64,000 bases of DNA from an uncultured Hoeflea sp. Lineage in GTDB: Bacteria > Pseudomonadota > Alphaproteobacteria > Rhizobiales > Rhizobiaceae. Each line of letters begins with the position of its first letter. Within the stretch, counting starts at the first letter, position 1. The position numbers and the translations under genes are program-made. Under the pieces are notes generated by a model, which was not told the DNA's origin, searched no databases, and was given only the letters and a program-made list of their open reading frames with translations. Shown here in pieces: positions 1 through 64,000 of the stretch. Location of the stretch: NCBI RefSeq assembly GCF_947501405.1, contig NZ_CANMVK010000002.1, positions 806,001 to 870,000 of the forward strand, written 5' to 3'.

Positions 1-322
1 TTTCAGCGATGCCACTGCCGAGATCAAGGAATACCAGACCCAGGATGAAGCCAATCAGGATCTCGCCGCCGGCCGTGTCGACGCCATCATGGCTGACTCG
101 CTGGCGCTCGATGCCTTCGTGAAGTCCGATGATTGCTGCGAGATTGTCGGCGCGGTCAAGGACGATCCGGCCATTCTCGGCGCCGGTGTCGGTGTCGGCC
201 TGCGCAAGGGCGACGATGAGCTGCGGGAGAAATTCAACACCGCGATCGCCGCCATCCGCGAAAATGGCACCTATGCCGAGTTTTCGAAGGCCTATTTCGA
301 CTTCGACATCTACGGCAACTAA
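1..322 (+). CDS. Polar amino acid ABC transporter substrate-binding protein, C-terminal part
   Basis: The frame is open from the window edge (first whole codon at base 2) to TAA at 320-322, so only about 106 C-terminal residues are present. The text (RVDAIMADSLAL, then GVGLRKGDDELREKFNTAI and a closing AYFDFDIYGN) is typical of lobe 1 and the C-terminal helices of HisJ/ArgT-type periplasmic binding proteins (SBP_bac_3 family). It would bind an amino acid or similar polar compound in the periplasm and deliver it to the two permeases that follow in the same direction. The ligand cannot be told from this fragment. The ATPase gene of the system is not in the window and probably lies upstream. A strong hairpin follows the stop codon. 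Confidence 0.85.
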   Translation, partial: FSDATAEIKEYQTQDEANQDLAAGRVDAIMADSLALDAFVKSDDCCEIVGAVKDDPAILGAGVGVGLRKGDDELREKFNTAIAAIRENGTYAEFSKAYFDFDIYGN

Positions 323-350
323 TATGCCTGCATCGGCGCAGCGCGCTGTA

Positions 351-383
351 TGCGGACCGGCGGGGTCATCCCGCCGGTCCGCA
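351..383 (+). promoter_or_regulatory. Perfect 14-bp hairpin between binding-protein and permease genes
   Basis: TGCGGACCGGCGGG at 351-364 pairs exactly with CCCGCCGGTCCGCA at 370-383 around the loop GTCAT. There is no U-run after it, so it is not a classic intrinsic terminator. In this position, 28 bases after the binding-protein stop and 13 before the permease start, such structures usually protect the 3' end of the binding-protein mRNA or partly attenuate read-through. That role is inferred. Confidence 0.7.
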
Positions 384-396
384 CAGGTAATGATCC

Positions 397-1128
397 ATGT
401 TTGACTGGTTCACGGGCCTGGCTGCCTGGGAGCTTCTGGCGCTGGAACCGCCAGGCTGGGGCGGTGTGCTGCTTAGAGGTTTCGCGGCCTCGATCCAGAT
501 CGCCATCGGCGGTTACCTTCTCGGCTTCCTGATCGGTGTGTGCGGCGCCACAGGAAAGCTCTATGGCGGCCCGATCCTGCGCGACGTGCTCGATGTTTAC
601 ACCACGCTGGTGCGCGCCGTGCCGGAACTGGTGCTGATCCTGCTGCTCTATTACGCGGGCACCGATCTGCTCAATCGCTTCATGGCGATGATCGGCGCGG
701 GCCCGGTCGATATCAGTGGTCTGGCGGCTGGCATCTTCGTCATCGGCGTGGTGCAGGGCGCCTACCAGACCGAAGTGCTGCGCGGCGCCTTCAAGGCGGT
801 GCCGCATGGCCAGATCGAGGCGGCGCGGGCCTATGGCATGTCGTCCTTTCAGGTGCTCAGGCGGGTCACCCTTCCGGGCATGCTGCCGCACGCGGTGCCG
901 GGTCTCGCCAATCTCTGGCTGATCGCCACCAAGGACACCGCGCTGCTGGCCGTCGTCGGCTTCAGCGAACTGACCCTGGTGACCAGGCAGGCGGCAGGCG
1001 CCACCAAATCCTATTTCCTGTTTTTCTGCGCCGCGGGCGTGCTCTATCTGCTGCTGACGCTGTTTTCCAACGTCATCATAGGATGGATTGAGCGCTATGC
1101 CCGACGCGGCATGCCGGCGGTGCGCTGA
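397..1128 (+). CDS. Polar amino acid ABC transporter permease (HisQ/HisM type)
   Basis: This is an inner-membrane permease of 243 residues with about five hydrophobic segments. The EAA loop that docks on the ATPase starts at residue 141 (EAARAYGMS, followed by VTLPGMLPHAVPG). Length and motif match the PAAT family of amino-acid importers. The ATG at 397 follows a weak AGG ribosome site. Its stop overlaps the next permease start as ATGA at 1127-1130, so the two are translationally coupled and should form a heterodimeric channel. The substrate is unresolved. The neighbouring carnitine genes make a link tempting, but carnitine importers are usually of the betaine type, so no claim is made. Confidence 0.9.
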   Translation: MFDWFTGLAAWELLALEPPGWGGVLLRGFAASIQIAIGGYLLGFLIGVCGATGKLYGGPILRDVLDVYTTLVRAVPELVLILLLYYAGTDLLNRFMAMIGAGPVDISGLAAGIFVIGVVQGAYQTEVLRGAFKAVPHGQIEAARAYGMSSFQVLRRVTLPGMLPHAVPGLANLWLIATKDTALLAVVGFSELTLVTRQAAGATKSYFLFFCAAGVLYLLLTLFSNVIIGWIERYARRGMPAVR

Positions 1129-1907
1129 TGGGACCGGAGCTTAGAAGCTGGCGCGAACCGCACCGGCTGGTGCTCATCGGGGTGGCGGTCGCCATCATTG
1201 CGTTTGCCGCCATCAACATGCGGTGGGACTGGCTGCCACGCTATTCCGGCCGCCTGGTTGAAGGCGTCGGCACCACCTTGTGGCTGCTGTTTCTGACCAG
1301 CGTTCTGGGCTTCCTGCTCGCTGTGCCGCTTGGGCTGGCCCAGGCCGCGGGCCCGGTCTGGCTGGCAGCCCCCGCGCGCGCCTTTTGCACGGTGATCCGC
1401 GGCACGCCGCTGCTCCTGCAGCTCTGGTTGCTTTATTACGGCCTTGGTTCGCTGTTCGCCGAATATCCGGAAATCCGCGACTCCTGGGCCTGGCCTTATC
1501 TGCGCTCGGCCTGGCCCTATGGCGTTTTGGCTCTGACCCTGTCTTTCGCGGGCTATGAGGGCGAGGTCATGCGCGGTGCGTTCGCCGGGGTGCCCAAGGG
1601 CGAACTCGAAGCCGGCCGTGCTTATGGCATGTCGCCCTGGACTTCGTTCCGGCGGATCTGGTTGCCGCGCGCCATTCACCGCGCGCTGCCGACGCTGGCC
1701 GGCGAAACCGTGCTGCAGCTCAAGGCCACACCGCTGGTCGCCACCATTACCGTGGTCGATGTCTATGCGATCATCTCAAGGGTGCGGCAGGATACCTACC
1801 TTACTTATGAGCCGCTGCTGCTGCTGGCGCTGATCTACATGATCCTGACCGGCATATTGGTGGTCGCCTTCCGCTGGCTCGAGGCCAAAGTCCCGGTCAA
1901 AGGCTGA
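1128..1907 (+). CDS. Polar amino acid ABC transporter permease (HisM/HisQ type)
   Basis: This second permease of the importer has 259 residues. It has an N-terminal hydrophobic helix near residues 14-30, the family signature RGTPLLLQ at 91-98 and the EAA loop from 161 (EAGRAYGMS, then IWLP). It starts inside the stop codon of the preceding permease. It ends 13 bases before the end of the convergent regulator gene, leaving no room for a large terminator. Together with the preceding permease and the binding protein it makes an HisJQM-like importer lacking only its ATPase in this window. Confidence 0.9.
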   Translation: MGPELRSWREPHRLVLIGVAVAIIAFAAINMRWDWLPRYSGRLVEGVGTTLWLLFLTSVLGFLLAVPLGLAQAAGPVWLAAPARAFCTVIRGTPLLLQLWLLYYGLGSLFAEYPEIRDSWAWPYLRSAWPYGVLALTLSFAGYEGEVMRGAFAGVPKGELEAGRAYGMSPWTSFRRIWLPRAIHRALPTLAGETVLQLKATPLVATITVVDVYAIISRVRQDTYLTYEPLLLLALIYMILTGILVVAFRWLEAKVPVKG

Positions 1908-1920
1908 GATTCTGAGCCGT

Positions 1921-2910
1921 CTATGACCCCAGCCGCGCCCTGCGGCTGTCACTTGGCGGCAGGCCATAGTGCAGCCGGAATGCGCGCGACAAGGCCGGCT
2001 GCGATGAGAACCCTGTGCGTGAGGCAATGTCGGTCATCGACAGCCGCGTGTCATCGACCAGCCGACGGGCGGCGGCCAGCCGAAGCGACAGAAAATAGGC
2101 CCCGGGCGTCTGTCCGATCTGCCGGGTGAACAATTGCTCGAGCCCTCTTGTTGACATCGACACCCTCTTCGCAATCGCCGCGATGCTCAGCGGCGCGTCG
2201 AGATGGGTTTCCATGATCCGCACCGCGCGCACCAGCCGGGGATCGTGACGGGCGTCGCCGAGCATCGCATTGACTTGCGGGTCGCCCGCCGCTCTGGGCT
2301 GATCATGGACGAAACTGCTCGCCACATCGAGCGCCAGTGGCCGGCCGAGAATACGCCCGATCAGATCGACCGCCATATCGAATGTGGGAGATGCGCCCGA
2401 CGTGGTGATGAAACGGCCGTCCATCACATAGCGGTCGGGCCGAAGGTCGACATGTGGAAACGCTGACGCGAAATCCTCGAAATCCTCCCAATGGGTGGCC
2501 GCGCAGTGCTCATCGAGCAAGCCTGCGCGCGCCAACAGCCAGGCGCCGGATTCAATGCCCAGCACCAGGCTGGCGTTGCGTGCAGCGCGATAGACATGGG
2601 CGATCAGCTTGCGATCGGTCAGCCGTGCTGCGCCGAACCCGGCCACAACCGCAAACACATCCATGCGCCGGGAAGGGTCATGGCCTGCCGAAACTGGCCA
2701 GGCAATGCCCGACGAAGTAAGCGGCGCCTGGCCGTCCAGCGACACGAAGCGCCAGTCAAACACCATGCGTCCGGTTTGGCGGTTGGCGGCACGCAGCGGT
2801 TCGGCGAGACTGGAAAGGCTCAGAAGCGAACTGCCGGGCAGGGCCAGAATGTCCACCTGGATGGGCCTGTCCAGCGCCGTGATCACTGCAAGTGCTTTGT
2901 TTTGTGTCAT
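1921..2910 (-). CDS. cdhR: GlxA-family AraC-type regulator, probable carnitine regulator CdhR
   Basis: The 329-residue protein has an N-terminal DJ-1/PfpI-like domain (about 15-185) and a C-terminal AraC double helix-turn-helix (about 220-325; SIAAIAKRVSMSTRGLEQLF and MTDIASRTGFSSQPALSRAF). This is the GlxA/GbdR/CdhR class, in which the DJ-1-like domain senses a small metabolite and is not an active amidase. It is divergent from the carnitine operon with 77 bases between the start codons. That is the arrangement known for Pseudomonas cdhR, where L-carnitine induces the catabolic genes. The name rests on context and family; a glycine-betaine sensor of the same class is the main alternative. 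Confidence 0.8.
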   Translation of the reverse strand: MTQNKALAVITALDRPIQVDILALPGSSLLSLSSLAEPLRAANRQTGRMVFDWRFVSLDGQAPLTSSGIAWPVSAGHDPSRRMDVFAVVAGFGAARLTDRKLIAHVYRAARNASLVLGIESGAWLLARAGLLDEHCAATHWEDFEDFASAFPHVDLRPDRYVMDGRFITTSGASPTFDMAVDLIGRILGRPLALDVASSFVHDQPRAAGDPQVNAMLGDARHDPRLVRAVRIMETHLDAPLSIAAIAKRVSMSTRGLEQLFTRQIGQTPGAYFLSLRLAAARRLVDDTRLSMTDIASRTGFSSQPALSRAFRLHYGLPPSDSRRARLGS

Positions 2911-2987
2911 GACTTCTTCGTAAATTGGAATGCATCGGCCCGCAAGCCAGTCATCATGGCGGGGCCATCAGCAGGAGGACTGACCGC
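2911..2987. promoter_or_regulatory. Divergent promoter region of cdhR and the carnitine operon
   Basis: These 77 bases separate two divergent start codons. A strong ribosome site AGGAGG at 2973-2978 sits nine bases before the ATG at 2988 and fixes that start against an in-frame ATG at 2925. I could not identify a convincing regulator operator by eye. Confidence 0.5.
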
Positions 2988-3902
2988 ATGCCCTTGACCA
3001 TGAACCGTGAGGTGTTCATCACCTGCGCCGTCACCGGATCCGGCTCCACACAGGACCGCAGCCCGCATGTGCCGCGCTCGCCCAAGCAGATCGCCGATGC
3101 GGCGATTGATGCCGCCAAAGCCGGCGCTGCGATCGTGCATTGTCATGTCCGCGATCCCGAAACCGGCACGCCGCGCCGCGACGTCGAACTCTATCGCGAG
3201 GTCACAGACCGCATTCGCGACGCCGAGATCGATGTGGTGCTCAATCTGACCGCCGGCATGGGCGGCGATCTGGTGTTGGGCGGCACTGAAAATCCGCTGC
3301 CCACCGTGGCCGGAACCGACATGGCAGGAGCCAGCGAGCGCATGGCCCATATCCGTGCCTGCCTGCCCGAAATCTGCACCCTTGATTGCGGCACCATGAA
3401 TTTCGCCGAGGCCGATTACGTCATGACCAACACGCCCGGCATGCTGCGCGCCATGGGCTCCATGATGACCGAGCTCGGCGTCAAGCCCGAGATCGAGGCT
3501 TTCGACACCGGCCACCTCTGGTTCGCCAAGGAGCTGGTCAAGGAAGGCGTGCTCAAGCCCGACGCGCTGGTGCAGCTTTGCATGGGTGTGCCCTGGGGCG
3601 CGCCCGATGATTTGAACACCTTCATGGCCATGGTCAACAACGTGCCTGACGAGTGGACCTGGTCGGCTTTCTCGCTTGGCCGCAACCAGATGGCCTATGT
3701 GGCGGCGGCAACTATCGCCGGCGGCAATGTCCGCGTCGGGCTTGAGGACAATCTCTGGCTTGGCAAGGGTCAGCTCGCCACCAACGCCCAGCTTGTCGAG
3801 CGCGCCGTCACCATCGTCGAAGCGCTTGGCGCAAAGGTGATCGGTCCCGATGAGGTCCGCGCCGGGCTGAACCTGACCAAGCGCGCGCCGGCATCCGCCT
3901 GA
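2988..3902 (+). CDS. cdhC: Beta-keto acid cleavage enzyme (BKACE), 3-dehydrocarnitine cleavage
   Basis: The enzyme has 304 residues and belongs to the BKACE family (formerly DUF849), TIM-barrel zinc enzymes. It keeps the metal-binding HCHVRD motif (His51, His53), an LDCGTMNF strand and the late VGLEDNL segment that supplies a Glu ligand. In carnitine degradation this enzyme condenses 3-dehydrocarnitine with acetyl-CoA to give betainyl-CoA plus acetoacetate. The start chosen is the ATG behind AGGAGG; a 21-residue longer frame begins at 2925. The dehydrogenase-thioesterase fusion two genes downstream supplies the steps before and after, which makes the substrate assignment strong. Confidence 0.85.
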   Translation: MPLTMNREVFITCAVTGSGSTQDRSPHVPRSPKQIADAAIDAAKAGAAIVHCHVRDPETGTPRRDVELYREVTDRIRDAEIDVVLNLTAGMGGDLVLGGTENPLPTVAGTDMAGASERMAHIRACLPEICTLDCGTMNFAEADYVMTNTPGMLRAMGSMMTELGVKPEIEAFDTGHLWFAKELVKEGVLKPDALVQLCMGVPWGAPDDLNTFMAMVNNVPDEWTWSAFSLGRNQMAYVAAATIAGGNVRVGLEDNLWLGKGQLATNAQLVERAVTIVEALGAKVIGPDEVRAGLNLTKRAPASA

Positions 3903-3925
3903 CGACCAAGCCCGGGGAGGCGATT

Positions 3926-4546
3926 ATGGACAAGGTCAAATTCACCGCCATGAAGGATGGCGACCGCGAGGACTATGAGTTTCTCACCCGTCACGAGACC
4001 GACTATGCGTCAAAGACCGCTGAGCGGCTTCTGGCCGCGCTGGTCGATCTGGACGAAAGCCTTTCGGGTTATCAGGTCACGCGGCTTGGCCATTCGCTGC
4101 AAAGCGCCACCCGCGCGTGGCGAGATGGCGCTGACACCGATTGGGTGGTGTCGGCACTGCTGCACGACATCGGCGACATCTACGCGCCTTACAATCACGA
4201 TGAGTATGCGGCGGCGATCCTCAGACCCTTCGTGCGCGAGCAATGCGCCTGGGTGGTGGAAAAGCATGGCGATTTCCAAAAGCTCTATTATGCCCACCAT
4301 GTCGGCGGGAATCCGCACGCCCGCGACGCCTACCGCGATCATCCCTATTTTGACGATTGCGCCCGGTTCTGCGAGCTCTGGGACCAGACCAGTTTCGATC
4401 CGGACTACCAGCACTATGACATCGAATTCTTCCGGGCCATGGTCGAGGATGTGTTTGCGCGCAAACCCTACGATCCGGCGGTGATCCGCGCCGGCGAGCG
4501 TGTGCCGCTCACCGATGCCTCGGTAGTGGAAAGCAGACACCCATGA
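3926..4546 (+). CDS. HD-domain protein, putative PhnZ/TmpB/MIOX-like mixed-valent diiron oxygenase
   Basis: This 206-residue soluble protein has ordered histidine/aspartate motifs: GHSLQ (His56), LLHDIGD (His80, Asp81), NHDEY (His91), EKHGDF (His114) and LWDQTSF (Asp153). This is the ligand order of HD-domain diiron oxygenases such as PhnZ, TmpB and inositol oxygenase. NHDEY in particular recalls the GHDEY segment of inositol oxygenases, whereas ordinary HD phosphohydrolases lack this set. It lies 23 bases after the BKACE gene and overlaps the carnitine dehydrogenase gene by four bases, so it is coexpressed. TmpB acts on a trimethylammonium phosphonate to yield glycine betaine, so a quaternary-ammonium substrate is a reasonable guess. 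Function is unproven. Confidence 0.65.
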   Translation: MDKVKFTAMKDGDREDYEFLTRHETDYASKTAERLLAALVDLDESLSGYQVTRLGHSLQSATRAWRDGADTDWVVSALLHDIGDIYAPYNHDEYAAAILRPFVREQCAWVVEKHGDFQKLYYAHHVGGNPHARDAYRDHPYFDDCARFCELWDQTSFDPDYQHYDIEFFRAMVEDVFARKPYDPAVIRAGERVPLTDASVVESRHP

Positions 4547-5976
4547 GCGCTGTTCCAAAGGCCGCCATCATCGGCGGCGGCGTGATTGGCGGCGGCTGGG
4601 CAGCCCGTTTCCTGCTCAATGGCTGGGACGTGGTCATCAGCGATCCCGATCCGGAAGCCGAACGCAAGATCGCCGAAGTGCTCGCCAATGCGCGGCGTTC
4701 GCTGCCGGCGCTGTCCGATGTAACGGTGCCAAAGGAGGGCAAGCTCTCCTTTGCAGCCTCGCTTGAAGATGCTGTCAGGGATGCGGACTGGATCCAGGAA
4801 AGTGTGCCTGAGCGGCTCGACATCAAGCACGCCGTTTTCGCCACGATCCAGAAGCATTGCCGCGCCGATGCGTTGATCGGCTCCTCGACCTCGGGCTTCA
4901 AGCCTTCCGAATTGCAGCAGGGCGCGTCCCGGCCGGAGCAAATCTTCGTCGCCCATCCGTTCAACCCGGTCTATCTGCTTCCGGTCATCGAGCTTGTCGG
5001 GGTCGAGGCGACTTTGCTGCGGGCGAAGGATGTTCTTGATGATCTGGGCATGAAGCCGTTGGTCGTGCGCAAGGAAATCGACGCGCATATCGCCGACCGG
5101 TTTTTAGAGGCGGTCTGGCGCGAAGCGCTGTGGCTGATCAGGGACGGTATCGCCACCACCCGGGAAATCGATGATGTCATCCGCTATGGATTTGGCCTGC
5201 GCTGGGCGCAGATGGGTTTGTTCGAGACCTACCGGATAGCCGGGGGCGAAGCCGGCATGCGCCACTTCATCGCCCAGTTCGGTCCCTGCCTGAGCTGGCC
5301 GTGGACCAAGCTGATGGATGTGCCCGAACTCACCGATGAGCTTACCGACATGATCGCCGATCAGTCGGATGCGCAATCGGGCATGCACTCGATCCGCGAG
5401 CTGGAGCGCATCCGCGACGACAATCTGGTCGCCATGATGCGCGCGCTGAAGGCCCGCAACTGGGGCTCCGGAGAGCTGCTGAATATCCAGGACGCCCGCA
5501 ACAAACCGGCGCTGCCGAGCGACATCGCCAAGCCGCTGACGACACTTGAACGGGTCATTCCGATCGACTGGATGGATTACAACGGCCACATGAATGAAAG
5601 CCGTTACGGCCAGGTGTTCTCCGATGCCGGCGACGTTGTCATGCAGATGGTCGGCGCCGATCAGGACTATATCGCCAGCGGATTGTCCTATTTTACGGTC
5701 GCCAATGAGATCGGCTATCTGAGCGAGACCCATCTGGGAGATGTCATCCATGTCCGCACCCAGGTGCTCGAGGCCTGCGGAAAGAAGCTCCGGCTCTATC
5801 ACGAGATGATCCGGACTTCGGATGGCGAACTGCTCGCCACCTGCAATCAACTGCTCGTCCATGTCAGCCTCGAGACCCGCCGCTCCTGCGAACCGGAGGG
5901 CGAAGTGCTGGCCAAAATCACCGCACTGGGTGAGGCGCAGGCCAAACTCCCAAGCCCCGCCAGCATGCGAAAGTGA
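4543..5976 (+). CDS. cdhA: L-carnitine dehydrogenase fused to betainyl-CoA thioesterase
   Basis: The 477-residue protein joins two enzymes. Residues 1-322 form a 3-hydroxyacyl-CoA-dehydrogenase-like oxidoreductase with the NAD motif GGGVIGGGWA (11-20), SSTSGF and the catalytic AHPFNP at about 137-142. Residues from about 332 form a hot-dog thioesterase with the DYNGHMN motif at 345-351. The first half oxidises L-carnitine to 3-dehydrocarnitine; the second should release glycine betaine from the betainyl-CoA made by the BKACE. Pseudomonas keeps these as separate cdhA and cdhB genes, while fusions are known from rhizobia. The start overlaps the HD gene stop (ATGA). Both active-site motifs look intact. 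Confidence 0.9.
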   Translation: MSAVPKAAIIGGGVIGGGWAARFLLNGWDVVISDPDPEAERKIAEVLANARRSLPALSDVTVPKEGKLSFAASLEDAVRDADWIQESVPERLDIKHAVFATIQKHCRADALIGSSTSGFKPSELQQGASRPEQIFVAHPFNPVYLLPVIELVGVEATLLRAKDVLDDLGMKPLVVRKEIDAHIADRFLEAVWREALWLIRDGIATTREIDDVIRYGFGLRWAQMGLFETYRIAGGEAGMRHFIAQFGPCLSWPWTKLMDVPELTDELTDMIADQSDAQSGMHSIRELERIRDDNLVAMMRALKARNWGSGELLNIQDARNKPALPSDIAKPLTTLERVIPIDWMDYNGHMNESRYGQVFSDAGDVVMQMVGADQDYIASGLSYFTVANEIGYLSETHLGDVIHVRTQVLEACGKKLRLYHEMIRTSDGELLATCNQLLVHVSLETRRSCEPEGEVLAKITALGEAQAKLPSPASMRK

Positions 5977-5987
5977 CGGAACCGGAT

Positions 5988-6749
5988 ATGAGCAAGCGTG
6001 TCCTCATCACCGGCGGCGGATCCGGCATCGGCAAGGCTATGGCCGAAACATTTGCGGCTCAGGGAGCCAGGGTCCTTGTCACCGATATGGCCGAGGCGGC
6101 ACTGGCCAAGTGTCCGGACAACTGGCTGAAAATGACCGGTGACGCGAGCGATCCTGTTCATATGCAGGCGGTCTTTGCGCGCCTGGCAGATCAGTGGCAA
6201 GGCGTTGACGTGGTTTGCGCAAATGCCGGCATCGCTGGTCCCACAGCTTTGGTCGAGAATGTTGAACTCGGAGATTTCCGCCGTTGTGTGGCGGTCAATC
6301 TCGAAGCAGCGTTCCTGGCGGCCAAATACGCGGCGCCGATGATGAAGGCGCAGAAATCTGGCGTGATCCTGATCACCTCATCGATGGCGGGCGTCCACGG
6401 ATTTCCCAATCGCGCCCCTTATGCGGTTGCGAAATGGGCAATGATCGGCCTGATGAAGACGCTTGCCATGGAGCTTGGTCCGCATGGCATCCGCGCCAAT
6501 GCACTTGCGCCGGGATGCGTTGAAGGACCGCGGATCGACGGCGTGATCGAACGCGAGGCGAAGGCCAAGGGCACAACACCGGACATCATCAGGACAGGCT
6601 ATCAAGCCGGCGTTTCGATGCGTTCCTTCGTCTCGGCCCATGACGTTGCCAATATGGCTGTCTTTCTCGCGTCTGACGGCGCACGACTGGTTTCCGGCCA
6701 GGTGATCGCCGTTGACGGTCATACCGAAAACCCCGACCCGAAGGTGTGA
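5988..6749 (+). CDS. SDR-family oxidoreductase, possible D-carnitine dehydrogenase
   Basis: This is a classical short-chain dehydrogenase of 253 residues. The nucleotide motif TGGGSGIG is at 8-15, CANAG near 78-81, catalytic Ser at 131/132 (ITSSMAG) and YAVAK at 145-149. The ATG at 5988 gives a normal SDR amino terminus (MSKRVLITGG). An in-frame GTG at 5973 that overlaps the previous stop as GTGA is an equally possible coupled start. In this operon the enzyme could oxidise D-carnitine, the stereoisomer the previous enzyme does not take, to 3-dehydrocarnitine, since SDR-sized D-carnitine dehydrogenases are known from Agrobacterium. A 3-hydroxybutyrate-type activity that handles the acetoacetate by-product is the alternative. 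Confidence 0.8.
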   Translation: MSKRVLITGGGSGIGKAMAETFAAQGARVLVTDMAEAALAKCPDNWLKMTGDASDPVHMQAVFARLADQWQGVDVVCANAGIAGPTALVENVELGDFRRCVAVNLEAAFLAAKYAAPMMKAQKSGVILITSSMAGVHGFPNRAPYAVAKWAMIGLMKTLAMELGPHGIRANALAPGCVEGPRIDGVIEREAKAKGTTPDIIRTGYQAGVSMRSFVSAHDVANMAVFLASDGARLVSGQVIAVDGHTENPDPKV

Positions 6750-6753
6750 GACA

Positions 6754-7917
6754 ATGGATTTTGGACTGACCCAGGAACAGCAGATGATCGTCGAGACCAC
6801 GCGGTCCTTCGTCGAAAACGAGCTTTACCCGCATGAGGCCGAGGTGGAACGCTCCGGCCATCTCGATATGGATCTGGTCCGCGAGATCCAGCAAAAGGCC
6901 ATCGCTGCCGGCCTCTATGCCGCCAACATCCCTGAAGAGTTCGGCGGCGCCGGCCTCGATACCCCCACCTGGCTGCTCTACGAGAAGGAACTCGGCCGCG
7001 CCAACTACGCGCTGCACTGGACCTGCGTGGCGCGTCCGTCAAACATCCTGTGCGCGGGCACCGAACATCAGCGTGCCAATTATCTCGAGCCCTGCGTTGC
7101 CGGCGAGAAGTGGGATTGTCTGGCGATGACCGAGCCCGGTGCCGGCTCCGACCTGCGCGGCATGAAGGCAACCGCCAAGCAGGACGGAAGCGACTGGGTG
7201 CTCAACGGCACCAAGCATTTCATTTCCCACGCCGACATCGCCGATTTCGCGATCTGCTTCATGGCCACCGGCGAGGAAGACACGCCGCGCGGGCCCAAGA
7301 AACTGATCACAGCCTTCTTTGTCGATAAGGGGACACCCGGCTATCAGGTGCGCGACGGCTACCGCAATGTCTCCCATCGCGGCTACACCAACGCCGTTCT
7401 CGAATTCGACAATTGCCGTATCCCGGCCGAAAACGTGCTTGGCGAAATTCACAAGGGCTTCGATGTCGCCAACACCTGGCTTGGCGCCACCCGACTGCAG
7501 GTTGGCGCCACCTGTCTCGGCCGTGCCGAGCGGGCGTTTGCGCATTCGGTCGAATGGGCGGCGACGCGCGAGCAGTTCGGCCAGCCGATCGGCAAGTTCC
7601 AGGGCGTCTCCTTCAAACTCGCCGACATGGCGATGGAAATGAAGGCCGCCGAACTGATGATCCTCGAAGCCGGCTGGAAATATGAACAGGGTGAAGCCTC
7701 CGACGCCGATATGGCCATGGCCAAGCTCAAGGCCACGGAGATGCTGGCCATGGTCGCCGACGAGGCGATCCAGGTCCATGGCGGCATGGGGCTGATGGAT
7801 GAATTGCCGCTGGAACGGATCTGGCGCGATGCCCGCATCGAGCGCATTTGGGAAGGCACCTCGGAAATCCAGCGCCACATCATCTCCCGGGCGCTGCTCA
7901 GACCGTTTGGCGCGTGA
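6754..7917 (+). CDS. Acyl-CoA dehydrogenase, probably acting on gamma-butyrobetainyl-CoA
   Basis: This is an FAD-dependent acyl-CoA dehydrogenase of 387 residues with the family signatures CLAMTEPGAGSD (flavin loop) and WEGTSEIQRHII near the C terminus. The ATG at 6754 gives the usual opening MDFGLTQEQQ; the longer frame from 6712 would overlap the SDR gene. It is followed by a CoA ligase and CaiD. That order suggests the route from gamma-butyrobetaine to crotonobetainyl-CoA to carnitinyl-CoA, comparable to the role of CaiA-like enzymes but run in the oxidative direction. Substrate assignment is by context only. Confidence 0.85.
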   Translation: MDFGLTQEQQMIVETTRSFVENELYPHEAEVERSGHLDMDLVREIQQKAIAAGLYAANIPEEFGGAGLDTPTWLLYEKELGRANYALHWTCVARPSNILCAGTEHQRANYLEPCVAGEKWDCLAMTEPGAGSDLRGMKATAKQDGSDWVLNGTKHFISHADIADFAICFMATGEEDTPRGPKKLITAFFVDKGTPGYQVRDGYRNVSHRGYTNAVLEFDNCRIPAENVLGEIHKGFDVANTWLGATRLQVGATCLGRAERAFAHSVEWAATREQFGQPIGKFQGVSFKLADMAMEMKAAELMILEAGWKYEQGEASDADMAMAKLKATEMLAMVADEAIQVHGGMGLMDELPLERIWRDARIERIWEGTSEIQRHIISRALLRPFGA

Positions 7918-7924
7918 TCCGTCC

Positions 7925-9973
7925 ATGACACCCGATCTCTCCCGTCTTCTCAGACCGAAGTCGATCGCCCTGTTTGGCGGCGGCTGGGCCGTCAATGTCG
8001 TTGAGCAGTTGCAACGATCCGGCTTCGATGGCGATATCTGGCCGGTCAACCCGAAGCGCAGCGACATTTGCGGTGTGCCGTGTCTTGCATCCATCGACGA
8101 TCTGCCGTCTGCCCCCGACGCGAGTTTTGTCGGCGTCAACCGCGATGCGACCATCGAGGTGGTCGAGCGGTTGAGTCTCATGGGCGCAGGTGGCGCGACC
8201 TGCTTTGCATCCGGCTTTCGCGAAAGCGAAGACGTGAGCAGCAAGGACGCTGACCGTCAGGCGCGTCTGGTCGAGGCCGCGGGCGCGATGCCGATCTTGG
8301 GGCCCAATTGCTATGGCCTGATCAACTATCTCGACAATGCCGTGCTGTGGCCGGATCAGCATGGTGGTGTCGGCGTCGATAGCGGCGTGGCCATTGTCGC
8401 GCAATCGTCCAACATCGCCATCAACATGACCATGCAGGCTCGTGGCCTGCCCATCGCCTATGTGGTGGCCGCCGGCAATCAGGCGCAGATTGGCGCGAGC
8501 GACATCGCCTCCGCCCTGCTCGAGGATGACCGGGTGACCGCCATCGGCCTCTATCTGGAGGGCTTCGGCGACATCCGGTCCCTTGAAGCCTTCGCCGCCA
8601 AGGCGCGCGCCAGGCGAAAGCCGGTGGTCGCCATCAAGATCGGCCGATCCGACAAGGCGCGCGCGGCGACCTTGACCCATACCGCGTCGATCGCCGGAGA
8701 TGCTGCGGCGGGATCGGCGCTGCTCCGGCGGCTCGGGATCATCGAGGTCGCCTCGATTGCCGGTTTCCTGGAAAGCCTCAAGCTTCTGCACACGATCGGG
8801 CCTTTGCCGGGTGCTGCGGTCTGTTCGGTGAGCTGTTCGGGCGGTGAAGCCAGTCTGATGGCCGATGCCGGGGAAGCAACCGCACTTGATTTTGCGGATT
8901 TCGCACCCGCCCAGCGCGCGGCGCTAGAGGCTGAACTGGGCCCCCTGGTCACCATCTCAAATCCGCTCGACTACCATACCTTCATCTGGGGTGACGTGCC
9001 GCGCATGACCCGCGTGTTCGAGGCGGTGATGGCCGAAAGCTTCGATCTAACTGTCTTCATTCTGGATTTGCCCCGCGCCGACCGCTGCGACCCTTCCGGC
9101 TATCAGTGCGCGGTCGATGCGATCATAGCCGCCAGGGCCCGCAGCGGCGCCCGGGTCGCGGTGCTTTCGAGCCTGCCGGAAAACCTCGATGCGGCGCACA
9201 CGCAGCGCTTCATGCAAGGCGGCGTCACGGTCCTGCATGGCATGGAAGAAGGCATTGTGGCGATTGCTGCCGCGATTGAGGCGGGACGGCTTGAGGCGGC
9301 AGATCCGGCACCATTGCTGCTCGCCGCTGACGCTGCCCGGTCCTCCACGATCCTGAGCGAAGCCGCCTCGAAACAGGCGCTTTCGGAATTCGGGCTCGTG
9401 GTTCCGAGGTCAATCGAGGCGGCGTCGATCGACGCGGTGCTTGACGCAAGCGCGGCGCTGTCGTTTCCCGTCGCCCTCAAAGGCGTCGGAGCGGCCCACA
9501 AGAGCGAGGCGGGCTTGGTGGCGCTCAATATTGCCGATGAGCCGGCTCTCAAAGCCGCTGCCTGCCGGATGCGGCACGCCTGCGATGGTTTTCTGGTCGA
9601 GGAGATGGTCACGCAACCGCTGGCCGAATTGCTGGTCGGCGTCACAAGGGATCCGACCGGGACGTTCCTGCTGACCATCGGCGCGGGCGGCGTGCTCACC
9701 GAGATCATGGCCGATACAGCAAATCTTTTACTGCCTGCGAGCCGCGATGATATCGCAACCGCCCTGATGTCGCTGAAGATCGCTCCGCTGCTTTCAGGCT
9801 ATCGCGGCAAACCCGCCGCTGATCTTGAAGCGCTCATCGATGCGGTGCAGGCTGTGTGCCGCTACGCTGAAACCCATGCCGCGCGGCTCGTCGAACTCGA
9901 GGTCAATCCGCTGATGGCCTGCGCCTCCGGCGCCATCGCCGCCGATGCGCTGATTTGCCTGACTGAAGCCTGA
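7925..9973 (+). CDS. ADP-forming acyl-CoA synthetase (acetate-CoA ligase family), betainyl/carnitinyl activation
   Basis: The single 682-residue chain holds the CoA-binding domain (opening SRLLRPKSIALFGGG), the succinyl-CoA-ligase-like middle with the phosphohistidine segment near LTHTASIAGD, and a C-terminal ATP-grasp domain (FPVALKGVGAAHKSEAGLV; LVGVTRDPTG). Such enzymes join a carboxylic acid to CoA with ATP to ADP turnover. Between an acyl-CoA dehydrogenase and CaiD, the likely acids are gamma-butyrobetaine, crotonobetaine or D-carnitine. It would replace the CaiC ligase and CaiB CoA-transferase of enterobacteria. The ATG at 7925 is chosen because the longer frame lies inside the preceding gene. 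It ends 19 bases before caiD. Confidence 0.85.
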   Translation: MTPDLSRLLRPKSIALFGGGWAVNVVEQLQRSGFDGDIWPVNPKRSDICGVPCLASIDDLPSAPDASFVGVNRDATIEVVERLSLMGAGGATCFASGFRESEDVSSKDADRQARLVEAAGAMPILGPNCYGLINYLDNAVLWPDQHGGVGVDSGVAIVAQSSNIAINMTMQARGLPIAYVVAAGNQAQIGASDIASALLEDDRVTAIGLYLEGFGDIRSLEAFAAKARARRKPVVAIKIGRSDKARAATLTHTASIAGDAAAGSALLRRLGIIEVASIAGFLESLKLLHTIGPLPGAAVCSVSCSGGEASLMADAGEATALDFADFAPAQRAALEAELGPLVTISNPLDYHTFIWGDVPRMTRVFEAVMAESFDLTVFILDLPRADRCDPSGYQCAVDAIIAARARSGARVAVLSSLPENLDAAHTQRFMQGGVTVLHGMEEGIVAIAAAIEAGRLEAADPAPLLLAADAARSSTILSEAASKQALSEFGLVVPRSIEAASIDAVLDASAALSFPVALKGVGAAHKSEAGLVALNIADEPALKAAACRMRHACDGFLVEEMVTQPLAELLVGVTRDPTGTFLLTIGAGGVLTEIMADTANLLLPASRDDIATALMSLKIAPLLSGYRGKPAADLEALIDAVQAVCRYAETHAARLVELEVNPLMACASGAIAADALICLTEA

Positions 9974-9992
9974 GAGAAAAGAGGAACCCGCC

Positions 9993-10775
9993 ATGTCCGA
10001 CTCCATCAAGACCCGCAGTGTTGGCCATGTGCTTGAGGTCACGCTCGACCGGCCCAAGGCCAATGCCGTCGATCTCGCGACCAGCCGCCAGATGGGCGAG
10101 GTGTTCCGCGATTTTCGCGACAATCCGGAATTGCGCGTGGCGATCCTCACCGGTGCGGGAGAGAAGTTCTTCTGCCCGGGGTGGGATCTGAAAGCTGCCG
10201 CCGATGGCGATGCGGTCGATGGCGATTATGGCGTCGGCGGGTTTGGCGGCCTGCAGGAACTGCCGCATCTCAACAAGCCGGTGATTTGCGCGGTCAACGG
10301 CATATGTTGCGGCGGCGGGCTGGAGATCGCGCTCTCCTGCGATATCATCCTGGCAGCCGATCATGCCAGCTTCGCGCTGCCGGAAATCCGCTCCGGTACG
10401 GTGGCCGACGCCGCCTCGATCAAGCTGCCCAAGCGCATCCCCTATCACATCGCCATGGAGATGCTGTTTACCGGGCGCTGGCTCGACGCAGAGGAGGCGC
10501 ATCGTTGGGGCTTCGTCAACCACATCCACAAGCCCGATGAGTTGATGGCCAAGGCTTGGGAAATGGCCGAGTTGCTGGCTTCCGGCCCGCCGCTGGTGTT
10601 CGCCGCGATCAAGGAAGTGGTGCGCGAGGCGGAGGGTGAAAAGTTCCAGGACACCATGAACAAGGTGACCCGGCGGCAACTTCAAACCGTCGACACGCTC
10701 TACGGTTCGGAAGACAATATGGAAGGCTTCCGCGCCTTTGCGGAAAAACGTGATCCGGTCTGGAAGGGCAGGTAA
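9993..10775 (+). CDS. caiD: Crotonobetainyl-CoA hydratase (carnitinyl-CoA dehydratase) CaiD
   Basis: This is a crotonase-fold enzyme of 260 residues whose text closely follows E. coli CaiD from start to end: LEVTLDRPKANAVD, ILTGAGEKFF, GWDLKAAADG, the oxyanion segment NGICCGGGLEIAL, and the identical ending FAEKRDPVWKGR. It interconverts crotonobetainyl-CoA and L-carnitinyl-CoA. It completes a module that could turn gamma-butyrobetaine or crotonobetaine into L-carnitine for the dehydrogenase upstream. The segment following FALPEIRSGTVADAASI differs from the usual PD-S-GG pattern, so a slightly different betaine-CoA ester is possible. It starts with a good ribosome site (GAAAAGAGGAA) and is the last gene of the operon. 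Confidence 0.85.
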   Translation: MSDSIKTRSVGHVLEVTLDRPKANAVDLATSRQMGEVFRDFRDNPELRVAILTGAGEKFFCPGWDLKAAADGDAVDGDYGVGGFGGLQELPHLNKPVICAVNGICCGGGLEIALSCDIILAADHASFALPEIRSGTVADAASIKLPKRIPYHIAMEMLFTGRWLDAEEAHRWGFVNHIHKPDELMAKAWEMAELLASGPPLVFAAIKEVVREAEGEKFQDTMNKVTRRQLQTVDTLYGSEDNMEGFRAFAEKRDPVWKGR

Positions 10776-10793
10776 CGCCCGGCCGGAGCTGGT

Positions 10794-11495
10794 CTAAATC
10801 TCGGTATGCATCTGATACCCGGGCGCAAAGATCAGCCGCACCGTGGTGATGATATGGTCTTTGCTCCAGGTGCTGCGGTCGATTACGAACAGGCCTTCGC
10901 CTTCTCCGCAGGCAAGGATCTCCGCTTCACGCGCACCAGCAGTCATCGCCGAGAACGTGAAATCGCCGCCCTCGAACGGCACATGGGCCACCAGCCATTC
11001 ATTGGCGCTAAGCGCGGCAAAATCAGCATTGTCGAGATCCGCCACGGCCTGGGGATTGATCCAGCGATCCTCGAACACATAGGGCTTGCCGTCCGCCATG
11101 TGCAGAGTGACGAGATGCAACAGCCTGTCGCCTGGTTGTGTACGCATCCGCGCCCGGATGTCCGACGGCGGCACAGCGCGGCGGCGCGACAGCACCGAAT
11201 GCCGGTAGCTCTGACCCTTGCCCTCGATTTCGTAGCGGATGACCGGGATATCGAGCGTTGCCTTGCGCACCGGGTGCAACGCCACGCGTGTGCCGGCCTT
11301 GCGGCGGCGGTCGAGCAGGCCTGATTCCGCGAGCCCCCTGAGCGCCCGGTTGACGGTTGCCCGGGCGCAGCCGAACTCCACCGACAATTCCGCTTCATGC
11401 GGAATAAACTCGCCGGGTTTCCATTCGCGGCTGTTGATCCGCCGCAGCACCTCAGCCTGCACGGCCTGCCAGCTCTTGAATTCCAATCCGGTCAA
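10794..11495 (-). CDS. hutC: Histidine utilisation repressor HutC (GntR family)
   Basis: The 233-residue repressor has an N-terminal winged helix (about 1-70; EAELSVEFGCARATVNRAL) and a C-terminal UTRA effector domain that binds urocanate in known HutC proteins (ending IFAPGYQMHTEI). The start is a TTG at 11493-11495 that overlaps the hutF stop as TTGA. It is preceded by GGGAGG, while no suitable ATG exists in this frame until far inside hutF. Placed directly after hutF, it is cotranscribed and autoregulated if the operator upstream of hutF is its target. Convergent with caiD, 18 bases away. Confidence 0.9.
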   Translation of the reverse strand: MTGLEFKSWQAVQAEVLRRINSREWKPGEFIPHEAELSVEFGCARATVNRALRGLAESGLLDRRRKAGTRVALHPVRKATLDIPVIRYEIEGKGQSYRHSVLSRRRAVPPSDIRARMRTQPGDRLLHLVTLHMADGKPYVFEDRWINPQAVADLDNADFAALSANEWLVAHVPFEGGDFTFSAMTAGAREAEILACGEGEGLFVIDRSTWSKDHIITTVRLIFAPGYQMHTEI

Positions 11496-12856
11496 AGCGC
11501 CTCCCCAAGCTGTTTCATCGTCTCGACATACCGCGCCGCGATGATGTCGCGCGCGATATGCCGCCCCTCCCGCACCATGTGCCGGCCCGCCGACCAGACA
11601 TCGCGAACCAGATGGTCGTCGCCGGCGAATATATAACAATCGAGGATTGTGTCGCCCGACTTTCCGATCAAATCCACCGCATTGACGTCAAGCGCCATCA
11701 GATCGGCGAGTTTGCCGGTCGCAATGGCCCCATTGTCGCGCCCAGATACCGTCGCGCCGCCGGCATTGACCGCGTCCAGCAGCCGCCGCCCGGTGGACTT
11801 TTCCGCGGTTGCAAGTGCCGCACGCGAGCGGTCGCGCAGGCGCTGCGAGTAATCAAGCGTTCTGAGTTCCTCGCTCAGCGAAATGCGGATGTTGGAATCC
11901 GACCCGATGGCGATCGCTCCACCGGCGTCAAACCAGCGCACACCGTCGAAGATGCCGTCGCCGAGGCTCGATTCTGTGATCGGACAGAGCCCGGCCACGG
12001 CGCCGCTCTTGGCCAGGCCCCCGGTTTCATGCGGTAGCATCTGCGTGCAATGGATGAAGCAATGGCGCGCATCGAGCTCCATTGCGTCAAGCACATATTC
12101 CACCGGCCGTTTGCCCAGGGCGTCGAGCACCTCCTCGACTTCTGCAGTCTGTTCCGCCAGATGCATGTGCAGCGGGTTGCCGTCCGCGAGCCTGGCATGA
12201 TGGGCAAGATCTTCCGGTGCAATGGCGCGCAGTGAATGCGGCGCGACCCCGATCCGGCAGTCGGCCGGAAGCCCCGCAAGAGCAGCCTGCGAGCGCGCAT
12301 GAAGATTGGTATAGGTATCGAGTGTATTGCCGAAGCGGATCTGGCCCGGCCCCAGCGGCCGCTTGTCGAGGCCGCCATACTGGTAGTGAACCGGCAGCAA
12401 TGTTAGGCCGATGCCGGTCTGGGCGCTGGCGGCGGCAATCCGCTCCGCCATTTCGGCAGGATTGTCGTAGGCCGTGCCGCCCGGCTGATGATGCAGATAG
12501 TGAAACTCGACATTGGCCGAGTAACCGGCCTCAAGCATTTCCATCTGCACATGGGCGGCGATCGCCTCGACATGGTCCGGCGTCAACCGGTCGAGAAACC
12601 GGAACATCAAGTGCCGCCAGGTCCAAAACGAATCCGAGGCGTCCGGTCCGCGCCGCTCGGTAAGACCGGCCATGGCGCGCTGAAAGGCGTGGCTGTGACA
12701 ATTTGCGGGCGAGGGCAGCAAAATTCCCACGCAATCGCCATCGGCCGGCGCACCGGTTTTCACCGACGCGATGCAACCGTCGGGATCGATGTCCAGCCGC
12801 ACATTCTCCGCCCAGCCGTCCTCGAGAAGTGCCTTTTCAGCCCAAATGATTGCCAT
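11492..12856 (-). CDS. hutF: Formimidoylglutamate deiminase HutF
   Basis: This amidohydrolase-superfamily enzyme has 454 residues, with the metal motifs NCHSHAFQRAM, HMHLAEQ and AIGSDSN. HutF converts N-formimidoyl-L-glutamate to N-formyl-L-glutamate plus ammonia, the fourth step of the five-step histidine pathway, and hands the product to HutG. Its presence together with hutG and the absence of hutG-type formiminoglutamase indicate the deiminase variant of the pathway. The ATG at 12856 has the ribosome site AAGAGG. The gene is divergent from hutI and shares a 73-base control region. Confidence 0.93.
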   Translation of the reverse strand: MAIIWAEKALLEDGWAENVRLDIDPDGCIASVKTGAPADGDCVGILLPSPANCHSHAFQRAMAGLTERRGPDASDSFWTWRHLMFRFLDRLTPDHVEAIAAHVQMEMLEAGYSANVEFHYLHHQPGGTAYDNPAEMAERIAAASAQTGIGLTLLPVHYQYGGLDKRPLGPGQIRFGNTLDTYTNLHARSQAALAGLPADCRIGVAPHSLRAIAPEDLAHHARLADGNPLHMHLAEQTAEVEEVLDALGKRPVEYVLDAMELDARHCFIHCTQMLPHETGGLAKSGAVAGLCPITESSLGDGIFDGVRWFDAGGAIAIGSDSNIRISLSEELRTLDYSQRLRDRSRAALATAEKSTGRRLLDAVNAGGATVSGRDNGAIATGKLADLMALDVNAVDLIGKSGDTILDCYIFAGDDHLVRDVWSAGRHMVREGRHIARDIIAARYVETMKQLGEAL

Positions 12857-12868
12857 ATTTCACGCCTC

Positions 12869-12898
12869 TTGACAGGATATTATGTATATACTTATAGT
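12869..12898 (+). promoter_or_regulatory. hutI promoter and HutC-type operator, overlapping a divergent hutF promoter
   Basis: On the plus strand TTGACA (12869-12874) and TATAGT (12893-12898) are 18 bases apart. Inside the spacer lies the perfect palindrome GTATATAC (12884-12891), the core of the TGTATATACA sites bound by HutC in Pseudomonas and enterobacteria. On the minus strand TTGACT (12902-12897) and TATCCT, 16 bases apart, could serve hutF. One repressor dimer would therefore block both directions. The arrangement also rules out the upstream ATG at 12882 as the hutI start. Confidence 0.75.
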
Positions 12899-12929
12899 CA
12901 AAATAGGCGCACATAACAACGGCAATTTC

Positions 12930-14123
12930 ATGCTTCTGGTCAACGCGAAACTGGCGACGATGGACGGCAGCGAGGCCTACGGCCTGATTGGCCAGGGCGC
13001 GCTGGCGATCGAGGCAGGCCGCATCACATGGGCCGGGCCGCAAGCCGAACTGCCGCAACGATTTACGGGATTTGAGACACAGGATCTTGAGGGCCGGCTG
13101 GTCACGCCGGCGCTGATCGATTGCCACACTCATATTGTCCATGGCGGCAACCGCGCGCGGGAGTTTGAAATGCGTCTGGAAGGCGCGTCCTATGAGGAAA
13201 TCGCCCGCGCCGGCGGCGGCATCGTCTCGACCGTCTCCGCCACCCGCGCCACATCCGAGGCCGATCTGGTTGCGGCTGCGCTGACACGCGCAGACGCGCT
13301 GATCGCCGAAGGTGTTTCGACCATTGAAATCAAGTCCGGCTACGGGCTTGATATCGAAACTGAACTCAAGATGCTGCGCGCCGCACGCGCGGTGGCCAAG
13401 ACGCGGCCGATTCGGGTCCTGACGAGCTATCTCGCTGCCCATGCGGTTCCCGCTGAATACAAGGGTCGCGCCGACGCCTATATCGATGAAGTTTGCATCC
13501 CCGGTCTGGAAGCCGCCCATGCCGAAGGTCTGGTCGATGCCGTCGACGGATTTTGCGAGGGCATCGCCTTCACGCCCAAGCAGATTGCGCGGGTCTTCGA
13601 CAAGGCCAGGGCTCTTGGCCTACCGGTCAAGCTCCACGCCGAACAACTCTCCAATCTCGGCGGGGCGCGGCTTGCCGCGGACTATGGCGCGCTATCGGCC
13701 GATCATCTCGAATACGCCACCGAAACCGATGCCCAGGCCATGGCCGCGGCCGGGTCGGTCGCCGTCATCCTGCCCGGCGCATTCTATACGCTGCGCGAGA
13801 CTATCAGCCCCCCGATCGAGGCTTTCCGCAAGCACAAGGTCGCCATGGCGGTCGCCACCGACTGCAATCCGGGCTCGTCGCCGATTTCCTCGCTGCTGTT
13901 GAGCATGAACATGGCCTGCACGCTGTTCCGGATGACTCCGGAAGAAGCCCTTGCGGGGGTCACTCGCCACGCTGCGCGTGCGCTCGGGCTTGAAGACGCT
14001 GGCTTGATCAAACCTGGCTATCGCGCCGATCTGGCGATCTGGGATGTCGAACATCCCGCCGAGCTCGCCTACCGCATTGGTTTCAATCCGCTGTGGCGGC
14101 GCATCTTTGGAGGCGAGTTTTGA
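12930..14123 (+). CDS. hutI: Imidazolonepropionase HutI
   Basis: This amidohydrolase has 397 residues with metal-binding [12 protein letters not shown], the HAEQLSN motif and the late [10 protein letters not shown]. It opens the ring of imidazolone-5-propionate to N-formimidoyl-glutamate, the third step of histidine degradation. The ATG at 12930 ([13 protein letters not shown]) is preferred because the ATG at 12882 lies within the promoter. First gene of the hutI-hutH-hutG-hutU operon. It overlaps hutH by four bases. Confidence 0.93.
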
Positions 14124-15661
14124 CCCTGACGCTTACTCCGGGCCAGGCCACGCTGAGCCAGCTGGAGCAGATCTGGCGCGAAGGCACCGCTGTTGCGCTC
14201 GATGCGACAGCCAAGCCTGCCATCGCCGCAGCGGCGGAACTGGTGCGCCGTGCTGCCGCCGGTGATGAAGCGGTCTATGGCGTCAACACTGGCTTTGGAA
14301 AACTGGCCAGTGTTCGCATCAAGCCCGAGGACACGGCACAGCTGCAACGCAATCTGATTCTGTCGCATTGCTGCGGCGTTGGAGAGCCGCTCGACATCGC
14401 CACCACCCGGCTGATGATGGCGCTCAAGCTGCTGTCGGCCGGGCGCGGCGCATCGGGAATTACCTGGGCCACCCTGTCGGTGATCGAGCAGATGCTGGCC
14501 AAGGGCGTCACGCCGGTGATCCCGAGCCAGGGCTCGGTCGGCGCATCGGGCGATCTCGCGCCGCTCGCCCATATGGCTGCGGCCATGATCGGCGAAGGTG
14601 AGGCGGTGCTCGATGGCCGGCGCATGGATGCGGCCGGGGCGCTCGCCGAGGCCGGCATCGAACCCGCGGTTCTGGCGCCCAAGGAAGGTCTCGGCCTGAT
14701 CAACGGCACCCAGTTTTCAACAGCCTGCGCGCTGGCCGGTTACTACTGTGCCATGCGCAATCTCGAGGCTTCGGTTGTCTCCTCGTGCCTGTCGACCGAC
14801 GCGATCATGGGCTCCACCGCCCCGCTTGAGGAAGGCATCCACGCCTTTCGTGGCCATCGCGGCCAGATCGATGTGGCCCGCGCCATGCGCGCCATCATGC
14901 ACGGCTCGATCATCCGCGAAAGCCACCGCGCCGATGATGCCCGCGTGCAGGACCCCTATTGCATTCGCTGTCAGCCCCAGGTCGCAGGCGCGGCGCTGGA
15001 TCTCCTGCGCTTTGCCGGCCAGACCTTGGAGATCGAGGCAAATGCCGTGTCCGACAATCCGCTGGTGCTGGTCGATGTCGGCAAGATCGTATCGGGCGGC
15101 AATTTTCACGCCGAACCGGTGGCGTTTGCCGCCGACCAGATCGCCATCGCAATTGCCGAGATCGGCGCCATTGCCCAGCGTCGCGTGGCGCTGATGGTCG
15201 ATCCCACATTGTCGTTCGACCTGCCGCCGTTCCTGACGCCGGAACCGGGGTTGAACTCGGGTCTGATGATCGCCGAGGTGACCACCGCGGCGCTGATGAG
15301 CGAAAACAAGCATCTCGCCAATCCCTGCTCGACCGATTCCACTCCGACCTCGGCCAATCAGGAAGATCATGTGTCGATGGCTGCCCATGGCGCGCGGCGT
15401 CTGGCCCGCATGAACGACAATCTCAATGTGATCATCGGCGTCGAACTGCTGTGCGCAGCCCAAGGTGTGGAATTCCGTGCGCCGCTGCAGACCAGCCCGG
15501 CGCTGCAACGGGCGCTCGAGCTGATCCGCTCCGAAGTCGCGGCGCTGAAAGACGACCGTTTCATGGCCAACGATCTCGCCAGGGCGGCGGCGATCGTCGC
15601 CGGGGGGAGGGTGCAGACAGCCTGTGGTGTTGCTGGTCTGATCGCGGGAGATTCCGCGTGA
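14120..15661 (+). CDS. hutH: Histidine ammonia-lyase HutH
   Basis: The enzyme has 513 residues and converts L-histidine to urocanate and ammonia. The Ala-Ser-Gly triplet that cyclises into the MIO cofactor is at 142-144 in [11 protein letters not shown], so the serine is residue 143, as in the well-studied Pseudomonas enzyme. [10 protein letters not shown] near 53-62 and [11 protein letters not shown] are also in place. The start is a TTG at 14120 overlapping the hutI stop (TTGA), with GGAGG ten bases ahead; this gives the normal family length. The use of TTG here and in hutC is unusual within one locus. Confidence 0.92.
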
Positions 15662-16458
15662 CCCCGGTTACAGTCACCCGTGGCCAAGGGCCGATCGTGC
15701 TGGCGCTTCCGCACAGCGGAACCCATGTGCCCGACGAGATATTCGCGCGCCTGACGCCGCTCGGCCAGACCCTGGGTGACGCCGACTGGCATGTCGACCG
15801 TCTTTATGACGGGCTGCTTGATGGCGTGACCACCGTGCGCGCCAATTTCCATCGCTACGTAATCGACGCCAACCGCGATCCCTCCGGCGCCAGCCTCTAT
15901 CCCGGCCAGAACACCACCGGTCTGGTACCGATGACCAATTTCGACGGCGAACCGCTGTGGCTCGAAGAACCGGATGCGGACGAAATCGAGGCCCGCCGCA
16001 TCGCCTGGCACGCACCCTACCACGCGGCACTCGAGGCCGAACTTCAACGCGTGCGCGACCAGCACGGCGTGGCGATCCTTTACGATTGCCACTCGATCCG
16101 TTCGGTGATCCCGTTTCTGTTTACGGGCCGGCTTCCCGATTTCAACATCGGCACCAACAATGGCGCGACCTGTGCTGCGGACATCGAAACCGCGGCCGCG
16201 GATATCTGCGCACGGGCCGAAGGCTATACCAGTGTCGTCAACGGCCGTTTCAAGGGTGGATGGACCACGCGGCATTACGGCCGCCCGGCTGACAACATCC
16301 ACGCTATCCAGATGGAACTGGCGCAGCGCACCCATCTTCAGAGTGAAACCGTGCCGTTCGATTACGATCCGGCCAAGGCCGGGCGGCTGCGCATCCATCT
16401 CGAAACCGTTCTTAGATCACTTGCAGGCATCGCCGCTTCACTGGGAGGCCAAAAATGA
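15658..16458 (+). CDS. hutG: N-formylglutamate deformylase HutG
   Basis: The 266-residue enzyme is a member of the N-formylglutamate amidohydrolase family with [18 protein letters not shown] and YDCHSIRS. It hydrolyses N-formyl-L-glutamate to glutamate and formate, the final step after HutF. The GTG start at 15658 overlaps the hutH stop (GTGA). A much longer frame reaching back to 14959 lies inside hutH and is not used. The stop overlaps the hutU start by four bases, so hutI, hutH, hutG and hutU are coupled throughout. Confidence 0.92.
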
Positions 16459-18140
16459 CCAATCCGAGACACAATCAGCGCGACATCTATCCACCCACCG
16501 GAACAGAGATCACCGCCAAGAGCTGGCTCACCGAAGCGCCGATGCGCATGCTGATGAACAATTTGCATCCGGATGTGGCCGAGAACCCGCATGAACTGGT
16601 GGTCTATGGCGGTATTGGTCGGGCGGCGCGCACCTGGGCCGATTTCGACCAGATTGTCGCAAGCCTTAAGAACCTCGAGGAAGACGAAACCCTGGTGGTT
16701 CAGTCCGGCAAGCCGGTGGCCGTGGTCCGCACCCATGCGGATGCGCCGCGGGTGCTGATTGCCAACTCCAACCTGGTGCCGCACTGGGCCAATTGGGATC
16801 ATTTCAATGAACTCGACAAGCGCGGGCTTGCCATGTACGGCCAGATGACGGCCGGTTCCTGGATTTATATCGGCACCCAAGGAATCGTGCAGGGCACCTA
16901 CGAGACCTTCGCCGAGGCCGGCCGCCAGCATTTTGGCGGCGATCTCACAGGTAAGTGGATACTTACCGGCGGCCTGGGCGGCATGGGCGGCGCCCAGCCG
17001 CTGGCAGCAGTCATGGCCGGCGCCTGCTGCCTGGCGGTCGAGTGTGACGAGACCCGCATCGATTTCCGCCTGCGCACCGGCTACGTCGATGAAAAGGCCA
17101 GGACGCTTGATGAAGCGCTGGAGATGATCGATCGCTGGACCAAGGCGGGCGAGGCAAAATCCGTGGGCCTGCTGGGCAATGCGGCCGACGTCTTCATCGA
17201 ACTGGCCGCACGCATGAAGGATGGCGGATCGCGTCCCGATATCGTCACCGACCAGACCTCCGCCCACGATCCGCTGCACGGTTACCTGCCCCAGGGCTGG
17301 AGTGTGGCGGAGTGGCGCGAAAAGCAGGAAAGTGACCCCAAGGCGGTGGAAAAGGCCGCCCGCGCCAGCATGCGCAATCATGTCGCCGCGATGGTGGATT
17401 TCTGGAACGCCGGCGTGCCCACGCTCGACTACGGCAACAACATCCGTCAGGTCGCCCAGGACGAAGGGCTTGAAAACGCCTTTGATTTCCCGGGTTTCGT
17501 GCCCGCCTATATCCGGCCGCTATTTTGCCGCGGCATCGGTCCCTTTCGCTGGTGCGCGCTCTCGGGCGATCCCGAGGACATCTACAAGACTGACGCAAAG
17601 ATGAAGGAGCTGTTTCCCGACAACGCCCATCTGCACAACTGGCTCGACATGGCGCGCGAGCGCATCGCCTTCCAGGGCCTGCCGGCGCGGATCTGCTGGA
17701 TCGGCCTGGGCGATCGCCATCGCGCCGGTCTCGCGTTCAACGAGATGGTCGCCTCGGGCGAACTCAAGGCGCCGATCGTCATTGGACGCGATCACCTCGA
17801 TTCCGGCTCCGTCGCCTCGCCCAACCGCGAAACCGAAGCCATGAAAGACGGATCTGACGCCGTCTCCGACTGGCCGCTGCTCAACGCGCTGGTCAACACA
17901 GCTTCCGGCGCCACCTGGGTGAGCCTGCATCATGGCGGCGGCGTCGGCATGGGCTTTTCGCAGCACTCGGGCATGGTCGTCGTCGCTGACGGCACCGATG
18001 CCGCCGCCAAGCGGCTGGAACGCGTGCTGTGGAACGATCCGGCCTCCGGCGTCTGGCGTCATGCCGATGCCGGCTACGATATCGCGCTCGAATGCGCGCG
18101 CGAACACGGGCTCAAATTGCCCGGAATCCTGGGGAAATGA
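16455..18140 (+). CDS. hutU: Urocanate hydratase HutU
   Basis: The enzyme has 561 residues, the usual urocanase length. It adds water to urocanate to form imidazolone-propionate, using tightly bound NAD as an electrophile. The NAD-binding segment [13 protein letters not shown] is near residues 174-186, and the conserved [20 protein letters not shown] and [17 protein letters not shown] blocks are intact. Its ATG overlaps the hutG stop. It closes the hut operon; the following TRAP genes begin 47 bases later and could be transcribed with it. Confidence 0.95.
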
Positions 18141-18187
18141 CCCCGGTGCGACAAACCACGGGTGAACTCAAAACGAGAGGAACTGAC

Positions 18188-19273
18188 ATGCAAAGACGGA
18201 AATTCCTGAAAGCCGGCGTTGCCGGAGCAGCCGCCGCAACGCTGGCGACCCCTGCCATCGCGCAGGACAAACGCGAATGGAAGATGGTCACCGCCTGGCC
18301 GAAGAACCTTCCCGGACCGGGCGTCGCCGCCCAGCTTCTGGCCGACCGCATCACCACGCTGTCGGGCGGCCGCATCGAGGTCAAGCTGTTTGCCGCCGGC
18401 GAAATCGTGCCCGGCCGCGGCGTCTTCGACGCGGTCTCCGAAGGCACTGCCGAGCTTTATCATGCGGTGCCCGCCTATTGGGGCTCCAAGTCCAAGGGCA
18501 TCCTGCTGTTCGGCTCCCAGCCCTTCGGCCTGCGCGCCGACGAACAGTTCGGCTGGATGCAGCATGGCGGCGGTCAGGCGCTTTACGACGAGATGTATGG
18601 CCGCTTCGGCATCAAGCCGTTCCTTTGCGGCAATTCGGGTCCGCAATGGGCCGGCTGGTTCCGCACCGAGATCAACTCGGTGGAGGATCTCAAGGGTCTG
18701 AAATTCCGCACCACGGGTCTGGCGTCGGAAATGGCGACCAAGATGGGCATGGCCGCCGAGGCCATGGGCGGACCGCCGATGTTCCAGGCTTTGCAGACCG
18801 GCGCGCTCGACGCCGGCGAATTCATCGGCCCCTGGACCGATTCCGCGCTCGGCTTCTACCAGGTCGCCAAGAACTATTACTGGCCGGGCGTCGGCGAGCC
18901 GTCTTCGGCCGAGGAATGCGGCGTCAACGCCCAGGCCTATGGCGAACTGCCCGAAGATCTGCAGCAGGTGGTCTCGCTGGCTTGCGAAAGCCTCTACAAT
19001 CCGGTCTGGACCGAATACACCACCAAGCACGCCCAGTCACTCAAGACGCTGGTTTCCGAGCATGGCGTCAATGTCCGCAAACTGCCCGATGACGTGATCA
19101 CCGCCATGGGTGCCGCGGCGGCAGAAGTCGTTGACGAACTCCGCCAGAATGACGATGAATTGGTCAAGCGCATCACCGAAAGCTACATCGCCTATCGCGA
19201 TCTGGTCGGTGGTTACATGAGCTATGCCGACAATGGCCAGATGAACGCCCGCGCGGCGGTCATGGGCTACTGA
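18188..19273 (+). CDS. TRAP transporter substrate-binding protein (DctP family, TakP-like)
   Basis: This is a periplasmic binding protein of 361 residues with a twin-arginine signal (MQRRKFLKAG, then a hydrophobic alanine-rich run and a probable cut after PAIAQ). The mature part (WPKNLPGPGVAAQLLADRI, GILLFGSQPFGL, GLKFRTTGLASEM, FIGPWTDSALGFY) resembles the TakP group that binds 2-oxo acids together with a cation. The ATG at 18188 has the ribosome site AGAGGAA. It follows hutU closely, which hints at a hut-related or carboxylate substrate, but the ligand is not known. A hairpin separates it from the permease gene. Confidence 0.85.
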   Translation: MQRRKFLKAGVAGAAAATLATPAIAQDKREWKMVTAWPKNLPGPGVAAQLLADRITTLSGGRIEVKLFAAGEIVPGRGVFDAVSEGTAELYHAVPAYWGSKSKGILLFGSQPFGLRADEQFGWMQHGGGQALYDEMYGRFGIKPFLCGNSGPQWAGWFRTEINSVEDLKGLKFRTTGLASEMATKMGMAAEAMGGPPMFQALQTGALDAGEFIGPWTDSALGFYQVAKNYYWPGVGEPSSAEECGVNAQAYGELPEDLQQVVSLACESLYNPVWTEYTTKHAQSLKTLVSEHGVNVRKLPDDVITAMGAAAAEVVDELRQNDDELVKRITESYIAYRDLVGGYMSYADNGQMNARAAVMGY

Positions 19274-19297
19274 GCAGCACAGGCTTTTGATTTCGGC

Positions 19298-19329
19298 GCC
19301 GGCGCGGACCCTGGCGGGATCGCGCCGGC
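19298..19329 (+). promoter_or_regulatory. GC hairpin after TRAP binding-protein gene
   Basis: GCCGGCGCG (19298-19306) pairs perfectly with CGCGCCGGC (19321-19329) across a 14-base loop. It lies 25 bases after the binding-protein stop and 30 before the small permease start, without a following T-run. Confidence 0.6.
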
Positions 19330-19358
19330 ACCATACACATCTGGGGAAATGCGATTTG

Positions 19359-19916
19359 ATGCAGCGCCTGGCTGATTTTCTCGACGGCGTCAGCCGGGTG
19401 ACGGCCGGCATGGTCCGCTGGCTGGCGCTCGTCATGGTGCTGGTGCAATTCGCCATCGTGGTCGGCCGTTACGTCTTCGGCGTCAATTCCATCGCCGCCC
19501 AGGAAAGCGTGCTTTACATGCATTCGACGCTGTTCATGCTCGGCGCCGGCTACACGCTGCTGGTCGACAAGCATGTCCGCGTCGACGTGTTTTACGCCAA
19601 GGCGGCCGTGAAAACCCGCCGCAACATCGATATCTTCGGCCACCTGCTGCTGCTGATCCCCTCAATGCTGGTGCTGCTCTACTGGTCCTGGCCGTCGGTC
19701 AGGAATTCCTGGAAGATACTCGAAGGCCCGATCTCGGTCGGCGGCATCGAGGCGGTGTTTTTGATGAAATCCCTGATCCCGGCCTTTTGCATTCTGCTCA
19801 TCCTGCAGTCGCTGTCGCTGCTGATCCGGCTGATGCTACCCGCGCCACCTGATGATTCCGCGACCGCATCCGGGCCTACCGGTTCAAGTTCGGCCGCATC
19901 CGGGGCGCAGCCATGA
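19359..19916 (+). CDS. TRAP transporter small permease (DctQ family)
   Basis: This small inner-membrane subunit has 185 residues and four hydrophobic segments (WLALVMVLVQFAIVVGRYVF; a second near LYMHSTLFMLGAGYTLLV; LLLLIPSMLVLLYW; LMKSLIPAFCILLILQ). The ATG at 19359 after GGGGA is used; an upstream in-frame start would add a polar, unlikely leader. The C terminus is a Ser/Ala/Thr-rich tail. It works with the large subunit whose gene overlaps its stop by four bases. Confidence 0.85.
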   Translation: MQRLADFLDGVSRVTAGMVRWLALVMVLVQFAIVVGRYVFGVNSIAAQESVLYMHSTLFMLGAGYTLLVDKHVRVDVFYAKAAVKTRRNIDIFGHLLLLIPSMLVLLYWSWPSVRNSWKILEGPISVGGIEAVFLMKSLIPAFCILLILQSLSLLIRLMLPAPPDDSATASGPTGSSSAASGAQP

Positions 19917-21463
19917 GCCAGTATCTCGACCTGTTCATGTTTCTGGGTCTGATCGGCGCGATTCTTCTGGGCTTTCCGGTGGCCTTTTCGATCGCTGGCG
20001 TCGCCATTGTCTTCGCATACCTCGGCTGGGTGCTGGGCGTCATGGACATCTCGCTGATGGGGGCGACCGGCCAGCGGGTGTTCGGGCTGTTGTCCAACCA
20101 GGTGCTGATCGCCATTCCGCTGTTCGTGCTGATGGGTGCAGTGCTGGAAAAAAGCCGCATCGCCGAAGAGCTGCTCGACACCATGGGCCGGCTGTTCGGG
20201 CAATTGCGCGGCGGCTTGGGCATTTCGGTGGTGCTGGTCGGCGCGTTGCTCGCCGCCTCCACGGGCATCGTCGGCGCCACGGTGGTTGCGATGGGGCTGA
20301 TCGCGCTGCCCACGATGCTGCGCTCAGGCTACGATCCGCGTGTGGCTTCCGGCATTGTCTGCACCGCCGGCACGCTGGGGCAGATCATCCCGCCCTCGAC
20401 GTTGTTGATCATTCTCGCCGACGTGATGTCCAATGCCTACCAACAGGCGCAATACGAGCAGGGGAAATTCGCGGTCGAGGCGCTGTCGGTGGGTCAGTTT
20501 TTCGCAGCCGCCATCGTGCCGGGGATGATCCTGGTGCTGCTCTATCTGATCTACATCCTGCTGTGCGGCGTGATCCGGCCTGAGGACATGCCGCCCGCCG
20601 ATCTTGACCTGCCCAAGCCCGGACGCGGCGAGGTGCTTGCGGCAATCGTGCCGCCGGTGCTGCTGATTGTTGCCGTGCTCGGCGCCATTCTGGGCGGCGT
20701 CGCAACTCCCACTGAAGCCGCCTCTGTGGGTGCCATTGGCGCGGTGCTGATGGCCGGCCGCCGCATTGGCTTGAACCCGAAGATCATCCTGTCCGGCGTG
20801 GCGGCGCTGATCGCGCTGGGGATCTTTGCTGGCCTGTTTCCGGTGCGGCTGCAGCGCAGCGATCTGGGCGCGGGCGCCATTGCCGCCGGCGGTGTCTACG
20901 TGCTCCTGGCGATCATCGGCGGCGTTGCCATTCTCGCGGCGTTGCGCGCCATGTTCCGCGAAAAAGTCATCCATCAGGCGGTCGATTCGACGCTGACCAT
21001 GACCGCCATGATCTTCGCCACCATCCTGGCCGCCGGCATGTTCTCGCTGGTGTTCATCGGTCTGGGCGGCGAGGAGCGTGTCGCCGAAATCCTCACCGAA
21101 ATGCCGGGCGGCCCCACCGGCGCGCTTCTGTTTTGCATGGCGCTGGTGTTCGTGCTCGGCTTCTTTCTCGATTTCGTCGAGATCTCGGTGATCGTGCTGC
21201 CGCTGATCGCGCCGACGCTCATTCTGATGGGCCACGACCCGATCTGGCTCGGTGTGCTGCTGGCGATCAACCTGCAGACCAGCTTTCTGACCCCGCCCTT
21301 CGGCTTTTCGCTGTTTTACCTGCGCGGCGCCGCCCCGCCGGAAGTCAGCACCTCGCAGATCTACGCCGGCGTCATCCCCTTCATCGGCCTCCAGATCCTC
21401 GGCATGACGCTCGTCTTCTTCTGGCCCGCCGTCTCCACCTGGCTGCCCAGGGCGTTGTTTTGA
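19913..21463 (+). CDS. TRAP transporter large permease (DctM family)
   Basis: This membrane protein of 516 residues forms the ion-driven channel of the importer. It has the conserved GLLSNQVLIAIPLFVLMG start, GQIIPPSTLLIILAD and LQTSFLTPPFGFSLFYLRG. It is about 80-90 residues longer than a typical DctM because of an inserted stretch around residues 280-345, as in the long DctM subunits of the TakP/mannitol group. It ends four bases before the convergent Mrr gene. Confidence 0.88.
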   Translation: MSQYLDLFMFLGLIGAILLGFPVAFSIAGVAIVFAYLGWVLGVMDISLMGATGQRVFGLLSNQVLIAIPLFVLMGAVLEKSRIAEELLDTMGRLFGQLRGGLGISVVLVGALLAASTGIVGATVVAMGLIALPTMLRSGYDPRVASGIVCTAGTLGQIIPPSTLLIILADVMSNAYQQAQYEQGKFAVEALSVGQFFAAAIVPGMILVLLYLIYILLCGVIRPEDMPPADLDLPKPGRGEVLAAIVPPVLLIVAVLGAILGGVATPTEAASVGAIGAVLMAGRRIGLNPKIILSGVAALIALGIFAGLFPVRLQRSDLGAGAIAAGGVYVLLAIIGGVAILAALRAMFREKVIHQAVDSTLTMTAMIFATILAAGMFSLVFIGLGGEERVAEILTEMPGGPTGALLFCMALVFVLGFFLDFVEISVIVLPLIAPTLILMGHDPIWLGVLLAINLQTSFLTPPFGFSLFYLRGAAPPEVSTSQIYAGVIPFIGLQILGMTLVFFWPAVSTWLPRALF

Positions 21464-21467
21464 ATAC

Positions 21468-22379
21468 CTAAATCGAGGCGAACCAATCGCCGTTGATCTC
21501 GACCTGTTCGATCATAGCGGTTGCGACCCCAAGATTGTATTGCTTGAGCAACTCGCAAAGACGGTCGCCGTCAATCAGATCAATGGCGATAGCACCATCG
21601 CGGGTCGCCTCTTCCGAAGCCTGACTGGTAAACGTACCTGTGGTGATGAACAGACCCTTGTCGGCCCGGCCTTGAAGCGCGCCGCGAAAATCGCGGATTT
21701 CCTTCGAGCCGACGCTGCCTTTCCAGCGCTTGCACTGAAAATAGATCTGGAACGAAACCAGATTGACGCGTAGCACGCCCACCCCGTCAATCCCGCCATC
21801 GCCTGTTTGGCCGCGCACTTCGACTTTGACAAATCCCGCTTCGCGTAGAAGTCGCTGAGACAAGCGCTCGAAAGCTGACGGGTCGATGTCCCGAAGTGTC
21901 GCCAAAAGTATGGCCTTCCAGTCAGTCAAGGTATCATCCGTTACTTCCGATTGCTCCCGTTCGACCGGAATGGTCTCGTCTGCCGTTTCGGCACTCTTTG
22001 CCTTAAGGCGCTTTTGACGTGCCCGGATACGCTCTTCCTCATTTACTTGGGCGTGAATGTCAGCCGTTTGGTCGCGCGATGTGATTTTCTCACCCAGATC
22101 GGTCAGCGCCCAAATGCCGCGTGCGGAATTTTCCAAGGCACCGCCCCGGCGAAGAAACGTCCGTGCCCAGGCGAGATAGTAGCGAACCCTTGGCCGGGAG
22201 TCGTTCGGCATGGTCAACGCCTGCTCTTCCTCAGTCACCCCTTCACGCTCGATGATCGCTTCATCGAGCTCATGGATCGAAGCGGAGCCGCCGAGTGCTT
22301 TCAGCGCCTCTACTGTCGCCAACATCAATTGCGGCAGATCGGGAAGGCTTGTTTCCTCGATGACGAATGTCCGGGTCAA
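21468..22379 (-). CDS. mrr: Mrr-family type IV restriction endonuclease
   Basis: The enzyme has 303 residues. An N-terminal winged-helix Mrr_N domain (about 12-105; VRYYLAWARTFLRRGGALE) is followed by a charged linker and a C-terminal PD-(D/E)xK nuclease with GDGGIDG (Asp198) and FQCKRW (Gln215, Lys217). Mrr proteins cut DNA with foreign methylation. The start chosen is a TTG at 22379 behind a strong TTGGAGG; no ATG fits, and another TTG at 22433 lacks a ribosome site. The length then equals E. coli Mrr. It is divergent from the large restriction-modification gene with 154 bases between them. Confidence 0.85.
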   Translation of the reverse strand: MTRTFVIEETSLPDLPQLMLATVEALKALGGSASIHELDEAIIEREGVTEEEQALTMPNDSRPRVRYYLAWARTFLRRGGALENSARGIWALTDLGEKITSRDQTADIHAQVNEEERIRARQKRLKAKSAETADETIPVEREQSEVTDDTLTDWKAILLATLRDIDPSAFERLSQRLLREAGFVKVEVRGQTGDGGIDGVGVLRVNLVSFQIYFQCKRWKGSVGSKEIRDFRGALQGRADKGLFITTGTFTSQASEEATRDGAIAIDLIDGDRLCELLKQYNLGVATAMIEQVEINGDWFASI

Positions 22380-22497
22380 ATGTTTGCCTCCAATACAACT
22401 TTTGTGGCGCTTAAGCAGGGCGAGCGTAGACAATGATTACCGTCCTGTCACCGGTTGTCGGCCGCCTCATTTGCACGCACAAAGCACGGCCCGGCTT

Positions 22498-22519
22498 ATG
22501 GACTTGCGCCCAAGTCCAT
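22498..22519. promoter_or_regulatory. Palindrome upstream of the restriction-modification gene
   Basis: ATGGACTT (22498-22505) and AAGTCCAT (22512-22519) form a perfect 8-bp inverted repeat around GCGCCC, ending 14 bases before the ATG of the restriction-modification gene. It may be an operator or a leader hairpin that limits expression. The half-sites GACT/AGTC recall C-protein boxes of other restriction systems, but no C-protein gene is present. Confidence 0.5.
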
Positions 22520-22533
22520 ACTATCGCTGAGGC

Positions 22534-25500
22534 ATGAGTGATGCCCCGCCAATCCAAGCCGAGAAACTCGAAAGCCTGATCGCCGATGTGATGGCCTCGG
22601 GTGGGGCGGAGATGGCCAACGCGCAGCCGTTTGTCATGCGGCTGACCGAGGCGCTGGGCTTGCCGCAGCCGGATTTTGCCAGGGAAGAGAACCGTTTCAA
22701 CGATTATGTGTTCGAGCGCGCGGTGGCGTTCAAACATCCCGACGGCTCATCAACCACGGGCCGCATCGACTGTTACAAGCGCGATTGTTTCATTCTGGAA
22801 GCCAAACAATCGGCCAAGCGCAAAAAGGCCGATCCCGCGCAGACCGAACTGTTACCCGCCGATGCGGCGACCCGCAAGCCGGGCCATGCCAAGCAGGGCA
22901 CGCGGGCCTGGGACAAGGTGATGGCGGCGGCGCGCAAGCAGGCGGAGGATTACGCCCGCGCGCTACCGGTCGATCATGGCTATCCGCCCTTTTTGATGAT
23001 CGTCGATGTTGGCAACGTCATCGAGATCTACGCGGACTTCTCCGGCCAGGGGAAAAACTATGCCCAGTTCCCCGACCGCCAGTCCTATCGGCTCAGTATG
23101 GAGGATCTGCGTGAGCCGGAGATACAGGCCTGGCTCCGTGCAATCTGGAGCGATCCGTTGTCGCTCGATCCTGCCAAGAAATCGGCGGAGGTCACCCGCG
23201 ACATCGCCGAGCGGCTGGCCAAGATTGCCAGACGGTTGGAAGGCAAGCACGACGCCAAGGATGTCGCCGAATTCCTGATGCGCTGCCTTTTCACCATGTT
23301 TGCCGAGGATGTCGGGCTGTTGCCTGAGAAGAGCTTCGAAAAGCTGCTCTTCGACCTTAAGGACCGACCCGACCAGTTTGTCCCGGCCATGGAGTATCTG
23401 TGGAAGGTGATGAACGAGGGCGGTTACGAGCCTCGGATGATGGCGCCGCTCAAGAAATTCAACGGCGGTCTGTTCGCTCAGTCCCGCGCATTGCCGCTCG
23501 ATGCCGATGGCATTTCCGAACTCTACATTGCCTCGAAGCGCGACTGGCGCGATGTCGAGCCGGCCATCTTCGGCACGCTGCTCGAACGCGCGCTCGATCC
23601 CCGCGAGCGTTCCAAGCTTGGCGCACACTATACCCCGCGCGCCTATGTCGAGCGGCTGGTGATCCCCACCATCATCGAGCCGCTGAGGGCCGATTGGGAA
23701 GTGGCGCAATCTGCGACGCAGGATCTCCTGTCCAAGGGCGATGAACGCGGCGCGCTGCGAACGATCCAAGCCTTTCATCGCCAGATTTGTACAACGCGGG
23801 TTCTCGATCCCGCCTGTGGAACGGGCAATTTCCTCTATGTCTCGCTCGAACTGATGAAGCGGCTTGAAGGGGAAGTCCTTCAGATGATCGCGGAACTCGG
23901 CGGACAGCCGAGCCGCTATGTCGATCACCCGGAGGAAGCCGGAATTGGCGCCATCGGTCAACGGCTCGCCCGAACCGGTGGCCGGTTCACCGTGGACCCG
24001 CATCAATTCTATGGCCTGGAACTCAACCCCCGCGCCGTGCCCATCGCCGATCTGGTGCTCTGGATCGGCTACATCAAGAATCAGGTCAAGACATCCGGCG
24101 TGGATTCCATCCAGGCCCCGGTGCTTGATGCCTATGGCACGATCAGGCATCAGGACGCAATCCTCGCCTATGACAGCCAGGAGCTGCTGCGCGACGAACA
24201 CGGCAGGCCGATGAGCCGCTGGGACGGGGTGACCAAAAAGCTGCACCCGATCACTGGCGAGGAAATTCCCGATCCTGATGCGAAGATCGAACTCTATACC
24301 TACGCCAACCCGCGCCCCGCGGCCTGGCCGGAGGTAGAGTTCATCGTCGGCAACCCGCCGTTTATCGGCAACAAGCGAATGCGCTCTGAATTGGGCGATG
24401 GATACGCCGAGGCAGTTTGGAAAGCCCGGCCGAAAATGCCCGGCGGTGCGGATTTCGTCATGCATTTCTGGGATGAGGCGGCGGAGCGCTTGTCCCGTAA
24501 GGGCACGGCCAAACAACCCAACCCGCTGCGCCGCTTCGGCTTCATCACCACCAATTCCATCACCCAGACCTTCTCGCGCCGGGTGATCGAAAAACACCTG
24601 GCTTCCAAGGAACCCGTCAGCCTGCTGTTCGCGATATCCGATCACCCGTGGATGAAGGCCAGCGACAAGGCCGCCGTGCGCATCGCCATGACGGTGGCGG
24701 CCAAGGGCGCGCGCGAAGGGGTGCTGGCAACGGTGCGGCGCGAAGCCGGCCTCAACACCGACGCGCCGCAGGTGGAACTCGACAAACGTGCGGGCAAGAT
24801 CACGGCGAAATTGACTTTAGGCACTGACCTGTCATTGGCGAAGCCACTGGTTGGAAACGAGAGTATCTCTGGCGATGGTGTAACGGCGGTTGGTAAAGGC
24901 TTCGAGTTAACCCCGCTAGAAGCTCGAAATCGAAGGATGGAAATTAACAATGGAATTTTAAGGCCTTATAAGAATGGCCGAGACCTCAACGGTCGTGATC
25001 GGGATATACTAGCAATTGATGCGACTGGGTATGAAAAGCTCGATTTACAAGAGCATTACCCTTCAGAGTACCAGTGGCTATATGATCATGTAAGGCCTCA
25101 ACGGGAATCGAATCCGATTGAACATCGGCGTGAAAAATGGTGGTTATTTGGAGCGAATGCCACAAGTTTAAGGGAAGCACTTGTCGGTATAGAACGGTAT
25201 TTGGTCACGGCAGACACATCTAAGCACCGGGTCTTCCAGTTCCTTGACATTAACACCGTTTGCAATGATACCATCGTTGCGGTCGCGGTTAGCGATTATT
25301 CATTGGCGGCCGTTGTCGCATCGCGAATTCATGTAAACTGGTCGATTTCTTCTGGTGGTTGGCTTGGTGTCGGCAACGATCCACGCTACAATAAGACCAG
25401 AACCTTCGATCCCTTCCCATTTCCGCCCTGCGTCACCGACGAGTCCAACCCTGCACTCAGGGACAGGCTGGCGGAGCTGGGCGAGCGGCTCGATGGCTTC

Positions 25501-26403
25501 CGCAAACAGCGCCTCGCCGAGCACGAGTTCCTGACCATGACCGGCATGTACAATGTGCTTGAGCGGATCAGGGAACTTGAGTGGATGGGGCGCGAGGCGG
25601 GCGCCGGGACGTCAATCTCCCCCCTTGCGGGGGAGATGCCCGACAGGGCAGAGGGGGGTGTCGATCCGGGTTCCGTGTTTGGGGCGTCACCCCCCTCTGT
25701 CGCTTCGCGACATCTCCCCCGCAAGGGGGGAGATCAGGGACGAGCCGCGGGTCTCGACCCGTCCTTCGGACCCCGCCGCAAGGGGGGAGATCAACGGCCC
25801 CCCGTCCCGCCCTTGACCGAGGCCGAGCGCGATATCCATGAGGCGGGGCTGATCTCGGTGTTGAAAGACATTCATGACGAGATCGACCGCGCCGTCTTCG
25901 AGGCCTATGGCTGGTCCGATCTCGGCGAACGGCTGATCGGCCGTCCCGGCGCCACCATGCCGAGCCCGCACAAGAGCGCCGACCAGGAATTGGCCGAGGA
26001 AGAGTTGCTCACCCGGCTGGTGGCGCTCAATGTCGAGCGTCAGGCCGAGGAGGCGCGGGGCCAGGTGCGCTGGCTCCGGCCCGATTACCAGATCCCCAAA
26101 CTCGGCCACAAGGTCGCCCGCCCCGATGAGATGCGCCAGGACGAGGCCGAACTGATCATTGTGCCCGCAAGCGACAAGCCGAAATGGCCCAAGGACGCCT
26201 TCGAGCAGGTCCGTCTGGTCAAGGACGTGCTCTCAATGGCGCCTGCGCCGGCGCGGCCCGATGAGATCGAGGCGGCCTTTGACGGCCGCTCCTCGGCCAA
26301 ACGCAAGGCCCGCGTCGACGAGGTGTTGCGGCTGTTGACGGAGACCGGCGGCGCGCGCGCCGCGGGATCGGACCCCGAACCCCGCTATTTCGTCGCCCGC
26401 TGA
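22534..26403 (+). CDS. MmeI-like single-chain restriction-modification enzyme (type IIG/IIL)
   Basis: The 1289-residue protein appears to combine nuclease and adenine methyltransferase. A PD-(D/E)xK nuclease motif with spacing Asp79-X9-Glu89-Ala-Lys91 (RIDCYKRDCFILEAK) is at the N terminus. SAM motif I, LDPACGTGNF, is at 424-433 and the adenine-methylase motif NPPF at 607-610 (GNPPFIG), as in MmeI-like enzymes. The C-terminal half should hold target recognition. Two oddities: bases about 24810-25400 are clearly AT-richer than the rest, and residues 1028-1067 are encoded by an inserted palindromic repeat kept in frame. It is longer than MmeI itself. PglX or DrmMI is less likely because no BREX or DISARM partner genes are present. 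Confidence 0.8.
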   Translation: MSDAPPIQAEKLESLIADVMASGGAEMANAQPFVMRLTEALGLPQPDFAREENRFNDYVFERAVAFKHPDGSSTTGRIDCYKRDCFILEAKQSAKRKKADPAQTELLPADAATRKPGHAKQGTRAWDKVMAAARKQAEDYARALPVDHGYPPFLMIVDVGNVIEIYADFSGQGKNYAQFPDRQSYRLSMEDLREPEIQAWLRAIWSDPLSLDPAKKSAEVTRDIAERLAKIARRLEGKHDAKDVAEFLMRCLFTMFAEDVGLLPEKSFEKLLFDLKDRPDQFVPAMEYLWKVMNEGGYEPRMMAPLKKFNGGLFAQSRALPLDADGISELYIASKRDWRDVEPAIFGTLLERALDPRERSKLGAHYTPRAYVERLVIPTIIEPLRADWEVAQSATQDLLSKGDERGALRTIQAFHRQICTTRVLDPACGTGNFLYVSLELMKRLEGEVLQMIAELGGQPSRYVDHPEEAGIGAIGQRLARTGGRFTVDPHQFYGLELNPRAVPIADLVLWIGYIKNQVKTSGVDSIQAPVLDAYGTIRHQDAILAYDSQELLRDEHGRPMSRWDGVTKKLHPITGEEIPDPDAKIELYTYANPRPAAWPEVEFIVGNPPFIGNKRMRSELGDGYAEAVWKARPKMPGGADFVMHFWDEAAERLSRKGTAKQPNPLRRFGFITTNSITQTFSRRVIEKHLASKEPVSLLFAISDHPWMKASDKAAVRIAMTVAAKGAREGVLATVRREAGLNTDAPQVELDKRAGKITAKLTLGTDLSLAKPLVGNESISGDGVTAVGKGFELTPLEARNRRMEINNGILRPYKNGRDLNGRDRDILAIDATGYEKLDLQEHYPSEYQWLYDHVRPQRESNPIEHRREKWWLFGANATSLREALVGIERYLVTADTSKHRVFQFLDINTVCNDTIVAVAVSDYSLAAVVASRIHVNWSISSGGWLGVGNDPRYNKTRTFDPFPFPPCVTDESNPALRDRLAELGERLDGFRKQRLAEHEFLTMTGMYNVLERIRELEWMGREAGAGTSISPLAGEMPDRAEGGVDPGSVFGASPPSVASRHLPRKGGDQGRAAGLDPSFGPRRKGGDQRPPVPPLTEAERDIHEAGLISVLKDIHDEIDRAVFEAYGWSDLGERLIGRPGATMPSPHKSADQELAEEELLTRLVALNVERQAEEARGQVRWLRPDYQIPKLGHKVARPDEMRQDEAELIIVPASDKPKWPKDAFEQVRLVKDVLSMAPAPARPDEIEAAFDGRSSAKRKARVDEVLRLLTETGGARAAGSDPEPRYFVAR
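25615..25734. repeat. Palindromic repeat element inserted in frame in the restriction-modification gene
   Basis: Arms 25615-25660 and 25689-25734 are near-perfect inverted copies: 24 identical bases starting ATCTCCCCCCTTGCGG, then short arm-specific mini-hairpins (CCCGACAGGG and TCGCGAAGCGA), then CAGAGGGGGGTG. The unit is exactly 120 bases or 40 codons and has no stop in the used frame (ISPLAGEMPDRAEGG; SPPSVASRHLPRKGG). The same kind of sequence is common between genes in Rhizobiales. An 18-base piece of the right end (25719-25736) recurs at 25776-25793, 57 bases downstream, so a second partial copy follows. Confidence 0.85.
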
Positions 26404-26407
26404 TCTC

Positions 26408-27187
26408 TCAGCCGGCCACCGCCACGATCTCGGCCACGCGTTCGGCGTTGGAGGCGGCGGTGGTGCCGTTGCGGTTGATCAGGTTGTTTTCAAACCCGAC
26501 CCGCACTTTTCCGCCGAGCGAAAGTGCGCGGGCGAGGATATCTGTCTCGGTCTGGCCGAAGGCGCAGACGGCCCAGTCGGCGTCAAGCTCATGGCGGGCG
26601 TGGCCGTCAATGAATGCGTCCAGATCGGCCGGGTCGGCGGTGTGGTTGTCGGCATAGCGGCCGAGCACGAACAGCAGTTGCAAATGCTCCGCCGGCAGCC
26701 GGTCTTCGGTGACATGGGCGGCCAGCGCATCGAGATCGGCGGGCTCATATAAAATGTGCTGCACGGCGACGCCGCGCATCGCGCACCACTGGTAAAAGGC
26801 TTGCGCTTCCGCGTTCCAGCCCTCCGACGTCATCTCCCTGAGCGCCACCGACACCATTTGCGGCCGCACCTCGCGGACAAGCGCGATCTGCTCGGCGGGT
26901 GAGTAGCGGCCCACCGCCTCGGTGGTGATCTGGCAGGCCATCTCCGGAACCACCAGTTTAAGCTCGTCAAGCAATTCCCGGTACAGCCCGGCGTCAAGCA
27001 CATGGCCGCCATCCGCATCCCGCACATGGGCGTGGATGCCGCCTGCGCCGGCCTCAAAACAGGCGCGCGCGGTTGCAACCGTTTGAGCGATGGTCACCGG
27101 CAGTTCCGGGTGATCGGCCCGGGTCAGCCGGGCGCCGTTCGGCGCGACCATGATGCGGGGCAGGGGTGTGATGGTCTCACCCGCCAT
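26408..27187 (-). CDS. Beta-keto acid cleavage enzyme (BKACE), unknown substrate
   Basis: This second BKACE-family enzyme (DUF849) has 259 residues, shorter than the carnitine one and only distantly similar. Metal-binding IHAHVRDADGGH, a TTEAVGRYSP segment and the C-terminal KVRVGFENNLINRNG are present. It would split a beta-keto acid with acetyl-CoA into acetoacetate and a new acyl-CoA. The ATG at 27187 lies one base after the upstream aminotransferase stop; a longer frame to 27304 lies inside that gene. The pairing with an aminotransferase suggests that the keto acid comes from a beta-amino acid. Confidence 0.8.
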   Translation of the reverse strand: MAGETITPLPRIMVAPNGARLTRADHPELPVTIAQTVATARACFEAGAGGIHAHVRDADGGHVLDAGLYRELLDELKLVVPEMACQITTEAVGRYSPAEQIALVREVRPQMVSVALREMTSEGWNAEAQAFYQWCAMRGVAVQHILYEPADLDALAAHVTEDRLPAEHLQLLFVLGRYADNHTADPADLDAFIDGHARHELDADWAVCAFGQTETDILARALSLGGKVRVGFENNLINRNGTTAASNAERVAEIVAVAG

Positions 27188-27188
27188 C

Positions 27189-28517
27189 TCAGCGCAGCGC
27201 CGTTTCGATGGCCGCGGCGAGCTTGCCGACCAGCTCATCGACATGGGTGTCGTCAATGATGAAGGGCGGCGCCAGAAGCACGTGATCGCCGGATGTGCCG
27301 TCAATGGTGCCGGCCATCGGATAGCAGATCAGCCCCTCCGCCATGGCCGCCTTCTTGAGCTTTGCCGCCACCTTTTTCTCGGGTGCGAACGGCGTTTTGC
27401 TCTCGCGGTCGGCCACGAACTCAACCCCGCGGAACAGCCCGCGTCCGCGGATGTCGCCCACATGCGGGTGCTGGCCGAGCCGCGCCTCAAGGGCGGATTG
27501 CAGTTTGTCGCCCATTGTCCGCACATTGGAAAGCAGATCGCGCCCGATAATGGCTTCAAGCACCGCCAGCGAAGCCGCTGCCGCCGTGGGGTGGCCGATA
27601 TAGGTGTGGCCATGCTGAAAGCTGCCGGAGCCTTTCGCGATGGCATCGTGGATCCGGTCGGTGCACAGCGTCGCCCCGACCGGCTGATAGCCCGCACCGA
27701 GCCCCTTGGCGATGGTGACGATGTCGGGCGAGATGCCTTCCTGTTCCGAGGCGAACAGCGTGCCGGTGCGGCCCATGCCGCACATCACCTCGTCGAGAAT
27801 GAGCAACACGCCATGGCGATCGCAGATCTCGCGGATGCGCTTGAAATAGCCCGGAACCGGCGGCACTGCGCCCGCTGTCGCCCCCACCACCGGCTCGGCG
27901 ATGAAGGCCATGACGCTGTCCGGGCCGAGGCGGAGAATCTGCGCCTCCAGCTCATCGGCGACCCGCAGGCCATAGGCTTCAAACGTCTCGTCATCACGCT
28001 GGCCGCGATAGGCGTAGCAGGGCGAGATATGGGTGGTGTCGATCAAGAGCGGCGCGAACTGCCCGCGCCGCGCCATGTTGCCGCCGGCGGCCAGCGCGCC
28101 AAGCGTGTTGCCATGGTAGCTTTGCCGCCGCGCGATCACGTGCCGGCGCTCGGACTGGCCGATTTCGAGGAAATACTGCCGCGCCATCTTCAGCGCGGTT
28201 TCCACAGCCTCCGAGCCGCCCGAGACAAGATAGACCCGGCCGATGCCGGGCGGCGCCAGCTCGATCAGCCGGTCGGCCAGCGCCTCGGCCGGTTCGGAGG
28301 TGAAGAAGCCGGTATGGGCGAAGGCGATCGAATCGATCTGGGCGTGGATTGCCGCTCGCACGCTCTCGTCCGAATGTCCCAGGCACGACACCGCCGCCCC
28401 GCCGGAGCCATCGAGATAACGCTTGCCGTCAGAAGCGATGATGTAGGGCCCGTCGCCGCCCACGGCCACGGGCAGGGGACCTGTGTTGGAGACCCGGGCG
28501 AACAGATGGTTTGGCAT
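27189..28517 (-). CDS. Class III PLP-dependent aminotransferase
   Basis: The 442-residue enzyme belongs to the omega-aminotransferase family. GGSEAVETALKMARQYF binds the cofactor phosphate, ILDEVMCGMGRTG carries the conserved Asp, and IAKGLGAGYQPVGA holds the Schiff-base lysine. It would move the amino group of an omega- or beta-amino acid to pyruvate or a 2-oxo acid. It lies between a BKACE and a stress-protein gene downstream of a TAXI-TRAP importer. The reading here is import, transamination, then keto-acid cleavage. The exact amine is unknown. Confidence 0.85.
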   Translation of the reverse strand: MPNHLFARVSNTGPLPVAVGGDGPYIIASDGKRYLDGSGGAAVSCLGHSDESVRAAIHAQIDSIAFAHTGFFTSEPAEALADRLIELAPPGIGRVYLVSGGSEAVETALKMARQYFLEIGQSERRHVIARRQSYHGNTLGALAAGGNMARRGQFAPLLIDTTHISPCYAYRGQRDDETFEAYGLRVADELEAQILRLGPDSVMAFIAEPVVGATAGAVPPVPGYFKRIREICDRHGVLLILDEVMCGMGRTGTLFASEQEGISPDIVTIAKGLGAGYQPVGATLCTDRIHDAIAKGSGSFQHGHTYIGHPTAAAASLAVLEAIIGRDLLSNVRTMGDKLQSALEARLGQHPHVGDIRGRGLFRGVEFVADRESKTPFAPEKKVAAKLKKAAMAEGLICYPMAGTIDGTSGDHVLLAPPFIIDDTHVDELVGKLAAAIETALR

Positions 28518-28527
28518 TTCGGCGTTC

Positions 28528-28953
28528 CTATTCGCGAACGACCATCACCGAGCGCTTGGAATGGCGCACCACCCGCGCGGCGTTGGGCCCGAGCAGGTAG
28601 TCCTTGAGCTCAGGGCGATGCGCCGCCATGACGATGAGATCGCAATCAAGGTGGTCGGCCACGCGCATGATCTCGTCATAGATGGTGCCATGGGCGACAT
28701 GGCCCCGGACATGATCGGCGGCCGCGTTTTCGGCGATGAAGCCGGTCAACGCGGCTTGCGTGGCCTCCATCGCCTTGGATTCGAAATCCTTGGCGAAATA
28801 GGAGCCGACGATCGCCATGCCATAGGTCGGCACAACCGTGAGCACATGCACCTCGCCCCCGTCCTCAAGCGGCATCGCCAGCGCCGTTTTGAGAATCCGG
28901 CGCGCGATCTGGGGCTCGGCGAGATCGACCGGAACCAGAATCTTGCTGTACAT
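28528..28953 (-). CDS. Universal stress protein (UspA family)
   Basis: The protein has 141 residues from the second of two adjacent ATGs (28953; the first at 28956 and a TTG at 28968 are alternatives) behind GAGGGAG. It opens KILVPVDL and ends in the ATP-binding pattern (MAAHRPELKDYLLGPNAARVVRHSKRSVMVV), in which the usual G-2x-G-9x-G(S/T) appears degenerate. Stand-alone Usp genes are common next to TRAP transporters, where TeaD-like proteins modulate transport. Here it sits directly after the TRAP permease gene, overlapping its end region. Confidence 0.85.
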   Translation of the reverse strand: MYSKILVPVDLAEPQIARRILKTALAMPLEDGGEVHVLTVVPTYGMAIVGSYFAKDFESKAMEATQAALTGFIAENAAADHVRGHVAHGTIYDEIMRVADHLDCDLIVMAAHRPELKDYLLGPNAARVVRHSKRSVMVVRE

Positions 28954-28964
28954 CATTTTCTCCC

Positions 28965-31589
28965 TCAAAACGCCGGCACGGTTTGACGCCGCCGCTGGAA
29001 CGCGATCACCACGCCAAGCAGCAGGATCGCCGGGAAATAGAAGATTTCCTTGGGCCAGCGTTCGGCGTTGACCTGCATCTCCGCCACTTCAACGGGCACA
29101 TCGCCGTAAAAGTCGAAGTTCTGAAACTCGCTGAAGAACTCGGTTCCCGCGAACGGCTCGTCAAGCAGCGTCTTGCCGTCTTCCTCCCGCACGGTCAATC
29201 CGGCCGCCTCGTAGCGTGCCACGCCATCGCCCTGCGGGCCCAGTTCAACCAAGACCGTTTTCTGCAGCACCTCGTCTGGATTGTCGAAATCGGATCCGCG
29301 CACCACCAGTCGTATGACCTCGTTGTCGGGCAATGCGGTCGCCATTTCGATCACTTCGGCGCCCGGTGTGATGTCATAGGGCTCCTGTACCTTGTCGAGC
29401 CAGAAGCCCGGCCGGAACAGCGTGAACGCCACCAGCAGAAGCGCGATCGATTCCCACCACCGGCTGCGGGCAAAGAAATAGCCCTGGGTTGCTGCCGCAA
29501 ACAGCATCATGGCAATCACCGCCACCACGAAAATCAGCACCGCCTTGGCGGGTGACACGTCAATCAGCAGCAATTCGGTGTTGAAGATGAACAGGAATGG
29601 CAACAGCGCAGTGCGGATGTCGTAGGCAAAACCCTGAATACCGGTGCGTATCGGGTCGCCACCCGATATGGCCGCAGCCGCGAAGGCCGCGAGCCCCACC
29701 GGCGGCGTGTCGTCGGCGAGAATGCCGAAATAGAACACGAACAGATGCACCGCGATTAGCGGCACGATCAGCCCCGATTGCGCGCCCACCGCCACGATCA
29801 CCGGCGCCATAAGCGAGGAGACCACGATGTAGTTGGCCGTGGTCGGCAGTCCCATGCCAAGGATCAGACTCATCACCGCCACCAGCAGCAGCATTGCCAT
29901 CAGGTTTCCGCCCGACAGGAATTCGACGAATTCGCCCACCACCTGGTGCGCGCCGGTCAGCGACACGGTGCCGACGATCACACCGGCGGCCCCGGTGGCC
30001 ACGCCGATGCCGATCATGTTGCGTGCGCCGGCGATCATGCCGTCGAAGAAGTCGTTCCATCCCTGCTTGAAGCCCTCGCCATAGCCGCCCTCGCCACGGA
30101 ACAGACGCTTGAGCGGCTTCTGGGTGAACACGATGAAGATCATGGCCACCGTGGCCCAATAGGCTGACAGCGTCGGCGACAGCCGTTCGATCAGGATGCA
30201 CCAGATCAGGATCACAATCGGCAGCAGGAAATGCAGCCCGGTGATCGCCACGTCGCCGGGACGCGGCAAAACAGTGGGCTCGGCGTTGGGATCATCCACG
30301 GCCAGGTCCGGATGTGCAGCGGCCCGCGACACCAGATACACATAGGTCACCAGGAACAGCGTCACCGCGCTCCAGAATCCCATGCCCGGGAAGGCGACCT
30401 TGATCCAGCCAAGCCCGTAATAGACCGCCCCGGCCAGCACCGCCATGCCGATAAAGCCCAGCAGAACACCCGACAGCCGCCGCGCCAGCGTGCCCACCGG
30501 GGTTGGCCGCTCAAGCCCCTTGAGGCCGAGCTTGAGCGCTTCCAGATGCACGATATAGACCAGCGCGATGTAGGAGATCACGGCCGGCAAAAAGGCGTGT
30601 TTGATCAGCTCGGGATAGGAAATCCCGGTAAACTCGGAGATCAGGAAGGCCGCAGCCCCCATCACCGGCGGCGTAAGCTGCCCGTTGGTGGAAGACGCGA
30701 CTTCCACCGCGCCGGCCTTTTCCGGCGCGAAGCCGGTGCGCTTCATCAAAGGAATGGTGAAGGTGCCGGTGGTCACCACATTGGCGATGGAAGAACCCGA
30801 ATAAAGGCCAGACAGCGCCGAGGCGACAACCGCGGCCTTGGCCGGGCCGCCACGCAGATGGCCCAGAAGCGCAAAGGCGCATTTGATAAAGTAATTGCCC
30901 GCCCCGGCCTTTTCGAGCAGCGAGCCGAACAGCACAAACAGGAAGATCATCGACGCCGATACGCCCAGTGCGACGCCGAACACGCCTTCCGTCTGCATCC
31001 AGAAATGCCACAATGCCTTGCCGAAGGACGCACCCTTCCACTGAATGGCCTCGGGCATGAAGTCGAGATGGCCGAAAAACACATAAAAGACGAACACGCT
31101 GGCAACGATCACCAGCGGCAGGCCGAGCGCCCGAAACACGGCGATAGCCAGCATCGCCATGCCGATCGCCGACATCACCAGATCGGAAGTGGTGGGAAGG
31201 CCTGCGCGGCCGGCAATCGATTCCTTGAACCACAGCAGATACAAACACGATGCCGCACCCATGACCGCCAGAGCCCAGTCATAGACAGGCACACGGTCAC
31301 GCGGGCTCGATTTGAACAGCGGATAGGCGAGCATCGCCAGAACCAGCGCAAACGCCAGGTGAATCTGGCGGGCTTCCTGGTTGTTGAAGACGACGTTGAT
31401 GCCGAAGGTCTCGGTCAGAACAAACGGGATCGCCGAGGCGATATAGAGCTGGAACAGCGACCAGATGAACGCAATGGCAAGGATGATCTTGCCCGTCAGT
31501 CCCACCGCGTTGCGGGCGCCGCTTTCGGTTTCGGCGACCATCAGGTCGACATCGACCTCCTTGCCGCGTGGTGTCGCTGCATCGTTCAT
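28965..31589 (-). CDS. TAXI-type TRAP transporter fused permease (DctQM)
   Basis: A single chain of 874 residues unites small and large TRAP permease parts, as usual for the TAXI subclass. The many hydrophobic helices include GLYSGSSIANVVTTGTFTIP, SSTNGQLTPPVMGAAAFL and ILGMGLPTTANYIV, signatures of fused TRAP permeases. The last 130 or so residues form a soluble domain (EVIRLVVRGSDF... to TEFFSEFQNFDF) followed by one final membrane helix, matching the extra DUF3394-type tail seen in this group. It imports an organic acid-like solute with the binding protein encoded just upstream. Confidence 0.9.
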   Translation of the reverse strand: MNDAATPRGKEVDVDLMVAETESGARNAVGLTGKIILAIAFIWSLFQLYIASAIPFVLTETFGINVVFNNQEARQIHLAFALVLAMLAYPLFKSSPRDRVPVYDWALAVMGAASCLYLLWFKESIAGRAGLPTTSDLVMSAIGMAMLAIAVFRALGLPLVIVASVFVFYVFFGHLDFMPEAIQWKGASFGKALWHFWMQTEGVFGVALGVSASMIFLFVLFGSLLEKAGAGNYFIKCAFALLGHLRGGPAKAAVVASALSGLYSGSSIANVVTTGTFTIPLMKRTGFAPEKAGAVEVASSTNGQLTPPVMGAAAFLISEFTGISYPELIKHAFLPAVISYIALVYIVHLEALKLGLKGLERPTPVGTLARRLSGVLLGFIGMAVLAGAVYYGLGWIKVAFPGMGFWSAVTLFLVTYVYLVSRAAAHPDLAVDDPNAEPTVLPRPGDVAITGLHFLLPIVILIWCILIERLSPTLSAYWATVAMIFIVFTQKPLKRLFRGEGGYGEGFKQGWNDFFDGMIAGARNMIGIGVATGAAGVIVGTVSLTGAHQVVGEFVEFLSGGNLMAMLLLVAVMSLILGMGLPTTANYIVVSSLMAPVIVAVGAQSGLIVPLIAVHLFVFYFGILADDTPPVGLAAFAAAAISGGDPIRTGIQGFAYDIRTALLPFLFIFNTELLLIDVSPAKAVLIFVVAVIAMMLFAAATQGYFFARSRWWESIALLLVAFTLFRPGFWLDKVQEPYDITPGAEVIEMATALPDNEVIRLVVRGSDFDNPDEVLQKTVLVELGPQGDGVARYEAAGLTVREEDGKTLLDEPFAGTEFFSEFQNFDFYGDVPVEVAEMQVNAERWPKEIFYFPAILLLGVVIAFQRRRQTVPAF

Positions 31590-31612
31590 GCCTGTTCCCC
31601 CTCAAATCAAAG

Positions 31613-31638
31613 CGGTCCGGGGGTTTCCCCCCGGACCG
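31613..31638 (-). promoter_or_regulatory. GC hairpin between TAXI binding-protein and permease genes
   Basis: CGGTCCGGGGG (31613-31623) pairs perfectly with CCCCCGGACCG (31628-31638) around a four-base loop. On the transcribed minus strand it is followed by CTTTGATTTGA, a weak T-rich stretch. It begins 13 bases after the binding-protein stop. Confidence 0.65.
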
Positions 31639-31651
31639 TCAAACGCGTGGA

Positions 31652-32629
31652 TTACATCCAGCCACGTTCTTTGTAGTACTTTTCCGCACCCGGGTGCAGC
31701 GGCGCCGACAGGCCGTCGGCGATCATTTCTTCTTCCTTGAGGTTGGAGAAGGCCGGGTGAAGCTTCTTGAAGTCGTCGAAATTGTCGAACACGGCCTTGA
31801 CCACCACATACACCGCGTCGTCGGACACATCAGCGGAGCTTACGAAGGTCGCGCCGACACCGAAGGTGGTGACCTCTGCATCGGTGCCCTTGTACATTCC
31901 GCCCGGAATCGTGGCGACCCGGTAGTAGGAGTTGTCGCCGACCAGCTTGTCGATCGGCTCGCCGGAAACCGAGATCAGTTCCACGTCGCAGGTTGTGGCA
32001 GCCTCGGTGATCGCAGCGGCCGGGTGGCCGATGGTGTAGATCATGGCGTCGATCTTGCCGTCGCACAGCGCCTGGGCCATTTCCGAGCCCTTGAGTTCGG
32101 CTGCGAGCGCGAAGTCATCCATACTGATTCCGAAAGCATCCATGACGACTTCCATCGTCGCGCGCTGTCCGGAACCCGGGTTGCCGACATTGACCTTCTT
32201 GCCCTTGAGGTCGGCGAAGCCGGAGATGCCGCTGTCTTTCTTGGCGATCAGCGTGAACGGCTCCGGGTGCACGGAAAACACGGCCCGAAGACCTTCAAAC
32301 GCGCCCTGCTCCTCGAACTTGGAGGTGCCGTTAAAGGCATGGAACTGCCAGTCGGACTGGGCAACGCCAAACTCCAGCTCGCCCGCCCGTACGGTGTTGA
32401 TGTTGTAAACCGAACCGCCTGTCGACTCCACCGAGCAGCGAATGCCGTGCTCCTTGCGGTCTTTATTGACAAGCCGGCAGATTGCGCCGCCCGTCGGATA
32501 GTAAACGCCTGTAACTCCTCCCGTACCGATCGAAATGAACTGCTGATCCTGCGCCATGGCGCTCCCGGCCATCATGGCGGCGCCGGCCAGGCAGGCCATT
32601 GCAGCAGAATATTTGAAGCGAATTGTCAT
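31652..32629 (-). CDS. TAXI-family TRAP transporter solute-binding protein
   Basis: This periplasmic protein of 325 residues has a Sec signal ([21 protein letters not shown] then Q-D-Q), whose cut would fall after about residue 24. The TAXI signature [20 protein letters not shown] follows at once, as in all TAXI binding proteins, with [20 protein letters not shown] further on. The ATG at 32629 has the ribosome site CAGGAG; a longer frame runs to 32821 without support. It works with the fused permease gene downstream, separated by a strong hairpin. Confidence 0.9.
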
Positions 32630-32967
32630 ATCGGACTCCTGATTGGTCTCTTTCTTTGTTTCTCCGGCACACGCTTGCGCCGAAAGTAGCAGCCTAGGCA
32701 TGATTGTACCGCATGGCAATGCACGGGAGTGCGCCTGAACGTTCTGCCGGTCTCCCGCCCATTCCAAATTGGGTCTATGTGAGGCCAGCCAAAAGGAAAT
32801 CCGGTCGTGGCGGCCGCTCAATTTGCAGCTTCACGCCCTGCGGCTTCTCCGGCGCGACCCGGCGAAAGGAAGGGTAGTTGCTGACCCGGTGCCGTGCGTA
32901 ATGGTTTCCCGCCTTTGGTGAATTCTGCTCTAATGATTGCGGCTTCGGCGCAAAAACGGGGAAAGCG
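32630..32967. promoter_or_regulatory. Divergent intergenic region, TAXI operon and ureohydrolase gene
   Basis: These 338 bases between divergent genes hold no credible coding frame; the reading frames crossing it are shadows. It must contain promoters for both directions. The right end has GGGGAAAG before the ATG at 32968. I could not single out operators by eye. Confidence 0.4.
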
Positions 32968-33963
32968 ATGAGTGAGAGCTTCAACCAGCCGCTGGGCGGC
33001 AATGAGATGCCGCGGTTCGGCGGGCCTGCCACCATGATGCGCTTGCCCGCTGCACAATCCTGTGACGGGCTTGATGCCTGCTTCATCGGAGTGCCGATGG
33101 ATATCGGCACGTCGAACCGTCCCGGCACCCGGCTTGGCCCACGCCAGATCCGTGCGGAAAGTGCCATGATCAGGCCCTTCAACATGGCCACGGGCGCCGC
33201 ACCCTTCGACTGCATGTCGGTTGCCGATGTCGGCGATGTGGCCATCAACACATTCGATCTCAAACGCTCGGTCGAGATCATCGCTAAGCGGTATGCGGAG
33301 ATTTTCGCATCCGGCTGCATCCCGCTCACGCTGGGCGGTGATCACACGCTTACATGGCCGATCCTGAAGGCGGCCCATGCCCATCATGGACCGGTCGCGC
33401 TTATCCATATCGATGCCCATGCCGACATCAATGAGCACATGTTCGGTGAAGAGATTGCCCACGGCACACCATTCCGTCGCGCCCATGAAGCCGGTGCGCT
33501 GGTGGCCCAGAAGGTGTTCCAGATAGGTCTGCGCGGTTCGGGTTATTCGGTGGATGATTTCAACTGGTCGCGCGCCCAGGGATTTACCGTCGTGCCCGCC
33601 GAGCATTGCTGGCACCGTTCGCTCACACCGCTGATGGAGGTGGTGCGACAGACGATTGGCGATACGCCCACCTATCTCAGCTTCGATATCGACAGTCTCG
33701 ATCCGGGCCTGGCGCCGGGAACCGGCACCCAGGAAATGGGCGGGCTGACTTCGGTGCAGGCGCTCGAGATCGTGCGCGGTTGTGCGGGGCTCAACCTGAT
33801 TGGCTGTGATCTGGTGGAGGTCTCGCCGCCTTATGATCCGGGCGGTACAACGGCGCTGATGGCCTCGAACCTGCTTTACGAAATGCTCTGCGTTCTGCCC
33901 AAGGCGGAAGCGCACCGCAGTGCCACAATCAAGGGCGATCCGCTTGGGCCGAGGATTTTCTGA
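32968..33963 (+). CDS. speB: Ureohydrolase: agmatinase or guanidinobutyrase
   Basis: This manganese-dependent ureohydrolase has 331 residues, with LGGDHTLTWP, HIDAHADINEH and SFDIDSLDPGLAPGTG supplying the conserved metal ligands. Members release urea from agmatine, 4-guanidinobutyrate or 3-guanidinopropionate. The next genes, convergent, are gabD and gabT, which degrade 4-aminobutyrate. GABA is the direct product of guanidinobutyrase, so that activity is as likely as agmatinase. The ATG at 32968 follows GGGGAAAG. The symbol reflects the family and is not proof of substrate. Confidence 0.8.
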   Translation: MSESFNQPLGGNEMPRFGGPATMMRLPAAQSCDGLDACFIGVPMDIGTSNRPGTRLGPRQIRAESAMIRPFNMATGAAPFDCMSVADVGDVAINTFDLKRSVEIIAKRYAEIFASGCIPLTLGGDHTLTWPILKAAHAHHGPVALIHIDAHADINEHMFGEEIAHGTPFRRAHEAGALVAQKVFQIGLRGSGYSVDDFNWSRAQGFTVVPAEHCWHRSLTPLMEVVRQTIGDTPTYLSFDIDSLDPGLAPGTGTQEMGGLTSVQALEIVRGCAGLNLIGCDLVEVSPPYDPGGTTALMASNLLYEMLCVLPKAEAHRSATIKGDPLGPRIF

Positions 33964-33988
33964 CCGGGCGGCCTGTCCCGTCCGGTCA
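33961..33988. terminator. Weak bidirectional hairpin between convergent genes
   Basis: TGACCGG (33961-33967, including the ureohydrolase stop) pairs with CCGGTCA (33982-33988). The stem is only seven pairs and lacks a T-run, so termination is a guess from its position between convergent genes. Confidence 0.35.
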
Positions 33989-34006
33989 GATCTGTGATCC
34001 CGGGTC

Positions 34007-35485
34007 TCAGATGCCGCCCAGGCAGAGATATTTCATCTCCAGGTAATCGTCGACGCCGTATTTGGAGCCCTCGCGGCCCTGGCCCGATTGCTTGACGCCG
34101 CCGAACGGCGCCACCTCGGTAGAGATCAGGCCGGTGTTGACGCCGACCATGCCGTATTCCAGCGCCTCGGCCACACGCCAGACTTTGGAAAGATCGCGGG
34201 CGTAGAAATAGGACGCCAGGCCGAAGATCGTGTCATTGGCCTGTTCAATGACGTCGTCCACACTGTCGAACTTAAACAGCGGTGCGACCGGACCGAAGGT
34301 TTCTTCGCCCGCCACCTTCATGTCCTTGGTCACGCCGGTGAGGATCGTCGGTTCGAAGAAGGTTCCGCCTAGCGCGTGGCGCTTGCCGCCGGTGGCCACC
34401 TTGGCGCCCTTGGCCTTGGCGTCCTCGATGTGCTCGATGACCTTGTCCACGGCATCTTCGCTGATCAGCGGACCGGTGGTGACGCCGTCGGCGAAGCCGT
34501 CGCCGATCTTCATCTTGGCGACCGCTGCCGCGAGCTTTTCGGCAAACGCGTCATAGACGCCCGACTGGACATAGATGCGGTTGGCGCAAACGCAGGTCTG
34601 GCCGTTGTTGCGGTATTTCGAGATCATCGCGCCCTCGACGGCCGCATCCAAATCGGCATCGTCGAACACGATGAACGGCGCATTGCCGCCAAGTTCCATA
34701 GACGTCTTTTTGATCTGATCGGCCGATTGCCGCATCAAAATACGCCCGACTTCGGTTGAGCCGGTAAAGGTGATCTTGCGCACCTTGTCATTGGAGCAGA
34801 ACTCCTGGCCGATGGCGGCGCTGGATTTCGAAGTGATCACGCTCAGCAGGCCCTTCGGCAGACCGGCATCAAGCGCCAGCTTGGCCATCGCCAGTGCTGA
34901 CAAGGGCGTTTCGCCTGCGGGCTTGGCCACGAACGCGCAGCCCACGGCCAGTGCCGGACCGAGCTTACGGGCGATCATCGCATTGGGAAAGTTCCACGGC
35001 GTGATCGAGGCGACAACACCGACCGGCTGCTTGAGCACGATGATGCGCTTGTCGGGCTGGTGGCCAGGAATGACGTCGCCATAAACGCGCTTGGCCTCTT
35101 CGGCGAACCACTCGATGAAGCTCGCGCCATAGAGGATCTCGCCCTTGGCTTCGGCAAACGGCTTGCCCATCTCCGCGGTCAGGATGACACCCAGATCATC
35201 GGCATTGGCGACCATCAGATCATTGAGCTTGCGCAGCACCGCGCCGCGCTCCTTGCCGGTCTTGGCGGCCCAGTCCTTCTGCGCTTCATAGGCCGCATCG
35301 ATCGCCGCGCGGGTTTCTTCGACGCCGATATCAGGGAGCGACGTGATCACCTCGCCGGTCGAGGGATTGAGAACATCGAAGCTCTTGCCGCTCGGCGCCT
35401 TGTCCATCCAGCCGCCGCCGACCAGCGCCGCGCTGACCAGCAGGTCGGGGTTTTTCAGCATGTCTGCCAGAGGTTTGTTGCTCAT
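34007..35485 (-). CDS. gabD: Succinate-semialdehyde dehydrogenase GabD
   Basis: This aldehyde dehydrogenase has 492 residues, with the cofactor segment FTGSTEVGRILM, the general-base block MELGGNAPFIVFDDAD and the nucleophile in NNGQTCVCANRIYV. These are the characteristic forms of the GabD/SSADH group. It oxidises succinate semialdehyde to succinate with NAD(P). Its ATG overlaps the gabT stop (ATGA), so the pair is coupled and forms the GABA shunt exit to the citric acid cycle. Confidence 0.92.
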   Translation of the reverse strand: MSNKPLADMLKNPDLLVSAALVGGGWMDKAPSGKSFDVLNPSTGEVITSLPDIGVEETRAAIDAAYEAQKDWAAKTGKERGAVLRKLNDLMVANADDLGVILTAEMGKPFAEAKGEILYGASFIEWFAEEAKRVYGDVIPGHQPDKRIIVLKQPVGVVASITPWNFPNAMIARKLGPALAVGCAFVAKPAGETPLSALAMAKLALDAGLPKGLLSVITSKSSAAIGQEFCSNDKVRKITFTGSTEVGRILMRQSADQIKKTSMELGGNAPFIVFDDADLDAAVEGAMISKYRNNGQTCVCANRIYVQSGVYDAFAEKLAAAVAKMKIGDGFADGVTTGPLISEDAVDKVIEHIEDAKAKGAKVATGGKRHALGGTFFEPTILTGVTKDMKVAGEETFGPVAPLFKFDSVDDVIEQANDTIFGLASYFYARDLSKVWRVAEALEYGMVGVNTGLISTEVAPFGGVKQSGQGREGSKYGVDDYLEMKYLCLGGI

Positions 35486-36780
35486 CAGGATTTGGCTCCG
35501 ATCTCAGAGTGAACTTCACGAATGGACGCTTCCAGAATGTCCAGCGCCTCCTGGAATACGCCATCCTGAATGGTGACGGGAGACAGGAAGCGGATCACGT
35601 TGGCGTATACGCCGCATGTCAGCAGAATAAGCCCCTTGTCAAGCGCCTTGGCCTTGACCGCGTTGGCGAAGTCGGGGCTTGGCTTGCCGCTCGTAACATC
35701 GTTGAACTCGATGGCATTCATGAAACCGGGGCCGCGAATGTCGACGATTTCCGGCACGTCTTCGCGAATGCCCTGAAGCCGCTGCTTGAGCCGCTGGCCC
35801 AGTTGCGTGGCCCGGTCGCAAAGGTCTTCCTCCGCGATGACATCAAGCACCGCATGGGCTGCAGCAATGCCGATCGGATTGCCGCCATAGGTGCCGCCGA
35901 GTCCGCCGGGGTTGGCCGCATCCATGATTTCTGCGCGGCCGGTAACAGCGGCCAGCGGGAACCCGCCGGCCAGCCCCTTGGCCATGGTGGTCAGATCCGG
36001 CGCGACACCGTGATGCTCCATGGCGAACATCTTGCCGGTACGGGCAAATCCGGTCTGGATCTCGTCGGCGATCAGCAGCATGCCGTGCTTGTCGCAGATC
36101 TCGCGCAGTGACGCGAGGAAGCCTTTCGGAACCTCATAGAATCCGCCTTCACCCTGAACGGGCTCGACAATGATCGCCGCCACGCGGCCGGGATCGACAT
36201 CGGCCTTGAACAGCGTATCCAGCGCCGCAAGCGATTGCCCGGTCGAGACCCCATGAAGCTCGGTCGGGAAGGGCGCGTGATAGACGTCGCCCGGCATCGC
36301 GCCGAAGCCCGCCTTGTAGGGGAACACCTTGCCCGTCAGCGCCATGCCCATGAAGGTGCGGCCGTGGAAGCCTCCCGAAAAAGAGATCATCGCCGGGCGG
36401 CCGGTCGCCACCCGTGCAATCTTGATGGCATTCTCAACGGCTTCCGCGCCGGTGGTGACAAATACTGTCTTCTTGTCGAAATCGCCCGGAACCAGATGGT
36501 TCAAGCGTTCGGCCAAGCTTACATAGTTTTCATAAGGCACCACCTGATGGCAGGTGTGGGTAAAACGGTCTAGCTGGTTCTTGACTGCCTCGATCACCTT
36601 GGGGTGACGGTGACCGGTGTTGACCACGGCGATGCCGGCGGCGAAATCGATAAAGCGGTTGCCTTCGACATCCCAGATCTCGGAGTTCTCCGCCCTTTCG
36701 GCATAGACTTGCGTCATCATGCCGACACCGCGCGCAATCGCGTCGGTCTTGCGGGTTTGGATGGCGGCGTTTGTACCCAT
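35485..36780 (-). CDS. gabT: 4-aminobutyrate aminotransferase GabT
   Basis: This class III PLP enzyme has 431 residues with FSGGFHGRTFMGMALTGK, ADEIQTGFARTGKMF and the lysine in TMAKGLAGGFPLAAVTG, all matching GabT. It transfers the amino group of GABA to 2-oxoglutarate, giving succinate semialdehyde for GabD. It is the first gene of the minus-strand gabT-gabD pair. A TGGTAT-containing inverted repeat lies about 100 bases upstream of its start. Confidence 0.92.
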   Translation of the reverse strand: MGTNAAIQTRKTDAIARGVGMMTQVYAERAENSEIWDVEGNRFIDFAAGIAVVNTGHRHPKVIEAVKNQLDRFTHTCHQVVPYENYVSLAERLNHLVPGDFDKKTVFVTTGAEAVENAIKIARVATGRPAMISFSGGFHGRTFMGMALTGKVFPYKAGFGAMPGDVYHAPFPTELHGVSTGQSLAALDTLFKADVDPGRVAAIIVEPVQGEGGFYEVPKGFLASLREICDKHGMLLIADEIQTGFARTGKMFAMEHHGVAPDLTTMAKGLAGGFPLAAVTGRAEIMDAANPGGLGGTYGGNPIGIAAAHAVLDVIAEEDLCDRATQLGQRLKQRLQGIREDVPEIVDIRGPGFMNAIEFNDVTSGKPSPDFANAVKAKALDKGLILLTCGVYANVIRFLSPVTIQDGVFQEALDILEASIREVHSEIGAKS

Positions 36781-36882
36781 GGTGGCAACTTTCTTTGTAA
36801 TGTGAATTTTGGATGGCTGCGGCGGTGTCCCGCCAGCATTCGGGTGGGCGACTGATCTTGCTACCCAATCTCGGGGAATGAA

Positions 36883-36898
36883 ATACCTCTTTTGGTAT
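36883..36898. promoter_or_regulatory. Inverted repeat upstream of gabT
   Basis: ATACC (36883-36887) and GGTAT (36894-36898) are separated by six bases, 103 bases upstream of the gabT ATG. The right part, TTTGGTATAC, equals ten bases of the palindrome upstream of the pentonate dehydratase. A regulator site is possible but not established. Confidence 0.35.
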
Positions 36899-37105
36899 AC
36901 GGACCCGCGCGCAGCGGAAAAACCGCGGACGGATCGATCCGGAGGCAGCGTTGCCCCAAACCGGATTTTTCAAGCCCTGAACCGGGGTTTTGCGGTAAAG
37001 CCTCCCGGCGCAAGGCCCAGGGCGAGCGTTTCCGGGAGGCGGGCCGCAGGCCAGGCCGTCGTAAAAAAACAGGCCCGGCTTGTGGCGATGCGAACGGTGG
37101 AAAGC

Positions 37106-37134
37106 GGAGGGGCACAAGGGTTCCAGGCCCCTCC
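37106..37134 (-). terminator. Hairpin downstream of bioY
   Basis: GGAGGGGC (37106-37113) pairs with GCCCCTCC (37127-37134), 22 bases past the end of bioY on the minus strand. No T-run follows directly; a TTTTTTT tract comes about 40 bases later. It probably marks the end of the nine-gene operon. Confidence 0.4.
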
Positions 37135-37155
37135 ATGCGCAAATGCCGTCCGGAC

Positions 37156-37758
37156 CTACCGTTTGGCGGGATCGCGATTGACCACCCGCCAGGCCAGCGG
37201 CAGCACCGCGGCGGCCAGGGCAATCTTGAACGCCGCGCCGGGCAGAAACGGGTACAGACCCAGTTCGAGCACCGGCTTGTCCCAGCCGATCACTGCGCCA
37301 AGCCACGCCAAGCCGAAGCCGAAGATAATGGCGGTGCCGAGGCTCATGGCGGCGAGCGTCGACCAGACCTTCCGGTCCCAGCCGCGATGGGCCAGCCAGC
37401 CAACGGTGATCGCGGCCATCAGGAAGCCGAGCAGGTATCCGCCAGTCGACCCCGCCATATAGGCGAGCCCCAGGCCTTTTGCGGGTGTGCCGGCAAACAC
37501 CGGCAGCCCGATCGCCCCTTGCGCGAGATAAAGCGCCACGGTGGCAGCTCCCAGCCGCCAGCCGAACGCCATGCCGATCACCAGCACGCCAAAGGTCTGC
37601 ATGGTCATCGGCACCGGATAGAACGGAACCTGGATTTTGGCCGAAACCCACAGCGCCAGCGCGCCGGCAATCGCCAGCACGACATTGCGCGCCATCGTGG
37701 TTTCGCCGCGCCACAGGGCCAGCGACAGGGTGGGTCGGGTTGGCGTTATTGCGCTCAT
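37156..37758 (-). CDS. bioY: Biotin transporter BioY
   Basis: This membrane protein of 200 residues has about six helices and the conserved BioY block PVPMTMQTFGVLVIGMAFGW, with GLPVFAG and GSTGGYLLGFL. BioY is the biotin-binding S component of ECF transporters and can work alone at low capacity; no bioM or bioN genes are visible. It is the last gene of an operon that also encodes a biotin carboxyl carrier and a biotin carboxylase, so its job here is likely to supply biotin to that enzyme. Confidence 0.88.
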   Translation of the reverse strand: MSAITPTRPTLSLALWRGETTMARNVVLAIAGALALWVSAKIQVPFYPVPMTMQTFGVLVIGMAFGWRLGAATVALYLAQGAIGLPVFAGTPAKGLGLAYMAGSTGGYLLGFLMAAITVGWLAHRGWDRKVWSTLAAMSLGTAIIFGFGLAWLGAVIGWDKPVLELGLYPFLPGAAFKIALAAAVLPLAWRVVNRDPAKR

Positions 37759-37785
37759 GATGATCTCCTCGGTATGGCTCAGCGC

Positions 37786-38760
37786 TCAGGCAAACGGAGC
37801 GCGGATTTGTTCAAGCAGATCGGCGCGGTCGCGCCGGGCGGAAAGGGCTGTGTGCATGTTGACCTTGATGAACCTGGTCGGTGTGTGCGGCTGCAACTGA
37901 CCGATCAGGTCCATATCGGCCGAGATCACCGCGCCGATGGTGAAAAACCCGCCGCCCGACACCGCGTCGCGATGAAGGATAATCGGCTCGGTGCCGCCGG
38001 GAATCTGGATCGAACCATAGGGATAGCAGGAATCGGTGATGTTGGACGGATCCGAACCCGCACCGAAGGGCTGCTCTCGTTCAACGAACTCGATCGGCGT
38101 GCCGCCCTGGAAGCGATAGCCCATGCGGTCGGCCTCGGAAGCCACCTTCCATGTTTCCGCGAAGAAGCGCTTGCCCGCGGCATCGGTCAGCCGGTGCCAG
38201 TAGAGCCCCGGCAGCACCCGCAACTCGACCGGGTTGCCGGGCATCCGCCGGAGTTCCGCCGGGATCGTCGTGCCCTCAGTGACGGCCTTGCCGGGCTGAC
38301 CCAGCGGCAGCACATCACCGGGCTGAACCGCACGACCGTCGACCCCGCCCAGCGCGCCGATCGCATAGGTCGACCGGCTTCCGAGCATCGGCGGCGTATC
38401 GATGCCGCCGGAGACGGCGATATAGGCCCGCGCCCCCGAACGCAGATAATCGAAGCTGAGCACCTGACCGGCCTTGACCTTGAGTGTGGTCCAGGTCGCC
38501 ATCGGTTCGCCATCGAGCTTGGGCGGCAGTTCCGCGCCGGTGACGGCCACCAGCGCATCCTCGGTGAATTCCAGCTCCGGGCCGACAAACACCGCTTCGA
38601 GCGCCGCTGCGCCCTCGTCATTGCCGACCAGAAGATTGGCGGCCCGGAGCGCGAGACGGTCCATGGCGCCGCCCATCGGGATGCCGAGATGGTAATAGCC
38701 CGGGCGTCCCAGATCCTGAATGGTCACCGACAGCCCGGCTGCTTTGACATTAATTGGCAT
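37786..38760 (-). CDS. Biotin-dependent carboxyltransferase-family protein (PxpC/KipA, urea-amidolyase type)
   Basis: The protein has 324 residues with the KipA family opening (SVTIQDLGRPGYYHLGIPMGGAMD) and EFTEDALVAVTGAELPPKLDG. KipA/PxpC and KipI/PxpB correspond to the two halves of the carboxyltransferase domain of urea carboxylase. The start is the ATG at 38760, overlapping the preceding gene by 11 bases; a longer frame to 38817 is unsupported. With a biotin carboxylase and carrier in the same operon, it may act as a true carboxyltransferase half and not only as part of an ATP-driven 5-oxoprolinase. Confidence 0.82.
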   Translation of the reverse strand: MPINVKAAGLSVTIQDLGRPGYYHLGIPMGGAMDRLALRAANLLVGNDEGAAALEAVFVGPELEFTEDALVAVTGAELPPKLDGEPMATWTTLKVKAGQVLSFDYLRSGARAYIAVSGGIDTPPMLGSRSTYAIGALGGVDGRAVQPGDVLPLGQPGKAVTEGTTIPAELRRMPGNPVELRVLPGLYWHRLTDAAGKRFFAETWKVASEADRMGYRFQGGTPIEFVEREQPFGAGSDPSNITDSCYPYGSIQIPGGTEPIILHRDAVSGGGFFTIGAVISADMDLIGQLQPHTPTRFIKVNMHTALSARRDRADLLEQIRAPFA

Positions 38761-39625
38761 AGAGAGCCTCCTCCAGCTTGGCGTTGGTGCCGGCGATGTC
38801 CTTGTTGAAATCTTCAAGCGAAAACATCACCTCGCGGATCCGCGGTTCAAAGGTTCCCGCCTCCACGGCGGCGACGTCGCGGTCATACTCCTCGCGGCTG
38901 ATCGGCTTCCACTTGACGATGTCGCCGGGCTTGAAGAACACCATGAAATCCTTGAGGTAGCTGATCTTCTGCTCGGGATCGAAGATTGGCATCGGCGTGA
39001 TCCCGAACATCTGGTAACCGCCTGCGCCCCGCACCGAGTAGATGCAGGAGAAGGAGCCGCCGTAGCCCACCGTCAGCTTCGGCGTATCGGTGCGCGGCCT
39101 CAGATATTTGGGCACCTGGATCTGCTTTTCGCGCTCGACCATCTGGTAGAGAAACGGCAGGCCTGAAACGAAGCCGACCATGGACACAAACCATGGCGCT
39201 CCGGAATGCGCCTTGATGAAATCGTCCACGCTGTCATAGCCGTTGATCCGCGCGGAGTAGTCCAGATCGGTGCCCGTGGGGTCCTGATGACGCTCGCGAA
39301 ACCGCATCAGCGTCTCGTGGGTCCAGGGATCCTGATAGTAGACCGGAACCTCGATGATGCGGGTGTTGAGCACTGCGTCCGACACGTCGGCGGTCTGTTC
39401 CAGCCGCTTGAGTTCGGCCATGAGATCATCGGGGTGGATGATGTCCGGGTTGAACTTGATCTGGTACGAAGCGTTGGCCGGGCAGATTTCGGTCATGCCC
39501 TTGATGTCCGCCTCGCGCACCGCATTGGTGATCGACAGCGATTTGAAGAACGCTTCGAGCGACATTGCCTCGTCGATCTCGACAAAGATGTGCTCGTCGC
39601 CTCCATGGGTGTACCGCGTTGTCAT
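38750..39625 (-). CDS. Carboxyltransferase-family protein (PxpB/KipI, allophanate hydrolase subunit 1 type)
   Basis: The 291-residue protein belongs to the KipI/AHS1 group: FKPGDIVKWKPIS, YGGSFSCIYSVRGAGGYQMFG and PWFVSMVGFVSGLPFLYQM match the conserved fold, including the GFxxGxxY-like loop. The N terminus is about 60 residues longer than in typical PxpB, as in urea carboxylase domains. The ATG at 39625 (MTTRYTHGGDEH) overlaps the biotin carboxylase stop by four bases. It is predicted to pair with the KipA-type protein encoded next. Confidence 0.8.
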   Translation of the reverse strand: MTTRYTHGGDEHIFVEIDEAMSLEAFFKSLSITNAVREADIKGMTEICPANASYQIKFNPDIIHPDDLMAELKRLEQTADVSDAVLNTRIIEVPVYYQDPWTHETLMRFRERHQDPTGTDLDYSARINGYDSVDDFIKAHSGAPWFVSMVGFVSGLPFLYQMVEREKQIQVPKYLRPRTDTPKLTVGYGGSFSCIYSVRGAGGYQMFGITPMPIFDPEQKISYLKDFMVFFKPGDIVKWKPISREEYDRDVAAVEAGTFEPRIREVMFSLEDFNKDIAGTNAKLEEALYAN

Positions 39626-41007
39626 GAGCCGTTGCCTCCTGTGTTGACGAGTTGGTGGCCATTGGCCTCGAGCCACGGCTCAAGCCATTTGGTGTGAACA
39701 TCGCCGCGTCTGACGTCGCCGGCCTCAGCCAGCGCCAGAAACAGCGGCGTGGTGGTTTTGAGTTTTCCCAGATCCAGCTCGCCCGCCGCGCGCTTGAGCC
39801 GTTCGATGGCCTTGTCGCGGGTGTCGGCGTCGACGATCAGCTTGCCCAGCAGCGAGTCGTAAAACGGTGGAATCTGATACCCGTGATAGAGCATGTGGTC
39901 GAAGCGCACGCCCGGTCCGCCCGGGATCCGCAATTTCTCGACCGTGCCCGGATATGGCATGAAATCATTGGCCGGATCCTCGGCGTTGATCCGCACCTCG
40001 ATCGAATGGCCGCGCACCGTCACCTGATCCTGGCTGATCGACAGCGGCGCGCCGCCGCCGATCGCAATCATTTCGGCCACCAGGTCGATGCCGGTGATGG
40101 CTTCGGTCACCGGATGCTCGACCTGGATGCGGGTGTTCATCTCGATGAAGTAGAATTCACCGTTTTCATCGTCATAAAGATACTCGACCGTGCCGGCGCC
40201 GCGATAGCCGACGGCTCTCGCGAGCGCCACTGCCGATCGGCAAAGATCATCGCGGACCTTGTCCGACAGCGCCGAGGAGGGCGCTTCCTCCCATACCTTT
40301 TGACGGCGGCGCTGCAGCGAGCATTCGCGCTCGTAGCAATGGATGAAGTTCGTCCCGTCGCCCAGGATCTGCACTTCGATGTGCCGCGCCTTGCCGATCA
40401 GCTTTTCGAGATACAATCCGCCATCGCCAAAGGCTGCCTTGGCCTCAGCCGCGGCTTGCGGGGCGAGTGACGCGAACTCTTCCGGCGTTTCGGCAATGCG
40501 GATGCCGCGCCCGCCGCCGCCGGCGGTGGCCTTGATCATCACCGGATAGCCGATCTGAGAGGTCAGCTCGGTGGCGGCCTTCATGTCGGTGATCACCCCG
40601 TCACTGCCGGGAACCGTGGGCACGCCGGCGCGTTCGGCGGCTTTACGTGCCGAGGCCTTGTCGCCCATGGTGCGGATCATCTCGCCGGTGGGACCCACAA
40701 AGGCAATGCCCGCCTGTTCCACCGCATCGGCGAAATCGGCGTTCTCGGCAAGAAATCCGTAGCCGGGATGAATGCCGTCCGCGCCGGTGTCGCGAGCGGC
40801 CTTGAGCACCGCCTCGACATCAAGATAGGATTTCTTTGCCGCTGGCGGGCCGATCTCGACCGCCTCGTCGGCAAGCTGCACGGCCAGCGAACTGGCGTCA
40901 GCGGCGCTGTAGACCTGTACCGTGCGGATGCCGAGTTCCCGCGCCGCCCGGATGATCCGGACCGCGATCTCTCCGCGATTGGCGATAAGCAGTTTGGTGA
41001 TAGCCAT
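39622..41007 (-). CDS. Biotin carboxylase subunit (AccC family)
   Basis: This ATP-grasp enzyme has 461 residues: GYGFLAENADFADAVEQAGI, the glycine-rich KATAGGGGRGIR, HIEVQILGDG and EMNTRIQVEHPVTE are all intact. It uses ATP and bicarbonate to carboxylate biotin on a carrier protein. It is about 10 residues longer than housekeeping AccC and lies between a dedicated carrier gene and two KipI/KipA-type genes, so it is probably a paralogue serving this operon and not fatty-acid synthesis. Confidence 0.85.
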   Translation of the reverse strand: MAITKLLIANRGEIAVRIIRAARELGIRTVQVYSAADASSLAVQLADEAVEIGPPAAKKSYLDVEAVLKAARDTGADGIHPGYGFLAENADFADAVEQAGIAFVGPTGEMIRTMGDKASARKAAERAGVPTVPGSDGVITDMKAATELTSQIGYPVMIKATAGGGGRGIRIAETPEEFASLAPQAAAEAKAAFGDGGLYLEKLIGKARHIEVQILGDGTNFIHCYERECSLQRRRQKVWEEAPSSALSDKVRDDLCRSAVALARAVGYRGAGTVEYLYDDENGEFYFIEMNTRIQVEHPVTEAITGIDLVAEMIAIGGGAPLSISQDQVTVRGHSIEVRINAEDPANDFMPYPGTVEKLRIPGGPGVRFDHMLYHGYQIPPFYDSLLGKLIVDADTRDKAIERLKRAAGELDLGKLKTTTPLFLALAEAGDVRRGDVHTKWLEPWLEANGHQLVNTGGNGS

Positions 41008-41016
41008 TTTAGCCGC

Positions 41017-41259
41017 TCACCCTTCCACGGTGGCGAGCACTTGCCCGGCCATCACCGGGTCGTCGGTATCGGCTTGGAACTCGACGATGGTGCCGTCGAC
41101 TTCGGATTTGACCTGGGTGAAGGTTTTCATCACCTCGATCAGACCGATCACGTCACCTTTGGCGACTGTGTCGCCGACTTCCTTGTAGCTTGGCTCCTCG
41201 GGCGAGGGTTTGCGGTAAAACACGCCCGGCAACGGTGCACGGATTTCTGAAATTGCCAT
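41017..41259 (-). CDS. Biotin carboxyl carrier domain protein (BCCP)
   Basis: The protein has only 80 residues and consists of little more than a biotinyl domain. The biotin attachment motif EVMK places the modified lysine at residue 45, flanked by conserved glycines (AKGDVIGLIEVMK and a closing VMAGQVLATVEG). Housekeeping AccB proteins carry a longer N-terminal linker that is absent here. It lies nine bases before the biotin carboxylase gene and would shuttle carboxybiotin to the KipI/KipA-type subunits. Confidence 0.88.
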   Translation of the reverse strand: MAISEIRAPLPGVFYRKPSPEEPSYKEVGDTVAKGDVIGLIEVMKTFTQVKSEVDGTIVEFQADTDDPVMAGQVLATVEG

Positions 41260-41294
41260 TTTGCTCTCCTGTCAGATTGATTGCCCCAAAGGCC

Positions 41295-42026
41295 TCACAC
41301 AGCCTCAAGGTGAGCGGACAGGGCTGTCCGCAAAGATGTCGCGATTTCAAGTACATTGGGTGTATCGGAATGGATACAGATGGTCTCGGCCCTGACCGGG
41401 ATTTGTTTGCCGTTGACGCTGTCGACCAGCCCTTTTGTCACGGCCTTGACCGCCTTGGCGGCCACCGCCTCGGCGCTGACTGCCTGGTGCTCGCGGGTGA
41501 TCAGCAGCTTGCCGTCATCATCATAGTCGAGATCGGCGAAGAACTCGGCCCGGAAATCGAGGCCGCGGGCGGTGTAGACGGCCTCGTGCAGGGTGCCGCT
41601 GAGACCGAACACCGGCACCTTGAAGTGCTCGGCTGCATCGCTGATCGCATGGGCGATGTGGTCCTGGCGTGCGGCCATGCCGTAAAGCGCGCCGTGAGGC
41701 TTGAGATGATTGAGCCTAATCCCCGCCATGTCGAGAAAGCCCTTCAGCGCGCCGATCTGGTAGATCACGATATTGGCCATCTCGTCGCGATCGATCTTCA
41801 TTTCGCGGCGGCCGAAACCCGGAAGGTCCGGCAGCGAGAAATGCGCCCCCACCTTGATCCCGTGACGCTTGGCAAGCTCCACGGTGCTTCGCATGTGGTT
41901 CGGGTCCGAGCCGTGAAAGCCGCAGGCCACATTGGCTTCGGTGATGAACGGCATGACAGCCTCGTCATTGCCCATCCTGTAAAGACCGAAGCTCTCGCCC
42001 ATGTCGCAATTGATGTTGATTGGCAT
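41295..42026 (-). CDS. pxpA: LamB/YcsF family protein, 5-oxoprolinase subunit A-like (PxpA)
   Basis: The protein has 243 residues with the family opening ININCDMGESFGLYRMGND, then ANVACGFHGSDPNHM, GAHFSLPDLPGFGRR and HLKPHGALY. PxpA opens 5-oxoproline (pyroglutamate) to glutamate together with PxpB and PxpC. Here it stands in an operon with all PxpABC-type parts plus biotin enzymes. It follows the ABC permease gene by ten bases. The true substrate could be 5-oxoproline or another lactam or cyclic amide. Confidence 0.82.
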   Translation of the reverse strand: MPININCDMGESFGLYRMGNDEAVMPFITEANVACGFHGSDPNHMRSTVELAKRHGIKVGAHFSLPDLPGFGRREMKIDRDEMANIVIYQIGALKGFLDMAGIRLNHLKPHGALYGMAARQDHIAHAISDAAEHFKVPVFGLSGTLHEAVYTARGLDFRAEFFADLDYDDDGKLLITREHQAVSAEAVAAKAVKAVTKGLVDSVNGKQIPVRAETICIHSDTPNVLEIATSLRTALSAHLEAV

Positions 42027-42036
42027 GGTCTGGTCC

Positions 42037-43065
42037 TTAATCTTTCAGCGATGCGACATAACGAAGGCGGATCTGGTCAGCGATCACCGCCAGGATGAGC
42101 AATGAGCCCAGGACAACCGTCTGCAGGTAGGATTCGATGCGGGCGAGGTTCATGCCGTTCTGCACAAGGCCGATGAACAGCGCCCCCAGAATGACGTTTT
42201 CCAGCCGGCCGACGCCGCCGCGCAGGCTCACCCCGGCAATCACGCAGGCCGCGATCGATTGCAGCGGCATCGAAGCCCCGATATTGGCTTCGCCGGTATC
42301 GAGCCGGGCCGTGAGCAGCATGCCCGCCACCGCCGCCATGGCCGCGCACAACACATAGGTCATGAACAGAATCGTGCGGGTGTTGATGCCCGAAAGCGCG
42401 GCGGCCTTGATGTTGCCGCCCACTGCATAGACATAGCGCCCCTGTGGCGTGCGGTAGAGGAACAGAAACAGCAAGAGCGCAATGATCACCGCCACATAGA
42501 TGGGGGTGTGTATGCCCAAAAATGTCCCGAAGCCGAAGATGTCGCCAAACGCCTGCGGCATGCCGTAGACCGGGGTGCCGCCGGTCAGGAACAGCGCGAT
42601 GCCGAAGCCGACCGAGGTCATGCCGAGTGACATCATGAAAGGTGACACACCGAAAAAGGCGACACCGATGCCGTTGCACACGCCGATCATGGTGCCGGCT
42701 GCAATGCCCGCCAGGCAGCCAAGCGAAATCGCCAGCCAGATTGCGTCGGGCATGGCCGCGTAAACGCTCGCCATCACCAGCGCGCCGACCACCGAGGTCA
42801 GCGCCAGGATGGTGCCCACCGAAAGGTCGAAGCCTCCGGTCAGCAGCGCCAGCATCTGCCCTAAAGACACGATGGTGAGATAGACCGATTGCCGGAGCAC
42901 GTTCATCAGGTTGCGGCCGGTCAGGAAGTTGTCCGACATCAGCGTAAACACGACGACTGCTATCGCCAGCAGGAATGGCAGGATGCCGAGCCGGACGAAC
43001 AGCCGCTTGGGGATGTCGGCCATGCGGCGGCCCGCGACGGCGGGCGAGGGGGATGGGCCGGTCAC
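42037..43065 (-). CDS. Ribose-type ABC transporter permease
   Basis: This inner-membrane protein of 342 residues has eight to ten helices and matches the RbsC/BPD_transp_2 family (SLGQMLALLTGGFDLSVGTILAL, GVCNGIGVAFFGVSPFMMSLG, CVIAGVSLRGGVGRLENVILG). It forms the pore of the importer with the ATPase encoded immediately upstream (no gap) and the TorT-like binding protein. Despite the sugar-family name, the downstream lactam/amide genes suggest a nitrogenous ligand. Confidence 0.88.
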   Translation of the reverse strand: MTGPSPSPAVAGRRMADIPKRLFVRLGILPFLLAIAVVVFTLMSDNFLTGRNLMNVLRQSVYLTIVSLGQMLALLTGGFDLSVGTILALTSVVGALVMASVYAAMPDAIWLAISLGCLAGIAAGTMIGVCNGIGVAFFGVSPFMMSLGMTSVGFGIALFLTGGTPVYGMPQAFGDIFGFGTFLGIHTPIYVAVIIALLLFLFLYRTPQGRYVYAVGGNIKAAALSGINTRTILFMTYVLCAAMAAVAGMLLTARLDTGEANIGASMPLQSIAACVIAGVSLRGGVGRLENVILGALFIGLVQNGMNLARIESYLQTVVLGSLLILAVIADQIRLRYVASLKD

Positions 43066-44628
43066 TTACGCAACCTCCTTCTCAAAGAAATGCGACAGAA
43101 CATTTGTTTCGGTGATCTCGTCACCAGCGAGTTCGGCCTGGATCCGGCCGCGGTAAAACACGTAGGCGCGATTGGTCAGATGCAGGATCTCCGGAAGATC
43201 GGAGGAAATCAGCAGGATCGCGGCGCCATTGGCGCAGAGTTCGGCGATGAATTCGTAGATCGCAGCACGGGTGCCGACATCGACGCCAACCGTCGGTTCG
43301 TCGAACACCACCAGATCAAAATCGCGCGTCAGGCTGCGCGCCAGCATTAGTTTTTGCTGGTTGCCGCCGGAGAAATGGCCTGCGTCGCGCTCCACCCGGT
43401 GCGGCGACAGATTGAGCTGCGTCGCGAGACTATCGACCGCATTGGCCTCGGCCTTGGCGTTGAGCAGCCAGCCATTGGAAAACGGTGCGATATCCAGCGA
43501 TGCAATGGACATGTTCTCCCGCGCCGAGCGCATCATCATCAGCCCGTCGGTGCGCCGGTCCGACGGCAGATACAAAAACCCGTCCTTGAGCATCTCCTGG
43601 GTGCGCGGGCGTGTGATGGTCCTGCCCTTGAAGACGATACGGCCGCCGGCGATGTCCTCGGCGCCGAAACAGGCGCGGGCGAATTCTGATTTTCCCGATC
43701 CGACAAGCCCCGCGAAGCCGACGATCTCGCCACGGCGGATGGTCACCGAGGCGCCATCGACAAACCCGTCGGCGGTGCGCAAATCCTCGACCTCGAGCGC
43801 CATCTCGCCGGGTTGATAATTGATTTCCGGGAAGATCTGGCCCATCACCCGGCCGGTCATCAGGCTCACCAGTTCGTCGTCGCCGGTGGTCTTGGCGTCC
43901 ACCGTCTTGATAAACTGGCCGTCGCGCATCACCGTGATGCGGTCTCCGATTTCGCGGATCTCGGCCATCCGGTGGGTGATGTAGATGATGCCGACATTCT
44001 GGGCCTTGAGCTTGCCGATCAGCTTGAACAACTGATCGGTCTCGTGATTGGTGAGCGACGCCGTCGGCTCGTCGAGAATGAGCACCGAAAGATCGGAGCG
44101 GAATGCCTTGGCGATCTCCACCATCTGCTGCTCGGCGCGGGTGAGGTGGTCGACCCGCTTGCTGGGCGGCAGGTGGAAATCGAGACTGTCGAGAATTTCC
44201 TGGGCGCGCTGGCGCTGCGACTTGGCGTCGAGCAGGCCGCGCGCTGTGGGTTCTGCGCCTAAAAACAGGTTTTCCGCGACCGTCATTTGCGGGATCAGCG
44301 AAAACTCCTGAAACACAGCCGAGATGCCGAGTTCGCGTGCTTCGTGCACGCTGTCGAGATCGGCATGGCGTCCGTTGAAACGGATCTCACCGGCGGTCGG
44401 CCGGTTGGCGCCTGCGATCATCGAGATCAGGGTGGATTTACCCGCGCCGTTCTCGCCGAACAGCACATGCACTTCGCCGGCGCGCAGCTCGAAATTCATA
44501 CTGTCGAGCGCACGGATGCCCGGATAGTCCTTGATCAGGCCGACGGTCTCGAGCAGGGGGTACGCGCCGTCCTGGCGCGTATCCTCTTCAAGCCGTTGGG
44601 TTGGGAGCGACCCGGCTTGGCTTGTCAT
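43066..44628 (-). CDS. Ribose-type ABC transporter ATP-binding protein
   Basis: This 520-residue protein carries two tandem ABC domains as in RbsA/MglA. The first has a full Walker A (GENGAGKST, near 58-66). The second has the degenerate GLVGSGKSE but keeps its signature FSGGNQQKLMLARSL. Such one-intact, one-degenerate pairs are normal for this subfamily. It powers the permease encoded next and is part of the nine-gene operon. Confidence 0.92.
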   Translation of the reverse strand: MTSQAGSLPTQRLEEDTRQDGAYPLLETVGLIKDYPGIRALDSMNFELRAGEVHVLFGENGAGKSTLISMIAGANRPTAGEIRFNGRHADLDSVHEARELGISAVFQEFSLIPQMTVAENLFLGAEPTARGLLDAKSQRQRAQEILDSLDFHLPPSKRVDHLTRAEQQMVEIAKAFRSDLSVLILDEPTASLTNHETDQLFKLIGKLKAQNVGIIYITHRMAEIREIGDRITVMRDGQFIKTVDAKTTGDDELVSLMTGRVMGQIFPEINYQPGEMALEVEDLRTADGFVDGASVTIRRGEIVGFAGLVGSGKSEFARACFGAEDIAGGRIVFKGRTITRPRTQEMLKDGFLYLPSDRRTDGLMMMRSARENMSIASLDIAPFSNGWLLNAKAEANAVDSLATQLNLSPHRVERDAGHFSGGNQQKLMLARSLTRDFDLVVFDEPTVGVDVGTRAAIYEFIAELCANGAAILLISSDLPEILHLTNRAYVFYRGRIQAELAGDEITETNVLSHFFEKEVA

Positions 44629-44630
44629 GA

Positions 44631-45704
44631 TCAGTCGACCCGGAAGACCGGCTTGAACCCGTCGGGCGCAAGCGTCGAGGACGCGTCGAAATCGGCAAGA
44701 TTGTCGGTGTTGACCACATACAGTGCCGGACCGACGTGTTTTTCGAAGCTTTCGCCTTCCAGCGCCCGCACCGCGATATCGACGGCGATACGGCCCTGCA
44801 GCACGGTCGAATCCGTCGGCGCCGCCACGATCTGGCCGCGCTTGAGACCCTGAGCCACGCCCGGTGTGAAGTAGTAGGAGGCGATTTTGACCTGATCGGT
44901 CAGCCCGCGCGAGCGGATGATCGGCACCGCTGCTTCCGCTGTCACCGCGGTGCCGACCACATAGGCCAGATCCGGATGGGCTTCGAGCGTGTCTTCCACT
45001 AGTTTGGATTGCACTTCCTTGCCGGTGTCGCCGAACTTGGTTTCCACCAGTTCGATGTCGCTGCCTTCGATCGCGCCGGCAAATCCGGCGTTGCCAGCCT
45101 CGACCCAGCCTGCGCCCGAGGGTCCGGGGAACCAGGCGATCTTCACCTTGCCGCTGCCCGCCGGGTGCAGCTTGGCCAGATACTCACCGGTCTTGGCGCC
45201 CATCTCTCCGAACGACACAAGCGACTTCGCGGTAATCTCGGGCGACGAGATGCCGTTGATCACGTCGATCACCGGGATGTCCTTGGCGCGGATTTCCTTG
45301 ATGACATTGTTGAGCCCGTCAGCCGAGATCGCGCCAATGACGACCGCCTGCGCGCCGGCGGCGACACAGTCCTCGATCTGCGAGATCTGGGTGTTGAGTT
45401 CGGTGTAGCCGCCAGCTTCAACGACCTGCATCTTCACGCCAAGGCGCTTGGCTTCCTCGGTGACGCCGTAATTGACGCCGAGCCAGTAGGCGTCCTTCAT
45501 ATGCGGAAACGACACGCAGATTTCCCAGGGCTGGCTGGCCTTTTCCATCGGCGTGTAGTCGATGTCCTTGCGCGGGCTGTTCATGTCGAATGCCGGCTCC
45601 CACACCTGAACCGGTACCGGATACCAGTCATCGGCGAGCGCCGTGGTGGTGGCGGCTGCCGACAGGGCGGCGCTAGCCATGAGTCCAAGAACAAGTGTTT
45701 TCAT
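44631..45704 (-). CDS. TorT-like periplasmic substrate-binding protein of the ABC importer
   Basis: The protein has 357 residues with a Sec signal (hydrophobic to ATTTALA, cut before DDWY). The mature start WYPVPVQVWEPAFDM and the block EKASQPWEICVSFPHMKDAY resemble proteins annotated as TorT, the TMAO sensor partner, within the periplasmic-binding-protein type I fold. No TorS/TorR or TMAO reductase genes are near, so it serves as transport receptor here. The ATG at 45704 has AAGGAA before it. First gene of the operon, divergent from a LysR regulator. Confidence 0.85.
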   Translation of the reverse strand: MKTLVLGLMASAALSAAATTTALADDWYPVPVQVWEPAFDMNSPRKDIDYTPMEKASQPWEICVSFPHMKDAYWLGVNYGVTEEAKRLGVKMQVVEAGGYTELNTQISQIEDCVAAGAQAVVIGAISADGLNNVIKEIRAKDIPVIDVINGISSPEITAKSLVSFGEMGAKTGEYLAKLHPAGSGKVKIAWFPGPSGAGWVEAGNAGFAGAIEGSDIELVETKFGDTGKEVQSKLVEDTLEAHPDLAYVVGTAVTAEAAVPIIRSRGLTDQVKIASYYFTPGVAQGLKRGQIVAAPTDSTVLQGRIAVDIAVRALEGESFEKHVGPALYVVNTDNLADFDASSTLAPDGFKPVFRVD

Positions 45705-46079
45705 GATCAATTCCTTTTGGTTTTCCCTTTGGATGGAACGAGTTCCCGTCAGTTCCTCTTGTCCGCCTTGTCGCCCGAATGAGCAGGGCGCCTGGCGATT
45801 TGACCTCGCCGGAACAGAGTAAGGAGTTGATCTGGGTATTGTAAAATATGATTATTATTAGTCTTGTATTTGAAAAACAGATGCACGATGATGCCCGTTA
45901 ATGGATCGGGCAGCCCACCGCGGCTGATCGCCAAGAGCGTTTATGTGGCGCAAATACCCGTTGGTATTGGGGGTAATTTCAAAGTGCTATCTGGCCGGCG
46001 CAAGAAAGCATCGCCGGAGGGACGTCCGCCCGGTCCGGGTGATATCTGGGTTATCGAATAAGAGGTATTAAAAAATCAG
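45705..46079. promoter_or_regulatory. Divergent control region of the ABC-oxoprolinase operon and lysR gene
   Basis: This 375-base region holds no supported gene. The part nearest the operon (about 45835-45880) is strikingly AT-rich for this genome and is a good place for its promoter. A LysR-type box lies in the half nearest the lysR gene. Confidence 0.5.
45953..45968. promoter_or_regulatory. Candidate LysR-type operator
   Basis: AATACC (45953-45958) and GGTATT (45963-45968) are a perfect 6-bp inverted repeat with a 4-base spacer. It reads ATAC-N6-GTAT and fits the T-N11-A rule of LysR boxes. It lies 111 bases upstream of the lysR start and between divergent genes, as expected for an autoregulated LysR site. 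Confidence 0.55.
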
Positions 46080-47024
46080 ATGGAACCTTCACTTCGGCAG
46101 ATCCGTTATTTCATCGCCACCGCCAATGCCGGTCAGGTTTCCCGCGCGGCCATGGATATCAATGTCTCGCAATCAGCGATCACCACCGCCATCAAATCTC
46201 TGGAGACCATCATCGGTGCGCCGCTGTTTGAGCGGCACGCTGCCGGCGTATCGCTGACTTACGAGGGCAATCACTTTCTCGACCACGCACGCCACATCGT
46301 CGAATCGGTGGAGGAGGCGGTCCGGATCCCGCGCCGTATCCGAGAGGATGTGAAGGGATCGATCAACCTGGCAGTCACCTACACCATCGCCGGCTATTTC
46401 CTTCCGCCCTTCATTTCGCGCTTTGCCCGGGCCTTTCCGAATGTCCGGATCAACCTGTCTGAAGCCGACCGCGCCTCCATTGAGGAAGGTCTGATCACAC
46501 AGGGCTTCGATCTGGCGGTGATGCTGACGTCTAACATCGTCAATCATGAAGAGCTTGCCCACGACACGCTGTTCAAGTCGAGACGGCGGCTGTGGGTTGA
46601 TGCGCATCACAAGTTTCTCAAACAGCCTTCTGTGACCATGCAGGATATCGCCAGCGAGCCCTACATCATGCTGACCGTCGACGAGGCGTCCAACACCGCC
46701 CAGCGCTATTGGAACCGGACCTCCTACAAACCCAATACCATCTTCCGCACATCGTCGGTCGAGGCCGTGCGCTCCATGGTGTCGAGCGGCATGGGCATTT
46801 CGATCCTGTCGGACATGGTCTACAGGCCCTGGTCTCTGGAAGGCCGGCGGGTGGAAACCATCGAAGTCGCCGACAAGGTGCCGACTATGGATGTCGGTCT
46901 GGCCTGGCTCTATGGCAAAAAACACGGCGACGCCGCCAAGGCCTTTGTTGAATTCATGCATCTGGGGATGAGCACTGACCAACCGCAGCACATGAGTGCG
47001 ACCGAGGGGCGCGTCCGGACATAG
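46080..47024 (+). CDS. LysR-family transcriptional regulator
   Basis: The protein has 314 residues with the N-terminal winged helix (residues 4-63; RQIRYFIATANAGQVSRAAM, QSAITTAIKSLE, GAPLFERH) and a C-terminal periplasmic-binding-like sensor domain. It starts at the ATG at 46080 and is divergent from the TorT-like ABC/oxoprolinase operon, so that operon is its likely target. The inducer is presumably the imported compound or a breakdown product. Confidence 0.88.
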   Translation: MEPSLRQIRYFIATANAGQVSRAAMDINVSQSAITTAIKSLETIIGAPLFERHAAGVSLTYEGNHFLDHARHIVESVEEAVRIPRRIREDVKGSINLAVTYTIAGYFLPPFISRFARAFPNVRINLSEADRASIEEGLITQGFDLAVMLTSNIVNHEELAHDTLFKSRRRLWVDAHHKFLKQPSVTMQDIASEPYIMLTVDEASNTAQRYWNRTSYKPNTIFRTSSVEAVRSMVSSGMGISILSDMVYRPWSLEGRRVETIEVADKVPTMDVGLAWLYGKKHGDAAKAFVEFMHLGMSTDQPQHMSATEGRVRT

Positions 47025-47078
47025 GCGATGGGCTTGAAACCCGCGCCGCAGGCCGGCGCAGCATGGAGATCACACTGA

Positions 47079-47384
47079 ATGTGCAGCAATGACAACACGG
47101 GGACGGCGCAGCCCACCGTCTTTATCGAAAACCAGCGCACCCGGGTGACCGAGTGGCGCTTCGCCAGGCGCGGCGACAACACCGGCTGGCACCGCCACGA
47201 CTATGATTATGTGGTGGTGCCGCTGTTTGACGGGCATCTCGAAATCGATCTCGGCAATGGCGAACGGGTAATTGCGCCGGTCAAGAACGGCGTGCCCTAC
47301 TACCGTGATCTCGGTGTCGAGCACGACGTCTTCAACGGCAATGATTTCGAATGCGCCTTTATCGAGGTTGAGTTCCTCAAATAG
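47079..47384 (+). CDS. Small cupin-domain protein
   Basis: This single beta-barrel cupin has 101 residues, with TGWHRHDYDYVVVPLFDG as motif 1 (the His-X-His pair and downstream Asp/Tyr) and YYRDLGVEHDVFNG carrying the second-motif histidine. Small cupins of this type bind a metal and often handle small acids. It follows the lysR gene by 54 bases and may be cotranscribed. Starts with ATG 47079 after GGAGA. No specific reaction can be assigned. Confidence 0.75.
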   Translation: MCSNDNTGTAQPTVFIENQRTRVTEWRFARRGDNTGWHRHDYDYVVVPLFDGHLEIDLGNGERVIAPVKNGVPYYRDLGVEHDVFNGNDFECAFIEVEFLK

Positions 47385-47531
47385 CGCTGTCCGGCGGGCC
47401 GCTTTCGGGACCCGCGACCTTGACTGGAGACAAGGGACGTCGGGCGCGCCAATCGTATGCGATTCTGCATTATGCGCGGCAGGCGCGCGCATGAATGCGG
47501 GACAGGCAGTGGAGGCGGCCGGATTTATGAT

Positions 47532-47562
47532 TTGACCTTCCTGTGACTGGAAGCCCGATGAT
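47532..47562 (+). promoter_or_regulatory. CueR-type copper-responsive promoter of copA
   Basis: TTGACC (47532-47537) and GATGAT (47557-47562) are separated by 19 bases, the over-long spacer typical of MerR-family promoters. Within it CTTCC (47537-47541) and GGAAG (47549-47553) form an inverted repeat spaced by seven. The run ACCTTCC-N7-GGAAG is nearly the E. coli CueR operator of copA. The promoter lies 22 bases upstream of the copA ATG. Confidence 0.75.
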
Positions 47563-47584
47563 GACTTCAATCAAGGAGTCTCCG

Positions 47585-50038
47585 ATGACCAGAACCGCCC
47601 CCAAGCCCGCCCCGCACGCCGCTTCTGCAGAGCATCGCCACCATCCGGGTTGCGATCACTCGCATGGCGAACCGCATGCAACCAAAGCCGAAACATCGAC
47701 GCCGGAAGCCATCCACGCTGCCGCCACCGTGGCGCATGACGGCCAGGTGATTGATCCGGTTTGCGGCATGAAGGTCTCGGTCGATGCTGGTACACCCTCA
47801 CTCGAGTACAGGAATGACCGGTTTCATTTCTGCTCGCAGGGCTGTCACGACAAGTTCGAAAGCGATCCCTACTTCTATCTCTCCGGCAACAAGGCGCGAA
47901 AAAAGCCCGCGACTGCGAGGAGCTCGCTCTACACCTGTCCGATGGATCCCGAAATCATCCGCGAAGAGCCGGGAGCCTGCCCGATCTGCGGCATGGCGCT
48001 GGAACCGATGGACGGGGCAGGCGATGGTCCAAACCACGAACTGATCGACTTCACCTTGAGGCTGTGGGTGAGCGCTGGCGCCGCGATCCCGCTGATCATC
48101 CTGACCATGGGTCCCATGGTGGGGCTCCCGGTGCGGAATTGGCTGGGCGAGACATATTCGCTCTATCTCGAATTCCTGCTGGCCACGCCGGTGATCCTGT
48201 GGGCGGCGCGGCCGTTCTTCCATCGGGGCTGGACGTCGATCAGGACCTGGAACTTGAACATGTGGACGCTGATCATGATCGGCGTCGGCGCGGCCTATCT
48301 TTACTCGACCATCGCCACCTTCCTGCCGCAACTGTTCCCCGCCGGCCTGCAGATGCCCGGCGGGCACATGCCGGTCTATTATGAGGCGGCCGTCGTCATC
48401 ATCGCGCTCGTCTTTGTCGGGCAGGTGCTCGAGTTAAGGGCCCGGGACCGCACCGGCGATGCCATTCGCGCGCTGATCGATCTGGCGCCCAAGACCGCCC
48501 GCCGCATCACGCCCGACGGTGAGGAGTATGACGCACCACTTGAAAACATCATCGAAGGCGATCGCATGCGCGTCCGCCCCGGCGAAGCGGTTCCGGTCGA
48601 TGCTGTGGTGATCTCCGGCAAAAGCGCGATCGATGAAAGCCTGCTCACCGGTGAACCGCTTCCGGTGGAAAAACATGAGGGCGATACGGTCACCGGCGGT
48701 ACCTTCAACAAGAACGGCTCGCTCATCATTGAGGCGACCCGGGTGGGTGACGAAACCATGCTGGCCCGCATCGTCGCCATGGTCGCCTCGGCCCAGCGTT
48801 CGCGTGCCCCGATCCAGGGGCTTGCGGACCGCGTCTCGTCCTTTTTTGTCCCGGTTGTCGTCCTCATTGCGGTCGCGGCCTTCGTGGCCTGGCTTGTTTT
48901 CGGCCCCGACCCGGCTTTCGTCTTCGCCATCGTCTCGGCGGTCTCGGTGCTGATCATTGCCTGTCCCTGCGCGCTGGGCCTGGCAACGCCGATGTCGATC
49001 ATGACGGCCACCGGGCGCGGCGCCCAGGCCGGTGTGCTGATCAAGGACGCTGAGGCGCTCGAGCGCATGGCGAAGGTCGATGTGCTCGTGGTCGACAAGA
49101 CTGGCACCCTGACTGAAGGCAAGCCGACACTGACCGACGTGATCAGCTTCGGCGATATCGGAGAGGCGCGGCTTCTGGCTATCATTGGCGGGCTTGAGAC
49201 GGGTTCGGAGCATCCGCTTGCGGAGGCGATCCTGGCTGGCGTCGCCGATCGCGGCGTCACGCCGTCCAAGGTGGTGGATTTCGAAGCCGTGACAGGCATG
49301 GGTGTGCGCGGTGTTGTCGAGGGCCAACCGGTTGCGCTCGGCAATCAGGCGATGATGCAACGTGAAGGCGTCGGGTTTGACGATGTCTTGGCACGCGCCG
49401 ATGCGTTGCGGACCGGAGGCAAGACCGTGATGTTTGTCGCCATCAACGGCGTCCTGTCGGGTCTGGTGGCCGTCGCCGACCCGATCAAGCCGACCACCAG
49501 GGCGGCCATCAAGGCACTTCGTCGGGCTGGACTGACCATCATCATGGCGACCGGCGACAATGAGCGCACCGCCCGCGCCGTGGCGCGCGAACTCGGCATC
49601 GACGAGGTCCGCGCCGGTGTGTTGCCCGAGGGCAAGAAAGAACTCATCGATGAACTCCATGCCCGGGGCCACAAGGTGGCGATGGCCGGAGATGGCGTCA
49701 ACGATGCACCGGCGCTTGCGGCCGCGGAGGTCGGTATCGCCATGGGTGCTGGCGCCGATGTGGCGGTCGAAAGCGCCGGCATGACGCTGCTCAAAGGCGA
49801 CTTGAATGGCATATTGCGGGCCCGCAAGCTCGCGCAGGCAACGTTGCGCAACATCAAGCAAAACCTGTTTTTCGCCTTTGTCTACAATGCCGCGGGCGTG
49901 CCGGTGGCGGCCGGTCTCATCTATCCGCTGACGGGTACGCTGTTGTCGCCAATGATTGCGGCGGCGGCGATGAGCCTGTCATCGGTGTCGGTCATCTCCA
50001 ACGCTTTGCGGTTGAGGCGGGTGGATCTCGATGCTTGA
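47585..50038 (+). CDS. copA: Copper-exporting P-type ATPase CopA
   Basis: This P1B ATPase has 817 residues. A His-rich N terminus (10-30) is followed by a YHS domain (about 54-102; DPVCGMKV), then a short heavy-metal-binding domain with CPM and CPICGM (118-136). The membrane part holds the ion-translocating Cys460-Pro-Cys462, and DKTGT places the phosphorylated Asp at 504; TGEPLP and GDGVNDAP are intact. The CPC motif with this N-terminal architecture indicates Cu(I) export. The ATG at 47585 follows AAGGAG; an upstream frame to 47543 would include the promoter. It heads the operon containing cueR. Confidence 0.92.
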
Positions 50039-50062
50039 CCTTCCAGCCGGGGGAGGGTGTAG

Positions 50063-50278
50063 GTGAAAGCCATGAATGAGCACACACCCATGGCACATCG
50101 CGATCTGGGCGCCCCGGAGCCCGGCAATTGCGAGCCCGGCTCGCTGCCGGCCTTCCGTCACAAAGCCCGGAAGGCAGGTTTTGACGAAGCGGAAATTGAA
50201 CGGCTGATCGCAGATTACTTCTGCCGGATTGAGCATAAGCCGAATGGCCAGGCCGCGAAACAGGGACGTGCAAGATGA
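50063..50278 (+). CDS. Small protein of unknown function in the copper operon
   Basis: The 71-residue protein starts at GTG 50063 behind GGGAGG; an ATG at 50072 is the alternative. It has a polar N terminus followed by a helical segment (RHKARKAGFDEAEIERLIADYF) with single cysteines at each end. Its stop overlaps the cueR ATG as ATGA, and it begins 24 bases after copA, so it is translated as part of the operon. I do not recognise a family. It may be an adaptor or metal-related peptide. Confidence 0.6.
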   Translation: MKAMNEHTPMAHRDLGAPEPGNCEPGSLPAFRHKARKAGFDEAEIERLIADYFCRIEHKPNGQAAKQGRAR

Positions 50279-50670
50279 ACATCGGTGAAGTGGCCAAAGC
50301 CACCGGCTTGCCCGCCAAGACAATTCGCTATTACGAGGATATCAAGCTGGTCCGCCCCGCCCGTGCGGGAAACGGCTATCGCGATTATGCCCGGGATGAT
50401 GTGCACCGGCTGGCCTTCATTCAACGCGCCCGCGGGCTTGGCTTCACCATCAACGAGTGCCGGCAGTTGCTGTCGCTCTACGACGACGAGTCCCGCTCTT
50501 CGGCTGATGTCAAAGCACTGGCGGTAGAAAAGCTCTCGGAGATCGACCGCAAGCTGGATGAACTCAACTCGCTGCGGGCGACGCTTAAATCACTGGCGGA
50601 CCATTGCCATGGTGATGACCGGCCCGAATGTCCGATCATCGAGGAGTTCGCCCGGGGCCCGGCGTCGTGA
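50275..50670 (+). CDS. cueR: Copper-responsive MerR-family regulator CueR
   Basis: The protein has 131 residues with the MerR winged helix (NIGEVAKATGLPAKTIRYYED), the second helix pair VHRLAFIQRARGLGFT and a dimer helix. The C-terminal loop holds Cys111 and Cys119 in a C-X7-C arrangement (HCHGDDRPECPI), the Cu(I)/Ag(I)/Au(I) site of CueR. It would activate the 19-base-spacer promoter of copA. It overlaps the small gene before it and the cytochrome gene after it. Confidence 0.92.
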   Translation: MNIGEVAKATGLPAKTIRYYEDIKLVRPARAGNGYRDYARDDVHRLAFIQRARGLGFTINECRQLLSLYDDESRSSADVKALAVEKLSEIDRKLDELNSLRATLKSLADHCHGDDRPECPIIEEFARGPAS

Positions 50671-51083
50671 CCACCCGCAGGCTCGTGGTGCTGCTTTTGC
50701 TGTTAGCGGCCGGGTTTATGGTCTACCGGCTCGGCCTGGACAATCCGCCAAGCACTGCGCCAGGCGGCGCTCTTGTCGATGTCCGGCTCCCGGACCTTGG
50801 GCCTGAGGAAATGCATGGCGAAGCTGTTTTCAAACTCAATTGCGCCGCCTGTCATGGCGTCAACGCCGTCGGGATCGAGGGCAGGGGACCGCCGCTGGTT
50901 CACAGGATCTATGAGCCGAGCCATCACGCCGATGCGGCCTTCGTGCTGGCTGTTCGAAATGGCGTGCGCAGCCATCACTGGCGCTTCGGTGACATGCCGC
51001 CGGTGGACGGAGTCACACCGCAGCAGGTGGATGCGATCATTGCCTACATCCGAGCCTTGCAGCGCGCCAACGGAATCCTCTGA
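50667..51083 (+). CDS. Membrane-anchored c-type cytochrome
   Basis: The protein has 138 residues with an uncleaved or signal helix at about 6-22 and one haem-binding CAACH at 59-63; the Met ligand is probably in FGDMPPVDG. It starts at GTG 50667, overlapping the cueR stop (GTGA). It should face the periplasm. A cytochrome c in a copper-export operon could link periplasmic Cu(I) oxidation to the respiratory chain, but that is inference. It is convergent with zur. Confidence 0.8.
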   Translation: MTTRRLVVLLLLLAAGFMVYRLGLDNPPSTAPGGALVDVRLPDLGPEEMHGEAVFKLNCAACHGVNAVGIEGRGPPLVHRIYEPSHHADAAFVLAVRNGVRSHHWRFGDMPPVDGVTPQQVDAIIAYIRALQRANGIL

Positions 51084-51177
51084 GAGCATCAGACAAAGAG
51101 CAGGGTGTCGCGACGGCAAAGCCGCCACCACACAGGCTTGATCCTTGCTCACAGAGGGGTGTTCGGCGCAGCCTGCG

Positions 51178-51588
51178 TCAGGCGGCCTGACAGCTGCGGC
51201 AAAGGCCGCGCAATTCGATGGTGGTCTTTTTCAGGGCGAAGCTTGCCTCGTCGGCAAGCGCTTTGAGCCGCTTGGTCAGAATACCGTCGCTGATCTCGTT
51301 CACCTGGCCGCAGCTTTCGCAGATCATGAAGGCGATGGTCTGGTGTCCGTCGCAGCCGGGATGACGGCAGGCGACAAAGGCGTTGAGACTTTCAAGCCGG
51401 TGTACCAGGCCAAACTCCACCAGCTTGTCGAGCGCGCGATAGACCTGCAGGGGCGCACGAAACCCGTGATCGCGAAGCTGGTCGAGGATCGTATAGGCGC
51501 TCAGCGGTCCGTCGGAATTGGTCAGCGCCCCCATCACAAGCGTCTGGTTCTTGGTCAGGTCGGTGGCAGCGTGAACATGCTCGTTCAT
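51178..51588 (-). CDS. zur: Zinc uptake regulator Zur (Fur family)
   Basis: The Fur-family protein has 136 residues with a winged helix (LSAYTILDQLRDHGFRAPLQVYRALDKL) and structural zinc cysteines in MICESCGQ and LCRSCQ. A His/Cys-bearing stretch CRHPGCDGHQ precedes them. The ATG at 51588 overlaps the znuB stop; the longer frame is unsupported. Location at the end of the znuCB operon identifies it as Zur and not Fur or PerR. It should repress znuA and znuCB under zinc sufficiency. Confidence 0.92.
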   Translation of the reverse strand: MNEHVHAATDLTKNQTLVMGALTNSDGPLSAYTILDQLRDHGFRAPLQVYRALDKLVEFGLVHRLESLNAFVACRHPGCDGHQTIAFMICESCGQVNEISDGILTKRLKALADEASFALKKTTIELRGLCRSCQAA

Positions 51589-52436
51589 GATCGCGATCCT
51601 TTCTCGATCTTTGAGACCGGGGCTTGCGGGGCCGGGGGCGTGCTGGCTCGGCGCGACCACGCGGGCATCAGCGACAGCACGAACAGCGTCACAGCCGCCA
51701 CCACGATGCTCGGCCCTGCCGGCGTGTCCCATTCCAGCGATCCGAACAGCCCGCCGCCAACCGAGACCGCGCCGATGATCGCGGCCAGCAGTGCCATTTG
51801 TTCAGGCCCCGGGGCGAAGCGCCGGGCGGCAGCGGCGGGAATGATCAGCATGGCGGTGATCAGCAGCACGCCGACGATCTTCATGGACATCGCGATCACC
51901 GCGGCCATCAGCAGCATGAAGATAACGTTTGCGCGTTCCGGATTCATGCCCTCGGCCTGGGCCAGTTCGTGGTTGACGGTGGCGGCAAACAGCGGTCGCC
52001 AGATGGCGGCGAGGATTCCGAGCACCAGGGCGCCGCCGAGCCAGATGATTGCGATATCGGTTTTCGACACCGCCAGAATGTCGCCGAACAGAAATCCCAT
52101 CAGATCCATGCGGATCCAGGTCATGAAGGCCAGCACCACCAGGCCGATGGCCAGCGCCGAATGGGCCAGCAGGCCGAGCAGGGCGTCGGAGGAAAGCGTT
52201 GCGTGCTTTTGCAATAATAACAGTGCGATCGACACGCAGGCCGAGACCCCGAAAACCGCAAGCGTGATGTTGACCTCGAACAAAAACGCCAGCGCCACGC
52301 CGAGCAGCGCGGCATGCGACAGCGTATCACCGAAATAGGCCAGCCGGCGCCAGACGATGAAACAGCCCATCGGCCCCGCCACCAGGGCAACGCCGACGCC
52401 GGCAATGATTGCGCGGGTGAAGAAATCGTCAAGCAT
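51585..52436 (-). CDS. znuB: Zinc ABC transporter permease ZnuB
   Basis: This inner-membrane permease of the ABC-3 (metal) family has 283 residues and eight to nine helices, with the family blocks RRLAYFGDTLSHAALLGVALAF, DALLGLLAHSALAIGL and the C-terminal SLEWDTPAGPSIVV. It transports zinc delivered by ZnuA, powered by ZnuC. The ATG at 52436 is chosen since the longer frame lies in znuC. It overlaps both znuC (8 bases) and zur (4 bases). Confidence 0.92.
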   Translation of the reverse strand: MLDDFFTRAIIAGVGVALVAGPMGCFIVWRRLAYFGDTLSHAALLGVALAFLFEVNITLAVFGVSACVSIALLLLQKHATLSSDALLGLLAHSALAIGLVVLAFMTWIRMDLMGFLFGDILAVSKTDIAIIWLGGALVLGILAAIWRPLFAATVNHELAQAEGMNPERANVIFMLLMAAVIAMSMKIVGVLLITAMLIIPAAAARRFAPGPEQMALLAAIIGAVSVGGGLFGSLEWDTPAGPSIVVAAVTLFVLSLMPAWSRRASTPPAPQAPVSKIEKGSRS

Positions 52437-53289
52437 CGGAGTTGCGCCCGGTATCGCTCTCTGAATGGGGTCGAGCCTGATCGGAATGATGATGGTGATG
52501 GTGGCCGTCGCCGGGATGGCAATGGTCGGTGATCGACCCGTCCTCATGCTCCACCCGCCCGTCGGGCAGATGCGTGTGGTCGTGGTGATGCTCGTAAACG
52601 GCAAGCGTGGAAGCCGCGCGGCCGCCGAACAGCGCCTTGTATTCCGGGCTCGAAGCCACGGTGGTTGGCGTGCCCGAGCAGCAGACATGGCCATTGAGAC
52701 AGATCACCCGATCGGTCGCCGCCATCACCACATGCAAATCATGCGAAATCAGCAAAATGCCGAAGCGCATTTCATCGCGAACCTGCTTGATAAGATCGTA
52801 GAGCGCGATTTCCCCGCTGAAATCGACACCCTGCACCGGTTCGTCGAGCACCAGCAGATCCGGTTTGCGGGCAATGGCGCGCGCCAGCATGACCCTTTGA
52901 AATTCGCCGCCCGAAAGATTGCGCACCTCCGCGCCCGCCAGATGGAAAACGCCGGTGGCGGCCATCGCAGCATCCGCCTCGCGAGCGCTCACCTGCCCGG
53001 TCAGCCGCATGAAACGCTCGACGGTCAGCGGCAATGTCCAGTCTACCGTGAGCTTTTGCGGCACATAGGCGACCTTCAGGCCGGTTCGGCGGCGCATTTC
53101 GCCTTCATCGGGTTTATGAATGCCGAGCGCCATCTTGGCGGTGGTTGATTTTCCCGATCCGTTGGGGCCGATCAGTGTGACGATTTCGCCGGCTTCGATC
53201 GACAGGTTCACGCCGCGCACCAGCCAGCGGCCGGACCGGTACAGGCCTGCATTGTCCAGGGTCACGAGAGCGTTTGTCGTCTGAAGCAT
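52429..53289 (-). CDS. znuC: Zinc ABC transporter ATP-binding protein ZnuC with His-rich tail
   Basis: This ABC ATPase has 286 residues with Walker A GPNGSGKST, signature LSGGEFQRVMLARAIA and Walker B LLVLDEPVQGVD. The last 55 residues, after the ATPase fold, form a histidine-rich tail (YEHHHDHTHLPDG, then GDGHHHHHHSD), which E. coli ZnuC lacks. The tail may buffer zinc in the cytoplasm at the exit of the channel. The ATG at 53289 is preferred over a longer frame that runs into the promoter. First gene of znuC-znuB-zur. Confidence 0.92.
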   Translation of the reverse strand: MLQTTNALVTLDNAGLYRSGRWLVRGVNLSIEAGEIVTLIGPNGSGKSTTAKMALGIHKPDEGEMRRRTGLKVAYVPQKLTVDWTLPLTVERFMRLTGQVSAREADAAMAATGVFHLAGAEVRNLSGGEFQRVMLARAIARKPDLLVLDEPVQGVDFSGEIALYDLIKQVRDEMRFGILLISHDLHVVMAATDRVICLNGHVCCSGTPTTVASSPEYKALFGGRAASTLAVYEHHHDHTHLPDGRVEHEDGSITDHCHPGDGHHHHHHSDQARPHSESDTGRNSDA

Positions 53290-53339
53290 GGGCAATCGTT
53301 TTTTCGTAAGCGAAGGGATTGTCAGTGCATATGGCACAC

Positions 53340-53373
53340 GTTATACCGTTACGCAATCTTGTAATAAGATAAC
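53340..53373. promoter_or_regulatory. Paired candidate Zur boxes between znuC and znuA
   Basis: GTTATACCGTTAC (53340-53352) and, inverted, GTAATAAGATAAC (53361-53373) are two copies of GTTATNNNNTTAC facing each other. Flanking bases extend the match to ACGTTAT/ATAACGT. AT-rich GTTAT-type dyads are typical of alphaproteobacterial Zur sites, and the region lies between the two zinc-uptake operons. One site per promoter is the simplest reading. Confidence 0.6.
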
Positions 53374-53410
53374 GTCACATCGTCCCCCACTGATTGTTCA
53401 GGAGCCTGTC

Positions 53411-54538
53411 ATGCGCCGCGCAAGATCACTGTTTCTCGCTTCCACCATTCTCACAGCTTCGGCAGTGACCGCCCATGCCGATGTGAACGTGGTCGCGTCA
53501 ATCAAACCGGTTCACTCCTTGGTCGCCGCGGTGATGGACGGCGTCGGCGATCCGGGTTTGATCATGGATGGCGCGGGGTCGCCGCACAATTACGCGCTCA
53601 AGCCGTCGCAGGCGCAGATGCTGGAGTCTGCCGATATCGTGTTCTGGATCGGGCACGAGCTTGAGGCCTTCCTGGAAAAGCCGCTGGAGACGATCGCCGC
53701 CAACGCCAGATCGGTCGAGTTGATCGACGCCCATGACCTTATCAAGCTCCCCTTCCGCGAAGGTGGGGCGTTTGACGATCACGGCCACGATGAAGCGGCC
53801 GGCCATGATGATCACGGGCATGAAAAGCAGGCCGACGCCGGCCACCACGATGACGACCATGACGACCACGATCATGAGAAGGCCGAAGCGGGTCACGATG
53901 ATCATGGCCATGACGACCATGCCCACGAAAAGGCTGAAGCCGATCATGACGATCATGGCCACGATAACCATGGCCATGAGCAGGCCGAAGCCGGTCATGA
54001 GGGCCACGATCATGGCGCCTTTGACAGCCATATCTGGCTTGATCCGGTCAACGCCAAGGCGATGGTTGAGGAAATCAACGAAGCACTTGCTGAAGCCGAT
54101 CCCGCCAATGCCGCCCAATATACGGCCAATGCGAAGGCGGTGATGACCAGGCTCGACACGCTTGTGACCGAAGTGTCGGCCGAGCTGGCCCCGGTTCACG
54201 ACAAGGGGTTCATCGTCTTTCACGACGCCTATCAATATTTCGAAAAGCGCTTCGATGTGACCGCCTCGGGCTCGATAACAGTCTCACCCGAAGTGCTGCC
54301 CGGCGCCGAGCGGATCACCGAGATCCGCGCCAAGGTCAAGGAGTTGGGAGCGGCCTGTGTGTTCGCCGAGCCGCAATTCGAACCCAAGCTGGTGACAACG
54401 GTGACAGAAGGCACACGGGCGAAATCGGGTGTGATCGATCCGCTCGGCGCCGCACTTGATGCCGGCCCGGAGCAATATTTCGACACGATCCGGACCATGG
54501 CGACCTCGATCCGGACCTGCCTTTCGGAAGCCAGTTGA
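53411..54538 (+). CDS. znuA: Zinc ABC transporter substrate-binding protein ZnuA
   Basis: This periplasmic zinc receptor has 375 residues and a signal peptide ending near TAHA (residue 23). Zinc ligands are expected at His59 (AGSPHNYAL) and His207 (FDSHIWLDP). Between them, residues 122-202 make a very long His/Asp-rich loop built of imperfect repeats (HDDHGHD..HEKAEA). The loop is about twice as long as in E. coli ZnuA and is thought to collect or sense zinc. The ATG at 53411 follows CAGGAG. It is divergent from znuC across the Zur sites. Confidence 0.93.
   Translation: MRRARSLFLASTILTASAVTAHADVNVVASIKPVHSLVAAVMDGVGDPGLIMDGAGSPHNYALKPSQAQMLESADIVFWIGHELEAFLEKPLETIAANARSVELIDAHDLIKLPFREGGAFDDHGHDEAAGHDDHGHEKQADAGHHDDDHDDHDHEKAEAGHDDHGHDDHAHEKAEADHDDHGHDNHGHEQAEAGHEGHDHGAFDSHIWLDPVNAKAMVEEINEALAEADPANAAQYTANAKAVMTRLDTLVTEVSAELAPVHDKGFIVFHDAYQYFEKRFDVTASGSITVSPEVLPGAERITEIRAKVKELGAACVFAEPQFEPKLVTTVTEGTRAKSGVIDPLGAALDAGPEQYFDTIRTMATSIRTCLSEAS
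53774..54016 (+). repeat. Tandem His/Asp-rich coding repeat in znuA
   Basis: The bases encoding residues 122-202 contain repeated CATGACGATCATGGCCA-like units with four spaced copies of the GAAAAGGC..GAAGC (E-K-A-E-A-like) linker. The repeats are visible at DNA level, so copy number could change by slippage or recombination without shifting frame. Confidence 0.7.
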
Positions 54539-54558
54539 CGCCAAGGCCTGGCTTTGTC

Positions 54559-54581
54559 CGCGGGCGGTGCGGCCGCCCGCG
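54559..54581 (+). terminator. Hairpin downstream of znuA
   Basis: CGCGGGCGG (54559-54567) pairs with CCGCCCGCG (54573-54581) across a five-base loop, 20 bases after the znuA stop. The stem is stable but is followed only by GTTCTC, so termination efficiency is uncertain. Confidence 0.5.
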
Positions 54582-54634
54582 TTCTCAATCTGGTTTGACA
54601 CAGACCGACTGCCGGTCCGGTGCTGCCCGCAGGC

Positions 54635-54653
54635 GGGCGGCACAAGGCCGCCC
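54635..54653 (-). terminator. Hairpin downstream of the pentonate dehydratase gene
   Basis: GGGCGGC (54635-54641) pairs with GCCGCCC (54647-54653) around ACAAG, just past the end of the minus-strand dehydratase gene. No T-run follows. It and the znuA hairpin separate two convergent genes. Confidence 0.45.
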
Positions 54654-54660
54654 GGAAAGA

Positions 54661-56442
54661 TCAGTGATTGTCGCGTGGCAGGTCGCGTCTGATCTTTTGA
54701 TAGGCGGTTGCGAGTTCCAGGCAGCCGCCATCGGCGAGTTGGCCGACATTCTTGCGATAGATCTCCTGCCAGGGAGTCTGGTGTTTGAGCTCAGGCGCGG
54801 TCCATGCGGCGCGCCGCGCTTGCCATTCCGCCTCATCCACCATCGCATCAAGCGTGCAGGCGTTGAGATCGAGACGCACCATGTCGCCGGTTTCCAACAG
54901 CGCCAGCCCGCCGCCCACCACCGATTCCGGCGAGGCATTGAGGATCGAAGGACTTTCCGACGTCCCCGACTGACGGCCGTCCCCGACCGTCGGCAGGTGA
55001 TTGATGCCCTGTTTGAGCACCGCGTCCGGCGGCTGCATATTGACCACTTCGGCGGAACCGGGATAGCCCACGCAGCCGACGCCGCGGATGAACAGAATGC
55101 AGTTTTCGTCGATCTCTAGCGCCGGATCATTGATCCGGTCGTGATAGTCCTCGGGGCCTTCAAACACCACGGCGCGGGCCTCGTGGATGCCCTCGCGTCC
55201 CGCATGGGACAGGAACCGGTCGCGAAAATCTTTCGAGATAACGGAGGTCTTCATCAGCGCGCTGTCAAACAGATTGCCTGACAGGACCAGAAATCCCGCA
55301 TTTTCACGCATTGGCGCATCAACCGGTTTGATGACGTCCTGATCGCGGCTCTCCCACTTCGCCAGGGTCTCGGCCATGGGCTTGCCGGTGACCGTCATCG
55401 CACCTTCGTGGATACGCCCAGCCTTGCGCAATTCACCCATCACCGCGGGCACGCCGCCAGCGCGGAAGAAGCTTTCGCCGAGATACTCTCCGGCCGGCTG
55501 CATATTCAGCAGTAACGGCACGTCGAAGCCCACCGTCTGCCAGTCCTTGACGTCAAGCTCCACACCGGCATGGCGGGCGACCGCCTGCAAATGCGGCGGC
55601 GCGTTGGTCGACCCGCCGATCGCCGAATTGACGACGATGGCGTTCTCGAAGGCCTCACGTGTCAGGATGTCGGAGGGTTTGAGGTCCTCATAGACCATGG
55701 CGACGATGCGCTTACCGGTTTCATATGCCATCGCCATCCGCTCGCGGAAAGGCGCGGGAATGGCCGAACAGCCTGGCAGCGACATGCCCAGCGCCTCGGC
55801 CATGGCGTTCATCGTCGAGGCGGTGCCCATGGTGTTGCAGTGCCCCAGCGACGGCGCCGAGGCGCACACACGGCTCATGAATTCGTCATAGTCGATCTTG
55901 CCTTCGGCCATCAGCCGCCGGCTTTCCCAAACGATCGTGCCCGAGCCTGCGCGCTTGCCCTGCCACCAGCCGTCAAGCATCGGCCCGCCATTAAGCGTAA
56001 TCGCCGGCAGGTCGACGGTTGCGGCCCCCATCAGCATGGCCGGCGTGGTCTTGTCGCAGCCAGTGGTCAACACCACCCCGTCGATCGGATATCCGTGCAG
56101 CACTTCGACCAGCCCGAGATAGGCCAGATTGCGATCCAGCGCCGCCGTCGGCCGTTTGCCGGTTTCCTGAATGGGGTGAACCGGAAACTCCATCGGAATG
56201 CCGCCACCGTCGCGAATCCCCGCCTTGATCCGGTCCATCAGGAACACATGGATCTTGTTGCAGGGCGCAATATCGCTTCCCGTCTGGGCAATGCCGATAA
56301 CCGGGCGCTCGCCCTGCAGCTCCTCGCGGGTGTATTCCTGGTTCTGATAACGCTCGAGATAGAGCGCCGTCATACCGGGATTGTTCGGATTGTCGAACCA
56401 CTCCTGGGACCGGAATTTCTTGCCTGCGCGGGTGTTTGACAT
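54661..56442 (-). CDS. IlvD/Edd-family pentonate dehydratase (L-arabonate or D-xylonate dehydratase)
   Basis: This iron-sulfur dehydratase has 593 residues. TGSDIAPCNK, TTGCDKTTPAMLMGA and LGHCNTMGTASTMNA hold the three conserved cysteines for the cluster. Text such as PMEFPVHPIQETGKRPTAALDRN and PTVGDGRQSGTSESPSILN follows Caulobacter XylD closely and differs from biosynthetic IlvD. It removes water from a pentonate to give 2-keto-3-deoxy-pentonate. The ATG at 56442 is used; the frame formally extends much further but only through the divergent neighbour. Substrate stereochemistry cannot be settled from sequence alone. Confidence 0.85.
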   Translation of the reverse strand: MSNTRAGKKFRSQEWFDNPNNPGMTALYLERYQNQEYTREELQGERPVIGIAQTGSDIAPCNKIHVFLMDRIKAGIRDGGGIPMEFPVHPIQETGKRPTAALDRNLAYLGLVEVLHGYPIDGVVLTTGCDKTTPAMLMGAATVDLPAITLNGGPMLDGWWQGKRAGSGTIVWESRRLMAEGKIDYDEFMSRVCASAPSLGHCNTMGTASTMNAMAEALGMSLPGCSAIPAPFRERMAMAYETGKRIVAMVYEDLKPSDILTREAFENAIVVNSAIGGSTNAPPHLQAVARHAGVELDVKDWQTVGFDVPLLLNMQPAGEYLGESFFRAGGVPAVMGELRKAGRIHEGAMTVTGKPMAETLAKWESRDQDVIKPVDAPMRENAGFLVLSGNLFDSALMKTSVISKDFRDRFLSHAGREGIHEARAVVFEGPEDYHDRINDPALEIDENCILFIRGVGCVGYPGSAEVVNMQPPDAVLKQGINHLPTVGDGRQSGTSESPSILNASPESVVGGGLALLETGDMVRLDLNACTLDAMVDEAEWQARRAAWTAPELKHQTPWQEIYRKNVGQLADGGCLELATAYQKIRRDLPRDNH

Positions 56443-56487
56443 GCTGTCTTTCCTCTTAGCTGCTTGGGTCTTGTGATGATGCTCGAA

Positions 56488-56501
56488 TTTGGTATACCAA
56501 A
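56488..56501. promoter_or_regulatory. Perfect GntR-type operator palindrome
   Basis: TTTGGTATACCAAA is a perfect 14-base palindrome between the divergent dehydratase genes, 46 bases from one start and 44 from the other. TTGGTATACCAA is the kind of site bound by FadR-subfamily GntR repressors of sugar-acid genes, such as E. coli UxuR/ExuR. No such regulator is encoded in the window, so it must lie elsewhere. Confidence 0.75.
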
Positions 56502-56544
56502 AACCATCCCACTTACAATAACCCTCGCAGAATCGGAATGAAAC

Positions 56545-57459
56545 ATGGCTTCGACGTATTCCGGCATCTGGCCGGTCGCCCCCACACCGTTTCACCCATC
56601 CGGAGAGATCGATGAGCAGGGCATGCGCCGCGTGCTTGACTGCATGATCGACCAGGGTGTGGATGGCATTTGCATCCTCGCCAATTTCTCCGAGCAGTTC
56701 CTGATCTCCGACGACGAGCGCCAGACCCTGACCCGGCTTTCGCTTGAGCATGTGGCCGGGCGCGTGCCGGTCATCGTCACAATCTCCCATTTTGCCACCG
56801 GGATCGCCGTCGCCCGGGCCCGGATGGCCAAGGAGCTTGGTGCCGCCATTGTGATGATGATGCCGCCCTATCACGGGGCGTTGATGCGCGGCACCGCCGA
56901 GCAGACCTTCGAACAGTTCGCGCGGGTTGGCGAGGTGGGGCTTCCCATCATGGTGCAGGATGCGCCGCTGTCGGGCGTCGAGCTTCCGGTGCCGTTGCTT
57001 GTGCGAATGGCCCGCGAGATCGAAATGGTGAAACTGTTCAAGATCGAAACCCCGCAGACAGCCGCCAAACTCCGCGCGTTGATTGCCGAGGGGGGTGTGG
57101 CCATCGAAGGATCCTTTGACGGTGAGGAGGCGATCACACTGCTTGCCGATCTCGATGCCGGCGCCACCGGCACGATGACGTCGGCGATGATCCCGGACCT
57201 GATTGGCCCGGTCCTGCGTGCCTTCCATGCGGGCGACCGGCAGGCGGCCATTGATGGCTATGCAAGGGTGCTGCCCGCGGTCAATCATGAAAACCGTCAA
57301 TGCGGTTTTCGCGCGGCCAAGGCGGCAATGGTTGAAGGTGGTGTGATCGGCTCGGAATTCTGCCGCCATCCGATCCCGCCCTTGCATCCTGCAACCCGCG
57401 CGATGCTGATCGAGCTTCTGCGTCCGCTCAACCCCGTCGTCCTGTCCTGGGGCTCTTGA
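56545..57459 (+). CDS. 2-keto-3-deoxy-L-arabonate dehydratase (DapA/DHDPS superfamily)
   Basis: This TIM-barrel enzyme has 304 residues with strong resemblance to the Azospirillum L-2-keto-3-deoxyarabonate dehydratase: GICILANFSEQFLISDDER, LEHVAGRVPVIV, MMPPYHGALMRG, and the Schiff-base lysine in VKLFKIETP. NHENRQCGFRAAKAAMVEGG and the ending LNPVVLSW also match. It converts the keto-deoxy acid to 2-oxoglutarate semialdehyde. It differs from dihydrodipicolinate synthase, which lacks the FSEQF block. It starts 102 bases from the divergent dehydratase and shares its operator. Confidence 0.88.
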   Translation: MASTYSGIWPVAPTPFHPSGEIDEQGMRRVLDCMIDQGVDGICILANFSEQFLISDDERQTLTRLSLEHVAGRVPVIVTISHFATGIAVARARMAKELGAAIVMMMPPYHGALMRGTAEQTFEQFARVGEVGLPIMVQDAPLSGVELPVPLLVRMAREIEMVKLFKIETPQTAAKLRALIAEGGVAIEGSFDGEEAITLLADLDAGATGTMTSAMIPDLIGPVLRAFHAGDRQAAIDGYARVLPAVNHENRQCGFRAAKAAMVEGGVIGSEFCRHPIPPLHPATRAMLIELLRPLNPVVLSWGS

Positions 57460-57486
57460 CCCACCCACTCAACCGGAGATCCAAGC

Positions 57487-58644
57487 ATGCTTCCCCAATC
57501 GAACCATCCTGACGACGCCACCCTCGCAGGCCGGGTCTGGCGGCCCGGATTGGGTCCTTGCATCGTTGCCGTGCGCGGTGACGATCTCGTTGATGTGACC
57601 AGCGCCGAAGTGCCCACCATGCAGGCGTTGGTGGAGCGAGACGATGCCTCGGACTGGCTGCGCGCGGCGCCCGGCGAGTTGATCGGCACATTGGCCGGGA
57701 TGGCGGCCGGGTCCACGGAGACCGCGGGCGAGGACACATCGCATTTTCTCGCGCCCGCCGATCTTCAGGCGATCAAGGCCAGCGGCGTGACTTTTGCCGA
57801 ATCCATGGTCGAGCGGGTGATTGAGGAACAGGCCGCCGGCAATGCCGACCGTGCCGAAGAAATCCGGCAAAAGGTACAGGCGGCCATTGGCGACAGTCTG
57901 CGCGGCATCGTGCCCGGCTCCGATGAGGCCATGCAGGTCAAGGCGGTCCTGCAACGCGAAGGCTTCTGGTCGCAATATCTCGAAGTCGGGATCGGTCCGG
58001 ATGCCGAAATCTTCACCAAGTCACAGCCCATGTCCGCGGTCGGCTGGGGGGCTGCGGTCGGCCTTCACCCCAAATCGAGCTGGAACAATCCCGAGCCGGA
58101 GATTGTCCTGGCCGTCGACAGCTGTGGCACGATCAAGGCCGCAACCCTGGGCAATGACGTCAATCTGCGCGACATCGAGGGACGTTCGGCGCTGCTTCTT
58201 GGCAAGGCCAAGGACAACAACGCCTCCTGCGCCATCGGCCCGTTTTTGCGCTTCTTTGATGAGAGCTACAGCCTTGATGATGTGCGCAATGCCGAATTGA
58301 CTTTGCGGGTCGAGGGTGAGGACGGCTTTGTCCTGGAAGGCCATTCGTCGATGGCGAAGATCAGTCGCGATCCGGCCGACCTGGTGGCCCAGACCCGCGG
58401 CCGCCATCATCAGTATCCCGATGGGTTCCTGCTGTTTCTCGGAACACTCTTCGCGCCCATTCAGGATCGGGATGCGCCCGGCCAGGGCTTTACCCACAAA
58501 TCCGGAGACAGGGTGTCGATCAGTGAAGCCAGACTGGGCGAACTCAGCAACACCGTGCGGCTTTCGACCGAATGCCCGGAATGGACCTTCGGGACCGCCG
58601 CCCTGATGCGCAATCTGGCGTCGCGGGATTTGTTACGCAGCTAA
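57487..58644 (+). CDS. Fumarylacetoacetase-fold 2-keto-3-deoxypentonate dehydratase (XylX-like)
   Basis: The protein has 385 residues of the fumarylacetoacetate hydrolase superfamily in the long form used by XylX/KdxD enzymes. GFWSQYLEVGIGPDAEIFTKSQPM, HPKSSWNNPEPEIVLAV, GNDVNLRDIEGRSALLLGKAKDNNAS and GRHHQYPDGFLLFLGT are hallmark stretches; acidic metal ligands (Glu, Glu, Asp) lie in EPEIVLAVDS. It would convert 2-keto-3-deoxy-D-xylonate (equal to the D-arabonate product) to 2-oxoglutarate semialdehyde. It lies 27 bases after the DapA-type dehydratase, giving two unrelated folds for one type of reaction. Confidence 0.85.
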   Translation: MLPQSNHPDDATLAGRVWRPGLGPCIVAVRGDDLVDVTSAEVPTMQALVERDDASDWLRAAPGELIGTLAGMAAGSTETAGEDTSHFLAPADLQAIKASGVTFAESMVERVIEEQAAGNADRAEEIRQKVQAAIGDSLRGIVPGSDEAMQVKAVLQREGFWSQYLEVGIGPDAEIFTKSQPMSAVGWGAAVGLHPKSSWNNPEPEIVLAVDSCGTIKAATLGNDVNLRDIEGRSALLLGKAKDNNASCAIGPFLRFFDESYSLDDVRNAELTLRVEGEDGFVLEGHSSMAKISRDPADLVAQTRGRHHQYPDGFLLFLGTLFAPIQDRDAPGQGFTHKSGDRVSISEARLGELSNTVRLSTECPEWTFGTAALMRNLASRDLLRS

Positions 58645-58690
58645 CAAGAGGGACGCGCACGGTCCGGCTCGAACGCGCGCGTCTTGTTCT

Positions 58691-60223
58691 TTAAGCCTGG
58701 GCCAGATCGTCCGGCAACAGCGCGTCAGGCAGGTTCTGGTAACACACCGGCCGCAGGAACCGTCGGATCGACAGCGTGCCCACCGAGGTGGCGCCAAAAT
58801 TGGTCGAGGCGGGATAGGGCCCGCCATGCACCATCGCATCGCACACCTCGACCCCGGTCGGAAATCCGTTGGCCAGAAGCCGTCCCGCCTTGCGCTCGAG
58901 CACCGGCATCAGTCGTTTCGCAAGATCTGTATCGCCATCATCCAGATGCAACGTTGCAGTCAATTGGCCGCGTAGGCTCTTGGCGACGGCCAGCATCTCG
59001 TCGCTGTCGGCCACCCGCACCACCAGACCGAGTGGCCCGAACACCTCCTCGCCCAGCTCTTCATTGGAAAGCCAGGCTTGCCCGGTGGTCTCGTAGAGAT
59101 AGGGCGTGGCATTGCGCTGGTCGCAACTGGTGGTGAGCAGATCGCGAACGCCTTCGCTGCCGGCCATGCGGGCCTGACCCGTCCGGAAGGCTTCGGCGAT
59201 GCCGTCGGTGAGCATGGTCTGCGCGCCGGTCTTTTCGAGCGCTTCAGTCGCGGTCTTGATCATGGTGTCGGCCTCGGGCCCATCGATCAGCACCGCGATG
59301 CCTGGATTGGTGCAGAACTGGCCGGCTCCCATGGTCAGCGATCCCGCCCAGCCGTTTCCGATGTCGGTCGCCCGCGCCTTGACCGCTTCGGGCAGCACGA
59401 ACATCGGGTTGACGCTGCCCAGTTCGCCAAAAAACGGAATCGGCTCGGGACGGCCGGCGCACAGATCGAAGAGTGCGCGGCCGCCGCCAAGCGAGCCGGT
59501 GAAACCCACCGCCTTGATCAGGGGATGAGTTACCAGCGCCGTGCCGACGTCACGCTTGCCGCCCTGGATCAGCGAAAAGACGCCGGGATGCACGCCGCAT
59601 TTGCCGATTGCCGCATGAATGGCTTCGGCCACGATCTCTCCGGTGCCCGGATGGGCGCTGTGGCCCTTGACCACAGTCGGGCAGCCTGCTGCCAAGGCCG
59701 CTGCGGTGTCGCCGCCGGCAGTCGAGAACGCCAGCGGAAAATTCGATGCGCCGAACACGGCGACCGGGCCGATCGGCCGCTGGATCATCTTCAGGTCCGG
59801 ACGCGGCAGCGGTGCCCGGTCGGGCAGGGCGGCATCGTGGCGCCTGTCGAGATAGTCGCCCGCGCGGATATGGCTGGCAAACAATCGCAATTGTCCGACA
59901 GTCCGGCCGCGCTCGCCCTCGAGCCGGGCGGCGGGAAGGCCGGTTTCCGAGGTTCCGATCTGAGTGATCTGGGCGCCGCGCGCATCGATTTCATCGGCGA
60001 TGGTTTCCAAAAACACGGCTCGGCTTTCCCGCGAGCTGTAGCCGAAACTTGCAAACGCCTCCTCGGCAGCGGTGCAGGCGGCGTCCACATGCGCCGGTTC
60101 GCCGACCGAGTAGGCATGAGCTTCGCCATGGGCCGGATCGGAGTGAAACTGCGTTTCGCCGGAAACCCACTTTCCGGCAATCAGGTGCTTGCCGTGGGGG
60201 GTGAAACTGGTCTCGTCGCGCAT
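58691..60223 (-). CDS. 2-oxoglutarate semialdehyde dehydrogenase (aldehyde dehydrogenase family)
   Basis: This aldehyde dehydrogenase has 510 residues of the KGSADH group: FTGSLGGGRALFDLC, FFGELGSVNPMFVLPEA (general base Glu) and TMGAGQFCTNPGIAVL (nucleophile Cys), with NFPLAFSTAGGDTAAALAAGCP. It oxidises 2-oxoglutarate semialdehyde to 2-oxoglutarate with NAD(P). It completes the non-phosphorylative pentonate route begun by the dehydratases. It is convergent with the XylX-like gene, 46 bases away, and so has a separate promoter. Confidence 0.88.
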   Translation of the reverse strand: MRDETSFTPHGKHLIAGKWVSGETQFHSDPAHGEAHAYSVGEPAHVDAACTAAEEAFASFGYSSRESRAVFLETIADEIDARGAQITQIGTSETGLPAARLEGERGRTVGQLRLFASHIRAGDYLDRRHDAALPDRAPLPRPDLKMIQRPIGPVAVFGASNFPLAFSTAGGDTAAALAAGCPTVVKGHSAHPGTGEIVAEAIHAAIGKCGVHPGVFSLIQGGKRDVGTALVTHPLIKAVGFTGSLGGGRALFDLCAGRPEPIPFFGELGSVNPMFVLPEAVKARATDIGNGWAGSLTMGAGQFCTNPGIAVLIDGPEADTMIKTATEALEKTGAQTMLTDGIAEAFRTGQARMAGSEGVRDLLTTSCDQRNATPYLYETTGQAWLSNEELGEEVFGPLGLVVRVADSDEMLAVAKSLRGQLTATLHLDDGDTDLAKRLMPVLERKAGRLLANGFPTGVEVCDAMVHGGPYPASTNFGATSVGTLSIRRFLRPVCYQNLPDALLPDDLAQA

Positions 60224-60409
60224 ATGATGCTCCTTGCGGTTTATGGGGCCCAGGGGCCGGATCGGCCGTTGGGGAAAACTGATTGAACTTCGGCTGCGTC
60301 CGTGCCCGGGAATGCCGACGGCCAGGTAGCCTCTGTGGGCGACGCGATCAAGCCGATGGGCCTTGCGGTTTTAGCCCAATGTGTTGTTTCTCGCCGGGAT
60401 CGGACGCCT

Positions 60410-61297
60410 TCAGGTTCGGCCGGATGTTTCCGGGTTGGAATTCAGGCGCTCGATCTCGAGAAGCAATGCGCTGTGATCGGGGTCGCCCTGGTGTTTGGCC
60501 AGACTGTGGAACAGACTGGTGACCTGTTCAAGAACCGGCGCGCGAAAATCCAGTCTTCGGGCGGCGTCAATGGCATTGTCGAGATCCTTGACATGGGTGG
60601 CGGTGCGGCCGCGCGTGACGAAGTCGCGGCTCACCATGCGTTGCCCGTGCAGCTCCAGCACACGGCTGTCAGCAAATCCGCCCGTCAACGCCTCGCGCAC
60701 CTTTGCCGGATCCGCGCCGGCGCGTGCGGCCAGCGCCAGGGCCTCGGCCACCGTGGCAATGGTGGTGCCGACGATCATCTGGTTGGCGAGCTTGGCGATC
60801 TGGCCGCTGCCCGAAGGTCCCACATGGACAGGCCGCCCCATTGCCGAAAGCACGGTCTCAGCCCGGGCGAAATCTGTCTCGCTGCCGCCGCACATGATCG
60901 CGAGCGTCGCCTGCTCGGCACCCACGGTGCCGCCCGAAACCGGTGCATCGACATGGGCGATGCCCCGTTCACCAAGACGCGTGGCATGAGCCTGGGCTTC
61001 TACCGGCTTGATCGAGCTCATGTCGAGCACCAGCGCGCCTTCACGCAGACCGCAGATTGCGGCATCGGCGCCGTCAAACAGCACCGAATCGACGATCGGG
61101 CCGTTTTCCAGCATCGTCACGACGATGTCCGCGCCGCAAGCTGCTTCGCGCGGGGTGTCCGCCACAGCCGCGCCGCGCAGCGCTTCGGCCTTGGCGCGCG
61201 TGCGGTTCCAGGCGGTAACGTCAAAGCCCGCGTCGATCAGATGCTGCGCCTGGTGGCGCCCCATCAGGCCAATGCCTAAAAAGGCGATCTTGATCAT
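60410..61297 (-). CDS. NAD(P)-dependent beta-hydroxyacid dehydrogenase (3-hydroxyisobutyrate / tartronate semialdehyde family)
   Basis: The protein has 295 residues with the N-terminal Rossmann motif FLGIGLMGRHQAQHL, the substrate-binding DAPVSGGTVGAEQ and the catalytic lysine block SGQIAKLANQMIVG. Family members reduce or oxidise tartronate semialdehyde, 3-hydroxyisobutyrate or similar acids. It overlaps the upstream cyclase-family gene by four bases and follows a TRAP importer, so it acts on the same imported carboxylate or its product. The 186 bases after it, up to the aldehyde dehydrogenase start, hold no gene I can support. Confidence 0.82.
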   Translation of the reverse strand: MIKIAFLGIGLMGRHQAQHLIDAGFDVTAWNRTRAKAEALRGAAVADTPREAACGADIVVTMLENGPIVDSVLFDGADAAICGLREGALVLDMSSIKPVEAQAHATRLGERGIAHVDAPVSGGTVGAEQATLAIMCGGSETDFARAETVLSAMGRPVHVGPSGSGQIAKLANQMIVGTTIATVAEALALAARAGADPAKVREALTGGFADSRVLELHGQRMVSRDFVTRGRTATHVKDLDNAIDAARRLDFRAPVLEQVTSLFHSLAKHQGDPDHSALLLEIERLNSNPETSGRT

Positions 61298-61995
61298 AGG
61301 AACTCTCCACTTTGAGAAAAGGCGTCGCCCTCAAACGCCACCACCCGAGCGGGCGCGCCGTCGGCGCCTTCGATCTTCAGAGGCAGGGCGCACAAAAAGG
61401 TGCGTGTGCCTTTCAGCGCGGCGGTGCCGATCAGATATTCGATCAGGGTCACGCCACGCCGCAACAGCACATCATGGGTGACATGCTCGAAGATCGGCGG
61501 AACGATCCCGTCGAGCGAAAGCCGGATCGTGTAATCTTGCGGAAAGTCAAAAGCGACGGCTTTTGGCGCGCGGCGGACCAGCGCTTCGGCGCCGTCGCGG
61601 GTGATATAGGGTGCGTCACGCCAATACTCCGCCGTGGTCCAGTCGCGCTGCGTGTCCCATGCGGTGCTCAGCAAAATGATCGGCTCGTTCGAATAGGCTT
61701 CCAGCGCCGCATCGATCCGTTCCGCGTCCAGCGCTTCATTGGGGGCCACGTCGCGTAAATGAGCCACAAAAGCGGGGCCCGCAACATCGCCTGGCGCAGT
61801 CTGATCGATGGTCGGGCTGCCGGGCAGCATGTGACGCCGGGCATCCACATGGGTGAAGGAGTGGCACGACAGCGACAATCGCGTGACCTGGAACGGGGCC
61901 GCATCGCTGTAGTCGCCCGAGACCTGACGTTCGGCGGGCCAGCGGAAATGCGTCTCGGTGATCGGCATGGACAGATCGATGACAGACAGGCTCAT
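61294..61995 (-). CDS. Cyclase-family metal-dependent hydrolase (kynurenine-formamidase-like)
   Basis: The enzyme has 233 residues of the cyclase/kynurenine formamidase superfamily, with metal-binding CHSFTHVDARRH (H-X3-H-X-D-X3-H arrangement) at about 45-56 and a C-terminal GTAALKGTRTFLCALPLKIEG block. Such enzymes hydrolyse amides, formamides or lactone-like rings. It overlaps its neighbours on both sides by four bases (TRAP permease upstream, dehydrogenase downstream). Opening of a lactone or amide of the imported compound is a fitting, unproven role. Confidence 0.8.
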   Translation of the reverse strand: MSLSVIDLSMPITETHFRWPAERQVSGDYSDAAPFQVTRLSLSCHSFTHVDARRHMLPGSPTIDQTAPGDVAGPAFVAHLRDVAPNEALDAERIDAALEAYSNEPIILLSTAWDTQRDWTTAEYWRDAPYITRDGAEALVRRAPKAVAFDFPQDYTIRLSLDGIVPPIFEHVTHDVLLRRGVTLIEYLIGTAALKGTRTFLCALPLKIEGADGAPARVVAFEGDAFSQSGEFL

Positions 61996-63287
61996 GAGGC
62001 CCCCGCATTGGCATAGAGATCGGGAAGGAACGTTGTGAGGAACGGAACATAGGTCAAGAGCGCCAGCGCCACGAACAGGGCCGCCAGGAAGGGCAGGCTT
62101 TCGCGCATCACCCGCTCGGGCTTTTCTTCCGCGATGTGAGCCGACAGATAGATCAGATAGCCGACCGGCGGCGTTGTCAGTCCGATCATGAGGTTGAAAA
62201 CCATGACAATGCCGAAATGCACCGGGCTGATGCCGAGTTCCATGGCGTTGGGCAGCAACAGCGGTACCAGGATCACCAGGGCCGCCAGCGGGTCGAGAAA
62301 CAGCCCGACCGCAAGCACGAACAGATTGACCATCAGCAAAAAGACAAGCGGATTGTCGCTGATGGCGAAGATTGCCTCACCCACCGCCGCACTCAGCCGC
62401 AGATCGGCGACGATCCAGGCGAATAGCGTCGAGGCGCCGACAATCACCAGGATCATGGCGGTGCCCTGCGCCGCCTGCACAAGTGCGGTGTAAAAGCCGC
62501 GCATATCCAGTTCGCGGAAATAGAACATGCCGGTGACGAAAGCGTAGAGGCAGGCGATCGCTCCCGCCTCGGTGGCCGTCATCACGCCGCCGAGAATGCC
62601 GCCCACGATGATGACGGGCGTCAAAAGCGCAACCGCCGCCTGGGCGCCGGTGCGCGCAACATCACTCAGTGGCACGCGCGCGCTGCTTTCGAAATTGCGC
62701 CGTTGCGCAATGATGGCGACGGCGATCATCAAACAAAGACCGATCATCGCGCCGGGAATGATCCCGGCCAGAAACATCGCGCCGACCGATTGCTCTGCCA
62801 GTACCGCGTAAATGATGATCGGGATCGAAGGCGGGATGATCGGCCCCACGACCGAGCTGCACTGGGTGATGGCCGCGGCGAAACCCGCAGTGTAACCCTT
62901 GCGCTTCATCGACGGGATCATCACCGAGCCCACGGCGGCCGTATCGGCGACCGCGGACCCCGAGATGCCCGAAAAAAACAGGCTTGAGAGCACGTTGACC
63001 TGCGCCAGCCCGCCTTTGAAGTGCCCCACCAGCGCGCTTGCGAAATCGACGATGCGTCGCGTGATTCCGCCCCGGTTCATCAACTCGCCGGCAAGAAAGA
63101 AGAATGCGATCGCCAGAAGCAGGAACTGATCCATTCCGTTCATGAACATCTGGGTGACCAGAACCAGCGGCATGTCGGGCCTGACCACCACAAGCGTCAG
63201 CACCGAAGCGGCGAGGATCGCAAACACTAACGGCAGGCCCAGCACCGCAAAGCCGATCATTGAGCCGAACAGCAACAGCGTTTCCAT
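61992..63287 (-). CDS. TRAP transporter large permease (DctM family)
   Basis: The protein has 431 residues, the standard DctM length, with about twelve hydrophobic segments. VLSSLFFSGISGSAVADTAAVGSVMIPSM, GPIIPPSIPIIIYAVL and FNLMIGLTTPPVGYLIYLSA are the family signatures. It overlaps the cyclase-family gene by four bases and lies directly against the small permease gene (no gap). It drives sodium-coupled uptake of a carboxylate that is probably used by the two downstream enzymes. Confidence 0.92.
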   Translation of the reverse strand: METLLLFGSMIGFAVLGLPLVFAILAASVLTLVVVRPDMPLVLVTQMFMNGMDQFLLLAIAFFFLAGELMNRGGITRRIVDFASALVGHFKGGLAQVNVLSSLFFSGISGSAVADTAAVGSVMIPSMKRKGYTAGFAAAITQCSSVVGPIIPPSIPIIIYAVLAEQSVGAMFLAGIIPGAMIGLCLMIAVAIIAQRRNFESSARVPLSDVARTGAQAAVALLTPVIIVGGILGGVMTATEAGAIACLYAFVTGMFYFRELDMRGFYTALVQAAQGTAMILVIVGASTLFAWIVADLRLSAAVGEAIFAISDNPLVFLLMVNLFVLAVGLFLDPLAALVILVPLLLPNAMELGISPVHFGIVMVFNLMIGLTTPPVGYLIYLSAHIAEEKPERVMRESLPFLAALFVALALLTYVPFLTTFLPDLYANAGAS

Positions 63288-63758
63288 TCAACCCTCCCGC
63301 GGCGCGGCAAGGCCTGCCGCCAGTTGTGACAGGATCGATCCCGCCCACAGCAGCCCGCCGACCACGGCCCCGGTCCAGTACCAGGACTTGGCCACACCCA
63401 GCGTCACATAGCGGTCGTTGCCGAAGGCTGTGTTGAGTCTGAGCGCACCCCAGACCAGAAGCGCCAGCAGCACCAGCATGATCAGCGTTTGCGCCACCTT
63501 GAGGATTTGTGTCCAGAAGCGCGGCAGCATTCCCTCCAGAAACGAGATTTTCATATGCGGCGCGGTCGATGCGGCGATCAGAACCAGCCAGACATAAAGC
63601 AGGCGGATCAGCTCTTCAGACCAGACCAGCGAGGAATTGAAGACATAGCGGCTGATCACCTGACCAATGCCCAAAACCGTGACCAGGAATATGAGAAGCG
63701 CCGCGGCTCCATCAATAGCGCGGCGCAGGGCGTCGTTGAATTTGACAATCGCGGCCAT
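63288..63758 (-). CDS. TRAP transporter small permease (DctQ family)
   Basis: The 156-residue protein has four hydrophobic segments. The conserved VISRYVFNSSLVWSEELIRLLYVWLV block matches DctQ, and PHMKISFLEGM follows as expected. It associates with the DctM subunit whose gene abuts it. A strong hairpin stands between this gene and the binding-protein gene upstream. Confidence 0.9.
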   Translation of the reverse strand: MAAIVKFNDALRRAIDGAAALLIFLVTVLGIGQVISRYVFNSSLVWSEELIRLLYVWLVLIAASTAPHMKISFLEGMLPRFWTQILKVAQTLIMLVLLALLVWGALRLNTAFGNDRYVTLGVAKSWYWTGAVVGGLLWAGSILSQLAAGLAAPREG

Positions 63759-63779
63759 GGGGTCTGCCTTGAGAGAAAG

Positions 63780-63804
63780 CGCGGGCCGGTTGCGCCGGCC
63801 CGCG
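63780..63804 (-). promoter_or_regulatory. GC hairpin between TRAP binding-protein and permease genes
   Basis: CGCGGGCCGG (63780-63789) pairs perfectly with CCGGCCCGCG (63795-63804) across a five-base loop. On the minus strand it starts eight bases after the binding-protein stop and is followed by CTTTCTCT. Confidence 0.65.
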
Positions 63805-63812
63805 ACAGGGTA

Positions 63813-64000
63813 TCAGTTTGCGGCGGCGTCGACCTTGTCGAGCAGATCGGTGCCGAAGCTTTCAACATAGGCGGCGCGGGTCACTTCGCTCACCGCAGCG
63901 CGGAAAGCGTCCTGGTCCGGCGTTTCGACCACCTCAAGACCCTCGGCCTTCATTGCCTCGAGACTGGAGGTTTCTTCCTCGTCATTGAGCCCGCGCTGGA
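63813..64000 (-). CDS. TRAP transporter substrate-binding protein (DctP family), C-terminal part
   Basis: Only the last 62 or so codons are in the window, ending at TGA 63813-63815. The text (LEAMKAEGLEVVETPDQDAF, then SFGTDLLDKVDAAAN) is typical of the closing helices of DctP proteins. It is the receptor for the DctQM permease encoded downstream. The ligand cannot be inferred from this fragment. The gene continues beyond base 64000. Confidence 0.8.
   Translation of the reverse strand, partial: QRGLNDEEETSSLEAMKAEGLEVVETPDQDAFRAAVSEVTRAAYVESFGTDLLDKVDAAAN

Follow-up and report, generated by a model that had tools for sequence, protein, structure and literature searches.

Urea amidolyase, in which carboxylation by a urea carboxylase is followed by hydrolysis by an allophanate hydrolase, carries a biotin carboxylase (BC), a biotin carrier and the carboxyltransferase (CT) halves CT_A_B and CT_C_D, with a catalytic lysine and a PSNxxD motif, on one chain. 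In a study of the K. lactis enzyme, lysine K1605 is called the likely general base and its alanine mutant is described as severely impaired (PMC5770610). 5-oxoprolinase (PxpABC) combines a PxpA-type hydrolase with two separate CT-type subunits, PxpB and PxpC. The B. subtilis pxpA gene (ycsF) has a relative in lamB, through which lactams such as 2-pyrrolidinone are used (PMC3412718). In this respect the fungal lam locus for 2-pyrrolidinone use in Aspergillus nidulans resembles the operon described below. The caprolactamase CapAB and the valerolactamase OplAB require bicarbonate and open lactams in an ATP-dependent manner according to two reports (PMC11033972, PMC8453981), but belong to the hydantoinase A/B family and have no biotin parts; genes of this family are located beside the operon described below in some relatives. 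Furthermore, entry 9yx5, by its title, reports the M. smegmatis pair MSMEG_0435-0436 bound to a long chain acyl-CoA carboxylase complex; this pair is of the same CT family as that of the operon and touches a biotin carboxylase complex, but is of the arginine type by alignment. A search of one paper collection by title and abstract retrieved no paper describing a biotin-linked PxpA operon.

Gene content and conservation of the operon

The window, i.e. the whole 64,000-nucleotide stretch of uncultured Hoeflea sp. DNA analysed, contains a nine-gene operon on the minus strand (37156-45704), and profile matches bear out the importer, PxpA, carrier, BC, CT halves and BioY that the earlier note had assigned to it. 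The first gene encodes a periplasmic, TorT-like solute-binding protein (SBP; 44631..45704), followed by the ATPase (43066..44628) and permease (42037..43065; PF02653) of an ABC importer, both of which are nearest to sugar importers. These precede a PxpA/LamB-YcsF-type ring-opening hydrolase (41295..42026; PF03746, 298.6 bits), an 80-residue biotin carboxyl carrier protein (41017..41259; NF005457, 121 bits vs a cut-off of 87) with the biotinylation motif EVMKT and predicted biotinylated lysine K45 (41125-41127), a BC (39622..41007; NF009471, 737.5 vs a cut-off of 686), the subunits CT_C_D (38750..39625; PF02682) and CT_A_B (37786..38760; PF02626), and a BioY biotin transporter (37156..37758; PF02632). 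The BC gene shares 4 bp with that of CT_C_D, which in turn shares 11 bp with that of CT_A_B, given the Met starts chosen for both CT genes. A LysR-family regulator identified by profile match is encoded divergently (46080..47024, plus strand), and 375 bp separate bioY from a gene for 4-aminobutyrate transaminase (GabT; 35485..36780, minus strand), which is abutted by one for succinate-semialdehyde dehydrogenase (GabD; 34007..35485, minus strand). GabT is the only protein in the genome above the NF005692 cut-off (834.5 bits vs 724; runner-up 250 bits), and GabD exceeds the cut-off of TIGR01780 (715.7 vs 646) but not that of NF008415 (763.8 vs 828). Besides the nine genes, the unit probably includes the LysR gene and gabT/gabD, which had previously been left outside its limits. 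Promoter and terminator scans of the operon region gave scores close to chance, and an Rfam search of 33500-48000 returned zero matches.

The SBP exceeds the cut-off of the TorT model NF008185 (417.7 vs 200 bits) but falls below that of TIGR02955 (298 vs 310). Its nearest solved chain is 4yhs (479 bits), whereas TorT 3o1h reaches only 189 bits, which makes TMAO transport a doubtful role for the importer. An SBP homologue is present in 47/85 related loci, and 67/85 encode a LysR homologue with 45% identity or more.

At least 557 related stretches were confirmed, and 80 were retained, mostly from Alphaproteobacteria. One match lies on a plasmid of Ruegeria sp. TM1040. We compared 85 window-type loci (L038-L122) with 91 PxpB-type loci. 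The survey of co-occurrence proposed in the earlier note showed all five core genes (PxpA, carrier, BC and both CT subunits) in 81 of the 85, some matches being partial at contig ends (e.g. locus L086), and the other four loci are all cut by contig ends; this conservation excludes a chance grouping. In 80 of these 81 loci the gene order is identical, with BC and carrier between PxpA and the CT genes. The biotinylation motif with MK was conserved in 82/82 carriers found among 86 loci, and nine catalytic residues, at positions that we take to follow E. coli AccC numbering, are retained in the 84 BCs found. Both features of biotin-dependent carboxylases are intact in the window, and, as judged from sequence, a complete biotin cycle consisting of a carrier, a BC and a two-subunit CT with the urea carboxylase lysine is encoded beside a PxpA-type ring opener.

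The genome encodes three BioY copies, including the one in the operon, and no bioB scoring over the cut-off was found in it; BioY therefore probably feeds every biotin enzyme of the host. This weakens the case for a dedicated biotin importer and for the system being self-contained, as had been suggested, although a biotin-supply gene behind the CT genes does recur in relatives (BioY in 23/85 loci, bioB in 3/85, neither in 91 PxpB-type loci). In another Hoeflea locus (L055), the gabT reading frame overlaps the CT_A_B stop and is followed by bioBFDA.

It is very improbable that BC and carrier instead serve acyl-CoA carboxylation while PxpA and the CT pair act without biotin in the manner of PxpABC. 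In one related genome, PxpA and a lysine-type CT pair are encoded with no BC or carrier of their own nearby (locus L133; the best BCs examined in that genome are an AccBC-like pair at 53% and another at 49%), and 74/91 arginine-type loci lack a BC neighbour, as this reading would allow. However, a profile search found no acyl-CoA carboxyltransferase gene among the operon genes, BC and carrier keep their place between PxpA and the CT genes, and a separate AccB-AccC-like pair is encoded elsewhere in the genome. The latter also makes it unlikely that the carrier serves acetyl-CoA carboxylase alone, an outcome that the earlier note had named as fatal to its proposal.

Type of the carboxyltransferase subunits

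Both CT subunits score below the equivalog cut-offs of their 5-oxoprolinase counterparts (PxpB, 70.7 vs 145.6 bits; PxpC, 224 vs 500). The fused urea carboxylase model TIGR02712, with a cut-off of 1304 bits, is not reached either: the genes in the window are separate, and their subunits score between 27 and 516 bits each. In an alignment, K. lactis urea amidolyase K1605 maps to K173 of CT_C_D (codon 39107-39109). A lysine occupies this position in all 24 fused urea carboxylases examined (out of 38 found), in the window, in the additional locus L135 and in all 84 classable loci of L038-L122, whereas 91/91 PxpB-type loci have an arginine. The PSNxxD motif, present in CT_A_B of the window, follows the same division (24/24 urea carboxylases, 84/85 window-type and 0/91 PxpB-type loci), as do further residues. 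Furthermore, one branch of the CT_A_B tree (SH-aLRT 98) sets the window type together with urea carboxylases apart from the PxpC types sampled; the raw score of CT_A_B is higher against E. coli YbgK (182 bits) than against urea carboxylase (154 bits). A GFxxGx loop is shared by 85/85 window-type and by 72/74 and 13/17 PxpB-type loci but by 0/24 urea carboxylases, which in 23/24 cases contain a GDVYLGAP loop that is missing in 85/85 window-type loci. The predicted structure of CT_C_D has a mean pLDDT of 63.6 and values below 50 over the catalytic stretch 172-229; with this low-confidence model, Foldseek ranked urea carboxylase first (TMq 0.67-0.69; YbgJ 0.42-0.47).

On these sequence grounds, the CT subunits are not the PxpB and PxpC of 5-oxoprolinase; they contain the catalytic lysine of urea carboxylase next to a PxpB-like loop. 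Plain PxpABC, with or without added biotin genes, is ruled out by the missed cut-offs and the lysine/arginine division. Nevertheless, the lysine does not strictly mark biotin use, as locus L133 demonstrates: a BC gene also adjoins 17/91 arginine-type loci, and the 9yx5 entry reports an arginine-type pair on a mycobacterial acyl-CoA carboxylase.

The mixed features bear on two further readings. A biotin-using variant of 5-oxoprolinase, converting 5-oxo-L-proline to glutamate, would explain the PxpB-like loop and the operon PxpA, which is the only PxpA-family (PF03746) match in the genome and exceeds the cut-off of the PxpA subfamily model NF003814 (280 vs 226), but the CT scores, a lysine and PSNxxD motif that are not of the PxpBC type, and the adjoining gabT/gabD render it unlikely. 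Less likely still is a split carboxylase acting on urea, guanidine or a different ureido compound, in which PxpA would substitute for allophanate hydrolase. It shares the catalytic lysine, PSNxxD and tree position with urea carboxylases, but the GDVYLGAP loop is missing, the BC is of another lineage, and no allophanate hydrolase or deiminase model was matched among the nine genes. Compared with urea amidolyase, the operon also distributes its BC, carrier and CT halves over four polypeptides and encodes the CT halves in the opposite order. Like PxpABC, it has a separate pair of CT-type subunits, of which CT_A_B is the sole PF02626 match in the genome; unlike PxpABC, it includes BC and carrier.

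Neighbouring genes and the proposed substrate

GabT of at least 50% identity is encoded near 14/85 related loci and GabD near 12/85 (either, 15/85), with none in 93 controls, and genes of that kind were not found in 70/85 related loci within the DNA examined. The latter figure, the 375-bp gap behind bioY and the chance-level promoter and terminator scans weigh against a link to GABA. With matched 5.5-kb flanks, GabT accompanies 11/64 window-type vs 0/91 PxpB-type loci, and vs 0/35 alphaproteobacterial PxpB-type loci (Fisher 0.007). Because gabT and gabD adjoin the operon, a lactam yielding GABA is favoured over 5-oxoproline.

Hydantoinase/caprolactamase (Hyu/Cap)-family genes are located near 24/85 related loci (17/64 with matched flanks) and subunits of xanthine-dehydrogenase-type molybdenum hydroxylases near 12/85 (8/64), compared to 0/91 PxpB-type loci in each case. 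Both also speak for a lactam or cyclic amide as substrate in general. They could point to another ring, such as a hydantoin, a cyclic imide or a lactam made from an N-heterocycle by a molybdenum hydroxylase. We give this only a slight chance, as neither cluster was found within ~9 kb of the operon in the window, where gabT/gabD are adjacent instead. CapAB beside the operon, if it is such, would make lactam opening redundant and would count against a lactam as substrate.

We consider it fairly likely that the operon imports a small lactam or a close cyclic amide and opens it biotin-dependently, by means of a split, urea-carboxylase-like enzyme and PxpA, and name 2-pyrrolidinone, tentatively, as the leading candidate for the actual substrate. 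In the proposed pathway, the lactam would be taken up by the TorT-like ABC importer, and BC would carboxylate biotin on the 80-residue carrier using ATP and bicarbonate. The CT could then pass the carboxyl group on to the nitrogen of the lactam (or the oxygen of the lactim), giving a weaker amide whose ring PxpA would hydrolyse, and the resulting N-carboxy-amino acid would shed CO2 to yield an omega-amino acid. The net reaction would be lactam + ATP + H2O -> amino acid + ADP + Pi; bicarbonate would act as a catalyst, and carboxylation would precede hydrolysis as in urea amidolyase. For 2-pyrrolidinone the product would be GABA, which GabT and GabD could convert to succinate; delta-valerolactam is the alternative. 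A biotin-dependent lactam hydrolase in which CO2 is only a temporary activating group, and a hydrolase of the 5-oxoprolinase kind opens 2-pyrrolidinone to GABA, is thus a possible reading, short of an even chance. The original suggestion that PxpA acts on a lactam or amide already carboxylated gains indirect and partial support from K173, the intact BC and carrier residues and the conserved gene order. The gabT overlap in L055 and the bicarbonate requirement of the lactamases OplAB and CapAB also favour the proposed pathway.

To our knowledge, the substrates of biotin carboxylases are CoA thioesters, keto acids, urea and guanidine, and a lactam, if confirmed, would constitute a new substrate class for biotin-dependent carboxylases. 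A published list of these substrates does not include guanidine (PMC3199775). If true, the proposal would also point to about three independent associations of PxpA/CT modules with biotin carboxylases. Given the number of related stretches, it would provide a role for genes that many genomes currently annotate as acetyl-CoA carboxylase or allophanate hydrolase. It may further offer a mild enzymatic opening of five- and six-membered lactams, which are stable compounds and serve as the monomers of nylon-4 and nylon-5.

Layout of the operon and the loci compared

An earlier note had described a nine-gene operon on the minus strand at 37156-45704, which is borne out here. In the direction of transcription, the genes encode a TorT-like binding protein, an ABC ATPase, a permease, PxpA, an 80-aa biotin carrier, biotin carboxylase (BC), the two carboxyltransferase subunits CT_C_D and CT_A_B, and BioY. 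The BC and CT_C_D genes share 4 bp, and CT_C_D and CT_A_B share 11 bp. Downstream of bioY, gabT and then gabD follow on the same strand after a bioY-gabT gap of 375 bp, and a LysR gene (46080-47024) is divergent from the operon. Adjoining the LysR gene is a 101-aa gene (47079-47384), the cluster of which is found again in 14 of the 85 related loci (L038-L122), with one relative matching Cupin_2. The window also contains a second class III aminotransferase (27201-28442; NF005685, 738.7 against a cut-off of 485), whose cluster recurs near seven of the 85.

A set of 299 Pseudomonadota genomes yielded 137 CT_A_B places (three fragment rows were dropped). Of these, 38 lay in open frames of >1100 aa and were taken as fused urea carboxylases (24 examined), and the other 99 comprised the window, five loci and 93 control loci. 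Eighty further loci were added from a genome collection, out of at least 557 confirmed relatives. Matches to all five core genes (PxpA, carrier, BC and both CT subunits) were found in 81 of the 85 related loci, contig ends truncating the remaining four, and core order and strand are identical in 80 of the 81 full loci, the exception being L042.

Carboxyltransferase subunits between PxpBC and urea carboxylase

In NCBIfam scores, the window CT subunits reach 70.7 with the PxpB model (cut-off 145.6) and 224 with the PxpC model (cut-off 500), and judged by sequence neither is a PxpB or PxpC subunit. With the urea carboxylase model the two subunits score 114 and 239, far below its whole-protein cut-off, and the raw score of CT_A_B is nearer YbgK than urea carboxylase, which counts against biotin-dependent carboxylation of a lactam. 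Residue K1605 of the K. lactis urea amidolyase has been described as the probable general base, and its replacement by alanine severely impairs the enzyme (PMC5770610). By alignment and residue count, this residue aligns with K173 of the window CT_C_D. Lysine occupies this position in all 24 fused urea carboxylases examined, the window, the control locus L135, locus L133 and all 84 classable loci of L038-L122 (L086, with a cut CT_A_B, is unclassed), versus arginine in 91/91 PxpB-type loci.

The window-type class comprises 85 loci, made up of 83 of L038-L122 together with the window and L135. It is defined by the lysine itself, and the test therefore lies in how well other features agree with it. 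CT_A_B carries a PSNxxD motif in 24/24 fused proteins, 84/85 window-type loci, L042 and L133, and in none of the 91 arginine-type loci; further residues show the same split. The window-type CT pair has the catalytic lysine and PSNxxD in common with urea carboxylase but differs from it in a loop, where the GDVYLGAP pattern of 23/24 urea carboxylases is replaced by a PxpB-like GFVxGLPF. The GFxxGx form of this loop is present in 85/85 window-type proteins, in 72/74 arginine-type loci without and 13/17 with a BC neighbour, and in 0/24 urea carboxylases. The window CT_C_D is a hybrid of a PxpB-like loop and urea carboxylase catalytic residues.

In a CT_A_B tree of 71 rows (quick method, midpoint root; 12/24 urea carboxylases, 24/74 arginine-type loci without and 17/17 with BC, 16/85 window-type), one branch (SH-aLRT 98) has every arginine-type row used on one side and the window type, L042, L133 and the urea carboxylases on the other, with a single K/R change. 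The tree as sampled agrees with the residue split.

Biotin components, their exceptions and BioY

The carrier was found in 82 of 86 loci (the 85 window-type loci and L042), with an MK motif in all 82 (45 EVMKT, 35 EVMKS, one EAMKT, one ELMKQ). BC was found in 84 of the 86, and its nine catalytic residues, at positions that we take from E. coli numbering, are kept wherever covered (two rows are uncovered at two positions). Carrier and BC look functional by these motifs. BC genes above the NF009471 cut-off occur in six of the 299 genomes, in each case within 10 kb of CT_A_B and PxpA genes. In a BC tree (50 rows), the window-type rows group in a clade (96; 99 when L042 is included) separate from the BCs of urea carboxylases. 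The BCs adjoining arginine-type loci fall in two other positions. Because these placements are separate, BC genes seem to have joined PxpA/CT modules about three times.

Three more observations count against biotin-dependent carboxylation of a lactam followed by ring opening by PxpA. L133 (G237:C6) encodes PxpA and a lysine-type CT pair with no BC or carrier of its own nearby. A BC neighbour also occurs in 17/91 arginine-type loci. Thirdly, MSMEG_0435-0436, an arginine-type pair by alignment, is bound to the mycobacterial long chain acyl-CoA carboxylase complex according to the title of PDB entry 9yx5, which as titled is a contact of a PxpBC-like pair with biotin carboxylase. The 17 arginine-type loci (L132, L145, L152, L154, L158, L161-L163, L165-L167, L169, L171, L177, L179, L184 and L187) are other biotin-linked PxpA loci. 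In 12 of them a long BC gene accompanies PxpBC, which is mostly fused, and five are unfused with a BC nearer AccC.

BioY is encoded in 23/85 related loci, on the strand of CT_A_B; it starts 6-71 bp downstream of this gene in 22 of them and 187 bp downstream in the remaining one, as computed from extrapolated ends. bioB is encoded in L055, L067 and L074, each above cut-off. Neither was found in the 91 arginine-type loci, the sole BioY match among the 93 controls being the lysine-type L135. The operon had also been credited with its own biotin uptake; BioY is indeed present, but its exclusivity is doubtful. Since the host genome encodes three BioYs and no bioB above cut-off, BioY is probably not private to the window enzyme, a further point against the proposed reading.

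Paired UCT-like bacterial genes were noted by Lombard and Moreira (2011), without functional data and with partnership with other BCs left open (PMC3199775). Plasmid records label such genes acetyl-CoA carboxylase biotin carboxylase subunit, allophanate hydrolase subunit 1 and biotin-dependent carboxyltransferase family protein. No description of a biotin-linked PxpA operon was found in the literature searched, outside which most subscription journals lie.

Neighbouring genes, proposed reaction and candidate substrate

GabT (>=50% identity) is encoded in 14/85 related loci, GabD in 12/85 and either in 15/85, versus 0/93 controls, whose flanks are shorter (5.5 kb vs up to 10 kb). Once flanks are matched, GabT occurs in 11/64 loci versus 0/91 arginine-type loci and 0/35 alphaproteobacterial arginine-type loci (Fisher p = 0.007, a guide only, the loci being related). 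The GabT-or-GabD label (16 rows including the window) requires at least 12 changes on the CT_C_D tree. In the L055 locus of Hoeflea poritis, the reading frame of gabT opens 3 bp before the CT_A_B stop ends and is followed by bioB, bioF, bioD and bioA (bioB, bioD and bioA above cut-offs; bioF best matching TIGR00858, 335 against 426), and in L068 gabT begins 35 bp behind CT_A_B. Both exceed the NF005692 cut-off, as does the window gabT, the only one in its genome to do so (834 bits against 250 for the next best). Absence of gabT/gabD of 50% identity from the scanned DNA of 70/85 related loci counts against the lactam carboxylation proposal.

Hydantoinase A/B-family genes lie near 24/85 related loci (17/64 flank-matched), including a CapA cluster present in 11 loci and a CapB cluster present in 10, with one representative scanned per cluster scoring 1260.6 and 1106 against caprolactamase cut-offs of 1000; the other hydantoinase A/B family is below these cut-offs, its HyuB representative scoring 277. 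In L082, L084, L087, L093, L098, L102, L114 and L118-L121, CapA-type genes stand beside the biotin operon, making neighbours of two unrelated ATP-dependent lactam systems. Xanthine-dehydrogenase-type (molybdenum hydroxylase) subunits, which might form a lactam from a cyclic imine, are encoded near 12/85 (8/64 flank-matched), namely L038, L039, L041, L050, L052, L056, L100, L103, L107-L109 and L121. Both gene types are absent near the window's own operon and from all 91 arginine-type loci. These neighbours point to cyclic amides.

For normal PxpABC, the three proteins reportedly suffice without biotin (Niehaus, 2017). The role assumed for PxpB and PxpC there is phosphorylation of 5-oxoproline (PMC13274462). 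In the proposed mechanism, carrier biotin would be charged using ATP and bicarbonate, CT would transfer the carboxyl group onto the lactam, and PxpA would hydrolyse the ring, with CO2 released after ring opening; urea amidolyase offers a parallel for such carboxylation and hydrolysis. The lactamases OplAB and CapAB are described as bicarbonate-dependent, with lactim-oxygen carboxylation still a possibility there (PMC11033972, PMC8453981). The pxpA homologue ycsF is described as related to lamB, which is linked to 2-pyrrolidinone use in Aspergillus (PMC3412718). Given this link and gabT/gabD, our first guess for the reaction is the conversion of 2-pyrrolidinone to GABA.
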